NCBI GenBank assembly: GCA_030682135.1
Contig: JAUXQT010000078.1
Coordinates: forward strand, 1 to 40,501
Reading direction: 5' to 3'
DNA from: Nitrospirota bacterium
Lineage (GTDB): Bacteria > Nitrospirota > Nitrospiria > Nitrospirales > Nitrospiraceae
DNA length: 40,501 bases
Shown: positions 1 to 40,501 of the stretch, piece after piece
Layout: each line of letters starts with the position of its first letter
How positions within the stretch are numbered: the first letter of the stretch is position 1
Program-made: the position numbers and the translations under genes
Notes under the pieces: generated by a model
Databases searched by the model: none
What the model saw: the letters and a program-made list of their open reading frames with translations, nothing else
Told to the model about the DNA's origin: nothing

Positions 1-2
1 CG

Positions 3-77
3 CCCCGAGGGAATATGGTTCATCAGGGGATCGAGCGTTGGGATGGTGTGCAAGCCCAGCTTGACTGGGAAGCCTAA
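3..77 (+). CDS. C-terminal tail of an unidentified gene (partial)
   Basis: An open frame enters from the left edge and stops with TAA at 75-77. The 24 visible residues (ending ...RWDGVQAQLDWEA) have a protein-like composition. A second frame is also open from the edge to 141 but reads as a low-complexity Pro/Leu/Arg string, so this one is preferred. Too little is visible for any function. The 70 bases after the stop hold only a weak GC-rich inverted repeat before the MITE-like element at 149. Confidence 0.4.
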   Translation, partial: PRGNMVHQGIERWDGVQAQLDWEA

Positions 78-148
78 AGTCCCGCCGAGATTTCCGCCGT
101 ACCTAGCTGTCCTCGGCAGGTGCGCGCTCCTCCCACCCTAAACAGGCT

Positions 149-258
149 GCAGGATGCTGAAAACGTCCGCCAGCCGGGAAACGATGAATTGTGAGCGATG
201 AACGATGAGCGATGAGCAAGGAAATGCGTCTATTCCAACATTTTGAGCATCCTGCTGG
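149..258. repeat. MITE-like terminal inverted repeat element, copy 1
   Basis: The left end reads GCAGGATGCTGAAAACGTCC and the right end is its near inverse (TTTTGAGCATCCTGC at about 242-256). The interior differs from the other two copies (11391 and 12343): it holds short tandem variants of GAGCGATGAAC. No coding capacity is seen. It lies between the preceding gene tail and top6B. Confidence 0.6.
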
Positions 259-433
259 AATGTTTTCCTGTTGCGCCACACGTGCCTGCCTGTGCGTGTC
301 CTCACGCAGATAGGCGGATTCTCGAAGTTCTCGTGTGCCCCATAGTTTTTCCGCAGCCTGCTAATCTCTCGCACATGCCTGTTTGTGGTTTCCCCCAGCT
401 CTCTACTACGTCCTGGCCAATGTCACTGATGGT

Positions 434-461
434 TTGCCGATTCTCTCAATCTGTGTACAAT
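434..461 (+). promoter_or_regulatory. Putative sigma-70 promoter for top6B
   Basis: A TTGCCG box (434-439) and a TACAAT box (456-461) are separated by 16 bases and lie 38 bases upstream of the top6B ATG. A GAGAGG Shine-Dalgarno sequence precedes that ATG. The rest of 259-498 holds nothing else recognisable. Confidence 0.5.
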
Positions 462-498
462 GCGCCCAGGTTCGTCACGTCAACTTGTGAGAGGATGA

Positions 499-2559
499 AT
501 GGCCAAGCGCAAGTCTCCCATATCGATTCCAACGTCCGCATCTCCATCTAAAGCTGCCTCTCAACTGCCAGTGTCCAAGAAAGCCGGGCCCCCTATTGCC
601 AAGGCCGTCACGGCGGTTGAAATGGGCGCCAGGCAGCGGGAGATTTCCGTGTCCGAGTTCTTCACGAAAAACCGGCACCTGCTCGGGTTCGACAATCCGC
701 GCAAAGCGCTGCTGACCTGCGTCAAGGAGGCGGTCGACAACGCGTTGGATGCCTGCGAGGAGGCTGGAATTCTTCCTGAAGTCACGGTGCAATTGGAAGT
801 CGTGGCCATCGGAACGGCGGCTATACCGCCCGCGAGCCAGGCCACCCGGTTCAGGATTACGGTGACGGACAACGGCCCCGGTATCGTTCGCCAACAGATT
901 CCACGAGTCTTCGCCAAGTTATTGTACGGCTCGAAATTTCATCGCCTCAGGATGAGTCGCGGCCAGCAGGGGATCGGCATTTCAGCGGCTGGCATGTACG
1001 GACAGCTGACGACGGGCAAGCCGGTGAAGATCATCTCGCGGACCGGTTCAAAAGCGTCGGCACATTACTTCGAAGTGCAGATCGATACGAAGAAGAACGA
1101 ACCGCTGGTTCATGAGAACAAGCAGATCGAGTGGGACCGGCCGCAAGGCACGCAGGTGGCGATCGAAGTCGAAGGCCGTTATCAGAAGGGCCGCGCGTCG
1201 GTGGACGAATATCTCGAACAGACCTCGATTGCCAATCCGCACGTGCGACTGATCTATCGAACGCCGGAAGGCGAGACGAAGGACTATCCTCGCGCCTATC
1301 ACGAGCTGCCGCCTTCGCCGAAGGAGATTAAGCCGCACCCCTACGGCATCGAATTCGGGATGCTCCTCAAGATGCTTCAGGAGAGTAAGAGCCCGACCCT
1401 GTCGAGCTTTCTGGAGAGCGAGTTTTGCCGGGTGCCGCCTGCGCTCGCAGATGAGATGTGCAAAGCGGCGAAGGTCTCGCCCAAGGCGAAGCCCAGGGAC
1501 GTTCGCGGCGCGATCGCTGAAACGCTCTATCACACCATTCAAGCGACGAAGATCATGGCTCCTCCGACCAATTGTCTGTCGCCTATCGGCGAGAAGGCGA
1601 TTCTCTCGGGCCTGTACAAGCAAATTAAAGGGGAATTTTACACTGCCGTGAGCCGTCCTCCCGCCGTCTATCGTGGCAATCCCTTCATCATCGAAGCAGG
1701 CTTAGCCTTTGGTAAAGCGCCTGACAGCGCGACGAAACCGGAGAAGCAGGCGATGCCGTTGGCCGAAGGGGAGGAGGAGGAGGGAGATTCGGAGCTGGCG
1801 CGAGTGATTCGCTACGCGAACCGGGTCCCGCTGCTCTATCAACAATCGTCCTGTGCGACCGTTAAAGCGGTGCTGGCCACGACTTGGCGCAACTATGGGA
1901 TCTCCCAGTCGCGCGGGGCCATGCCTGCAGGGCCTATGGTCATCTTCGTGCATATGGCTTCCGTGTGGGTTCCATTTACGAGCGAGTCCAAGGAAGCGAT
2001 TGCGGAATACGACGAGATTCATAAGGAGATCACCTTGGCGCTCCGCGAATGTGGCAGGCGACTCGGACTGTTCCTGCGTCGGCGGGAGCGGGCAGCCAGT
2101 GAGTTCCGGCGGCGCAATATTTTCGAACTCTATATCGAGGAAGTCGTCGAAGCCTGTAACCGGTTGAAGGGTGGGAAACTTCCCACGGAGAAGTTGAAGG
2201 CGCAGCTGCAGAAGATTGCCTCCTCGCGGACCGGCGGTATCAAGACGGATGAAACCCTCGGCAAGACAGGCGCCGGACCGGAAGGTCTGCCGCATTCGAT
2301 TATTGTCACAGCGGAAGGCATCGAAGGAGAGGGGCTGCCTGTAACAGCCAGTGTTGAGGTCGTTGCTGTCGAGGAGCCGCAGTCCTCTACTGACTCAAGC
2401 CGACCCGGCGCGAAGAAGCCGAAGCAGAGGCGTGGCAAGAAAAAAACTACGCCGGTCGCGCCTGCTTCGTCGGCTCCGAAGAAGACCGCGTCCGTAAAGA
2501 GTCCAGGGAGCAAACGCCAGGCAGGCCACACAGTTCACAGACCACGAACGCGCAGATAG
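499..2559 (+). CDS. top6B: DNA topoisomerase VI subunit B (ATPase subunit)
   Basis: This is the ATPase subunit of a type IIB topoisomerase, which with subunit A passes one DNA duplex through another to relax or decatenate DNA. The GHKL ATPase motifs are visible: EAVDNALDA at residues 77-85 (Asn that binds Mg-ATP), DNGPGI at 124-129 and GQQGIG at 155-160. A transducer domain follows. The last ~90 residues are Lys/Pro/Ala-rich, look disordered and are probably a lineage-specific DNA-binding tail; the N-terminal ~40 residues are similarly basic. At 686 residues it is longer than the archaeal proteins I know (about 530-630), mainly because of these tails. The ATG has a GAGAGG ribosome site. It lies 8 bases upstream of subunit A, so the two are surely co-transcribed and made in equal amounts. 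Topo VI is typically archaeal and plant; bacterial copies are sporadic. Confidence 0.95.
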   Translation: MAKRKSPISIPTSASPSKAASQLPVSKKAGPPIAKAVTAVEMGARQREISVSEFFTKNRHLLGFDNPRKALLTCVKEAVDNALDACEEAGILPEVTVQLEVVAIGTAAIPPASQATRFRITVTDNGPGIVRQQIPRVFAKLLYGSKFHRLRMSRGQQGIGISAAGMYGQLTTGKPVKIISRTGSKASAHYFEVQIDTKKNEPLVHENKQIEWDRPQGTQVAIEVEGRYQKGRASVDEYLEQTSIANPHVRLIYRTPEGETKDYPRAYHELPPSPKEIKPHPYGIEFGMLLKMLQESKSPTLSSFLESEFCRVPPALADEMCKAAKVSPKAKPRDVRGAIAETLYHTIQATKIMAPPTNCLSPIGEKAILSGLYKQIKGEFYTAVSRPPAVYRGNPFIIEAGLAFGKAPDSATKPEKQAMPLAEGEEEEGDSELARVIRYANRVPLLYQQSSCATVKAVLATTWRNYGISQSRGAMPAGPMVIFVHMASVWVPFTSESKEAIAEYDEIHKEITLALRECGRRLGLFLRRRERAASEFRRRNIFELYIEEVVEACNRLKGGKLPTEKLKAQLQKIASSRTGGIKTDETLGKTGAGPEGLPHSIIVTAEGIEGEGLPVTASVEVVAVEEPQSSTDSSRPGAKKPKQRRGKKKTTPVAPASSAPKKTASVKSPGSKRQAGHTVHRPRTRR

Positions 2560-2567
2560 GATCACGC

Positions 2568-3674
2568 ATGGCGAAAACCAAACTCACCAGGAATGGGGCG
2601 GTTGAAAAGAAGTTGATCGGGCTGGCCGATCTGGTGATTGCCGCCGCCCAGCAGGCCAAAGATCCGACGATGGCGATCCCGATTCGCGCCCTCTCGAACG
2701 TGACGTTCAACGAGCGCAAAGGCCTGCTGGAGATGGGAAAGAAGAAGCAGGCGCGCTCGTTCTTCAACGTGGGCATGGCCAAAAAATTCATGCAGACCAT
2801 GCTTGTGGCGGACGCTCTCTCCGAACTCCAGCGCGCGGAACTCACGACCTCGCTCAGAGAGATCTATTACCGGACCAAACATACCATTCAGGACTCGAAC
2901 GAGAATACGTTCGATACCCAGGACGAATCGGACCCGATCATCGAGGATTTGGAAGTGTCGCTCGCGGCGCTTCGTGAAGAGTTGCATGTCCGTGCGGAGA
3001 ACGGCGGAAGTGTCGTCGGCCCGCTTGTGCTTGGGGACGACGGCGATCGCGTCGATTGCGCCAAGCTGGGGAAAGGCGGCTATTCGGTCCCGTCGATTGT
3101 CGAGCCGGTGTATGTGGAGATCCGCCGATGTACGGCCGACTTTGTGCGGTTGGTTGAGAAAGGCACACAGTGGAATCGTCTCTCGGAAGATAAATTCTGG
3201 CGTCGGTATAATTGTGTGCTATTGACGGGAAACGGGCAACCACCACGGGGGGTGCGCCGTTTAGCCAGGCGGCTACACGAGGAATATAAACTTCCTGTCT
3301 ATGTCCTGGTCGATAACGACCCCTGGGGCTACTATATCTACTCCGTCGTCAAGCAGGGCTCGATCAATTTGGCGTTCGAGAGCGAACGCATGGCGATCCC
3401 TAAAGCCAAATTCATCGGTCTTTCCAGCGCCGACCCTGAACGGTACGAACTTCCCCGGAACGTCGGGATCAAGCTGAATGACAAGGATATTGCCCGTGCG
3501 AAGGAACTGCTCAATTATCAGTGGTTTCAGAAACCGGCCTGGCAGGAGGAAATTAAGCGGATGCTTGCGAGCGGACTGAAGTATGAACTGGACGCCCTCG
3601 CCAACAAAGACTTCCAGTATCTCACGAAGAAATATCTTCCACGGAAACTGAAAGAGAAGGACTGGCTTGACTAG
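2568..3674 (+). CDS. top6A: DNA topoisomerase VI subunit A (Spo11-like, DNA-cleaving subunit)
   Basis: This is the catalytic subunit that makes the transient double-strand break, homologous to the meiotic protein Spo11. The winged-helix catalytic motif LREIYYRTKHT lies near residues 96-106 and carries the active-site tyrosine (Y100 or Y101). The Toprim metal-binding motif VLVDNDPWGYY lies near residues 242-252, and TGNGQPP (about 222-228) precedes it as in archaeal homologues. The length of 368 residues is normal. It starts 8 bases after top6B, forming a two-gene operon, and its stop codon lies inside the stem of a strong terminator. There is no sign of decay. Confidence 0.95.
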   Translation: MAKTKLTRNGAVEKKLIGLADLVIAAAQQAKDPTMAIPIRALSNVTFNERKGLLEMGKKKQARSFFNVGMAKKFMQTMLVADALSELQRAELTTSLREIYYRTKHTIQDSNENTFDTQDESDPIIEDLEVSLAALREELHVRAENGGSVVGPLVLGDDGDRVDCAKLGKGGYSVPSIVEPVYVEIRRCTADFVRLVEKGTQWNRLSEDKFWRRYNCVLLTGNGQPPRGVRRLARRLHEEYKLPVYVLVDNDPWGYYIYSVVKQGSINLAFESERMAIPKAKFIGLSSADPERYELPRNVGIKLNDKDIARAKELLNYQWFQKPAWQEEIKRMLASGLKYELDALANKDFQYLTKKYLPRKLKEKDWLD

Positions 3675-3690
3675 GCCAATCCTTCTCTTT
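3653..3690. terminator. Bidirectional intrinsic terminator between convergent genes
   Basis: AGAGAAGGACTGGC (3653-3666) pairs with GCCAATCCTTCTCT (3675-3688) with one mismatch, leaving a short loop. It is followed by a T run on the plus strand and by A/T-containing sequence on the minus strand. The hairpin contains the top6A stop codon and ends just before the 3' end of the minus-strand gene at 3713, so it can serve both transcripts. Confidence 0.8.
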
Positions 3691-3712
3691 CAACGTGTCT
3701 TGGAAGCAGGAT

Positions 3713-3937
3713 TTAGGCGTCTGGCAGCATCATGTAGAGTCCGATCATGATGATCGGCGCTGCGACGTACATCGCTTTTTTGCCAAAGCTATCGTAGACG
3801 CCATAGATCAAGATGACGCCCATGAAGGTGAAGTAGAGCTGTCCGATTCCTCGATACCCCGCACTATGTTCCACCGCCAGCGCGAGCGTGGGCGATCCCA
3901 GGATCAATACGGCTAAAAAGGTTATCAGTCGGTTCAT
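3713..3937 (-). CDS. Small exported or membrane protein, unknown function
   Basis: This 74-residue protein has an N-terminal hydrophobic signal sequence (residues 1-18, with LALA before the mature part). A conserved-looking GIGQLYFTFMGVILIYGVYD membrane segment follows, then a second hydrophobic stretch to the C-terminus. The start at 3937 was chosen because an AAGGAG site sits 6 bases upstream; a longer reading from 3970 would include that site. I do not recognise the family. It converges on top6A and is separated from it by the terminator. The ~300 bases upstream (3938-4234), shared with the divergent glutaredoxin-like gene, probably hold promoters for both, but I see no clear boxes. Confidence 0.7.
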   Translation of the reverse strand: MNRLITFLAVLILGSPTLALAVEHSAGYRGIGQLYFTFMGVILIYGVYDSFGKKAMYVAAPIIMIGLYMMLPDA

Positions 3938-4234
3938 GTGAATCTCCTTCTCGATGAGGTTAAGGCCCATGGGGTCATGTCGATAGCGGCGACTGCTGCA
4001 CAGACAACAACGCCCTCATGGCGATGGGCACCACAAGGGCGTAACGTTCTTTTCGAACAGATTGGCATGGTCAGGCAAAATTGGGCTAACAAGGGGTCAC
4101 GATATACCTCTACGCTACATGGACAGCGCCACCATGCTGCGCCTTCCACTGAGGGAAGTCAAACGACCGCCTCTCCCTTGCTTGCTCCCCCGTTCGACCC
4201 GGTGTTAAGATCCCTCAGTTGATGGAGGAAATCG

Positions 4235-4498
4235 ATGCCGAACATTGTGCTGTTAGTCTCGCCGAGCTGTGGGGCTTGCCCGTCGGCGAAGAGTCTTTGG
4301 AAGCAACTTCGAGTCAAATATAGTTTCGGCTATCGAGAGGTGGATATCACCACCGAGGATGGACGGAGCCTGGCCGATCGGCATTCGGTGAGGGCGGTGC
4401 CTGCTACGATTATTGACGGACGGCTGACGTTTGTCGGGGTGCCCAGTCGCGAGAGCGCCGAGAAGGCCTTGCTGCTTAAAATGAAACCACGAGACTAA
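4235..4498 (+). CDS. Glutaredoxin/thioredoxin-fold protein
   Basis: This 87-residue single-domain protein has a thioredoxin-like fold. SPSCGACPSAK near residues 9-19 holds a CxxC redox pair (C12, C15) after the first beta strand. The cis-proline motif VRAVPATI follows near residues 51-58, and GVPSRE lies near the last helix. Proteins of this type reduce disulfides or sense thiol state in the cytoplasm; no export signal is present. The ATG has a strong GGAGG site 7 bases upstream. It lies 15 bases before the zinc-ribbon microprotein at 4514 and may be translated with it. The specific partner cannot be told. Confidence 0.85.
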   Translation: MPNIVLLVSPSCGACPSAKSLWKQLRVKYSFGYREVDITTEDGRSLADRHSVRAVPATIIDGRLTFVGVPSRESAEKALLLKMKPRD

Positions 4499-4513
4499 GA
4501 GAAAGACCATCCC

Positions 4514-4681
4514 ATGGTTGATGATGACGACGACGACGATTTTGAATTGCCCGTGCTTCCTGTTCTCGATAAGGGGCCTCCGCCTGAGTGCCCCATGTGC
4601 GGCGAATCGATGGGATTCATCGATGGCGGCTGGTGCTGCGTGGATTGTAACGGCGAGTTGTTGGGGCCTGAAACGGGCTAG
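4514..4681 (+). CDS. Zinc-ribbon microprotein with acidic N-terminus
   Basis: A 55-residue open frame starts with ATG at 4514. It reads MV, then seven aspartates, then a Pro-rich linker, then CPMCGES...WCCVDCNGE and ends in GPETG. The two Cys pairs (CPMC and CVDC) about 15 residues apart are typical of a small zinc ribbon. It starts 15 bases after the glutaredoxin-like stop codon, although the gap has only a poor AAGAGAAAG ribosome site. The clear motif order and spacing argue for a real gene. The function is unknown; such ribbons bind nucleic acid or act as protein adaptors, and a redox link to the CxxC neighbour is only inference. Confidence 0.65.
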   Translation: MVDDDDDDDFELPVLPVLDKGPPPECPMCGESMGFIDGGWCCVDCNGELLGPETG

Positions 4682-4768
4682 AGTACGAGGCTTGAGGCTA
4701 GTGGCTAGAGGGAATGCACATCTTTCTCTCTCGCCCCTGGCCACGCACCTTTTGCCATATCCTCAAAC

Positions 4769-7700
4769 ATGCTTCGCATCGTCACCGGACCTTTTCATCC
4801 AGTACTTGATCGTGCCTTCGTCGAGGACATTCGTTCCTGTAAGGCCGATCATCCGTTTGCGCCGCTTGCCGTCATTGTCCCTTCGGCCGCTCTCGTCGAA
4901 CAGCTGAAACAGTCCCTCACGCGTCACGAGCCGCGAGCCTTCCTCAATATCCATTTTCTGACGTTCCATCAACTCGCCCTCAGACTGCGTGATGATTGTG
5001 CGGGGGCGGCCGGGGCCGGTTCTGCTCCTGCCTTGCAACTGGTCGATGATTTTTTCTTCGAACAATTGGTGAGACAGGTGGTTCGGCGTCAGCTTCCCGG
5101 GCTCGAGCCGCTCACGCGATTACCGGCGTCACCAGGAACCTGGAAGGGCCTGTGGGCGACAGTCCGCGACTTGAAAGATGCAGTGGTCGAGCCGATGACA
5201 GCCTTGAATGCGCTTACGGAAGGGGTATTCGAGGAAGACGATCGAACCTGGCTCCGTGCCCTGTTCACCCTGCATGCTGCAACAATGGAGGCCAGCCGAT
5301 CGCTCGGGATCGGTTCACCCGATGACTTGGCTGCCACATTCGGACGGGATCTCTCTAGTTCTCCGTTCCTTGGCGGAATGCATCGCCTGTTCTACTACGG
5401 TTTCTACGACCTCTCGCAGGTCCAACTCTCGTTTTTTCAATCGGTGATCCGCGTCGCACCGACGACGCTGTACTTTCCGCTAGAGAACTCCCCGGCCTAT
5501 TTTTTTGCGCGACAATTTTTCGAGCGTCATCTCCTTCCGTTGGCAGATAGCCATGAGGATCGGAGCGGGAAAGGAGACCCCACCGCCACATCGGAACGGG
5601 TCGAACTCTCCGCCACACATGTGATCGGGATCGAGGAGGAGTTAGCGACGGTCTGCCGTGAGGTCCTGACCTTGGTCGAAGTGAACGGCTATCGTTTCGA
5701 CGAGATCGGGGTGGTGGCCCGCACGCTGGAACCTTACCAGGCCAGGCTGCAATCGGTGTTCGATCATCATCTGGTGCCATTCACAACAACGGCGGGGAAG
5801 CCGCTGTCGCGTGAACCATTGATCAAAACCCTCTTGCGCCTGGCCTCGCTCCCGCTGAATGACTTCGACCGTTCCGCCATGCTGGATGTGGTCACGTCGC
5901 CCTTCTACCGCATACCGAGGTCCGATTCCTCGACAGCCGGTTTTCGGCCAGATATCTGGCGTTCCCTCGTCTACACCTTGAGTATTACGAAAGGGGAGGC
6001 AGAGTGGAGACGGTTGGCGGAGTCGGCCAGTTCGTCGATTCTCCAGGATGCAACGGCGGCGCGTGACGAGAACGACCGGACAAGAGTCGAGTCAGGCCAG
6101 ACTCCTCAGCTCATGTATTTGTGGGAGCTTGTGTCCCGATTGATTCAGGATTGCCAGGCGCTCCCGGTGGAAGGATCGGTTGGCACCTTGACCGACGCCT
6201 TCTTCATGCTGGTGCAATCTCATGTGCCTGTGCCTGGCTTGTCCGACGTATCGTCGCGTCAGTCACCCGAACCGTCCGATCTCACCAAGGTAGGTTCGCT
6301 GATACGATCCGTGCTGGACCGGCTGCGTGAATTAGATCCGCTAGGAGGGGACCTCTCGTGGAGGGAGTGGGTTGAATTATTCCAACGAGTCGTAGACGAA
6401 ACGCGCATACCGATCGACGAGGAGCGGCACCAGGGCGTTCAGGTGCTGGATGCCATGACGGCTCGTGGCAGAACCGTCCGAGCGCTCTTTGTGCTTGGCA
6501 TGAATGAAAAGCTCTTTCCGCGATATGTCCGTGAAGATCCATTTCTGCGCGACCGCCAACGCGTCGTGCTGGAATCAACATTGGGCTATAAGATCGATGA
6601 AAAGTTAGCCGGGCACGAGGAAGAAGTCCTGTTATTTGAACTCCTCAGCCGTTCGGCCACCAATCGATTGTATCTGTCGTACCAGCGAGCCGATGAAGCA
6701 GGGCGAGTCATGGCGCCCTCCGGTTTCATTGCCATGGCGATGCGCGATCCACGATTTGTCGGAAAGCCGGAAGAAGCGGTCCCTCGACGGCTGACGCAGC
6801 GGATCAGTGAGCAGCCCTCGATTCAAGACCTCTTACCGGTCGAGGAGTTGACCTTAGGTTGCCTCTTGCAGGGCCACGATGCAGGCCCGGTACTTGAGGC
6901 CATGGGGCGGGACCAAGGCCTCTTTGAGCAGGGCTTCGCAACCCTGAAGATCATTGAGCGGGAATCCCCGGAGCTCGGTCCGTTCGACGGGATCATCGGA
7001 GCGCAGGCCTCAATGTCACCGGCGACTGCGAGACGGAGTTTCTCGCCGACAGCGTTAGAGCGTTATGCGACCTGCCCTTTCCAATATTTTGCAGATAAAG
7101 TTCTCCGGTTGGAGCCTGTGCGACGGATTCAGCAGGACCATCTGCCTCCCTTAACGATCGGGAGCCTGGTTCATGAAGCCCTTCGGCTGAGTTACGAGAG
7201 GCTGCTGTTGCTCAAGTGGCCTGATGGACCGCTGGACGAGGCCAGGGTGCAATCCACGGTGCATGAGGCCGTTCTCGATCGCTTTGCAGCCCATGCGGCA
7301 AGCCAAGGGACGGGACACGCGTTACTCTGGACCTTGGCATGTGAGCAGGTGACAGAGTTGGTGTCGGCCGCTGTGGCCTCAGACCAGGCAGAATATCTAG
7401 CAACCGGATTCCGCCCTGTTGCGTTTGAAGCGGCAGCTCAAGGAATCGTCCAGCTGGAGTCCGATGGGCCAGCGGTTTTCCTGAAGATTCACGGGACCTT
7501 GGACCGTGTCGATTATCGGTCCGAGCCTCCGGCGCTTCGTATTGTGGACTATAAATTTAAGCAGGGGAATGAGATGAGCCCTGTGGATCGAAACCTCGCC
7601 CTGTCGGCGGTGCGAGGATTCCGGCTGCAACCGCCGTTGTATGCTCGCATGCAGCTGCCGTCGTTGCCGGCCGCAACCGATGTTCAATTGCTCTTCCTGG

Positions 7701-7972
7701 CCCCGCAATGGAAACAGCAGATTTCTCGCTCGACGTTTGAAGCCGGACTCTGGACCGGCCAGACCGGTCTGCAGATCGGACAGACCCTCTCGACGTTGAT
7801 CCATGGTATCGCGAACAGGGAATTCTTTATTCTCCCTGATGGTTATTGCGACTACTGCGAGTTCTCCGGTGCCTGTCGACGCCATGATGCCATGGCCTGG
7901 TGGCGCTCCTATCGTTCACCCCAGGCCAAAGTCTTACGCAAGTTGAGAAAGCAGAAAGTACAGGATGAGTGA
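4769..7972 (+). CDS. addB: AddB-like PD-(D/E)XK nuclease with Fe-S cluster (RecBCD-type repair)
   Basis: This is the second subunit of an AddAB-type helicase-nuclease that resects double-strand breaks for RecA recombination. The 1067-residue protein has an inactive-looking helicase N-terminus: no Walker A motif is visible in the first 100 residues, as in RexB-type subunits. A UvrD-like core follows, with MTARGRTVRALFVLGMNE and FPRYVREDPFL. The C-terminal nuclease holds GSLVHEALRLSYE, LDRVDYRS and RIVDYKFKQG (D927 and Lys929 of the metal site). Four cysteines, C769 (YATCPFQYF) and C1027, C1030, C1036 (CDYCEFSGAC), match the 4Fe-4S staple of AddB. No good ribosome site precedes ATG 4769. The 3' end overlaps addA by 8 bases, so translation is coupled. 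Confidence 0.88.
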   Translation: MLRIVTGPFHPVLDRAFVEDIRSCKADHPFAPLAVIVPSAALVEQLKQSLTRHEPRAFLNIHFLTFHQLALRLRDDCAGAAGAGSAPALQLVDDFFFEQLVRQVVRRQLPGLEPLTRLPASPGTWKGLWATVRDLKDAVVEPMTALNALTEGVFEEDDRTWLRALFTLHAATMEASRSLGIGSPDDLAATFGRDLSSSPFLGGMHRLFYYGFYDLSQVQLSFFQSVIRVAPTTLYFPLENSPAYFFARQFFERHLLPLADSHEDRSGKGDPTATSERVELSATHVIGIEEELATVCREVLTLVEVNGYRFDEIGVVARTLEPYQARLQSVFDHHLVPFTTTAGKPLSREPLIKTLLRLASLPLNDFDRSAMLDVVTSPFYRIPRSDSSTAGFRPDIWRSLVYTLSITKGEAEWRRLAESASSSILQDATAARDENDRTRVESGQTPQLMYLWELVSRLIQDCQALPVEGSVGTLTDAFFMLVQSHVPVPGLSDVSSRQSPEPSDLTKVGSLIRSVLDRLRELDPLGGDLSWREWVELFQRVVDETRIPIDEERHQGVQVLDAMTARGRTVRALFVLGMNEKLFPRYVREDPFLRDRQRVVLESTLGYKIDEKLAGHEEEVLLFELLSRSATNRLYLSYQRADEAGRVMAPSGFIAMAMRDPRFVGKPEEAVPRRLTQRISEQPSIQDLLPVEELTLGCLLQGHDAGPVLEAMGRDQGLFEQGFATLKIIERESPELGPFDGIIGAQASMSPATARRSFSPTALERYATCPFQYFADKVLRLEPVRRIQQDHLPPLTIGSLVHEALRLSYERLLLLKWPDGPLDEARVQSTVHEAVLDRFAAHAASQGTGHALLWTLACEQVTELVSAAVASDQAEYLATGFRPVAFEAAAQGIVQLESDGPAVFLKIHGTLDRVDYRSEPPALRIVDYKFKQGNEMSPVDRNLALSAVRGFRLQPPLYARMQLPSLPAATDVQLLFLAPQWKQQISRSTFEAGLWTGQTGLQIGQTLSTLIHGIANREFFILPDGYCDYCEFSGACRRHDAMAWWRSYRSPQAKVLRKLRKQKVQDE

Positions 7973-10900
7973 ATCGCTGACATTGACGGACTCCCAGGAT
8001 CGGCTCCTGGCAGAGACCACCTGGGATCGCAATGTCGTGGTGGTGGCAGGAGCCGGAACCGGCAAGACCACGATCCTCGTTAATCGTATCCTCAACTTGC
8101 TGCTGAGAGAGCCAAACCCCCTGGCTATCACGGAGGTTGTCGCCCTCACCTTCACGAATAAAGCCGCCACTGAAATGAAGCAACGGCTTCGCGCGCAGCT
8201 CCTTCGCCTGACCGAGCAGGCCGATGATCTGAGCGCCACCTTCCGGACCCGTTATCATCTCTCAGCTGAACAAGTGGCCGAGCGGGCTAAGACGGCGCTT
8301 GAGCAGATGGAGAAGGCGCAGATCGGCACCCTGCATAGTTTCGCCGCACACCTCCTGCGGCTTCATCCGTTAGAGTCAGGAGTAGACCCATCATTTCAAG
8401 AGGATGATGGGTCGCGCTTCAAAGAACTGTTTCATTCGAGTTGGGATCGTTGGCTGGACGATGAGCTCGGATCAGGGGGACCACAGCATGCCCGCTGGCG
8501 GCTGGTCCTCGCCGGGGCCTCCCTCGACGATCTCCAGCAGTTTACCGCCGCGCTCGCCGGAGACTTTGTCGACCTGGATGAGCTGGAGCGTCAATGTCGA
8601 TCCAACTCGCTGGAGGGCGCTTTTCGTGATTGGGTTGTGGCAACTCATAGCCGTGCTGCCACCATCCTTGCTGCACAGGACCGACCCAAACGGCGTAAGG
8701 CGGAACAGATGCTCGCCGCTGCGGTGCAGTTGCTGGCTCTCTTGCTTGAGCAGGGACCGTTACAACTTGATGATTTCGCTCAGGATGAACGGGCTGTTCT
8801 GGAGAAAGATCTGGGAAAGCCGCCTGCCGGATGGGATGAAGGTACGTTCCAGGAGACGGCATCGATCATCGGACTCGCCCAACAACTTCTGACGGTGAAC
8901 CAGGCCTACTTTCAAGAGGTGGTCACGCTCGTCCGGCCATTTCTTGATCAGGTTCGCCGGGGATTTCACACCTCAGGGTGGATCGCTTTCGACGGGTTGC
9001 TGGCTCGGGCCAAAACCCTCTTGCGCGACCATCAGGCTGTCCGCGCCAGGATCAAGCAGACCTATCGTGCGATTCTGGTCGATGAGTTTCAGGACACGGA
9101 TCCCGTCCAGTACGAGATCATCCTCTATCTCGGTGAACGGGCTGGCAGCCATCAGACTGCGTGGCAAGACATCGACTTGGAACCGGGAAAATTGTTTATC
9201 GTGGGGGATCCCAAACAATCGATCTATGCCTTTCGCCGGGCCGATATCGAAGCCTTCGAACGGGTTGTGGAGAAAATTCGAGCGGGCGGGGGAGGCGTCT
9301 ATTCCCTGGTCACGAATTTTCGCAGCGACGGGGCCGTGCTGGATGTGGTGAACAACGTCTTCGACCGGCTCTTTCATGCGACGGAACATGTCCAACCGGC
9401 CAATGAACGGCTGGCCGCGAGGCCTCAACGAAAGCCGGAAGTCTCCGTCTCGGGGGCGCAACTTCGACTGGTCACGCCGGGCGAGGACGAAGAGGAATTC
9501 GATGTGCAGACTGCAACCAGGGCGGAGGCGGAAGCGCTGGCGCGTTGGTTGAAGGAGGAGCTCTTCGTCGGCACGATTGTCACTGATCGCGATCGCCGCG
9601 AAGGCCCGATCCAACCGGGCCACATTGCGCTAATCTTTAGAAAGTTGACCCAGGCGCAGGTCTATCTCGACGCCCTCCGTCGTTATGACATCGCCTATAT
9701 CACTGACGGGGAAAAACATTTCTATCGGCGGCAGGAAATTATCGATGTGGTCAACCTCCTCCGGGTCATCGACAACCCGCACGATACGATCGCGTTAGTC
9801 GGGGTCTTACGCTCACCCCTGGGCGGTATGGCGGACGGGGATCTGCTGGCGCTCCAGCAGGTAGAGGGGTTGGACTATCGGCAACGAGAACGGCTGTCGG
9901 GCTGGAATCATCCCCAGGCGAAGATGGTGACGCAGCTCTATGAGCGATTGGCCGAGTTGCATCGGCTCGCGCCCGTGAGGCCCGTGCCCGACGCCATCGA
10001 TTTGATCTTCGAGCGATTGCCGGTGCTCGAGTTGGCCGCGGCATCGCTCCATGGTGAGCAAGCCGTAGCCAATTTACGAAAGACCAGAGATATGGCCGAA
10101 GCACTGGCCGACCGTCCCCATCTGACGTTGACCGGGTTCGTCGACTTGATGATGACCAGGGTGGCAGAACAGCCCGATGAGGCAGAGAGTGCGTTGGCGG
10201 AGGAGTCGCTCGACGCCGTTCGGGTGCTGACCATCCATAAGGCCAAAGGATTGGAATTTCCTGTGGTCATTCTCCCCGGCCTGCACCAGGGTTCCAAGAA
10301 TCTCCGCAAGGGACCGTCCATCCATCATGATTGGTCGAGTCGCTGCTATAGCCTGCAGATGGGAGGCCAGTCGAACCTCGGAGCCCTGCTGGTGGACATG
10401 AAGATGTCGGCGCGGGAAGAGGCAGAGCAGAGACGATTGCTCTATGTCGGGATGACTAGGGCGCGGGATTTGCTCGTGTTATCAGGCGGGCAGACCAGCA
10501 AGCCGGGACATGACACGGTCCTTTCTTTGCTCGGTGAGGCGCTATCGGACGAGCCGACGTCACCGATGGATGGCCAGATTTGCATCGGGACAAGCCGCCT
10601 CACGCGTGTCATCACGCAGGCCACGGTGGCCACGAGGCGTCATAGACCGGAGCCGCGATTGGCAGTCGCTCCTGCGCCCGCCCTTGGCCCGATTCTGATT
10701 CGTCGCCAGGCGCGGCAGGTCGAGTGGGAGCAGCGCCGAACGACGCCGCGACGACTGACTCCGTCCGGTCTGGTAGGTAGCAAGCCCGAGACCCAGTTGC
10801 ATCGGACGGTTTCTACGCGTGATGCTGATCTGGCCCGCTTGATCGGAATCTGTGCTCATGCGGTATTGGAACAGTGGGACTTTACCGGGCCTCGCTCTGA

Positions 10901-11315
10901 AATCAGTACGACCATTGAGCAGGCCTGTCGCCGCTATGTCGCACTGGATCATCCTCAATTGATAGCTGCCGTGATGGCGGATCTCACTGGGCTTTTTGAA
11001 GCCTTTCTGTCATCAGAGCCCTACGCAAAGCTGCAACGTGCGACGGTGCTGGGACGGGAAGTCCCTTTCGTCATGCCTGTGGGCGAGGATCAGATGATGG
11101 AAGGGGTGATCGACGTGATTTACCGGCTTGACGACCGGATCTGGATTGCCGACTATAAGACGGACGATGTGGCAGCGGCTGACGTCCAGACCAGAGCCGA
11201 TCGCTATCGGTCCCAAGCGGACAGGTATTCGCGTGCCGTCTCGAGTGCGTTAGGATTGTCGTCTCTTTCGTTTCAGTTTATTTTTTTACGGCCAGGTGTC
11301 GCCGTGAATGTCTAG
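7965..11315 (+). CDS. addA: AddA-like UvrD/Rep-family helicase-nuclease
   Basis: This 1116-residue protein is the motor and one nuclease of the AddAB complex. Superfamily 1A helicase motifs run in order: AGAGTGKT (residues 28-35, Walker A), ALTFTNKAATEMK, the motif II stretch ILVDEFQDTDPVQYE, VGDPKQSIYAFRRAD, TNFRSD, the motif V stretch LTIHKAKGLEFPVV and LLYVGMTRARD. A C-terminal PD-(D/E)XK nuclease follows, with GICAHAVLEQW, GVIDVIYRLDDRIWIADYKT and the Asp/Lys pair in ADYKT. Both nuclease domains of the pair are therefore apparently intact. It overlaps the addB 3' end by 8 bases. Homologues are the main bacterial exonuclease V where RecBCD is absent and can recognise Chi sites. The transcript ends just before a MITE-like repeat at 11391. 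Confidence 0.92.
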   Translation: MSESLTLTDSQDRLLAETTWDRNVVVVAGAGTGKTTILVNRILNLLLREPNPLAITEVVALTFTNKAATEMKQRLRAQLLRLTEQADDLSATFRTRYHLSAEQVAERAKTALEQMEKAQIGTLHSFAAHLLRLHPLESGVDPSFQEDDGSRFKELFHSSWDRWLDDELGSGGPQHARWRLVLAGASLDDLQQFTAALAGDFVDLDELERQCRSNSLEGAFRDWVVATHSRAATILAAQDRPKRRKAEQMLAAAVQLLALLLEQGPLQLDDFAQDERAVLEKDLGKPPAGWDEGTFQETASIIGLAQQLLTVNQAYFQEVVTLVRPFLDQVRRGFHTSGWIAFDGLLARAKTLLRDHQAVRARIKQTYRAILVDEFQDTDPVQYEIILYLGERAGSHQTAWQDIDLEPGKLFIVGDPKQSIYAFRRADIEAFERVVEKIRAGGGGVYSLVTNFRSDGAVLDVVNNVFDRLFHATEHVQPANERLAARPQRKPEVSVSGAQLRLVTPGEDEEEFDVQTATRAEAEALARWLKEELFVGTIVTDRDRREGPIQPGHIALIFRKLTQAQVYLDALRRYDIAYITDGEKHFYRRQEIIDVVNLLRVIDNPHDTIALVGVLRSPLGGMADGDLLALQQVEGLDYRQRERLSGWNHPQAKMVTQLYERLAELHRLAPVRPVPDAIDLIFERLPVLELAAASLHGEQAVANLRKTRDMAEALADRPHLTLTGFVDLMMTRVAEQPDEAESALAEESLDAVRVLTIHKAKGLEFPVVILPGLHQGSKNLRKGPSIHHDWSSRCYSLQMGGQSNLGALLVDMKMSAREEAEQRRLLYVGMTRARDLLVLSGGQTSKPGHDTVLSLLGEALSDEPTSPMDGQICIGTSRLTRVITQATVATRRHRPEPRLAVAPAPALGPILIRRQARQVEWEQRRTTPRRLTPSGLVGSKPETQLHRTVSTRDADLARLIGICAHAVLEQWDFTGPRSEISTTIEQACRRYVALDHPQLIAAVMADLTGLFEAFLSSEPYAKLQRATVLGREVPFVMPVGEDQMMEGVIDVIYRLDDRIWIADYKTDDVAAADVQTRADRYRSQADRYSRAVSSALGLSSLSFQFIFLRPGVAVNV

Positions 11316-11390
11316 GAGGCTGCGGAGAAACTCGGTGTATGAGGAAAAACGGCCAAAATATTCCGAGTGGCACCGCGGCCCAAATAACCA

Positions 11391-11514
11391 CAGGATGCTC
11401 AAAAAGTCCGTCCAGCAAGGCCGCAGCGAGCGAAGAGGCGAGGCGTACTAGTCGGTACGCTGAGCCTCTTCGTGAAGCGAGAACGCCACTGGCGGACTTT
11501 TTCAGCATCCTGCT
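11391..11514 (-). repeat. MITE-like terminal inverted repeat element, copy 2
   Basis: It begins CAGGATGCTCAAAAAGTCCG and ends CGGACTTTTTCAGCATCCTG, near-perfect inverted repeats. The interior is itself palindromic (CGAAGAGGCGAGGCGTAC paired with GTACGCTGAGCCTCTTCG), so the whole element can fold into one long hairpin. Read on the minus strand its interior matches copy 3 (TGCGGCCTTGCTGGACG is shared). Its right edge runs straight into the AGGAGG ribosome site of the gene at 11530. It may also act as a terminator for addAB. Confidence 0.7.
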
Positions 11515-11529
11515 AGGAGGAGGTCGCCC

Positions 11530-11934
11530 ATGAACGCTAGATTCGTCCCTCTCATTGCAGTATGGTTCCTCACTGCATGCACAAGTCCGCTATCGAAGCC
11601 GCTCACGGTATTACAGGCTCCTGCAGGAGTCTCTCCTGCCGTGGCAACGCAATTGGATCAAGGCAACGCTCTGTTCGCAGTCCAGAAGTGGGCCGAGGCT
11701 GAGCAGATCTACCGTCAAGTCATCGCCTCCCAGCCGACGTTGGCCGAAGCACACTATAACTTAGCCTCTACGCTGCATCGTGCAGGCAAGGTCGCCGAAG
11801 CTAAGAAGCATTACATGGAAGCAGCGAATCTGGCTCCGGGGAACAAGGTTATCTGGGATGCACCGCCCCTTCGTGCGCGTACCTTCAACGATGACCTCAG
11901 CAAGAAATCGTATCTAGATCCTAAGCCCTATTAG
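11530..11934 (+). CDS. TPR-containing lipoprotein
   Basis: This 134-residue protein has a lipoprotein signal: hydrophobic PLIAVWFL and then LTAC with the lipidated Cys at position 17. At least two tetratricopeptide-type helices follow (ALFAVQKWAEAEQIYRQVI and PTLAEAHYNLASTLHRAGK). A short C-terminal tail, KSYLDPKPY, follows. TPR lipoproteins anchor protein assemblies at the periplasmic face of a membrane; the partner here is unknown. The ATG has an AGGAGG site 8 bases upstream that directly abuts the repeat element. The metallopeptidase gene follows after 21 bases, so the two may be co-transcribed. Confidence 0.85.
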   Translation: MNARFVPLIAVWFLTACTSPLSKPLTVLQAPAGVSPAVATQLDQGNALFAVQKWAEAEQIYRQVIASQPTLAEAHYNLASTLHRAGKVAEAKKHYMEAANLAPGNKVIWDAPPLRARTFNDDLSKKSYLDPKPY

Positions 11935-11955
11935 CCATCGAGAGGAATTCCTGCG

Positions 11956-12342
11956 ATGGCACGCTCGCGAGAGCCCTTGACTGTTTCGCCGGAAGAATTC
12001 GAGACATGGATCCAGGAGGCGCTCGCAGAATTGCCGCCGCCATTTGCAGCGCTGGCCGACGAAGTCTCCATCGTGGTCGAGGAAGAGCCTTCGGTCGAAG
12101 TGCTGAAGGATCTTGAATTGGAATCGGAAGACGATCTGCTGGGTCTATATCAAGGGATCCCGATCGACGAAACATCGTTCTTCCAGCCTGGAGGAGAGCT
12201 TCCGGCCCGTATTGCCATTTATCGAGGGCCTATTTTGCGCCTCTGCCGGACTAAGGCCGAAGTGATTCTTGAGGTCCGCGACACGGTGGTCCATGAACTG
12301 GGACACCATGTCGGGTTGGATGACGAAGAGATGCCGTATTGA
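11956..12342 (+). CDS. Minimal zincin-type metallopeptidase family protein
   Basis: This 128-residue cytoplasmic protein has a zinc-protease signature at its C-terminus: VVHELGHHVGLDDEEM, an HExxHxxGxxD motif with H113, E114, H117 and D122. The length and the N-terminal pattern (SPEEFETWIQEALAELP, acidic middle, DLLGLYQGIP) fit the Zincin_1 (DUF1025-like) family of small metallopeptidase-like proteins, whose substrates are mostly unknown. An AGAGGA site precedes ATG 11956 by about 9 bases. The stop codon lies directly against the left end of the repeat copy at 12343, so insertion occurred at or beside the gene end without truncating the motif. Confidence 0.85.
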   Translation: MARSREPLTVSPEEFETWIQEALAELPPPFAALADEVSIVVEEEPSVEVLKDLELESEDDLLGLYQGIPIDETSFFQPGGELPARIAIYRGPILRLCRTKAEVILEVRDTVVHELGHHVGLDDEEMPY

Positions 12343-12470
12343 CAGGATGCTGAAAAAGTCCGCCAGCTTCGTTCTCGACTCATCAAAATCCTCAACGAAC
12401 CCCTGAGGGTACGCCTCCGGTTTCGACTCGTCTGCGGCCTTGCTGGACGATCTTCTTGAGCATCCTCAGG
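12343..12470 (+). repeat. MITE-like terminal inverted repeat element, copy 3
   Basis: It starts CAGGATGCTGAAAAAGTCCG immediately after the metallopeptidase stop codon and ends GAGCATCCTCAGG. Its interior shares the TGCGGCCTTGCTGGACG block, plus CGTTCTCG and TACGCCTC blocks, with copy 2 in opposite orientation. The internal palindrome is less perfect, which suggests an older copy. It separates the plus-strand metallopeptidase gene from convergent lgt. Confidence 0.65.
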
Positions 12471-12522
12471 CTAGGCAACCCCACGCTATGCGGAATAGTG
12501 AGCCGAGAGTCTTGGTCGTCTA

Positions 12523-13329
12523 CTAAGCCAGTCGTGGCGCTCGGCGCTGATAACCGAGGACGAGCATGAAGACTCCGACCAAGACCATGGGAAAGGAGAG
12601 CAGTTGGCCCATTGAGAAGGATCCTAGGACGAATCCGAGGTGTGCATCCGGTTCGCGAAAGAACTCCACGATCATCCGACAGACTCCATAACCGCCGATG
12701 AACCCCCAGAAGAGGGTGCCAGGAGGCGGCATCGTCTTCGCGATGATCCATAAGACGGTAAATAAGAAGACTCCCTCAAGACCTGCCTCGTACAGTTGTG
12801 AGGGGTGGCGGCAAGCAGGCCCTCCGTTCGGAAACACCATGCACCAGTCGACATCGGTCGCTCGACCGTATAATTCTCCGTTGATGAAATTCCCGAGCCG
12901 TCCGAATCCTAACCCAATCGGAGTGGCTGCCGCCGCTAAATCTGCGACGGTGTATGCGGAAATGCCCTGACGTGTACTGAACCAATACAATGAAACGATG
13001 ACGCCGAGCAGGCCCCCGTGGAAGGACATACCCCCTTCCCAGACTGCGAGGATCTTGATCGGATGCTGTGAATAGTATGAAAAGTTATAGAAAAGCGTAT
13101 AGCCGATCCGCCCTCCGATGAAGACCCCTAACGCAGCCCACACGACCATATCGTAGATCTGATCTTTCGTGAGGGGCAGTCCCTTCGAACTCACTCGACG
13201 CATAATTAGAAAATAGGCGCCGGTCAGTCCGATCAAATACATCAGACCGTACCAGCGAAACTGTAGCGGCCCCAGCTCAAGGAAGACGGGACTGATGCTG
13301 GGGTAGGGGATTGCGTGCAAGATATTCAT
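12523..13329 (-). CDS. lgt: Prolipoprotein diacylglyceryl transferase
   Basis: This inner-membrane enzyme transfers diacylglycerol from phosphatidylglycerol to the lipobox cysteine of prolipoproteins, the first step of lipoprotein maturation. The 268-residue protein has several membrane segments and the family signatures GMSFHGGLLG, GRLGNFINGELYGR (the phosphatidylglycerol-binding Arg/Asn/Glu motif) and HPSQLYEAGLEG. The start at 13329 was chosen because a TGAGG site precedes it at good spacing and homologues begin with MNxLxxIPYP-like sequence; a reading from 13509 adds 60 residues without family character. It would process the lipoproteins seen at 11530, 26521 and 37199. Confidence 0.95.
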   Translation of the reverse strand: MNILHAIPYPSISPVFLELGPLQFRWYGLMYLIGLTGAYFLIMRRVSSKGLPLTKDQIYDMVVWAALGVFIGGRIGYTLFYNFSYYSQHPIKILAVWEGGMSFHGGLLGVIVSLYWFSTRQGISAYTVADLAAAATPIGLGFGRLGNFINGELYGRATDVDWCMVFPNGGPACRHPSQLYEAGLEGVFLFTVLWIIAKTMPPPGTLFWGFIGGYGVCRMIVEFFREPDAHLGFVLGSFSMGQLLSFPMVLVGVFMLVLGYQRRAPRLA

Positions 13330-13671
13330 GTATGCCTCATGTGGCCAGTTGGCAGGATCATAGGTGAGGATCTTGGTCATTGCAAGCACGTGGCTGCGCC
13401 GCAGGGCATACTCCTTCTGATCGTGGCCAGATGCCAGTTTGCGGCCACTGATACTTTCGTATGTTGGTTTTCTGTCACGCCTGTGTCGCGATCTGTGAGG
13501 AAAACACAACTGAGAATTAATGGCTCTTAATCATCGGGCCAGGGCGGCATCGAATTGTGGGATACTTTCGTGGTTATTCGTCTGGCATGTTTACTGCTGA
13601 AGAGCATAGGCATGACTGTGCAGTTGGCCGACAATCATGTTTTTCATTTAACCGTTTCAAGGAGGTTCGCC

Positions 13672-13932
13672 ATGTCAGACCAGGGACGTCAGGTCGCAAA
13701 GGTTGCAGCGTTGGTGGCAGGTGGGGCGGTGATTGGAGCGGGGATTGGGTTACTCTTCGCGCCGCAATCGGGAGCCGAAACCAGGCGTGATGTCGGTCGC
13801 TATGCGAAGAAGGCCCAATTACAGGCAACTCGCTGGGGCCGATCGGTCCAATCCGGGGTGAAAGAAGTGATGGATCGCAGCAAGGCTCTTATTCAAAAGG
13901 ACGAGCAGAGACCCAGGATCGAAGCGGTATAG
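13672..13932 (+). CDS. YtxH domain-containing protein
   Basis: This 86-residue protein begins with a soluble segment and then a glycine-rich membrane-like stretch (VAALVAGGAVIGAGIGLLFA, residues 10-29). APQSGAETRRDV, the signature of YtxH/general-stress small proteins, follows, then a basic amphipathic helix. Such proteins are often induced by stress, but the molecular role is unknown. ATG 13672 was chosen for its AAGGAGG site 8 bases upstream; the frame is open further up to 13555 without family similarity. A perfect 13-bp hairpin at 13960-14001 lies 27 bases downstream. Confidence 0.85.
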   Translation: MSDQGRQVAKVAALVAGGAVIGAGIGLLFAPQSGAETRRDVGRYAKKAQLQATRWGRSVQSGVKEVMDRSKALIQKDEQRPRIEAV

Positions 13933-13959
13933 TTGAATCGACTCGCTTGGCGATCAGAC

Positions 13960-14001
13960 TTGCGGCGCAAACGGCGTACGACCGATCTGTTTGCGCCGCA
14001 A
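13960..14001 (+). terminator. Strong hairpin after the YtxH gene
   Basis: TTGCGGCGCAAAC (13960-13972) is perfectly complementary to GTTTGCGCCGCAA (13989-14001), with a 16-base loop. No T run follows, so it may end transcription only partly, or it may stabilise the mRNA 3' end. Confidence 0.55.
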
Positions 14002-14059
14002 CACTGGCCTTGACCGACCTGGACCCCGATGCTAGAGTCCGGCCACTGCGGCTTTTGCT

Positions 14060-14100
14060 GCCGGAGTGGCGAAATTGGCAGACGCAAGGGACTTAAAATC
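14060..14100 (+). pseudogene. 5' half of tRNA-Leu(UAA), truncated in the anticodon stem
   Basis: The sequence gives a leucine tRNA acceptor strand (GCCGGAG), a D arm (TGGCGAAATTGGCAGACGCA) and an anticodon stem-loop AGGGA-CTTAAAA-TC with anticodon TAA. It then loses similarity: the expected CCT of the 3' anticodon stem and the variable arm, T arm and acceptor 3' strand (TCCGGC) are absent from the downstream sequence. It cannot form a tRNA. It may be a remnant from integration at the anticodon loop or from a deletion; the accessory DNA of the window begins here. Confidence 0.7.
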
Positions 14101-14108
14101 GTATCGAG

Positions 14109-14153
14109 GGGGATTGCTCAAGTCGTTGATGGCATGGGCAATCCCCTTTGTTT
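14109..14153 (+). terminator. Intrinsic terminator-like hairpin after the tRNA-Leu fragment
   Basis: GGGGATTGC (14109-14117) pairs perfectly with GCAATCCCC (14138-14146), followed by TTTGTTT. It is placed as a terminator for a former tRNA transcript. From 14154 to 14574 I see no gene, repeat or RNA; several short open frames there lack ribosome sites and family character. Confidence 0.55.
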
Positions 14154-14574
14154 ATGCGGTGTTTAGCCTCTTATCTTCTTGTTTCTCTTTGTCGCTCTCT
14201 GCCCCCATTAAGCCTGTTTTGTCTACTCCGCTAACACTGTATTAACACCTGCAAAACGACCAAGTTTTCGGTATTCCTACGGCGGCACCGGCTGCGGATC
14301 GGCCCACAAGCCTTTCATTGCCTCTCGCGCTTCCGTCTCTAGTCCTGCCAGTACAGCATCGCCCGGCGCATACTTCCGGTACCATCGCTAGCCGTTCGTG
14401 GTCTTCCACCTATGTATTTGTGTCTAGTACGTTCTTCGAGTGGAACTGGGGGATTCCCCAGGTACACAAATGGCTGTGCGTGCGATATGATGATTACATA
14501 AGTACCTTCTATATGGCTCAACACATCGCCAGGTAGTTCGTCCCTATCTAGCGGGTGAATGAAGGAGTTGCAGT

Positions 14575-14868
14575 ATGGCTCATAAAGGACTGGTGGCTCA
14601 GACCGCTCGTGAGGCGCCGGCCGCTCCCATCAGCGAGTCGGTCATCGCACCGGCACTGCTACATGTTTGTTGTATCTGCAGAAAGATTCGAGATGAGACC
14701 GGATCGTCCCCCGAACGTGAGCACTGGGTGACGCAGCGGACGTATCGGCAGACTCATGTCGAGAAGCTGACCAATTTCCCTCTCACGCACACCTACTGCC
14801 CGCCATGTTTCACGAAATTCATGGATACACTGCGGCAGTATCAGCGGGAGAGCCGCACGTCGCCATGA
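14575..14868 (+). CDS. Small Cys-pair protein related to the CxxCxKIRD module of sensor proteins
   Basis: This 97-residue protein carries VCCICRKIRDETGS (residues 32-45) and, about 30 residues later, THTYCPPCFTKF (C75, C78). The order CxxC-KIRD...(S/T)HxxCPxC is a motif I know from the ends of bacterial PAS/GAF histidine kinases and response regulators, where it probably binds a metal. Here it stands alone, without kinase or receiver domains. The middle (EHWVTQRTYRQTHVEKL) replaces the usual W..xExYIxxH stretch. ATG 14575 has an AAGGAG site at ideal spacing. There are no membrane segments. Function unknown; it may be an adaptor or a metal- or redox-responsive protein. Confidence 0.75.
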   Translation: MAHKGLVAQTAREAPAAPISESVIAPALLHVCCICRKIRDETGSSPEREHWVTQRTYRQTHVEKLTNFPLTHTYCPPCFTKFMDTLRQYQRESRTSP

Positions 14869-14899
14869 TCCTGCTCGCCGGCCCTCCGGACATCGACTC

Positions 14900-15080
14900 C
14901 TTCCCATCGCCCTGACAGACGCATCCCGTCTAGCACTGGACCGAGAAAGGGAACCATATCTCCTGGAGCCTAGCTCCGATACCACCAGCATCCGCACTCA
15001 TTGACCCGCGAGTGATTGACGAGCGTTCCGTCGGGGAGAAGTAGATCGGCAATTTTGCCTCCGTAGCGATATTTGGCGAC
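14900..15080 (-). pseudogene. Decayed thermonuclease (SNase-like) fragment 1
   Basis: On the minus strand 15080-14970 reads VAKYRYGGKIADLLLPDGTL then VNHSRVNECGCWWYRS and a TAG. After that stop the same frame continues APGDMV, and ARRDA follows in another frame. This matches the end of secreted thermonuclease-like proteins (DKYGRTIGDVxLPDGTxVNxxLVKxGWCWWYRKYAPGD then ARRD). The nonsense codon replaces the Tyr of YRKYAPGD, and a frameshift follows. The N-terminal half is not recognisable. The rest of 14869-15278 holds nothing else. Confidence 0.7.
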
Positions 15081-15278
15081 CGCAGCTGTTCTTTGGGGTC
15101 AGGGTATCTCAAGGTTTCGTCGCCAGGAAAATCCCATCCCATCTGATACACGGAAGAAGTGACATGGTCGCGTGTGCATTTCACTCACGAATTTGTTGCA
15201 CGCTGTTGAGGTGAAGCGTATGGTTATCTTGTAGTACCTGCCACGTTGCTTCTCACCTTTCTGTTACGGAGGGGGATC

Positions 15279-15515
15279 ATGAAACCTACAATCAAACAGC
15301 CTTCCAGTTCACAATCATTCGATCGAAGAATGATTCTGCTCCTGAAGCGAAACGGGGCACTGACAATAGAAGGTCTCACCCACTTGACGGGCATCGAGTG
15401 GGGGCAAGTCTTCCAGTCAGTGGACCGTCTCAGCCGGACGGGAAAAGTCTCGTTGACCGCCGTGTACCCCTCAGAGTACCGCGTGTCGGTCGGTAGGCTC
15501 GCTAAGGTTATCTAG
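15279..15515 (+). CDS. Small winged-helix-like DNA-binding protein
   Basis: This 78-residue protein has the pattern DRRMILLLKRNGALTIEGLT, then HLTGIEWGQVFQSVDRLSRT and GKVSLTAVYPSEYRVSV. It reads as three helices and a beta wing, similar to small MarR/DtxR-like winged-helix regulators. ATG 15279 has a GGAGGGG site 5 bases upstream; the longer reading from 15246 has none. Its 3' end abuts the edge of the second thermonuclease relic, and the first relic lies 200 bases upstream. A regulator role for neighbouring accessory genes is possible but not shown. Confidence 0.75.
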   Translation: MKPTIKQPSSSQSFDRRMILLLKRNGALTIEGLTHLTGIEWGQVFQSVDRLSRTGKVSLTAVYPSEYRVSVGRLAKVI

Positions 15516-15676
15516 CCTCCGTCCTCTTTGACCAACGTGTGATTGATGTTGGTCCCATCAGGCAGGATCGCATCTCCGATGGTGCGGTTCTATTTGTCAT
15601 GACCATACGACTGGACGGTTACTTCTTTCACGAAGGCGATGTCAGAGGTGGCGTGCTTCGCTCGTTGGACGCAATC
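15512..15676 (-). pseudogene. Decayed thermonuclease (SNase-like) fragment 2
   Basis: On the minus strand the frame reads AKHATSDIAFVKEVTVQSYG then HDK, a TAG, and NRTIGDAILPDGTNINHTLV then KEDGG before a stop. This is the middle of a thermonuclease-like protein (AFGKEVTVQTxxxDKYxRTIGDVxLPDGTNxNxxLVKEG). The nonsense codon replaces the Tyr of DKYNRT. Both ends are missing. It overlaps in homology with fragment 1, so two copies once existed. The rest of 15516-15832 is AT-rich sequence and the hairpin at 15786. Confidence 0.75.
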
Positions 15677-15785
15677 ATGGCATTTTCATGACAAAATAAA
15701 GATGAGCAAGATCAAGCAATTATTGATAAAACTGAAAGCAAAAAGTGACATTTAGTGTCGTTTAATATTAATGAGTTACAGAGTC

Positions 15786-15805
15786 AGGTGCCACTGGTGG
15801 CACCT
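15786..15805 (-). terminator. Palindromic hairpin downstream of the ankyrin gene
   Basis: AGGTGCCAC and GTGGCACCT form a 9-bp inverted repeat around two bases. It sits 27 bases past the stop codon of the minus-strand ankyrin gene and probably ends its transcript, although no clear T run follows on that strand. On the plus strand ATTGTTTT follows it. Confidence 0.45.
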
Positions 15806-15832
15806 CATTGTTTTCGAAGTCGAAATGGAAAA

Positions 15833-17272
15833 TCAGGCCGGCTTATTTGCTGGAAGGATGAGAAGGTAAGGTAATTGACGGTCACTCAGCTTCGTCAGAG
15901 GTGGCTTCTTCGCCGAATATCCATTCTGCACGCGTGCCCAATAGCCTCGCGGGGGGACTGGGACCTGCAGTTTGCGGCAGACTTTTCCCAGCATGACACC
16001 CGAGATCCCGTAGGACTTGGCCACCTCCTGGACGGGTTGTGACCAGACTTGTTCGTAGAGCGCCGCTCGGTCATAGCGGCTCATGAGCCGCGCGAGTTCG
16101 TCCCTTCGTTTCTCGCGCTCGCTGACGGGTTTTTTTATGAGCCCCAAGGCGAGCAGTCGCCCCTGGATAGTGGGGGGCCGGATGAGCTCTTGGTAGGTCT
16201 CTGGCGCACAGACCTTCGGTCGCTTCAGGCGTGACAGGATCGTCTTCAGTTCGTAATCGTTGACCTTCATGATCAATCGCCGAATGTCTGCAATCCGTTT
16301 AGGGTTCGTCTCCTCCCAGCGTACTCGGCATGAAAGGAGAGCCTCTATAGCCCAAGTTCCAGTACGACTGGCCCAGGGGAATGGATTGCCGATCCGTAGG
16401 AGATGGGTTGACAGAATTGAGGTCAAATCCTTTGGCGGCTGGATGGTCGCAAGGAAGGCAATAACGGACTCATTCTTCGCGTACTGGTATAGATTGTCGA
16501 AGTCGTCACGGGCAGGATCGGGGCTAAGCCGCTTGAGAATGGTTAGGTGCCCCTCGTTGGTAGCTTGTTCGATTGCCGACCAGCCGGTGAAGCGCTCTTC
16601 CCCATTCTCCGCTTCAACATCCTCCGAAAGGCCCGAATCGGAATTTTGAGTGAACGCGCGCGCGTCAGCTCCGGCCCAGAGACAGAGGTTGACGCCTTTC
16701 TCGTTCCCTGCCTTTGCATGCTCGCCGAGAGCCATATCGAGCTCGTACTGGATCTTCGGGTCTTCTGCCCGGTGCCGCTTCATGAACCCAAGGAGCGGAC
16801 GGTTTGAGGTTCCGTGGCCCAAGATAGATGCCATCTCGTGACGTTGAGTCAAGTCGTACCCTGCGGCCCTGAATCGCTCATACAGCTCCACGTTGTAGGT
16901 GTTGAGCACGGTATAGACATCAGCACTCTTCAAATCAGCTCCCCAGTCGAGGAGGAGATCAAAGAGGTCCCAACGCCGGGCGTGCAAGACCATGTCGAGG
17001 GGAGAGTACCGCTCCAATTCAACCTGATAGCCTTTGCTCAAGAGGAGAACCGCGAGTGAGTATTGGCCAGTCTCAAGAGCTATCTGCAGCGCCGTCTTCG
17101 GTCGTGTGCCCTTCGGGATGGTTTGCGGCGCAACCTGGATCGGCTTGCCTTCAGCGATCCAACGTTCGACCTCGTACAGGCGTCCGTCCCGACACAGTTG
17201 GTGGAGGGCTCGGACGTCTTCAGAGGATTGGGCAAGAAGACGATGCCAGTCGTGATTCTGGTCTTCGGCCAT
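15833..17272 (-). CDS. Ankyrin-repeat protein with C-terminal helix-turn-helix-like domain
   Basis: From M at 17272 this is a 479-residue soluble protein. The first ~200 residues contain ankyrin-like pairs (TALQIALETGQYSLAVLLLS, SPLDMVLHARRWDLFDLLLD). A further repeat-like stretch includes TGWSAIEQATNEGHLTILKR. The C-terminus carries YDRAALYEQVWSQPVQEVAK, then SYGISGVMLGKVCRKLQVPV and PPRGYWARVQNG. That module recurs in many bacterial proteins and looks like a helix-turn-helix DNA-binding unit. The start is uncertain: 17368 and 17332 are also possible and none has a convincing ribosome site; 17272 was chosen because the upstream residues look non-conserved. The fusion of protein-binding repeats with a DNA-binding module suggests a regulator or a defence/host-interaction protein, but function is unknown. 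Confidence 0.75.
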   Translation of the reverse strand: MAEDQNHDWHRLLAQSSEDVRALHQLCRDGRLYEVERWIAEGKPIQVAPQTIPKGTRPKTALQIALETGQYSLAVLLLSKGYQVELERYSPLDMVLHARRWDLFDLLLDWGADLKSADVYTVLNTYNVELYERFRAAGYDLTQRHEMASILGHGTSNRPLLGFMKRHRAEDPKIQYELDMALGEHAKAGNEKGVNLCLWAGADARAFTQNSDSGLSEDVEAENGEERFTGWSAIEQATNEGHLTILKRLSPDPARDDFDNLYQYAKNESVIAFLATIQPPKDLTSILSTHLLRIGNPFPWASRTGTWAIEALLSCRVRWEETNPKRIADIRRLIMKVNDYELKTILSRLKRPKVCAPETYQELIRPPTIQGRLLALGLIKKPVSEREKRRDELARLMSRYDRAALYEQVWSQPVQEVAKSYGISGVMLGKVCRKLQVPVPPRGYWARVQNGYSAKKPPLTKLSDRQLPYLLILPANKPA

Positions 17273-17463
17273 GGTGACTGATTCTAGTGAGGTGCGTGAT
17301 GCTGCGCCAGCCGCTTCTTCCTTTCGGTCCATCTGCGTCGGCCAGGGAATGGAAATGGAAAATATCATACTGGGGCCACTGCTTCATGACTATTTTAAGC
17401 TATACGAGGGTCATGTTTTCGTAACACACTGAATAGCAAAACTTAATATGTCATTACATTGTC

Positions 17464-17492
17464 TTGACATTGGTGAACTATGAAGATACGAT
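17464..17492 (+). promoter_or_regulatory. Promoter and possible operator of the DUF1778-GNAT module
   Basis: TTGACA (17464-17469) and TACGAT (17487-17492) are 17 bases apart, a near-consensus sigma-70 promoter. An inverted repeat ATGTC...GACAT (17449-17470) overlaps the -35 box and is a candidate binding site for the ribbon-helix-helix antitoxin. Confidence 0.55.
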
Positions 17493-17515
17493 TTGACGTA
17501 ATGGGAGGTGGCAAC

Positions 17516-17818
17516 ATGGCAGCACAAGCCGTTCGGACTGAAAAACTGGATCTTCGACTGAGCTCCGCAGCCAAGCGGAGATTGGAAGCCGCTGCATCCG
17601 TTGCCAGTCGTTCGCTGAGCGCATTTGTCCTTGAAAGCGCGCTGTCTCAGGCCGAGCAAACGCTGGCCGATCGCCACACATTTGTACTGAGTAAAGCGAA
17701 ATGGGCTGAGTTTCAGCGGGCATTGGATGCTCCCGTTCGGTCTCTCCCTCGTCTCCAGCGTTTATTGACTGAGCCTGGATATTTTGACGCGGTTCCTGCT
17801 CCGACGGAAGAGCGGTGA
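17516..17818 (+). CDS. DUF1778-family (TacA/AtaR-like) antitoxin
   Basis: This 100-residue antitoxin is expected to bind the adjacent GNAT toxin with its C-terminal tail and the operator with its N-terminal ribbon-helix-helix. The N-terminus shows TEKLDLRLSSAAKRRLEAAA and SRSLSAFVLESALSQAE, the classic beta-helix-helix pattern, followed by the DUF1778 signature DRHTFVLSKAKWAEFQRALD. The start at 17516 is preferred over 17480: a GGGAGG site lies 8 bases upstream and the 17480 ATG falls inside the promoter. The TGA stop overlaps the GTG start of the toxin by four bases. The module is compact and intact. Confidence 0.9.
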   Translation: MAAQAVRTEKLDLRLSSAAKRRLEAAASVASRSLSAFVLESALSQAEQTLADRHTFVLSKAKWAEFQRALDAPVRSLPRLQRLLTEPGYFDAVPAPTEER

Positions 17819-18309
17819 TTCCCAGGATCGAAAAGCTTCACCCTCGTCACGCCGTTGACGCATTCGACTGCGGTAACCAAGATCTCAATCGTTTTCTGCA
17901 AAAGTATGCGCTGCCGAATCAGAGCAGCGGGGCATCAACCACCTATGTCGGGTTGGCGGATCACACGGTGATTGGCTATTACTCTCTGGCTGTGGGATCG
18001 GTGGAGTATGAACAGGTGCCAGCACGAGTCACGAAGGGACTCGCTCATCATCCCATTCCTGTCATGCTGCTCGCACGTCTCGCCGTCGACCATCAATGGC
18101 AAAAAAAAGGGGTTGGGGCAGGATTGCTGAGAGATGCCATGTTGCGGACGCTTCAAGCCGCAGACATTGTGGGAGTTCGCGCCCTCCTAGTCCATGCCAA
18201 AGATCAGCATGCCACAGGGTTCTACCAGCATTTTGACTTCATCCCGTCACCCAGCGATCCGTTACATCTGTTGATTCTGCTGAAAGATGTGAGAAAGATC
18301 GTTTCTTAA
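17815..18309 (+). CDS. GNAT-family toxin (TacT/AtaT-like acetyltransferase)
   Basis: This 164-residue GNAT protein follows the antitoxin with a GTGA overlap. In this family the enzyme acetylates the amino group of charged tRNAs and stops translation. The family opening FDCGNQDLNRFLQKYA is present, then TYVGLADHTVIGYYSLAVGS. Next come LLARLAVDHQWQKKGVGAGLL, with the acetyl-CoA pyrophosphate-binding QxxGxG/A-type loop (KKGVGAG), and GFYQHFDFIPSP with the catalytic-type Tyr. Length and domain order are normal and nothing is broken. The GTG start follows from the four-base overlap. Its exact tRNA specificity cannot be read from sequence. Confidence 0.9.
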   Translation: MIPRIEKLHPRHAVDAFDCGNQDLNRFLQKYALPNQSSGASTTYVGLADHTVIGYYSLAVGSVEYEQVPARVTKGLAHHPIPVMLLARLAVDHQWQKKGVGAGLLRDAMLRTLQAADIVGVRALLVHAKDQHATGFYQHFDFIPSPSDPLHLLILLKDVRKIVS

Positions 18310-18394
18310 CACCTAGGTGACCTTCGCGTTCCACAGGCTATGCGGTAAAAGACTTCATACGATCTGCTCAGGTGGGAAAAGGGGAGGCGGGCCT

Positions 18395-18762
18395 ATGAAA
18401 CGCGCGACGGTGACGAAAGGTAGTGAAAATATCTTTCGAGATTTTTGGTTTTCGGAAGAACGGTCCGCAGAACTGATTCTGAAAAGCAGTTTACTGCAGG
18501 CGCGTCAGGAGACCATCAGGGGACGAGGTTGGAAGCAGCCACCCAACTCGGTATTGACCAAGCCAAGATCTCGAAGCTACTCGCCGGCCAGATGGCCGGG
18601 TTCTCGGTCGAACGTCTCGTTCACTTCCTCTCCTTGCTGGGCCAAGATGTAGAAGTCACCGTGCGGCGGGCTCCGCGCGGACAGCGATATGACACGGTCC
18701 GCGCGAAAGCATCTAAGCGATCGAGTACGGTTGCGGCAGCTCGATCGGAGAAAATGCCATGA
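18395..18762 (+). pseudogene. Frameshifted Xre-type helix-turn-helix antitoxin
   Basis: The N-terminal part (from ATG 18395, with GGAGG upstream) reads MKRATVTKGSENIFRDFWFS, then EERSAELILKSSLLQARQET and IRGRGWKQ. The expected continuation EAATQLGIDQAKISKLLAGQ then MAGFSVERLVHFLSLLGQDV occurs in a different frame, which stops at 18762. The break lies near 18525-18545, where GGTTGGAAGCAG is followed directly by the second-frame GCAGCC; loss of a few bases in a short repeat would explain it. Together the pieces give the ~95-residue Xre antitoxins that follow RelE/HigB-type toxins. No such toxin gene is seen upstream. A sequencing or assembly indel is an alternative. Confidence 0.7.
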
Positions 18763-19079
18763 TTAAGAATGGCATGCGGCCGGTTCATCCAGGAGAAATC
18801 CTGTTCGAGGAGTTCATGAAGCCCGCAGAGCCGTCGATCAATGCCAATATTCTTGCCAAGGCCCTCGAAGTTCCGGCGAACCGGATTACGGCGATTATCA
18901 AAGGGCAGCGCGGCATTACGGGCGATACGGCGGTACGGTTGGCGACGTTCTTTAATACCACCGCTGAGTTCTGGATGAATCTCCAGAAGACGTATGAGTT
19001 ACGCCTTGCCGAAATAGCACTTTCAGGTAAGGTCAGGAAACATATCGAGCAACGCAGAGAAGCCTTCGTCTCCGCCTAA
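18759..19079 (+). CDS. higA: HigA-family addiction module antitoxin
   Basis: This 106-residue helix-turn-helix antitoxin carries the HigA signature MRPVHPGEILFEEFMKPAEP, then ILAKALEVPANRITAIIKGQ and RGITGDTAVRLATFFNTTAE FWMNLQKTYEL. HigA normally represses its operon and neutralises the mRNA-cleaving toxin HigB, which usually lies just upstream. Here the upstream neighbour is the frameshifted Xre gene, with a four-base ATGA overlap, and no higB-like frame is visible on either side. It is therefore an orphan antitoxin, perhaps a repressor only. Two Met codons (18759 and 18774) are possible starts; the second gives the usual MRPVHPGE N-terminus. Confidence 0.85.
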   Translation: MIKNGMRPVHPGEILFEEFMKPAEPSINANILAKALEVPANRITAIIKGQRGITGDTAVRLATFFNTTAEFWMNLQKTYELRLAEIALSGKVRKHIEQRREAFVSA

Positions 19080-19159
19080 TGATGAGATGCGTAGTTCCAG
19101 TGTTGCGGTCTCCCTCACCGGATCACTTCTTCTCGCCCCTGTAAAATGTTTGTGAGTTG

Positions 19160-19282
19160 ACAAAACGCCTCCGGATGGACCGGAGGATTCCCATGGAGGC
19201 ACTCAATGCTTCAATGCATGGGCGGCAATCCACTCACGTTACACGCAACCGTGAGTAAGGCCTCCAGGCCATTGAGCCCAAC
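19160..19282. repeat. Cluster of nested inverted repeats, intergenic
   Basis: CCTCCGG/CCGGAGG (19168-19186) forms a 7-bp hairpin with a 5-base loop, probably ending the higA transcript. ACTCACG/CGTGAGT (19232-19256) is a second hairpin. GGAGGCACTCAATG (about 19196-19208) and its partial inverse around GGCCTCCAGGCCATTGAG (19258-19276) can bracket the second. The whole looks like a folded non-coding element of unknown nature. The rest of 19080-19694 holds only the small frame at 19295 and the promoter at 19568. Confidence 0.4.
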
Positions 19283-19294
19283 TGAGGTCCCGTT

Positions 19295-19441
19295 ATGCCA
19301 TGCTCCGGATTGATCCTCGAATGGGCGAGAGAACGTCGTGGCGAAGAACAGTCCCTTCTCGCTGCTATTTTCCCAGATCAAGGCCTTCATGTTGCCGACT
19401 TTGAGCGTGTTCGCGGGTTTGTCATTCCTGGCGATTCTTAA
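19295..19441 (+). CDS. Possible 48-residue small protein or gene remnant
   Basis: An open frame from ATG 19295 reads MPCSGLILEWARERRGEEQS and continues to GFVIPGDS. The composition is protein-like and more convincing than the hydrophobic overlapping frame at 19338-19529. There is no clear ribosome site and no family is recognised. It may be a remnant of a longer gene. Confidence 0.25.
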   Translation: MPCSGLILEWARERRGEEQSLLAAIFPDQGLHVADFERVRGFVIPGDS

Positions 19442-19567
19442 CTGTTCTAGTTCAATTCGACGTGTCTCTCCTTGGGGCTCATCCTGCCATTTTGTCGGGT
19501 TTTCTAAGACAGGAATAACACCTGTGTGATTTTGTGTGCTCGATTGTCTGGAGAACGGGTAGGGGAG

Positions 19568-19597
19568 TTGCGCGTAGGAATGGTTCCCACTTATACT
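19568..19597 (+). promoter_or_regulatory. Putative promoter upstream of the sigma factor gene
   Basis: TTGCGC (19568-19573) and TATACT (19592-19597) are separated by 18 bases, about 100 bases before the sigma factor ATG. This would give the operon-like array an ordinary vegetative promoter; an autoregulatory ECF promoter was not recognised. Confidence 0.4.
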
Positions 19598-19694
19598 GCA
19601 GCCCCCTGGGACTGAGGGTAACTAATAAGTCCGTATTTTCACAAGCGCCGAACGGTTAAGTTGTGAGTGGCTCTATGGAGTCGCTTGGCGGTTC

Positions 19695-20729
19695 ATGGAG
19701 CTTCGAGTGCATCAGCCTTCCGATCCTGAATCTCGTTCCAGCCCACAATCAATACTTCTTGAAGATCTCCTTCGGCTTTCCCTTGAGGTGAGAGCGGCCC
19801 ATGTCCAGCAATCTGGAGCTGTTGATCTCGATGCGACACTCCAACGTCTGCGACGTGAGGGGGTCGATATCCCTGAACGGATGGGGAACCGTCTTGCATG
19901 GGCGGTTGCCTTCAATATGGAAGGACCTCCTGATGTCGTAGTTGATGGTATAGCAGCGCCTCGTCGAGGAGCTCGAAGATACAAGGATCATTGGCCATTC
20001 ATCGCATGTTTTGCTGACATCTGGTCCCGGCTGACCAAGTCATGGATCTCATCAAACCCTGGTCATACATCAACCCTACTGGACGAACTCGGCCTCTCCG
20101 TGCTCTGCGAGCAAAAATCTGAATGGCAGGAACCATTATCTCGCCTGGTCGATGTGAAAGCGGCCGATGAGGTCTTTAAGTTCGTCTATGTCAGGAATAA
20201 GGCGAAAGTTGTGGGGCGCGTAAGAAAGGTATTTGGGGAGCGAGCCGATAGCCCGGAGGACATCGCAGACGAAGCCTGGACAGATGTGTTTCGTGACTAC
20301 TGGAGCTCCGAGGCGCGTAGAAGATTTCTTGGCACCAGTCAGATCTCAACGATGGTCTGTCAGATGGCTCTGTATAAGGCGATTGATAGGATCCGTGAGA
20401 AGGGAGCCTTTGTGACCGAAGGGGGATCAGTGGGTGATGCCGCTGACGAGCCCCGTGGTTCCGTGCTGGATAGCCTGGCTGTGTTCGATGATCCAACCGA
20501 GCATATCGCAGGGCAGCAGCTGAAGCGACGAATTCGTGAATGCATAGATCATCAGCTTCCCTTTAAGCAAGGATTGGTGGCTGCAATGGTTTGGCTGGAG
20601 GATAAATCGGCTAAAGAAGTGGCTGAGAGTCTTCTCATCAGTGAGCCGGCCGTTAGTCAGCATCTCAAAAAGGCGCGGGAAACGCTTCGGCCCTATCTGA
20701 AGATGCACGGGTTTGATCTCCCCTCATAG
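19695..20729 (+). CDS. ECF-like RNA polymerase sigma factor with N-terminal extension
   Basis: This 344-residue protein ends in the two conserved regions of an extracytoplasmic-function sigma factor. Region 2 is about residues 155-210 (EVFKFVYVRNKAKVVGRVRK, then DSPEDIADEAWTDVFRDYW), and region 4 is about residues 270-338, with ESLLISEPAVSQHLKKARET as the DNA-binding helix-turn-helix for the -35 box. Known ECF factors are about 180-200 residues, so the first ~150 residues are an extra domain of unknown role. The ATG lacks a clear ribosome site and no other in-frame start is near. The next gene, 76 bases on, encodes a membrane-anchored protein with a cytoplasmic head, the usual position for an anti-sigma factor. 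The target promoters are unknown. Confidence 0.85.
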   Translation: MELRVHQPSDPESRSSPQSILLEDLLRLSLEVRAAHVQQSGAVDLDATLQRLRREGVDIPERMGNRLAWAVAFNMEGPPDVVVDGIAAPRRGARRYKDHWPFIACFADIWSRLTKSWISSNPGHTSTLLDELGLSVLCEQKSEWQEPLSRLVDVKAADEVFKFVYVRNKAKVVGRVRKVFGERADSPEDIADEAWTDVFRDYWSSEARRRFLGTSQISTMVCQMALYKAIDRIREKGAFVTEGGSVGDAADEPRGSVLDSLAVFDDPTEHIAGQQLKRRIRECIDHQLPFKQGLVAAMVWLEDKSAKEVAESLLISEPAVSQHLKKARETLRPYLKMHGFDLPS

Positions 20730-20805
20730 AACAGGGGAACGCGAGCAAGGGTTCAGGGAGCTTAACTCCGCGGGCCTGAGATCGACTAAGAGGTAGGAAA
20801 GGCCA

Positions 20806-22716
20806 ATGCCGATCAACGACGATGACATGGAACGAGTAAAGGCCATTCGTGCCCGGGCACAGGAACGGAGCACGCAAGGCGAGCGACTGGACACTATGGC
20901 CGATGCTGAAGTCATAGCCGCACTGATCGATGGCACCGTTTCGCTCGATGAGATCGATGATGAGACACTGGAACGATGTCGTAAGACCTTCGGGGCAAGT
21001 CATATTGCGCGGTCCATTGTGATGGAGCGACGCAGGGAGGGACAAGGTGATCCGGCCCCCCTTCTGAAAATGGTGCCGGAGAGTGAGTCGACATCAGCAG
21101 TCCCGAAGGCTCCAGCGTCTCGCGGGCCATCCCAACCGGCGAGGTCCTGGTGGCGACAACATTCTCATTTGCTGGCAACGGCAGCATCCCTCGCACTGGT
21201 CTCCATGATCGTAGTCGGAGCGGGGATGCGCGGGATGGAGCCGATTCTGATCGCCATCCAACAGTATGTGTTCAATGGAGTTGAGAAAGGCCCAGGCGCA
21301 GGGAATGCGCCCCTGCGACCGAGCAAAGACTACGCGAGTGGACTGAATATTGATTTTCAATGGCCCTCCCATCCGCCGTTTGATCCTGGTGCCGTAAAAC
21401 CCTGGGGGCCGACTAAGCGTGCGCTCTCCAACGGGTTGCCGGACTTTTCGAAGGAGAGTGTGACGCTGGGAGCAGGAGGTGAAGACCAATTCACAGCCTG
21501 GCGTCTTGCAACAGTGATCATTCGGACGGAAGAAGGAGTGGGGAGCGGCACCTTCATTTCTTCGGATGGATGGCTGTTGACCACGTATCATGTCGTCGAA
21601 GGATCAGTCCAGCAGGCGTCCATGACGGGATCAGTATCGGCGGTTGAGGTCGTCGTCGGCAAAAGTGAAAATGGACGGATCACGCCGAGACCAGCGGTGA
21701 AAGCCCAAGTCTACCGGGTCGATCCCGTGCACGATATCGCCCTGCTCAAACTTGAGGCGTTGCCCGATGGCATGAAAGAAATGCCGTTTGTAACGCTGGC
21801 AGCCGATATCCGTAAGGGAGAAGAGGGTGTTGTGATCGGGGCTCAAGCCAAGGGCCAGGCTTGGTGGGTTCGAAGCGGTAATGTGTCGGGGCTCTTCGAC
21901 TTTCCAAAGAAGTCGAGTCGCAAGGTTGTGGGGAGCGCAGATACGGACAACAGCACGGAACGTACTCATGCCACCATGGTGATCACTGATATCCAGATAG
22001 CTGGTGGAGATTCCGGAGGGCCGCTTCTGAATGCGAAAGGTGAATTAATGGGTCTCACCTTCGCCCCTCCGGTGGATGGACCGGCAGGGTCTATCGGCTG
22101 GCATATCGCATTGACGCATCTGCGCGGCATCGTGGCGGATTTGCCAAGTCAGCCCGAAGCTGTGCCGTTCGATCCCTGGACGATTGGTCTCTCAAATGCC
22201 CGCTTGGGTTTACCTCAGCAAGCCGATGGTGATCGGGATGGCCGCATCGATACCCTGATCTTCCCCTACGTCGCAGATGTCACGGATAGTGCCGGCCGGA
22301 CCGCTCCACAGGCCGTCGCCTTTACCCTGTTCATGGATGTGTCGCAACGCGCCAACTCGAAGCCCAAGGCGTCGGATTTGATGCCGGCTGGGTTATGGTC
22401 GAGAGAAGGCCACGGTAGTTTTCAGTATGACGTATTCATGACCGTTCGAGTCGATGGGAAACTCGTGGTCGGATATACGAATGCCACAGGAGTTGTTGAC
22501 GAACTGCGAATCGGCTCTGCACAGACTGGCAAGATGACCGTTAAATGGCGGAGGGCAAAGCAAGGCGAGTGGTGGCCCTCGTGGCCTTCGATTGGAACCG
22601 CCTTTCTCGATCCGGCGAGGATCGGTGATGGCAAGAGAAGGCAGATCGAAGCGATCTATCAGAATCTTGTGGCTGATCAGTCGGAGAGCCAGTCACCCAA
22701 ACCCAGTACGCCATAA
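20806..22716 (+). CDS. Membrane-anchored trypsin-like serine protease with cytoplasmic N-terminal region
   Basis: This 636-residue protein has a charged, mostly helical N-terminus (1-118) containing MADAEVIAALIDGTVSLDEI. One transmembrane helix follows at about 121-141 (LLATAASLALVSMIVVGAG), then a trypsin/HtrA-type domain. The triad is visible: H262 (TTYHVVEG), D310 (DPVHDIALLKLE) and S403 (IAGGDSGGPLL). A C-terminal beta-rich domain of ~220 residues follows, including DGDRDGRIDTL, a possible calcium-binding loop. The order cytoplasmic head, one TM and periplasmic domain, right after a sigma gene, suggests an anti-sigma-like or signal-transducing role; the head lacks the HxxxCxxC zinc motif of classical anti-sigma factors, so this is inference. 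The ATG has an AGGAAAGG site. The CHAT protease gene follows. Confidence 0.85.
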   Translation: MPINDDDMERVKAIRARAQERSTQGERLDTMADAEVIAALIDGTVSLDEIDDETLERCRKTFGASHIARSIVMERRREGQGDPAPLLKMVPESESTSAVPKAPASRGPSQPARSWWRQHSHLLATAASLALVSMIVVGAGMRGMEPILIAIQQYVFNGVEKGPGAGNAPLRPSKDYASGLNIDFQWPSHPPFDPGAVKPWGPTKRALSNGLPDFSKESVTLGAGGEDQFTAWRLATVIIRTEEGVGSGTFISSDGWLLTTYHVVEGSVQQASMTGSVSAVEVVVGKSENGRITPRPAVKAQVYRVDPVHDIALLKLEALPDGMKEMPFVTLAADIRKGEEGVVIGAQAKGQAWWVRSGNVSGLFDFPKKSSRKVVGSADTDNSTERTHATMVITDIQIAGGDSGGPLLNAKGELMGLTFAPPVDGPAGSIGWHIALTHLRGIVADLPSQPEAVPFDPWTIGLSNARLGLPQQADGDRDGRIDTLIFPYVADVTDSAGRTAPQAVAFTLFMDVSQRANSKPKASDLMPAGLWSREGHGSFQYDVFMTVRVDGKLVVGYTNATGVVDELRIGSAQTGKMTVKWRRAKQGEWWPSWPSIGTAFLDPARIGDGKRRQIEAIYQNLVADQSESQSPKPSTP

Positions 22717-22915
22717 CGCCCTGACGGCGGAGCCAAGCAAGGCCCCAACAAGCTCTGATCCAGGGGAGCCGGGGGAATGAAAGCTCGTCAGTAGGCGAAC
22801 TCAAGCACATGTGGGAGTGGATGTGATGCTCTGTACTGGAGTCACTGTAGACCAAGGCCACATGCAGATTCTGAAGTCTCCCGATCATATCGCTAGGCAG
22901 AATGAGGCCGTGAGG

Positions 22916-25900
22916 ATGCCACGGACGAAGTCCATTGTTGTGTGCTGGCTCTTTGGGTTGGTCATTGGTATGCCAGGAGTGGGGCTGCAGCCAGTAATGG
23001 CGTCGGAGGTTTCTCACTTACCAGCAGCAGATGAATCTACAAAGGTGTCAGCTGTGTTGGTTTCGAGTTTGTCGGCGGGGGCGAACGTGCGAGTTGAAGA
23101 GGCTAGTGGCACCAAGATTCCACAATTGCCCGAAGAGGTAGCCGCAAAAGTGGGGAAAGTCGAGAAAGTTATTGATGTGCTCATGCACGTCAAGCCAGAG
23201 TTATTACCCGATCTTCAAATAGAGTTAGAGAAATTAGTAGAAATGGCTGAGTGGGTTCTCAGTGTCCGTCGGCACAATCAGGAAGAACAGTGGTGGGAGA
23301 CGATTGATGCGCGGCAACGGCTGGCAGATCTCCATGAGTGGGTCAAGTTGAGCTCTGCAGAGCGAGCAGAGTGGGCACGGGCGACATCTTTGAATAGCCA
23401 AGTACAAGAGCACTATCGAATGGGCCATTATACGGAGGCTCTACCGCTGGCGCAGCAGGTTTTGGTGATCCGGGAACAGGTACTGGGCCTTGCACATCCG
23501 TTAACTGCCGCGAGCCTAAATGACGTGGGGCTGTTGCACGAAGCGCAAGGGCACCATGACCAGGCTATTTCTCTGCATGAACGGGCATTGACGATTAGGG
23601 AACAGGTCCTGGGGACGATGCATCCTAGTACCGCTACAAGTCTACACAATTTGGCAATTGTTTACTGGGGGCAGGGTCAATATGCTCAGGCCCAACCACT
23701 CTATGAACGGGCGTTAGCAATTACTGAGCGGGCACAGGGGGCAACGCATCTTGAGTTTGCAATGACCTTGGATAACCTGGCGGTGCTTTATAAGGACCAG
23801 GGGAAGTATGCGCAGGCGTTGCCACTGTACGAGCAAGCGTTGGCGATTCGGGAGCAGGCGTTGGGGGCAGCGCATCAAGAAACGGCAATAAGTCTAAACA
23901 ACCTGGGGTTGTTGTATATGGCCCAGGGAGCCTATGCCAAGGCGTTGCCGTTGTATGAGCGGGCGCTGAGAATCATGGAGGAGGCTTTCGTCTCTGCGCA
24001 TCCGAGCGTGGCAACGTCCCTGAATAACCTGGCGTTGTTGTATGAGGCCCAGGGGGCCTATGCCAAGGCGTTACCGTTGTATGAGCGGGCGCTGAGAATC
24101 ACGGAGGAGGTCTTGGGGCCTGACCACCCCTTGACCGCTACGGTGTTGACGAACCTGGGCATACTGCGGTCGCTCTTCCAACCCGATGCGCAAGCCGCTC
24201 AATTCCTCTTCCGGGCTGTGCAGAGTAAATGGCGGTATCTGACCGATAGCTTTCCAACCCTCACGGCATCCCAACAGCAGCAGTTCCTGAAGAAGGAAGG
24301 GTTGGCCGAAAGCGGGTATGTGTGGCACCTGCTGGCGAAGGTACCGAGCTTGGATCGGGCGCTGGGGTATCAGGGCACGGTGCTCAGTAAGCACCTGCTG
24401 GCTGAAGCAATGCGGCAAGAGAACGGGGCGTTTCAACGGGTCTTGGCCGAGGCCCCGGCCGAGTGGCGAATTCTGTGGCGTGAGCGGGAGTCGCTCCGGC
24501 GTGACTATGCTACCCGCTCATTGCAGGAGTTGCCTGACAGCAAGTCTTTTCTTCATGACGAACCGCGCTTGGTGGCGGTCTCCTCCACGCGCGAGCTGGC
24601 GACACGTATAGAACAACTAGAGCAACACTTGCGGCGAGAATATCCACCCTATGTCCAGGCGGCGCGTCTCCAAGAGGTTACGGTCGAGCAGATCATCCAA
24701 AAGCTGCGGCCTGGCCATGCGCTGCTTGAGTATGTGCAGTTTCATCCCTATGACCCACAGACGAAACGATTAGCTGAGACCTGGCATTACGGCGTCTATG
24801 TCCTGCAGGGCGGTCCGGTTCCCGTCGTGGCGGTGGACTTAGGCGACGCCGCGCCGATCGATGCGGCCATCCGGCAGTTCCAGTCTGGCATGCAGGCGGC
24901 CATCGAGCGATTCAAAAGCGTGACGCCAAGTCGGGGGCAGGTCCGAAAGTCCGAAGCCACCCTCGCGGAGGCCTCATCAGCCCTGCGCAAGTTGGTCTGG
25001 CAGCCACTGGAGTCCCATCTCACGGGTGTGACGCGCGTCTACGTGGCGCCCGATGGGCTCCTGAGCCTGCTTCCATTTGAAGTGCTTGCCCATCAGACGA
25101 AAAAGGGCGGGTGGCAGTATCTGGCGGAAGAACGAGAGCTGCTCTATCTGAACACCGGGCGGGATCTCGCCCGCGTGGGCCTGACCACCGGGGCCGTCTC
25201 AGCATCCCCAGCCGCTCGCACCGCCGTGCTCGTCGGCAATCCCGCGTTCCAGGCCACACCCCGTGAGGTGGCCCGCGTGGTTGCCGGAATCAGCCCCTCA
25301 GGGACCATGGTCGCGCAATCCAAACAGGGAATTTCAGCCCCGACCCTAGGGGCCGTGACGGGGTCGCCGCGCCTGGAGCTTCCGCGCACGTGGCTGCCAG
25401 TGGAGGCGCTGGATGGGCTCGTGACGCGCGCCGAGACGCAATTGAAACTGGCCGGTTGGTCTGTGACGCGGGTGTGGCATGAGCAGGCCGTGGAAGAGGC
25501 CGTGCTCCGGCTTGAGGCGCCACGGATTCTTCAGTTTGCCACGCATGGCTATCTGCTCGATCGCCCGAAGACCGATGCAAGTGGATGGGACAACCCGCTC
25601 TTGCGCTCCATGCTCCTGATGACCGGTGTCAATCACGCTGATCCGAAGCAGGCTGTTTTCTATCGAGTCGGAAAGGATTTGCTGTCGGACACCGAGGCCC
25701 GCCAGCGGGGGCTCACGCCGGAGGCGCAACAACAGGCTCGCGTGGAGGTGGGCGACGGGGTACTGACGGCTTACGAAGTGACAGGGATGAATCTCCAAGG
25801 AACCGAACTCGTGAACCTGACCGCCTGTGAAACCGGGCAGGGGGAAGTGACCCCTGAGGGTGTTGCGGGGCTGCGACAGGCCTTCTTATTGGCCGGTGCA

Positions 25901-26260
25901 CGGGCGCTGACGATGAGCATGTGGGAAGTACCGGCCAAAGAGACCACGCAGCAGATCAGCGACTTCTATCAGCGCTGGCTGGGGGCCGAGAAGGGGAAGA
26001 AAAATAAGTCTCCGATGACCCGCTATGGGGCCTTTCGCCAGACCCAACAAGCGGCCCTTGCGAAGACCCGCAAGCAGTTCGAGGGAGCCGGTCATCCGTT
26101 CTACTGGGCCGGCGTCATCTACCTCGGTGACCCAGGCGATCTGCTGGCCTACCCGGATCAGGCTTCGAGTGCCACGTCAGCCGCCAAAATAAAAAAGATT
26201 GAGGAGCTTAACTCACCCAGGGGGCGCGAGACAAAGAGGAAGAACGGGTTAGATGAGTGA
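22916..26260 (+). CDS. Exported TPR-CHAT (caspase-like) protease
   Basis: This ~1114-residue protein has a signal-like N-terminus (IVVCWLFGLVIGMPGVG). A conserved EQWWETIDARQRLADL segment comes next, then about six 42-residue TPR units of the kinesin-light-chain type (for example SLNNLALLYEAQGAYAKALP). The C-terminal CHAT domain is a caspase-fold cysteine protease: H877 in LQFATHGYLLD and C971 in NLTACETGQGEV form the catalytic dyad, 94 residues apart. The end reads GHPFYWAGVIYLGDP. CHAT proteases are activated by partners and cleave specific proteins, as in Craspase. ATG 22916 fits the signal peptide, with TGAGG upstream; an upstream GTG at 22811 adds 35 unlikely residues. It lies about 200 bases after the trypsin gene on the same strand. 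Confidence 0.88.
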   Translation: MPRTKSIVVCWLFGLVIGMPGVGLQPVMASEVSHLPAADESTKVSAVLVSSLSAGANVRVEEASGTKIPQLPEEVAAKVGKVEKVIDVLMHVKPELLPDLQIELEKLVEMAEWVLSVRRHNQEEQWWETIDARQRLADLHEWVKLSSAERAEWARATSLNSQVQEHYRMGHYTEALPLAQQVLVIREQVLGLAHPLTAASLNDVGLLHEAQGHHDQAISLHERALTIREQVLGTMHPSTATSLHNLAIVYWGQGQYAQAQPLYERALAITERAQGATHLEFAMTLDNLAVLYKDQGKYAQALPLYEQALAIREQALGAAHQETAISLNNLGLLYMAQGAYAKALPLYERALRIMEEAFVSAHPSVATSLNNLALLYEAQGAYAKALPLYERALRITEEVLGPDHPLTATVLTNLGILRSLFQPDAQAAQFLFRAVQSKWRYLTDSFPTLTASQQQQFLKKEGLAESGYVWHLLAKVPSLDRALGYQGTVLSKHLLAEAMRQENGAFQRVLAEAPAEWRILWRERESLRRDYATRSLQELPDSKSFLHDEPRLVAVSSTRELATRIEQLEQHLRREYPPYVQAARLQEVTVEQIIQKLRPGHALLEYVQFHPYDPQTKRLAETWHYGVYVLQGGPVPVVAVDLGDAAPIDAAIRQFQSGMQAAIERFKSVTPSRGQVRKSEATLAEASSALRKLVWQPLESHLTGVTRVYVAPDGLLSLLPFEVLAHQTKKGGWQYLAEERELLYLNTGRDLARVGLTTGAVSASPAARTAVLVGNPAFQATPREVARVVAGISPSGTMVAQSKQGISAPTLGAVTGSPRLELPRTWLPVEALDGLVTRAETQLKLAGWSVTRVWHEQAVEEAVLRLEAPRILQFATHGYLLDRPKTDASGWDNPLLRSMLLMTGVNHADPKQAVFYRVGKDLLSDTEARQRGLTPEAQQQARVEVGDGVLTAYEVTGMNLQGTELVNLTACETGQGEVTPEGVAGLRQAFLLAGARALTMSMWEVPAKETTQQISDFYQRWLGAEKGKKNKSPMTRYGAFRQTQQAALAKTRKQFEGAGHPFYWAGVIYLGDPGDLLAYPDQASSATSAAKIKKIEELNSPRGRETKRKNGLDE

Positions 26261-26520
26261 ATGCATGGGGAATAGCGAGCCACGAACGCGCTCGTACGAC
26301 TGGAGAGGCGCAGGTTGCCAGGTCGTTGCGAAACGTGCCGTGGATGAACATCCCTACCTGGTCGCTTGCGGATGTTGTGAGCATTCACCGTAAGGATTTT
26401 GAACGGGTAGAAAATGGATAATGAAACGATTGTCTTTGGGGCATCATTGCCGGTCAAGCATTCAATAGTTACGCCAGACCCGATGTCTTATCGGTTCGTG
26501 ACTCCGGAAAGAGGGGTACT

Positions 26521-28443
26521 GTGAAAAGCCAACGTATTCGAAGTGTCACTGCAAGTGTCCTCTGTCTCTGTGCGTTGATCTCATTGTCCGGATGTAGTCT
26601 GGATTACGAGGGAGACAGAAGACGGGAACTCCAGAGAGCTCAAGAAGAGCAGGCTCGTCAAGTTCAAGCGCAATATCAATTGTATCAAGACGAAAAAGCA
26701 AATAGAGAAGCACAATTAAGGCCGCAAAAGCTGGTTGCTGGTTCCGTTTATGAGCTGGCTGAAAAAGCGATGAGTGAATTCAAGTACCGGGACGACATTG
26801 TGATGGTGATGTTTCTGACGCAAGGTGACGCGGGGGCCACACTCATGAGAGTGAAAGAGGCCATGCACACCTCTGACGAACATTCGGTCGTGAACCCGCA
26901 CTGGGTGGTTGGATTTCCAGGCGAAGCCGTAGACGTGCAGACCAATTGCGGCGTTGTTGTCGGTCACTGGTATTCCAGTGAAGGGTATCCTTCTCGCGCG
27001 CCATGGGAAAGAATTATGGACGGAGTATTGGCGGGGGAAACGACGGCAGCCACCTACCTCTACTCGCATAAAGGAGAATTCATGTTGACCGAAGGCGGGC
27101 AGCTTGAGATGGATGTGCTGCAAAGCGTCTGCTTTTCTGAACGGACGTTGAGCGCGCCCTATTTCAATGCGTTTGGCGCCCCCGCCGGAAAGAATCGTCC
27201 GACAATCTCCCGGACGACGCAGCAGCCAATGCCAGCGCGATTCACTCAAATCTATACGCCGGCCATGGACCTTGCTGCAAAGGAATTAAAGGGCGACACG
27301 TTCGTGGGAAGCGCGTGCAGCAAAACATTGGATCTTGAGATCAGCGTGACCGATGTCGCTCTTAATAATCCCAAGGAACAGAATAATCCGGTATTCCTGG
27401 TTCGTGGATCCATGAAAGTGGCTCGTGGGTCAAAGGTCTCCTCGCAGGTTGCAGTGATGGGAGCGATCTCCCGAGCGCACGGTGTTTTGAACCTTGTCGA
27501 TCAGAAAGAGGGTTCGAAGCCACTCCCTGGTAAGGTCCATCTCTCTCTTTTTAGAGATGATGACGGCGCAGGATGGGAAGGGATGATTGAGGGTGTCGGG
27601 GAGAAAGGCTGTGATGACGTTCGACTTACAAGCAAGAACGGAAAGAAGTTAATCGCATTTCCCAAGATGACGGGCGATGTCGCCTTCAACCATTCCAATC
27701 CGAAGATGGCACCTGCGTTGAGGCTGTATCCGCTGTATTGGCTCCAAGTGGCAGAAGCTCGTGGCAGTGTCGATGCGACCTATTACCTTGGCGAGCTATA
27801 CGAACAACGCGGAGAATATTTGCGGGCGCTTCAATATTACCAGGCAGCCACTACCACATACGACGATGCCAGAGCTCAGGCGGCATTGGGACGCATGTAC
27901 GAAAAGGGCAAGGGAGTCACGGCGGATAGCGCGAAAGCCCAGCAGTGGAGCAGCTTGGCAAGAAACACATGGCTGAACGCTGCAAGGGTGTGTCGGTCGC
28001 CTCAATTAAGAGACATTATCCGACGGCGCGCAACGCAGTCCTATAGACAGAATAAGAAGACGATTGAGGCCGGTAGGGCTGCGACTGGTGTGAGTGCCGA
28101 TATGGGAGCGGTCACAATAAGCAAAGTTACCCCGGAACAGGTTCTTTCGCTGGCCAAGCCGTTCCTATGCCAGGCTAAAGGGGGATTCGAGAATCCAAAC
28201 GTTCAGATGGAGATCCCAGCATCAGAGGTCACCGTCTGGAGGGACCAATATGGCCGCGAAACGTATACCGACAACTCGATGGCCCGAGCCGCGTCTGTAT
28301 TGACGCAATTATATGGGAATCATGCCGCCAGAAATACGGCTCGCTACTACACGTTTCTCATTGATCCACTAGACAAGGGCCGCTACAAGGTTTTGTACCC
28401 AGGAGCCTCCGGCATTGAATCAGAGGTGATGGATTTGAATTAA
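26521..28443 (+). CDS. Lipoprotein with C-terminal Sel1/TPR repeats
   Basis: This 640-residue protein starts with GTG, preceded by an AAAGAGG site. It has a lipoprotein signal with LSGC and the lipidated Cys at position 25. A charged coiled-coil-like stretch follows (EGDRRRELQRAQEEQARQ). The centre (residues ~60-390) is a long region I do not recognise. At ~395-480 come Sel1/TPR units (ATYYLGELYEQRGEYLRALQ and AQAALGRMYEKGKGVTADSA), then another unknown region with few repeats. Position and orientation make it the fourth gene of the sigma-trypsin-CHAT series, about 260 bases after the CHAT stop (that gap holds nothing recognisable). A substrate or sensor role is possible but unproven. Confidence 0.75.
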   Translation: MKSQRIRSVTASVLCLCALISLSGCSLDYEGDRRRELQRAQEEQARQVQAQYQLYQDEKANREAQLRPQKLVAGSVYELAEKAMSEFKYRDDIVMVMFLTQGDAGATLMRVKEAMHTSDEHSVVNPHWVVGFPGEAVDVQTNCGVVVGHWYSSEGYPSRAPWERIMDGVLAGETTAATYLYSHKGEFMLTEGGQLEMDVLQSVCFSERTLSAPYFNAFGAPAGKNRPTISRTTQQPMPARFTQIYTPAMDLAAKELKGDTFVGSACSKTLDLEISVTDVALNNPKEQNNPVFLVRGSMKVARGSKVSSQVAVMGAISRAHGVLNLVDQKEGSKPLPGKVHLSLFRDDDGAGWEGMIEGVGEKGCDDVRLTSKNGKKLIAFPKMTGDVAFNHSNPKMAPALRLYPLYWLQVAEARGSVDATYYLGELYEQRGEYLRALQYYQAATTTYDDARAQAALGRMYEKGKGVTADSAKAQQWSSLARNTWLNAARVCRSPQLRDIIRRRATQSYRQNKKTIEAGRAATGVSADMGAVTISKVTPEQVLSLAKPFLCQAKGGFENPNVQMEIPASEVTVWRDQYGRETYTDNSMARAASVLTQLYGNHAARNTARYYTFLIDPLDKGRYKVLYPGASGIESEVMDLN

Positions 28444-28449
28444 CCCAGG

Positions 28450-28531
28450 TCCCAAACCCGCAAACAGTTTGAGGGGGTCGGCCATCCGCTCTACTGAGTC
28501 GGGGTGATTTATCTCGGTGATCCGTGAGGGA
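28450..28531 (+). pseudogene. Decayed C-terminal fragment of a CHAT protease
   Basis: The frame from 28453 reads QTRKQFEGVGHPLY, stop, VGVIYLGDP, stop, GM. This corresponds to the CHAT C-terminus at about 26075-26150 (KTRKQFEGAGHPFYWAGVIYLGDPGDL), with the Trp codon changed to TGA and the Gly codon after LGDP also TGA. Codon usage differs in many third positions, so it is an older duplicate, not a recent copy. The remaining 28444-28695 sequence holds no gene. Confidence 0.75.
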
Positions 28532-28758
28532 TGCCGATGGAAACGCCTCAAGCTCAAGGGGCGACGTCAATAAAACAAGAGAACGACGTTAGCTTCTCTC
28601 TCGTGGCAAGACGGAGTCTCTAAGCGGCCTAAGCGATACTGTAGATGATGAATGATGAGTGGTTACAAAGACAGTGTATGACAGTTGGCCATTTCTGACC
28701 CTCCCCTGATTTCATAGACACCTCCATAAGTGGGAGAATCATGAAATTGGAGGTCAGT

Positions 28759-29055
28759 ATGCCCAAAACAACACGGCGTCAGTTTACCGACGCCTTCAAG
28801 TCCGAGGCTGTCCGGCTCACGCGGGAATCGGGTCGACCGGTGGCTCAGGTGGCGCGGGAACTCGGTATTTCAGACAATGTGCTATATCGCTGGAGGAGCG
28901 AGCAGCAACAGGTCGACTCCCAGGGCCGCACGCGCCAGGCGGTGCGGGCCGAGCAGGACGAACTGACACGGCTCAAACGAGAAAACGAGACGCTGCGGAA
29001 GGAGCGGGATTTTTTAAAACGTGCGGCGGCGTTCTTCGCGAGGGAATCCCAATGA
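28759..29055 (+). CDS. IS3-family transposase OrfA
   Basis: This 98-residue helix-turn-helix protein binds the IS ends. It carries RRQFTDAFKSEAVRLTRESG, then VAQVARELGISDNVLYRWRS and a C-terminal leucine-zipper-like helix (LTRLKRENETLRKERDFLKR) for multimerisation. ATG 28759 follows a GGAGG site; the frame also opens at 28741. A T TTT TTA slippery heptamer at 29010-29016, in phase with OrfA, allows a -1 shift into OrfB, whose frame is open without a stop from there. The fusion protein OrfAB would be the active transposase, as usual for this family. Confidence 0.9.
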   Translation: MPKTTRRQFTDAFKSEAVRLTRESGRPVAQVARELGISDNVLYRWRSEQQQVDSQGRTRQAVRAEQDELTRLKRENETLRKERDFLKRAAAFFARESQ

Positions 29056-29915
29056 GATACCGCGCAATTCAGGAACATGACCGTCGCTATCCGATCCGGC
29101 TGATGTGCCGCGCTCTTGCGGTCTCGGCGGCGGGCTATTATGCGTGGCGCTCACGGCCTGAGAGTGCCCGGTCGGTGTCTGCCCAGACCGTGCTCTCAGC
29201 CATCCGGGTGATCCATCGAGAATCCCGCGAGACCTACGGCAGTCCCAGTATCTGGGATGCGCTGCTCAAGCAGGGCCATCGCATCGGCGAACATCGCGTC
29301 GCCCGGCTGATGCGCCAGGACGGCATTCGGGCCAAGACCGTGAAAAAGTGGCGTGCCACCACCCAATCCCAGCATCGGTTCCCCGTAGCGGCGAACACCC
29401 TCAATCGCCAGTTCACGGTCGAGTCTCCGAATCGGGTCTGGGCCGGGGACCTCACCTACGTGTGGACCACTGAGGGCTGGCTCTACCTGGCCGTGATCCT
29501 TGATCTGTACTCGCGCCTCGTGGTCGGCTGGGCGATGGACCATCGGCTGACCGTGGAACTGGCCGAGCAGGCCCTCACGATGGCGCTGGTAAACCGGAAC
29601 CCACAGGCCGGGCTTCTGCACCACTCGGATCGCGGTAGTCAGTATGCAGCTACGCGCTACCAGCGGCTACTCGGCGAGCATGGCATCACCCCCAGCATGA
29701 GCCGCACCGGCAACTGCTGGGACAATGCCTGCGTCGAAAGCTTCTTCGGGACACTCAAGCGCGAGCTCGTGTACCATCGGCGCTACGAAACTCGTGAAGC
29801 CGCGAGACAGGATATCTTCGAGTACATTGAGGTGTTCTATAACCGGAGACGCCGTCACTCGACCCTCGGCTATGACTCCCCAGCCGAGTTCGAAGCGAGA
29901 ACGGCAGTTGCTTAA
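29052..29915 (+). CDS. IS3-family transposase OrfB (DDE integrase core)
   Basis: This 287-residue retroviral-integrase-type protein has the DDE catalytic triad in its three motifs: WAGDLTYVWTTEGWLYLAV (first Asp), LLHHSDRGSQYA (second Asp) and NCWDNACVESFFGTLKREL (Glu). An N-terminal HTH_21-like region (YGSPSIWDALLKQGHRIGEH) precedes the core. It overlaps the orfA stop codon by ATGA. The core length is complete, so the element could be active with OrfAB made by frameshifting. Confidence 0.92.
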   Translation: MRYRAIQEHDRRYPIRLMCRALAVSAAGYYAWRSRPESARSVSAQTVLSAIRVIHRESRETYGSPSIWDALLKQGHRIGEHRVARLMRQDGIRAKTVKKWRATTQSQHRFPVAANTLNRQFTVESPNRVWAGDLTYVWTTEGWLYLAVILDLYSRLVVGWAMDHRLTVELAEQALTMALVNRNPQAGLLHHSDRGSQYAATRYQRLLGEHGITPSMSRTGNCWDNACVESFFGTLKRELVYHRRYETREAARQDIFEYIEVFYNRRRRHSTLGYDSPAEFEARTAVA

Positions 29916-30043
29916 CCAGGTGTCCACGGAATTGGGGGAAGGTCATCGAGTATCTCGTTCTCAGTTTATCATGATCTCTTGTGAAAGAAGCTTCTGGGGA
30001 GAGTGGCGCGATGAAGTCTAGTGTTCAAAGCGGAGAAGGATGG

Positions 30044-32239
30044 GTGAAAAACATATTGTTAATACTTAGTATTTTATTGTTATTCATGGCTAGTCCTTGT
30101 TTTGCTGGTTTGAATGACGGAGAGGCTGCTCTTGAGTCTGGCGACTATGCGACGGCGTTACAATGGTTTAGACCATTAGCTGACCAAGGGGATGCAGACG
30201 CCCAGTACAACCTTGGGTTTCTATATGCTACGGGTCGGGGGGTGTCGCAGGACGAGGCGCAGGCGGCAGGGTGGTACCGGAAAGCCGCTGACCAGGGGCA
30301 GGCCACTGCCCAGAACAACCTTGGGGTTCTATATGCCACGGGTCGGGGAGTGCCACAGGACTATGCCCAGGCTAAGGTGTGGTACCGGAAAGCTGCTGAC
30401 CAGGGGCAGGCCACTGCCCAGTACAACCTCGGGGTTCTATATGCCACGGGTCGGGGAGTGCCGCAGGACGAGGCGCAGGCGGCAAGGTGGTACTGGAAAG
30501 CCGCTGATCAGGGGCAGGCCACTGCCCAGTACAACCTCGGGCTTCTATATGCCACGGGTCGGGGAGTGCTACAGGACGAGGCGCAGGCGGCAGGGTGGTA
30601 CCGGAAAGCCGCTGACCAGGGGGATGCAGACGCTCAGTACAACCTCGGGCTTCTATATGCCACGGGTCGGGGAGTACCACAGGACTATGCCCAGGCTAAG
30701 GTGTGGTACCGGAAAGCCGCTGACCAGGGGCACACCATTGCACAGTCTAGCCTTAGCAGCGCTCAAGAAACCAATACGGTTGCTGTTGTAGAAGCCTTGG
30801 ACGAGGATCTATTTACCATACACGCTATTCAATATTTATATGACACGTGGCCAGACGATTTCCAAAATACTAGCAACCTCGTTCAGCAACTACAGCAGGT
30901 TGACAGGAGGGTATCTGCTTTAAAAGCTGGGGCTGAAATGCGGAAAGCGGACAGCAAAGTAATGCAATTGATCGACGACTGTCGTGCGCTGATCGTTGCT
31001 TACGAAACATACCTTCATCAGGTCGGAGCAATTGATAATGCTAGCAGAACTGCGAAGAGTTCGGATGGAATCTCTACATTAAGTGCATCACTGAAAAACG
31101 GTGTAGAAGGAGCCTCATCCGCTTATAAAAGAGGTTATGACGATCAACAATCAGCTGGAATCGGCGTGGCATTCGGTTTGATTACGGTATTCTACGAAGG
31201 GTATTCAAAAGAGCAGCAACGAAATGAGGAGCAACGGTCTCGGCTCAAAGAAGCATCAGCCACCTTGAAGCGCATTTCTCAAGATATTGGCGATCGATCC
31301 AAGTTGCGGGTTGAGTCGCTGACATTGGATAGGCGATGGGCTAAGGGTGAAGCGGGGCTTGACGGATTCACTGTACAGAAAATGAGCGAAGCTCTAGCGC
31401 GTAGGCCGCGTGATCTGTTCTTGCGCGTACGAAATGCGGCACTGCGCGATGGAAGCCAATCATCCATCGCCATACTCGGCGATGCAGAAACCTGCGTTAA
31501 TGCCTATTTACAAGTACCCGCCACTCCGGCGTTTGATGAATTCCGCCGTCTGTTTCTTGCGCATGCCGCAGAAATTGCTGCTGAGGGTGCCATTAAGGGT
31601 TTGCAAGATTCTTCTTATTCCAGTGCTCCGTCATTGCATGGGAAACGGGCTGTGGAAATTGTGCAACTATATCTTTCCCTGCAAGGTGCAGATATGGCGT
31701 TTGGATATCTGCACCTTGCCCGGTCAATGGCGGCGACAGGCAATATCAATGGTGCCATTGTAGCGGCAAACAAAGTCCCAGAATCGCACTGGACTGCAGC
31801 CTATCGATTTATTTATGCCAGGCTAATGAGCATAAGCGGCGATACGGATCGGGCACTGAGTTGGCTCCGTTCTGCGTTTGCACATGGGCACACAGGTGTT
31901 GGTTATGCAAAGGCAAGTCCAGATTTTAAGAATGTTCGTGCTAAGCTGTCGAAGCAATTCGAAGAGATTACAAAGGTCAATTGGAAGTGGATAATTAATT
32001 GGGGTTTTCGCATCAACAATGACACCATTACACTCAGGAATAATTCCGCGTTTCCTATTACGAATGTCATATTGGGGGTGACTGTTTCGTCCTCAGGCTA
32101 TCCCGACTGGGAAGGTGAATTCAAAACAGAGTACGTTCCAGGAGGAGGTTCTGTTACATGGAAGCTCGATGTTTCTGGAATTACTTCTCGCGGCTGGGAC
32201 TACAAAGGGTATGGCAATATAGCTTGCGATCAGTGTTGA
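30044..32239 (+). CDS. Exported Sel1-repeat protein
   Basis: From GTG 30044 this is a 731-residue protein with a classic signal peptide (KNILLILSILLLFMASPCFA). Five near-identical 36-residue Sel1 repeats follow (YNLGxLYATGRGVPQDxAQA), encoded by 108-bp units at 30191-30730, plus flanking partial units. Sel1 repeats form superhelical protein-binding surfaces. The remaining ~480 residues hold a helical middle and an unrecognised C-terminal segment ending in NDTITLRNNSAFPITNVILG, beta-rich in appearance. The 30044 start is preferred because GGAG lies 8 bases upstream and gives a clean signal peptide; ATG 30011 and GTG 29981 are alternatives. Its DNA after the repeats is more AT-rich than the left part of the window. 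Function unknown. Confidence 0.8.
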   Translation: MKNILLILSILLLFMASPCFAGLNDGEAALESGDYATALQWFRPLADQGDADAQYNLGFLYATGRGVSQDEAQAAGWYRKAADQGQATAQNNLGVLYATGRGVPQDYAQAKVWYRKAADQGQATAQYNLGVLYATGRGVPQDEAQAARWYWKAADQGQATAQYNLGLLYATGRGVLQDEAQAAGWYRKAADQGDADAQYNLGLLYATGRGVPQDYAQAKVWYRKAADQGHTIAQSSLSSAQETNTVAVVEALDEDLFTIHAIQYLYDTWPDDFQNTSNLVQQLQQVDRRVSALKAGAEMRKADSKVMQLIDDCRALIVAYETYLHQVGAIDNASRTAKSSDGISTLSASLKNGVEGASSAYKRGYDDQQSAGIGVAFGLITVFYEGYSKEQQRNEEQRSRLKEASATLKRISQDIGDRSKLRVESLTLDRRWAKGEAGLDGFTVQKMSEALARRPRDLFLRVRNAALRDGSQSSIAILGDAETCVNAYLQVPATPAFDEFRRLFLAHAAEIAAEGAIKGLQDSSYSSAPSLHGKRAVEIVQLYLSLQGADMAFGYLHLARSMAATGNINGAIVAANKVPESHWTAAYRFIYARLMSISGDTDRALSWLRSAFAHGHTGVGYAKASPDFKNVRAKLSKQFEEITKVNWKWIINWGFRINNDTITLRNNSAFPITNVILGVTVSSSGYPDWEGEFKTEYVPGGGSVTWKLDVSGITSRGWDYKGYGNIACDQC
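30191..30730 (+). repeat. Five 108-bp tandem coding repeats (Sel1 units)
   Basis: Units start at 30191, 30299, 30407, 30515 and 30623 with an exact 108-base period. They share long identical stretches such as CTATATGCCACGGGTCGGGG. Nucleotide identity is much higher than protein conservation requires, pointing to recent duplication or gene conversion. The unit number may vary between strains. Confidence 0.85.
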
Positions 32240-32355
32240 AGTGAAGGGTCTGATAACAGCCTAACTGTCCGGTAGGGAAACCCGTGCAGCATAACCACTG
32301 ATGTTTGTCCAATTCGGAGACGGCTCTTAACTATGACTGATAGCTTGTTAGTTGG

Positions 32356-32645
32356 CTAGTTCCACCGACGTTGTGAGGCAAGCTCATTTGGGGTCATGTG
32401 TCTGAGTGAGCTGTGTGGGCGATAGTGATTGTAATCCATCAGCCAGGCTTAGATCATTGCTTGGACCTCACCGAGTGGGGTGAACTGATGCAGGTTCAAC
32501 CATTCGTCGCGTAGTCATTCTTAAACGAGTCTATGAAGGCACTTTCCACAGTTTGCCTGGTCGATGGAAATCGAGTTGGAGGCCCCGCCGATACGTAAGC
32601 TCCCCTGTCAACGAGACAAAGCCACCGGTGAACTTCTGGCCTCAA
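32356..32645 (-). pseudogene. IS3-family OrfB C-terminal relic
   Basis: On the minus strand 32645-32540 reads GQKFTGGFVS...LTYRRGLQLDFHRPGK. After frame changes it reads TVESAFIDSFKN and then LNLHQFTPLGEVQAMI, stop, AWLMDYNHYRPHSSLRHMTP, NELASQRRWN, stop. This is the end of an IS3-type transposase (DFIRPGKPxENAFIESFNG...YNxxRPHSSLGxLTPxEF). It differs from the intact IS at 28696, so it is from another element. It has at least one frameshift and two nonsense codons. The rest of 32240-33038 shows no gene; one minus-strand stretch near 32900 reads TDADYKYTLVIQESWKDSLE but is too short to assign. Confidence 0.75.
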
Positions 32646-33038
32646 GCTGGGCCTGTTAGGGGGCGGTCATCTAGGGATGCTGGCGATGGAGGTCAGCGGT
32701 CAATGCCAAGACTTCTGACGGTCGGACTCCGCCGGGTGCGGCAATGGCAGGAGGACACGACGATGTCAGAACCTTCTTGTTGCAAGTTAGCGCGAAACGA
32801 TGAGGCCTCGAGATGCCGGTTACTCATCTTGCCGATCAGGGCGGCCACCGCTCCAGTGAGTCCTTCCACGACTCTTGGATGACCAGGGTGTACTTGTAGT
32901 CTGCGTCGGTCTGGCAACGGAGTAGGACCCTAGCAAGAGATGTTCATATCAGTTCACAAGAGTTTACAGCCAGAGAGTCTGAGGGTGCCTCAGGTCGATA
33001 TCAATAACCCTCTCACGATTGCGTTTAGGACGTCTGTC

Positions 33039-36000
33039 ATGAACTCTGTTCGTCAATTTTTACCGCCTGTAGTGTTTGCCTCTGCAGTATTGTTTGCAGG
33101 TGGCGCATTAGCTCAATCGCAGCCAGCCTCGCCACTTTTGAAAGGATCGACTGGATCTCCTAAAGCGACAATAGAGGGCTCAGGTAACGCTCCGCGATCA
33201 GCGGAAGAAGATCTTGCCGAAGCGAAGTCGGAATGGATGAATGCCTTGCGCGCGCGTGACCCAAAGGCAATGAATAAGGCGATGGAGAGGTTGCAGGAGA
33301 GCACGAAAAAAGCACAGATGTCTGAGCGCGCAGCTAGTGAAGGTAGAACGGCACAAAAAAACGCTGCCTCCACAATGCCGCCGCAATCTACCTCCACTGT
33401 CGGTGTGCAGCCAGGCGTAAAAGAAATCGGCGGGAAAGTAGAGCCAGCGGATCCGATCGCTCAATATCATATGGGGGAGATGTATTCCAAAGGCCAGGGC
33501 GTGCCTGTCGACCACTGGAAATCCATGGACTGGTATCGTAAATCTGCTGACCAAGGATTTGCTCCCGCCCAGGCCAAGCTTGGTGCTTTGTACGAGAACG
33601 GCAAGGGGCCGGGGAAGGACCCCTGGGTGGCTCAAAGATGGTATCGGAAATCGGCTGACCAAGGATTTGCTCCTGCGCAGGTTAACCTCGGTGTTTTGTA
33701 CGAGAATGGCACGGGGATGCCGCGAAGCTATGTGGAGGCAATGGTCTGGTACCGCAAAGCCGCTGAGCAAGGCTCTGTCGACGCGCAATACCGCATTGGC
33801 CATCTGTACCACACCGGTGATGTCCCTTTGCAAAACTCCATGAAGATCCCGAAAGGTGTTGCCCAAGACTATGCTCAGGCCGAAGTCTGGTATCGCAAAG
33901 CCGCCGACCAAGGGCAGGCAGACGCCCAGTTTAATCTTGGTCTCCTATATGATAATGGCCAAGGTGTTGCACGGGACTACGCCCAGACTCTAGCGTGGTA
34001 TCGCAAAGCCGCCGACCAAGGGCAGGCGGACGCCCAGTTTAGTCTTGGTGTGCTCTATGACAACGGCCAAGGCGTTGCCCAGGACTCTGCCCAGGCTCTA
34101 GTTTGGTATCGCAAAGCCGCCGACCAGAACAATCCTGCAGCAAAAAATGCTCTCGGTACCCTGTATGAGAAAGGCCAGGGGTTGCCACAAAGCTACTGGC
34201 AGGCCTTCGTCGTGTATCAACAAGCGGCCGTCAAGGGATTCGCTCCAGCCCAGACCAATCTCGGTACCCTCTATGAAAAAGGTCAGGGGATACGTCAAGA
34301 CTATGGAGAGGCCGTCAGGTGGTACGCGGAGGCGGCCAACCAAGGGTTTGCTCTGGCGCAAACTCGATTAGGCGTCATGAGTGAGAATGGCACGGGGGGA
34401 AAGCGGAATAATGAAGCGGCAATGAACTTGTACCGCAAAGCCGCCGATCAGGGATTTGCTCCGGCACAGATTCGTGTCGGTGCGATGTACGAGAACGGCA
34501 AGGTTCGGCCGAAAGACCTCACCCGCTGGGGTACGTCTGAGAACGGCACGAGTCCGAACCAAGACTATGCGCAGGCGATGGTTTGGTATCGTAAGGCCGC
34601 CGAGCAAGGTTCTGTCGATGCGCAGTATCACATTGGCCATCTGTACCACACTGGCGATGCGCCTTCTCAAAACCCCGTGAAGATCATGAAAGGCCTAGCT
34701 CAAGACTACGCCCAAGCTGAAGCCTGGTATCGCAAAGCCGCCGACCAAGGGCAGGCGGACGCGCAGTTTAGTCTGGGTGTGCTCTATGCCAACGGCCAAG
34801 GGGTCACGCAGGACTCTGCCAAGGCTCTAGTCTGGTATCGAAAGGCTGCTGAGCAAGGGCAGGCAAATGCCCTACTTTATCTCGGTGTGCTTCATGACAC
34901 CGGCCAAGGGGGCGGACAGGATTCAGCCCAGACTCTAGCGTGGTATCGCAAAGCCGCCGACCAAGGGCAGGCGGACGCCCAGTTTAACCTCGGTCTCCGG
35001 TATAGCACCGGCCAAGGCGTCTCACAGGACTACGCCCAAGCTACAACCTGGTATCGCAAAGCCGCCGATCAAAGTCACGCCGATGCGCAGTTCAGCCTTG
35101 GTCTTCTCTATAGCACTGGCCAAGGCGTCCCCCAAGACACTGCCCAAGCTGCAACCTGGTATCGAAAATCCGCCAGCCAGCCGAAAACCAATGACCAGTA
35201 CAACTCCGGCCGTTCAGATGCGAATGGTCAAGGTGTGCAACGAGACTCTAATCAAGCTGAAGCCTGGTATCGCAAAGTCGTCGACCAAGGGCCATCTGAC
35301 GCCCAGTTTAACCTTGGTCTCCGGTATGCCAACGGCCAAGGTCTCCCTCAAGACGCTACTCAGGCCGCTGCTTGGTTTCGTAAAGCTGCTGATCATGGAT
35401 TGGCTGCTGCCCAGTTTAGTCTCGGCCTCCGATATAGCACCGGCCAGGGTGTGCAGCAAGACTACACGCAGGCTGCAGCCTGGTATCGTAAGGCTGCTGA
35501 GCAGGGGCAGGCCGATGCCCAGTTTAGTCTTGGCCTTCTGTATAGCAACGGCGAAGGTGTCCCTCAAGACCACGTACAGGCCGCCGCTTGGTATCGCAAA
35601 GCCGCCGACCAGCTGAGTGAAATTGCCCGATTCCCCTCCGGTGTCGAATATGCTCGGGGGGAAGGCATGCATCCAGACTCTGCCCGAGCCGAGGCTTGGT
35701 ATCGCAAAGCTGCCGATCAAGGCCAGGCAGACGCCCAGTTCAGCCTTGGACTCCGGTATGCAGACGGCAAAGGTGTCCCGCAGGACTTTGAGCAAGCCGT
35801 CGTCTGGTATCGCAACGCTGCTCGGCAGGGGTTGGTCAGTGCTCAATACAATCTTGGTCGTCTCTATTACACCGGCCAGGGTGTGCCGCAGGACTTTGCG
35901 CAGGCTGCTATCTGGTATCGGAAAGCTGCAGAACAAGGATTTGTCAAGGCTCAAAACATTCTTGCGTTCCTCTACTACAACGGCAAAGGCGTCTTGCAGG

Positions 36001-36422
36001 ATTATGCGCAGGCTGCGGCTTGGTTTCGTCAAGCTGCCAAACAGGGGGATGCTGATGCTCAGAGCAATCTGGGTGCGTTGTATGCCAATGGGCAGGGTGT
36101 GCCGAAAGACTATGGGCAGGCTATGGCCTGGCTTCGCAAGGCTGCCGATCAAGGAAATGAAACCGCACAGGCTGATCTCAGTGAACTGTCATCCAGGCCC
36201 ACGCGCGATGATGATGCGACAATCAGTATCCTGAAAATTGGATTAGGGATAGCGGCCCTGGCGGCAGTAAGTATGGTGTTTAATGGTAGTAGCAGAGATG
36301 AGGACCAAGGCGATAATTCCATTGAAAACGAGGAGAGGAAGCTAAGAGAGGAAATATTTTGGGAGCGTCAGAGACAAAAAACTCTTGAAAGTCAATTAGG
36401 CGTGAGAGATGGCAAAAATTAG
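33039..36422 (+). CDS. Large exported Sel1-repeat protein with C-terminal membrane segment
   Basis: This 1127-residue protein has a signal peptide (PPVVFASAVLFAGGALAQ) from ATG 33039; a frame start at 32940 adds 33 unlikely residues. After a helical charged region (residues ~40-130) come about 24 Sel1 repeats of about 36 residues (YRKAADQGQADAQFSLGVLY type). A block around HIGHLYHTGD occurs twice, 837 bases apart, showing a large internal duplication. The C-terminus has a membrane helix (ISILKIGLGIAALAAVSMVF) followed by a charged coiled-coil tail. The likely topology is an extended periplasmic superhelix anchored at its C-terminus. It probably binds proteins; no catalytic domain is seen. It stands downstream of the IS3 relic, not in an operon with the earlier Sel1 gene. 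Confidence 0.82.
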   Translation: MNSVRQFLPPVVFASAVLFAGGALAQSQPASPLLKGSTGSPKATIEGSGNAPRSAEEDLAEAKSEWMNALRARDPKAMNKAMERLQESTKKAQMSERAASEGRTAQKNAASTMPPQSTSTVGVQPGVKEIGGKVEPADPIAQYHMGEMYSKGQGVPVDHWKSMDWYRKSADQGFAPAQAKLGALYENGKGPGKDPWVAQRWYRKSADQGFAPAQVNLGVLYENGTGMPRSYVEAMVWYRKAAEQGSVDAQYRIGHLYHTGDVPLQNSMKIPKGVAQDYAQAEVWYRKAADQGQADAQFNLGLLYDNGQGVARDYAQTLAWYRKAADQGQADAQFSLGVLYDNGQGVAQDSAQALVWYRKAADQNNPAAKNALGTLYEKGQGLPQSYWQAFVVYQQAAVKGFAPAQTNLGTLYEKGQGIRQDYGEAVRWYAEAANQGFALAQTRLGVMSENGTGGKRNNEAAMNLYRKAADQGFAPAQIRVGAMYENGKVRPKDLTRWGTSENGTSPNQDYAQAMVWYRKAAEQGSVDAQYHIGHLYHTGDAPSQNPVKIMKGLAQDYAQAEAWYRKAADQGQADAQFSLGVLYANGQGVTQDSAKALVWYRKAAEQGQANALLYLGVLHDTGQGGGQDSAQTLAWYRKAADQGQADAQFNLGLRYSTGQGVSQDYAQATTWYRKAADQSHADAQFSLGLLYSTGQGVPQDTAQAATWYRKSASQPKTNDQYNSGRSDANGQGVQRDSNQAEAWYRKVVDQGPSDAQFNLGLRYANGQGLPQDATQAAAWFRKAADHGLAAAQFSLGLRYSTGQGVQQDYTQAAAWYRKAAEQGQADAQFSLGLLYSNGEGVPQDHVQAAAWYRKAADQLSEIARFPSGVEYARGEGMHPDSARAEAWYRKAADQGQADAQFSLGLRYADGKGVPQDFEQAVVWYRNAARQGLVSAQYNLGRLYYTGQGVPQDFAQAAIWYRKAAEQGFVKAQNILAFLYYNGKGVLQDYAQAAAWFRQAAKQGDADAQSNLGALYANGQGVPKDYGQAMAWLRKAADQGNETAQADLSELSSRPTRDDDATISILKIGLGIAALAAVSMVFNGSSRDEDQGDNSIENEERKLREEIFWERQRQKTLESQLGVRDGKN

Positions 36423-36489
36423 AATTGCGGGGTCACGTCCTCTGATTTAGGGCGCCATTCGTGCTCTGTTGTGCGATTGCCGGTCACGT

Positions 36490-36888
36490 TCATGTTGGCC
36501 TCCTCTTCCCCTCAGTCTGTGAGGTCCATTCAATATTGACTAGCCCTCGCTGCTCGTGGTCTGTGTGGTCCACGACGTTCTCTACCAGTAGCGTTTGTTC
36601 ATTCGGGATCAGGAAAGCGCCTTCTCGGATTGCCGGGTGCAGGCGGAGCGTGACGCGTGTCAACGCTATCGGCCTCTCCCCTGTGTTGTAGACGCTATAC
36701 TCGCCTACGAAGATGCTCTTGTTCCTATCGAGCGAATAGTGCTTACACTGAAGCTCAGATTGATATCGTCGGCCTAATGTGCGTAGCAAGCGAAACTTCA
36801 CCGTTGCGAAGATCGCAGCAGCCAGTACTGAGAGGTGTACGAAAAGAGATGTGATTTTGTCCGCAGTATCCCAGAATGTTTCCGACAT
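36490..36888 (-). CDS. Small single-pass membrane protein, unknown function
   Basis: This 132-residue protein begins MSETFWDTADKITSLF, and one transmembrane helix follows (VHLSVLAAAIFATVKFRLL, about residues 18-36). A predicted beta-rich soluble domain comes next (FVGEYSVYNTGERPIALTRV, then GAFLIPNEQTLLVENVVD). ATG 36888 was chosen because AAGGAG lies upstream, though at a somewhat long spacing; a reading from 36999 adds residues without character. The beta domain with NTGERPIxL resembles small immunoglobulin-like pieces, but I cannot name the family. The gap 36889-37198 holds only a hairpin around 37093-37135. Confidence 0.6.
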   Translation of the reverse strand: MSETFWDTADKITSLFVHLSVLAAAIFATVKFRLLRTLGRRYQSELQCKHYSLDRNKSIFVGEYSVYNTGERPIALTRVTLRLHPAIREGAFLIPNEQTLLVENVVDHTDHEQRGLVNIEWTSQTEGKRRPT

Positions 36889-37198
36889 GACCAACCTATC
36901 TCCTTCCACGTCCGTACTCGTGGCTCTGTATGGGTAGAGCCGTGCGTTAGCGGTTCTCAGGGCACAGCCATCCTCTCCGCGATTCAATCTTTCGTGCACC
37001 GTGGGCTTGGAATGAATCTATTGTCTTGTTCCAGGGAGGGGTGTTGCTATCTTGCTCTGATGCAGCGTCATGGTCCGCCCGCTTTTTGTCACGACAGAAG
37101 TCACCTTCTGTGCTGGAAGGCTTCTGTCTCCAGGCACGGGCCGAAAACTTCGACCGTTGTTTCGTGTCGCGGGATCCGCATGCACCTACTCGCCGAGC

Positions 37199-38674
37199 TT
37201 AATTGCAGTCAAGCCAGTCTTCGTAGGAATTAAAGGATGACTGCGCATCGCACCAATCTCGATGGGCTCGAATATCGTGGCGTATTACTTCTACTACGAT
37301 TTCCCCAAAATGCTCGCGCATGTATCTCTGTATTGCAGCATCTTCCTCGTCCATGTAGGTTTTATGCCAGCCTCTTTTGTGGCTTTGAACGATAATACTC
37401 CCATCAGGCATAATATAGTTTCCGCCTTCTTTGAGCTTGCTCAGCTCAAACTCGCCTGCAAGCGCTTCCCCATCTCTCCAGTAGTAGATTCCCTTGCCGT
37501 TCGGCTCCCCCCCTTTGAATTCGCCAACATATTTTGTATCATTGGAATAGATCATGACTCCCTGACCATCGCGGCAATTACCTTTGAGGCATGTGTTCTG
37601 GGATAGCTTGTGCTGGGCTGGTCGCGTATATGTCCCTTTCCCTTTGGCCTTGCCATCTTGAAATTCACCGGTATAGCTCAGGCCGATTTCCCAGGTCTTC
37701 GTTCCTTGTCCGTTGGGTTTTCCATTCTTAAAACTCCCCACATATTTGGATCCATCTGAGAAGGTATAGGTTCCCTGTCCGTTCCGACAGTCACCTGTCA
37801 CGCAGGTGCCAGGTATATAGACGGTATCTGCGGTAGTGGCCTTACCGTTTTTGAATTCCCCCACGAACTTCCTTCCATCAAACGCGATATAGGTCCCATG
37901 CCCATTTTGGCAGTTGCCCTCAACGCAGGCACTGATGACAGGGGTGCAGAGTGAGGAGGGATTGAGATCCAGGTAATATTTCCCCTGCATCCATTCGCAC
38001 CCGCGTCGGTTCAGCGACGTCTGCTCTTGTTCGATTCTTTGTCCTTGGTCGAGGCCGGCCACCGCTTCGACCAATCCTTTAGGCGTATTCTGTTTCTCGA
38101 TAAATTGTGCGCGCCACTTTTCGAAGCCCTTTGGTTTGTGAGGAAGTGCCAAAAAGAAATCAGGGAATTTTTCACCAGGCGTCTTCCAATAATCAAATTT
38201 CTTGAATATCGCATTGGCGGTCGTGCCGTGCATTTCCGCAACAATGGCCACCTCATCGTAATTTATGCGGGTATTGTGCAGTCTCCAGTACTCTTGAGCT
38301 GCCGCCCAATGGAGTGCGGCTTTTTGTGCGGGAGTTAATTTGACAAACGCATATGGTGTGGCTGCGATGTTCGCCCCATAGGCATCTTTGGTTGGCCCCT
38401 CCTCAGATCCATTGTCCTCTTTGAGCGCCTTCTGACGCTCTTCTTCCTGGAGTGCAGACATTTGTTCCTGATTCGCGGTTGCAGGTGGCGAAATAGGTGT
38501 GGTTTGCGAGCTGTTCGCCTGCGTTCGTTGTAATGCCTGCCTCTTTTCCTCCTTCTCTCGCTCGATTGCTTCCAATTGAGCCACGGCCTTTTTGTACTCG
38601 GACGAAAAGCCACAGGCTGTGGTGAACATCGATAGCGCGCACAACATGAGTATCGTGGGCATTGGTCTGATCAT
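37199..38674 (-). CDS. MORN-repeat lipoprotein
   Basis: This 491-residue protein starts at ATG 38674 (GAGG 9 bases upstream). It has a signal sequence with MFTTAC and Cys at position 21; the lipobox is imperfect because Thr stands where Leu is usual. A coiled-coil segment (YKKAVAQLEAIEREKEEKRQ) follows, then a central region with WRLHNTRINYDEVAIVAEMH. At about residues 260-430 come six or so MORN repeats (GQGTYTFSDGSKYVGSFKNG, GKGTYTRP, GQGVMIYSNDTKYVGEFKGG), some beginning with C-x-GNC/GDC. MORN repeats form extended hairpin sheets that bind membranes or proteins. The end (FGEIVVEVIRHDIRAHRDWC) is unrecognised. It stands alone, divergent from the TPR gene at 39046. The gap 38675-39045 holds no gene. 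Confidence 0.82.
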   Translation of the reverse strand: MIRPMPTILMLCALSMFTTACGFSSEYKKAVAQLEAIEREKEEKRQALQRTQANSSQTTPISPPATANQEQMSALQEEERQKALKEDNGSEEGPTKDAYGANIAATPYAFVKLTPAQKAALHWAAAQEYWRLHNTRINYDEVAIVAEMHGTTANAIFKKFDYWKTPGEKFPDFFLALPHKPKGFEKWRAQFIEKQNTPKGLVEAVAGLDQGQRIEQEQTSLNRRGCEWMQGKYYLDLNPSSLCTPVISACVEGNCQNGHGTYIAFDGRKFVGEFKNGKATTADTVYIPGTCVTGDCRNGQGTYTFSDGSKYVGSFKNGKPNGQGTKTWEIGLSYTGEFQDGKAKGKGTYTRPAQHKLSQNTCLKGNCRDGQGVMIYSNDTKYVGEFKGGEPNGKGIYYWRDGEALAGEFELSKLKEGGNYIMPDGSIIVQSHKRGWHKTYMDEEDAAIQRYMREHFGEIVVEVIRHDIRAHRDWCDAQSSFNSYEDWLDCN

Positions 38675-39045
38675 CAGCTGTGTCCTCTGTTGTGTGAAGG
38701 CTATCCTCATGGTGTTCGAAAAATGTGTCATCGCCATAGCATCTATGGTTAGAGATGATGCGCTCAAATATAAGGTATGAGATCAAAATTGTCCAAGGTG
38801 GCATGCTCGCTAGATTTCACACCATCGCAAGCAGCGCGTGCGATGCATATTTGTATGCTACTGGCTCTTTCTTGCTCTTTCAGCCTGGCGATTTACGAAT
38901 GGTGACTCGGTAGGCATGGTAAGTGGTCTCGATAAAGTAGGGCAGGGAGGTTAATTCCTCTGTTCCTGGCAAGACTGATTCTGTGAGCGGGATATAGAGG
39001 TTACAGTGATGGCGGACTATGCCATGGGTGTTGCGGAGTGAACGG

Positions 39046-39906
39046 ATGCACTGGGATTATCGTCGAACAATGTTCCCAGCGTTGAGCCACTTGGTACTCC
39101 TTATCCTGGGGTTCTCCTTGGCAGCCGAGGGGATAGCACAAGAATTGCCGTTGGCAGGACGGCTGGAGGAGTTGACGGTGCAGATTGATCGGATTGAGCT
39201 GCCTCTTCTGTCGAGAATTCCAGTTCTGCCGGATGGGATGGCCACAGTGGTTGGGGAGTATGAGCAATTGTTTGAGCGGATTGTGGTGCAGAAGGAGGCG
39301 GTGAAGACGACTATGGTGCAGTCGCTTCTCGATGCGGCTCAGACCGTGATCCATGTTCGCAGTTGGGCTCAAGGGGAGCAGTGGTGGGAGACCGCCGATG
39401 CGCGGCAGCGGCTGGCCGACCTGCGTCAGTGGCTTACCCTGACCGATGCCCAACGAGCTGAACTTGTGGAGGCAGCAGAGTTACATCGGCAGGTGCGAGA
39501 ACTCTCTCGTACGCAAAATTATGAGGATGCGCTTGCTGCGGCACGAAAGAGTCTTGCTATCCAGCGGCGCATCTGGGGAGAGTCGCATCCGAGGTGTGTC
39601 GCGAGTCTCATCAGCCTGGCTCGACTGTATGAGGAGCAGGGGGTGTATGCGTTGGCATTGCCGCTGTTCGAGCGGGCGCTGGCGATTGCGGAAGAGGCGA
39701 GCGGGCCGGTTCACCCGAATACGGCCAGGAGCCTGACGAACTTGGCTAGGTTCTATCAAGATGACGGACGATACGCGTTGGCATTGCCGCTCTTTGAGCG
39801 GGCATTGGCCATCACAGTGCAGGTGCTGGGGCCTGACCATCCCAAGACTGGGACAGCGCGTGAGCACCTTCTGAGACTGTTGGCGCTCTACCATCACGAG
39901 GCCTAG
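39046..39906 (+). CDS. Exported TPR protein sharing the N-terminal module of the CHAT protease
   Basis: This 286-residue protein has a signal peptide (LSHLVLLILGFSLAAEGIAQ). The conserved segment EQWWETADARQRLADLRQWL also occurs in the CHAT protein at 22916. Three 42-residue TPR units follow (SLISLARLYEEQGVYALALP, SLTNLARFYQDDGRYALALP), and it ends shortly after. There is no CHAT domain. ATG 39046 was chosen for GGAG 7 bases upstream; 39019 is an alternative. It resembles the first third of the TPR-CHAT protein and may be a truncated paralogue or a regulatory partner; the stop (AGGCCTAG) is clean with no visible relic CHAT sequence just downstream. Confidence 0.78.
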   Translation: MHWDYRRTMFPALSHLVLLILGFSLAAEGIAQELPLAGRLEELTVQIDRIELPLLSRIPVLPDGMATVVGEYEQLFERIVVQKEAVKTTMVQSLLDAAQTVIHVRSWAQGEQWWETADARQRLADLRQWLTLTDAQRAELVEAAELHRQVRELSRTQNYEDALAAARKSLAIQRRIWGESHPRCVASLISLARLYEEQGVYALALPLFERALAIAEEASGPVHPNTARSLTNLARFYQDDGRYALALPLFERALAITVQVLGPDHPKTGTAREHLLRLLALYHHEA

Positions 39907-40098
39907 GGGGAATGGGGAGATTTGTTCAGGGACGGCGCGGCGAGGTGTCGTCGATACAGTTGGATGTGAGTCCTCTACTGGGCACTCACAATATATTCGA
40001 TGATGGAGCTTAAGTCGTGGGGTGGTTTCTAGACAGATGGGTAGATGGGAAACAGTCTTGCAAGTTTATCCTAAGCGACACCCACGTAGGAGGCATAA

Positions 40099-40407
40099 AT
40101 GGATCAAGCGATTGAGTTTAGCCAAGACAGAGGGATCTGGAAGCTGAAGCTCATGGTGTGTGTTCTGTACGATTTCATGGATTTTACAGTTGGCCGACTG
40201 ATGTTTCCAATTCCATTTCTTGGCGAGATTATTGGCTGCGCGCTCTGCTGCGCTATGTTTGGGAAGGCGGGATTGTTTTACGGTCTGGAGGCGATCGATG
40301 TGACGGAGCAACTCGACGGATTCATTCCAACGGCGACCATCATCGCCTATCACAACAGGCCTAGCAGGCTGTTGACAAACCCTCTCCCGCATTCGCGAGA
40401 GATATGA
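40099..40407 (+). CDS. Small membrane protein, unknown function
   Basis: This 102-residue protein has an AGGAGG site 6 bases before ATG 40099. Its hydrophobic stretches are LMVCVLYDFMDFTVGRLMFP and FLGEIIGCALCCAMFGKAGL (residues ~18-65). A polar C-terminus (DVTEQLDGFIPTATIIAYHN) follows. It probably crosses or lies in the cytoplasmic membrane, with several cysteines in the second segment. I do not recognise the family. It lies 33 bases before the next start and the two may be co-transcribed. Confidence 0.7.
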   Translation: MDQAIEFSQDRGIWKLKLMVCVLYDFMDFTVGRLMFPIPFLGEIIGCALCCAMFGKAGLFYGLEAIDVTEQLDGFIPTATIIAYHNRPSRLLTNPLPHSREI

Positions 40408-40440
40408 TAAGAGGATTCTCCATCAGGAGGACCTCCCCTA

Positions 40441-40501
40441 TGATGGGCACAGCTGATCCGCAGCCGTCGATGTTCTATCACATCAATCTAGAGCAGTATG
40501 T
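40441..40501 (+). CDS. N-terminal start of a further gene (partial)
   Basis: ATG 40441 follows an AGGAGG site 9 bases upstream and the frame (MMGTADPQPSMFYHINLEQY) runs off the window. Its position 33 bases after the small membrane protein suggests co-transcription. No function can be assigned. Confidence 0.5.

Follow-up and report, generated by a model that had tools for sequence, protein, structure and literature searches.

A predicted trans-membrane sigma/anti-sigma module of some Nitrospira with an exported-type TPR-CHAT protein as candidate site-1 protease

An ECF-type sigma factor and a membrane protein with a cytoplasmic head, a single transmembrane (TM) helix and a trypsin-fold outer domain form, as judged from sequence, a tight and well-supported unit, and an exported-type TPR-CHAT protein belongs with pairs of this kind. 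The set is read here as a trans-membrane sigma/anti-sigma module of some Nitrospira in which the CHAT protein would act as site-1 protease, a reading to which we give a probability of about 45%. Its distribution is narrow, and it would be a new variant of sigma/anti-sigma signalling, one with a CHAT partner. What a bacterium can sense outside is set by its anti-sigma factors; if the reading is true, the locus adds an anti-sigma head that had gone unrecognised, a trypsin fold serving as a sometimes-dead sensor and a CHAT protease at work outside the cytoplasm.

The sigma factor and its membrane partner

The window, i.e., the whole stretch of 40,501 nucleotides that was analysed, comes from a nearly complete genome of 113 contigs. 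An ORF check of the window recovered all four consecutive same-strand ORFs reported by the first-pass annotation, on the + strand at 19695-28443, with the following features:

19695..20729, + strand, sigma factor of ECF type (344 aa, TIGR02937), the N-terminal ~150 aa being a helical extension
20806..21159, + strand, cytoplasmic head (membrane protein residues 1-118), a proposed anti-sigma domain that neighbours the sigma gene at 5/5 loci
21169..21225, + strand, single TM helix, residues 122-140 (hydropathy peak 2.11)
21541..22056, + strand, trypsin/HtrA-like outer domain, residues 246-417 (PF13365, E 1.3e-20; H262, D310, S403)
22153..22713, + strand, C-terminal outer region, about residues 450-636; conserved, with no Pfam match and no PDZ
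22811..26260, + strand, exported-type TPR-CHAT protein (PF12770, E 1.2e-46; H912/C1006); likelier start ATG 22916
26521..28443, + strand, lipoprotein, judged a neighbour and not part of the module

The whole head-TM-trypsin gene occupies 20806-22716 and codes for 636 aa.

The sigma protein matches TIGR02937 at residues 164-333 (E 3.8e-16, 59.2 bits against a cut-off of 42.9) and Pfam region 4 at residues 287-332. In its shallow structure model the helices of the extension fall within residues 22-138, with sigma2 and sigma4 coming next; the best fold match of the model is E. coli sigmaE (1or7, E 1.6e-3). The TIGR02937 match, the model and the fold match agree on sigma2 and sigma4 without sigma3, the layout of an ECF factor, and the earlier description of an ECF-like sigma factor with an extra N-terminal domain stands; the ~150-aa extension itself has no Pfam match. 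No promoter motif common to the four sigma upstream regions rose above shuffles. Carriage by phages or plasmids was considered and rejected: the sigma factor has no match in the phage, plasmid and viral-contig collections, and the trypsin protein has no full-length match there.

The sigma family was seen only in four Nitrospiraceae genomes, at five loci. Besides the genome of the window, the sigma search of 396 genomes of the phylum returned only G109 and G102; a profile of the head, run over 175 genomes of the family, found it in the same three genomes plus two copies in G445; and a scan of 84,980 species, pattern-based so that distant relatives could escape it, returned loci only from G102, G109 and G445, all of them Nitrospira MAGs. 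When 61 relatives were searched with the trypsin protein, other genomes showed domain-level similarity at most. At 5/5 loci the head-TM gene comes directly after the sigma gene, on the same strand and after a gap of roughly 70-90 nt; class I anti-sigma factors (ASDI) are likewise encoded next to an ECF sigma gene. Its product has at every locus a common cytoplasmic head of ~80 aa and a TM helix. What differs between loci is the outer domain, a trypsin domain at four and Sel1 repeats at one (G109). This conserved pairing bears out the earlier claim that the sigma gene and the gene of the TM-anchored trypsin belong together. The pair is known from four genomes. Three are MAGs, and one of the four, G102, has decayed genes: its sigma gene is a remnant only and its trypsin gene is frameshifted, probably recently.

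By hydropathy, the TM helix lies in the same place in all relatives of the 636-aa protein; with one TM helix at about residues 122-140 and Trypsin_2 at 246-417, the first-pass picture of a TM-anchored trypsin-like protein with a cytoplasmic head holds. This head probably inhibits the sigma factor, a judgement that draws mainly on gene order and domain swapping, and also on its cytoplasmic N-terminal placement and its predicted helices, four in number like those that make up class I anti-sigma domains (PMC7406223). The predicted head structure is of low confidence (mean pLDDT ~60). The head is unrecognised by Pfam, matches no known anti-sigma domain by sequence and contains no HxxxCxxC motif. 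Its profile scores 15.9 against zinc anti-sigma domains (maximum of 60 controls, 15.5), and the stretch VIAALIDGTVS aligns weakly with the RLSLYLDGELP-type motif of the zinc anti-sigma domains of relatives. A PDB sequence search with the head profile gave no credible match, and fold searches with Foldseek and VIA-align, for which the query model had a mean pLDDT of 60, gave weak, unrelated rows only. Most likely, the trypsin gene codes for a membrane anti-sigma factor whose sensor has a trypsin fold, and not for a member of an obligatory protease relay.

The outer trypsin domain and the TPR-CHAT protein

The trypsin domain of the window (Trypsin_2, PF13365, E 1.3e-20) aligns best with HtrA/Deg proteases and carries the predicted triad H262, D310 and S403. 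The triad is intact in the window and in L072; the catalytic His is replaced by Gln in L065 and L071, and in L071 Ser is replaced by Pro as well. A comparison of L065 with L071 gives a dN/dS of 0.16 for 187 trypsin codons and of 0.19 for the tail, which indicates that the domain is under purifying selection despite the lost catalytic residues. Catalysis thus appears dispensable, and a fold kept without it is what would be expected of a sensor or docking domain, the role that we consider the likelier one for the outer domain. The relay of two proteases proposed earlier is weakened, since two of the four trypsin domains lack catalytic residues and are nevertheless under purifying selection. The C-terminal outer region of ~190 aa is common to the window, L072, L071 and G102, and no PDZ was found in the 636-aa protein (Pfam, E <= 1).

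The next ORF, of 1149 aa, codes for a TPR array and a CHAT domain at residues 721-1107 (E 1.2e-46). Its N-terminus is hydrophobic and signal-like by hydropathy, and translation probably starts at ATG 22916, because the ORF start at 22811 puts 35 residues before the signal-like stretch. The His/Cys dyad (H912/C1006) is present in the window and intact in 5/5 aligned copies; together with the predicted export, this agrees with what the first-pass annotation had said of the protein. Close relatives of its C-terminal half, at 58-61% identity, occur only in G102 and G445, the other strong family matches lying below 38%. Among the 175 genomes of the family, the CHAT subfamily is found only in the genome of the window (G000), G102 and G445, i.e., in exactly the genomes with trypsin-type pairs; none was found in G109, which has the Sel1-type pair. 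The chance of such an overlap is p about 5e-6 (4 / ways to draw 3 of 175) if genomes are independent, a value that overstates the support, as G102 and G445 share a genus. Because the subfamily is confined to the three trypsin-type genomes and the dyad is intact throughout, the TPR-CHAT gene can be said, by comparison of genomes, to belong with the trypsin-type pairs, as had been proposed. Searched against PDB chains, the CHAT half gave no sequence match at E <= 1, and no sigma genes were found near 12 more distant TPR-CHAT genes. The second CHAT of the host genome (C33) was rejected as a counterpart, its architecture and neighbours being different.

Elsewhere the pair and the CHAT gene are arranged differently. 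In G102 the CHAT gene lies ~12 kb downstream of the pair on the same strand. In G445 the two are linked through p255, an exported-type protein of 255 aa without Pfam match that is absent from the window, of which the following copies lie between trypsin and CHAT:

L150, 1875-2642, p255
L072, 1-523, p255
L152, 1-113, p255

The sigma-trypsin contig C119 of G445 ends within the p255 gene, on contig C168 p255 is directly upstream of a CHAT gene, and contig C61 opens with the last residues of a p255 gene that is directly followed by another CHAT gene; these ends are consistent with one sigma-trypsin-p255-CHAT locus split by the assembly. A 31-kb contig of G445 carries two CHAT copies but neither sigma nor trypsin genes.

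Proposed mechanism and its rivals

In the preferred reading, the head of the 636-aa protein would hold the sigma factor at the membrane, while the outer trypsin fold and C-terminal region would sense or dock something outside. The exported TPR-CHAT protein would be a dedicated site-1 protease whose TPR array meets the trigger, either envelope damage or an invader, upon which CHAT would cleave the anti-sigma factor in its outer part. Release of the sigma factor would next fall to a general site-2 protease such as RseP together with cytoplasmic proteases, and the freed factor would switch on a response regulon; the host genome contains M50 proteases as possible site-2 proteases. For CHAT as activating protease rather than output gene, the odds fall just short of even.

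The main rival keeps the sigma/anti-sigma pair and makes the TPR-CHAT protein an exported effector within the sigma regulon, other proteases releasing the sigma factor. We regard this as somewhat less likely than the preferred reading. In its favour, co-occurrence would be expected of a regulon no less than of a regulator, CHAT copies of G445 also lie away from the pair (C168), and a dedicated switch would need a far shorter and less variable TPR array; the tie of the subfamily to the trypsin-type outer domain, and its absence with the Sel1-type, would rather be expected of a partner of the outer domain. The trypsin domain could instead be an active protease: once activated outside, it would cut itself or CHAT and relay the signal to the sigma factor. 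The intact triads in the window and L072 would fit such a role, as would the trypsin gene that directly precedes a TPR-CHAT gene in G345, there without sigma gene, but the loss of His in L065 and L071 and of Ser in L071 under purifying selection, and the replacement of the whole domain by Sel1 repeats in G109, make it improbable.

Least probable of all, with only a slim chance, is that mobile islands carry the sigma pair and CHAT independently of each other and that the two travel together by chance. Such a history would account for the conjugation genes near the pair in G445 (relaxase at L072, VirB4 at L071) and near other CHATs in G446, and for the 12 kb between pair and CHAT in G102; it sits badly with the match of the CHAT subfamily to the trypsin-type genomes, its absence from the Sel1-type genome, the p255 link in G445 and the direct adjacency in the window.

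Relation to known systems and neighbouring genes

In type III-E CRISPR, a TPR-CHAT protein, a predicted sigma factor and its inhibitor are encoded together, and the protease relieves the sigma factor (PMC10028731). The window locus likewise has a TPR-CHAT protein with His/Cys dyad, a sigma factor and a proposed inhibitor, but this inhibitor would lie in the membrane, its outer domain being of trypsin or Sel1 type, and the CHAT protein has a signal-like N-terminus. No Cas1 was found in the whole host genome and no cas gene was seen in the window; of the window proteins scanned with PADLOC, none matched a CRISPR effector, and no defence system of PADLOC matched the set. The earlier remark that the set occurs without visible CRISPR or cas genes is thus extended, for Cas1, to the entire genome, and the likeness to type III-E that accompanied it survives in parts and logic and fails in the missing Cas1 and the trans-membrane arrangement. 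Because there is no Cas1 and the parts lie both in and outside the membrane, the locus is not filed as III-E. It is doubtful, though conceivable, that the locus is a CRISPR-free trans-membrane counterpart of the III-E sigma switch, in which an exported CHAT protease cleaves an anti-sigma factor with a catalytically optional trypsin sensor upon an envelope-stage intruder or damage; CHAT would then include a regulated site-1 protease, and the head would be a new anti-sigma domain. If the preferred reading is true, a CHAT protease would work outside the cytoplasm, the sigma-switch role of CHAT having been shown within type III-E CRISPR, and III-E would appear to draw on a more general protease-inhibitor-sigma switch.

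The membrane layout recalls class I membrane anti-sigma factors such as RseA/sigmaE and RsiW/SigW (PMC7406223), in which the gene after the sigma gene codes for a single-pass, N-in protein whose N-terminal domain is small and helical, and a general site-2 protease is likewise available in the host genome. The head described here differs in having neither a Pfam match nor HxxxCxxC, the outer part is a trypsin fold or Sel1 repeats, and CHAT takes the place that DegS has in the RseA/sigmaE system as the proposed site-1 protease. HtrA/DegS proteases share the trypsin domain with the His-Asp-Ser triad found in the window and, in DegS, the N-terminal TM helix; unlike them, the window protein has no detectable PDZ and a long cytoplasmic head, and two of its relatives have lost catalytic residues. 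In EACC2-caspase neighbourhoods, an ECF sigma factor and a TPR protein occur with trypsin-like domains among the variable parts (PMC8195603), so that a clan CD protease, an ECF sigma factor and a TPR protein are together there too; those caspases carry a constant EACC2 domain, whereas the trio of the window has no caspase and has a membrane head-TM protein and an exported CHAT. Among the open-access papers searched, none came nearer to the sigma/trypsin/CHAT combination than these neighbourhoods.

The fourth ORF has a lipoprotein-type N-terminus (LISLSGC) and one weak Sel1/TPR stretch. Its relatives, at 49-52% identity, are found in G424, G114 and G444, each beside unrelated genes, and none was found in the other sigma-bearing genomes (G102, G109 and G445); the lipoprotein was rejected as part of the module, contrary to the first-pass proposal. 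Of the co-occurrence of four genes across genomes, the first three are conserved beyond chance, and the lipoprotein is unlinked. Between it and the Sel1 genes lies an IS3-type two-ORF transposase at 28741-29915 (read from the ORFs), followed at 29981-36422 by a pair of exported-type Sel1 proteins, of which the second has 23 Sel1 stretches. Upstream of the sigma gene, genes for a TacA-like antitoxin and a GNAT acetyltransferase at 17480-18309 are a likely toxin-antitoxin pair, and genes for the B and A subunits of topoisomerase VI, unusual in bacteria, adjoin at 499-3674.

Other TPR-CHAT genes of the family have neighbours of their own. At L157 (G345:C70, 103-8152), genes for a caspase, a secreted trypsin and a TPR-CHAT protein stand in a row on one strand, without a sigma gene, which makes this a second neighbourhood of trypsin and CHAT, and in three Nitrospiraceae genomes a TIR-domain gene is directly beside TPR-CHAT (L159, 7895-8674, PF13676; similar ORFs in L160 and L162). 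The sigma-trypsin pairs at L071 and L072 (G445) and the TPR-CHAT gene at L161 (G446) lie beside conjugation genes (relaxase, VirB4/TrbE, RadC-like), and integrative elements may carry such pairs or TPR-CHAT genes as cargo.

Follow-up and report, generated by a model that had tools for sequence, protein, structure and literature searches.

The 636-residue protein encoded directly downstream of an ECF-type sigma factor gene is probably a one-TM, anti-sigma-like sensor with swappable ectodomains that works in the manner of RsgI proteins and would, through that sigma factor, control promoters of the form CTTAACT-N15-CGAC. Both genes lie in the window, the whole stretch of DNA that was analysed. 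It is one complete contig (C45, 40501 bases), and the genome it belongs to, 3.75 Mb in size, is divided among 113 contigs; the features of the two genes are collected in Table 1. In a search of the open-licence literature neither this cassette nor any trypsin-bearing anti-sigma factor of Nitrospira was described.

Table 1. Features of the sigma factor and sensor cassette and of the genes that follow it, in window coordinates.
Feature	Position	Strand	Basis
ECF-type sigma factor of 344 aa, core beginning near residue 160	19695..20729	+	TIGR02937, Sigma70_r4
N-terminal extension of sigma, ~155-159 aa, motif SVLCEQxxxWQ, conserved with the cassette	19695..20171	+	four relatives aligned
CTTAACT-N15-CGACTAAGAG, promoter-like motif that the neighbouring sigma is predicted to read	20761..20792	+	relatives' weight matrix, 35.0 bits
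636-aa protein: N module, TM helix, linker, trypsin-type domain, C-terminal region	20806..22716	+	ATG start, ORF list, Pfam
N module, predicted cytoplasmic, residues 1-118, proposed sigma-binding part	20806..21159	+	five-copy alignment, model
TM helix, residues 122-140	21169..21225	+	hydropathy
Trypsin-type (S1C-like) domain, residues 240-446	21523..22143	+	Pfam, NCBIfam, triad residues
H262 codon	21589..21591	+	trypsin-type domain
D310 codon	21733..21735	+	trypsin-type domain
S403 codon	22012..22014	+	trypsin-type domain
C-terminal region, residues 447-636 (~190 aa), conserved, separate	22144..22713	+	relatives' alignment
Exported TPR-CHAT protein, 1149 aa, next gene, 94 bases downstream of the 636-aa ORF	22811..26260	+	Pfam
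CTTAACT-N15-GAGACAAAGAG, second and variant form of the promoter-like motif, where the TPR-CHAT gene ends	26207..26238	+	weight matrix, 24.5 bits
Lipoprotein gene, possible regulon member	26521..28443	+	start 280 bases from second motif

An earlier, sequence-only reading of this DNA had described a protein with one TM helix and an outer trypsin-type protease, lacking the zinc anti-sigma motif and placed beside an ECF sigma gene, and in these respects it was borne out. It had passed over the N-terminal extension of the sigma factor, the separate C-terminal region, the promoter-like motif between the two genes and the TPR-CHAT gene behind them. A single strongly hydrophobic stretch (Kyte-Doolittle 19-mer mean 2.11) follows the residues SWWRQHSH, and a linker of ~85 residues separates this TM helix from the trypsin-type domain C-terminal to it. 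The domain matches the Pfam families Trypsin_2 (residues 246-417, E 1.3e-20) and, over the same region, Trypsin (240-425, E 4.3e-14), both above the curated cut-offs, and the complete triad of H262 (in LTTYHVV), D310 (in HDIALLK) and S403 (in GDSGGPLL) was located exactly where that reading had put it. With a single Cys (58) and a single His (66), residues 1-118 have no HxxxCxxC motif, and the gene directly upstream scores over the sigma70-ECF cut-off. Given that sigma partner and the type of outer domain, the N-terminus would lie inside the cell. HtrA-type matches were obtained both among PDB sequences and in NCBIfam, where the best score was 52.8 bits against an HtrA equivalog cut-off of 450; a PDZ domain was not found with Pfam. 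The C-terminal region, which matched no family above threshold, includes a DGDRDGRID sequence resembling a calcium-binding loop, and may contain such a loop. A full-length structure model built from three sequences had a pLDDT of 32.6 and was set aside.

The sigma factor matches TIGR02937 (sigma70-ECF) over residues 164-333 at 59.2 bits, against a cut-off of 42.9, and since the match begins only at residue 164, the protein carries an N-terminal extension of ~155 residues. Sigma70_r4 (region 4) is above the Pfam cut-off, and region 2 is absent from the Pfam matches. The extension matched no Pfam family and had no relatives among viral contigs; a sample of 395 genomes from the phylum had it in 2, and it was found at three loci in a collection of genome contigs, all of them Nitrospira metagenome assemblies corresponding to the copies in genomes G088 and G130, and across both sets it was met only in Nitrospira.

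Structure prediction of residues 1-118 alone, a check suggested with the sequence-only reading, gave four helices but did not settle the fold, with a mean pLDDT of 54.9 (blocks of 61-77 for residues 1-70). The helices, of low-to-moderate confidence, span residues 5-23, 29-42, 52-62 and 64-78 and are followed by a disordered linker. Foldseek returned no match to this model below E 0.001, VIA-align on 99 chains gave no Z of at least 5, a result that is uninformative either way, and a profile of the N module found nothing among PDB sequences below E 0.1. No anti-sigma family in Pfam or NCBIfam matched any of five N modules at E up to 10, and the RsgI_N domain of Pfam had no match in the 636-residue protein. 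DUF3379 came up on three of the five modules at E 0.09-0.2 but was confined to the TM helix, and was rejected. The anti-sigma role assigned at the outset therefore finds no family match to support it, but it is supported indirectly: the N module travels with the sigma factor whatever the outer domain, and an ECF-type motif precedes the gene in five of five copies. Together these findings suggest that the N module may bind the sigma factor.

The cassette is rare: those five copies were found at E <1e-50 in four of 175 family genomes, namely the window's genome (G000), G069, G088 (two copies) and G130, and the sigma factor, searched at E up to 1e-12, is present in the same four. Left out before counting were marginal N-module matches in G052, G151, G337, G315 and G211 (E 0.001-0.008, short and partial) and matches to the protease domain only in G100 and G101; the comparison is one of five copies, most of them from metagenome assemblies. 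The full 636-residue protein had no relatives in the collection of genome contigs, and a plasmid search returned general trypsin-type matches only. In all five copies the N module adjoins this type of sigma factor, truncated in the G069 locus (L018), and it was found only beside it.

It is the outer part that changes, being a trypsin domain with intact triad in two copies, a trypsin domain with lost catalytic residues in two, and SEL1 repeats in one. The first G088 copy (L016) shares 53% identity with the full length of the window protein and has an intact triad; the second (L017) has the catalytic His replaced by Gln and the Ser by Pro; the G069 copy (L018) has the same His to Gln change with Ser kept, plus an insertion and a frame break. 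The G130 copy (L019), whose sigma factor shows 38% identity, has the same N module and TM helix with SEL1 repeats outside instead of trypsin. Membrane anti-sigma factors with exchangeable sensor domains are laid out in this way, the sigma factor and N module staying paired while the outer part varies.

Several features of the surroundings of these copies were also recorded. The G069 copy is decayed (L018 11245-10601 and 9990-9740): the sigma factor there is reduced to its last ~128 residues, the insertion lies before the trypsin domain, and the frame break is near the end of that domain. Conjugation genes, for a MobA/VirD2-type relaxase and a CagE/TrbE/VirB-type ATPase, lie a few kb from two cassettes (L016 6935-7534 and L017 6715-9210), and the cassette may therefore travel on conjugative elements. 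About 6 kb from the SEL1-type cassette, L019 748-2049 encodes a TPR protein that resembles a lipoprotein and includes a caspase (Peptidase_C14) domain; the remaining cassettes are accompanied by TPR-CHAT proteins, which are caspase-like too.

With the outer part catalytically dead or replaced in relatives, it looks more like an exchangeable sensor than like a protease that frees the sigma factor. The trypsin regions of L017 and L018 are 91% identical with a dN/dS of 0.22 (NG86), and the corresponding ratios are 0.19 for the C-terminal region and 0.29 for the N module; the low ratios and the common His to Gln change indicate that the fold appears to be kept by selection without catalysis, parallel loss being possible. 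The proposal that the anti-sigma factor is fused to its own protease is consequently not supported as a general release step, with catalytic residues lost in two of the four trypsin-bearing copies and SEL1 repeats in the fifth, but self-release could still apply to the window protein and L016, which keep the triad, even though the proposed design can work without it. The trypsin regions of these two are 63% identical with a dN/dS of 0.12 at a dS near saturation, which together with the intact triad suggests that catalysis matters in them.

In one alternative the trypsin domain itself acts as the site-1 protease: once activated, it would sever its own stalk or that of a neighbour in the membrane, so that sensor, anchor and release protease are joined in one chain. 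The shared triad of H262, D310 and S403 and the linker between TM helix and protease agree with it, as does HtrAw, a membrane-anchored HtrA-like protease reported to process its own N-terminal anchor intermolecularly when given substrate (PMC5359297). However, half of the trypsin-bearing copies have lost catalytic residues and are nevertheless under purifying selection, and L019 has no protease at all, and this alternative is judged unlikely. Its fullest version, of equally doubtful standing, would have the outer domain of the triad copies sense substrate as HtrA proteins do, become active and cut its own or a neighbour's stalk, with an M50 protease finishing the release, while in the sister cassettes the built-in protease would have died and the device been rewired to site-1 proteolysis from outside. 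One family would then display both the built-in and the outside state of site-1 proteolysis, and the output would be exported TPR-CHAT proteins and lipoproteins, transcribed from a promoter not recognised before.

In a second alternative, rated as quite unlikely, the protein is an S1C protease that is anchored in the membrane, serves the quality control of the envelope and is no more than a target of the sigma factor, its N module serving as anchor or adaptor for another cytoplasmic partner. A promoter motif of its own, as targets have, would suit such a protease, as would the HtrA-type matches in NCBIfam and among PDB sequences and the lack of Pfam and NCBIfam anti-sigma matches to the N module. 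It sits poorly with the retention of the N module without a protease in L019 and with a dead one in L017, with the occurrence of that module only beside this sigma factor, and with the failure to find a PDZ domain in Pfam searches.

The promoter assignment comes from comparison of the intergenic regions between the sigma and N-module genes, in which CTTAACT-N15-CGAC(W)(R)AGAG, a motif of ECF-promoter type, precedes the N-module gene in five of five copies at constant spacing. ECF promoters are described as having a hallmark AAC at -35 and CGT at -10 (PMC8103513), and all five upstream regions have AAC at -35 and a CG-type -10 at constant spacing. The shorter form CTTAAC-N16-CGAC stands between the two genes, and only G130 (L019) has a second one upstream of the sigma gene, an arrangement that counts against the proposed reading. 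A CTTAAC-N15-CGAC at 19437 in the window, likewise ahead of the sigma gene, was excluded from the count for its incorrect spacing. A weight matrix made from ten non-redundant sites of relatives, with no window site included, picks out two window positions, 20761 (35.0 bits) and 26207 (24.5 bits), the best of 60 shuffles reaching 17.7. The matrix is imperfect, as in leave-one-out its weakest training sites scored 14.4 and 16.6, below that highest shuffle maximum. A further window site, at 40009, was rejected as chance (9.6 bits; core 14.2 against a null top of 14.7).

Among 23 genomes, exact CTTAACT-N15-CGAC occurs at 19 sites in the 4 carriers of the cassette (1, 6, 8 and 4) and at 7 in the 19 non-carriers. 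The extended form CGAC[AT][AG]A[GT][AG] fits 14 of the 19 carrier sites and none of the 7 others, figures that are descriptive because the form was read off carrier sites. A strict, no-mismatch pattern has 11 sites in the carriers and none in the 19 non-carriers, and with one mismatch the numbers become 17 and 5; in the window's genome the strict pattern occurs at 20761 and 26207 only. The pattern isolating these two sites was loosened after 26207 was known, and the independent evidence for 26207 is the matrix made without window sites. A wide regulon, which was expected in the window's genome, was not found there: TTAAC-N16-CGACTAA with one mismatch gave 4 matches, against 14 for a backward control.

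In the carriers the sites shortly precede genes, mostly for exported proteins or lipoproteins, apart from three exceptions in coding DNA, L051, L053 and L061, which are inside or at the end of reading frames and were left out as promoters; L069 and L074 (a Hint gene) narrowly fail to fit the extended form. Of the six G069 sites, four or five, depending on whether the one at the cassette is counted, fall within 535-571 kb of one contig, with the cassette at 570 kb, and four G088 sites share one 31-kb contig; most sites in these two genomes start exported-protein or lipoprotein genes, in one cluster. The genes behind these sites include one for a DUF2167 protein and one for a PT-HINT protein, as well as a run of four genes of which the last encodes a TPR-CHAT protein. 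Related DUF2167 genes are present in 43 of 172 genomes, and when such loci were scored on both strands (n=20) the two in carriers reached 33.6 and 32.7 bits, and none of the 18 others exceeded 5.9.

The adjacent sigma factor would be the one that reads the CTTAACT-N15-CGAC motif, and the position of the motif before the N-module gene fits feedback. The motif sites of G069 are intact though its sigma factor is truncated, which points either to recent loss or to another factor that reads them. That the motif belongs to another regulator or sigma factor altogether, the cassette sigma having other targets, is very unlikely: persistence of the G069 sites and the presence of only two strong sites in the window's genome favour it, but extended sites are confined to carriers (4 carriers against 19 non-carriers), the site at the N-module gene has ECF-promoter form in five of five copies, and the related DUF2167 genes of non-carriers have no sites (18 of 18 loci).

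The TPR-CHAT protein encoded next in the window (CHAT, E 1.2e-46 in Pfam) has a hydrophobic stretch near residue 41, and its relatives, with 53-57% identity over about 950-1050 residues, are encoded in the G069 and G088 clusters that carry the motif. Elsewhere in the window are an exported TPR protein of 295 residues without CHAT (39019-39906), 41-51% identical to the N-terminal part of TPR-CHAT proteins, and a MORN-repeat lipoprotein (37199-38767) with weak relatives in the same G069 and G088 clusters. Two large exported SEL1-repeat proteins (752 and 1160 residues; 29981-36422) share up to 54% identity with the SEL1 outer domain of the G130 cassette. The window also encodes a type IIB DNA topoisomerase, with genes for both of its subunits (Topo VI B and A; 499-3674), and a toxin-antitoxin pair consisting of a TacA-like antitoxin followed by a GNAT acetyltransferase (17480-18309).

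In the mechanism that these observations suggest, the sigma gene and the downstream 636-residue frame would form one signalling cassette, in which the cytoplasmic N module holds the sigma factor and the single TM helix passes the signal inwards. The outer part would be the exchangeable sensor, here an S1C/trypsin-type fold with the C-terminal region and elsewhere the same fold in dead form or SEL1 repeats. Binding of a ligand, or of misfolded or foreign protein, to the outer domain may make the protein accessible to housekeeping proteases that would cleave it in successive steps, with an RseP-like M50 protease cutting at site 2 and releasing the sigma factor. M50 proteases are present in G000, G088 and G130 and also in all 14 control genomes, so that their presence lends weak support. 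Free sigma factor could then transcribe from CTTAACT-N15-CGAC promoters. Its targets would be its own N-module gene, which would give negative feedback, together with the TPR-CHAT gene behind it and other genes close by whose products are exported.

If the sensor interpretation is right, the predicted promoter would provide a reporter for the pathway and tie the cassette to exported TPR-CHAT proteins, on whose regulation in such bacteria the open-licence literature searched had no coverage. Since one and the same cassette occurs with an outer protease that looks active, with a dead one and with none, the role of protease activity in release is directly testable.

The sigma-E pathway uses the membrane anti-sigma factor RseA, the S1C protease DegS, a separate protein with a PDZ domain, and the M50 protease RseP. 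The cassette resembles it in the proposed anti-sigma module in the membrane, the S1C domain and the M50 proteases of the window's genome, but its S1C-type domain is in the same chain as that module and lacks a PDZ domain. Measured against HtrA and DegS themselves, the trypsin-type domain has the His-Asp-Ser triad, and neither a C-terminal PDZ domain nor an equivalog-level score. The fold of class I anti-sigma factors (ASDI) is a three-helix bundle plus a fourth helix, binding sigma2 and sigma4. The small N-terminal module before the TM helix, predicted to be helical, recalls this class, as does the ECF gene adjoining in all five copies (with the sigma truncated in L018); none of the five N modules matched an anti-sigma domain model in Pfam or NCBIfam. 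About 44% of the ASDI set is reported to lack the zinc motif (PMC7406223).

HtrAw of Brevibacillus sp. WF146 likewise has a TM anchor followed by a trypsin-type domain, and is described as freeing itself by intermolecular autoprocessing; it differs in having a PDZ domain, and its abstract mentions no sigma partner for it (PMC5359297). Extra N-terminal domains are reported on ECF sigma factors of Planctomycetes (PMC8103513), a general feature that the Nitrospira sigma factor shares, with an extension that no Pfam family matches. RsgI proteins are described as single-TM anti-sigma-I factors whose outer sensor domains differ between members, and RsgI9 of Clostridium thermocellum has an S1C peptidase-like domain reported to bind polysaccharide (PMC12203970). 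A protease-like ectodomain on an anti-sigma factor is therefore not unprecedented. RsgI9 and the Nitrospira cassette have in common a single TM helix, a protease-type outer domain and variable ectodomains. In contrast to RsgI proteins, defined by RsgI_N and a SigI partner, the Nitrospira protein has no RsgI_N match and is paired with a sigma factor over the sigma70-ECF cut-off that carries an N-terminal extension; no autocleaving periplasmic domain was recognised in it, and phylum and regulon are different. With neither an ASDI nor an RsgI model matched, the protein is placed not in these families but as working like them. If that placement is right, Nitrospira, with its ECF-type sigma factor, would be a second, unrelated lineage beside RsgI9 in which an anti-sigma-like protein carries a protease-type outer part.
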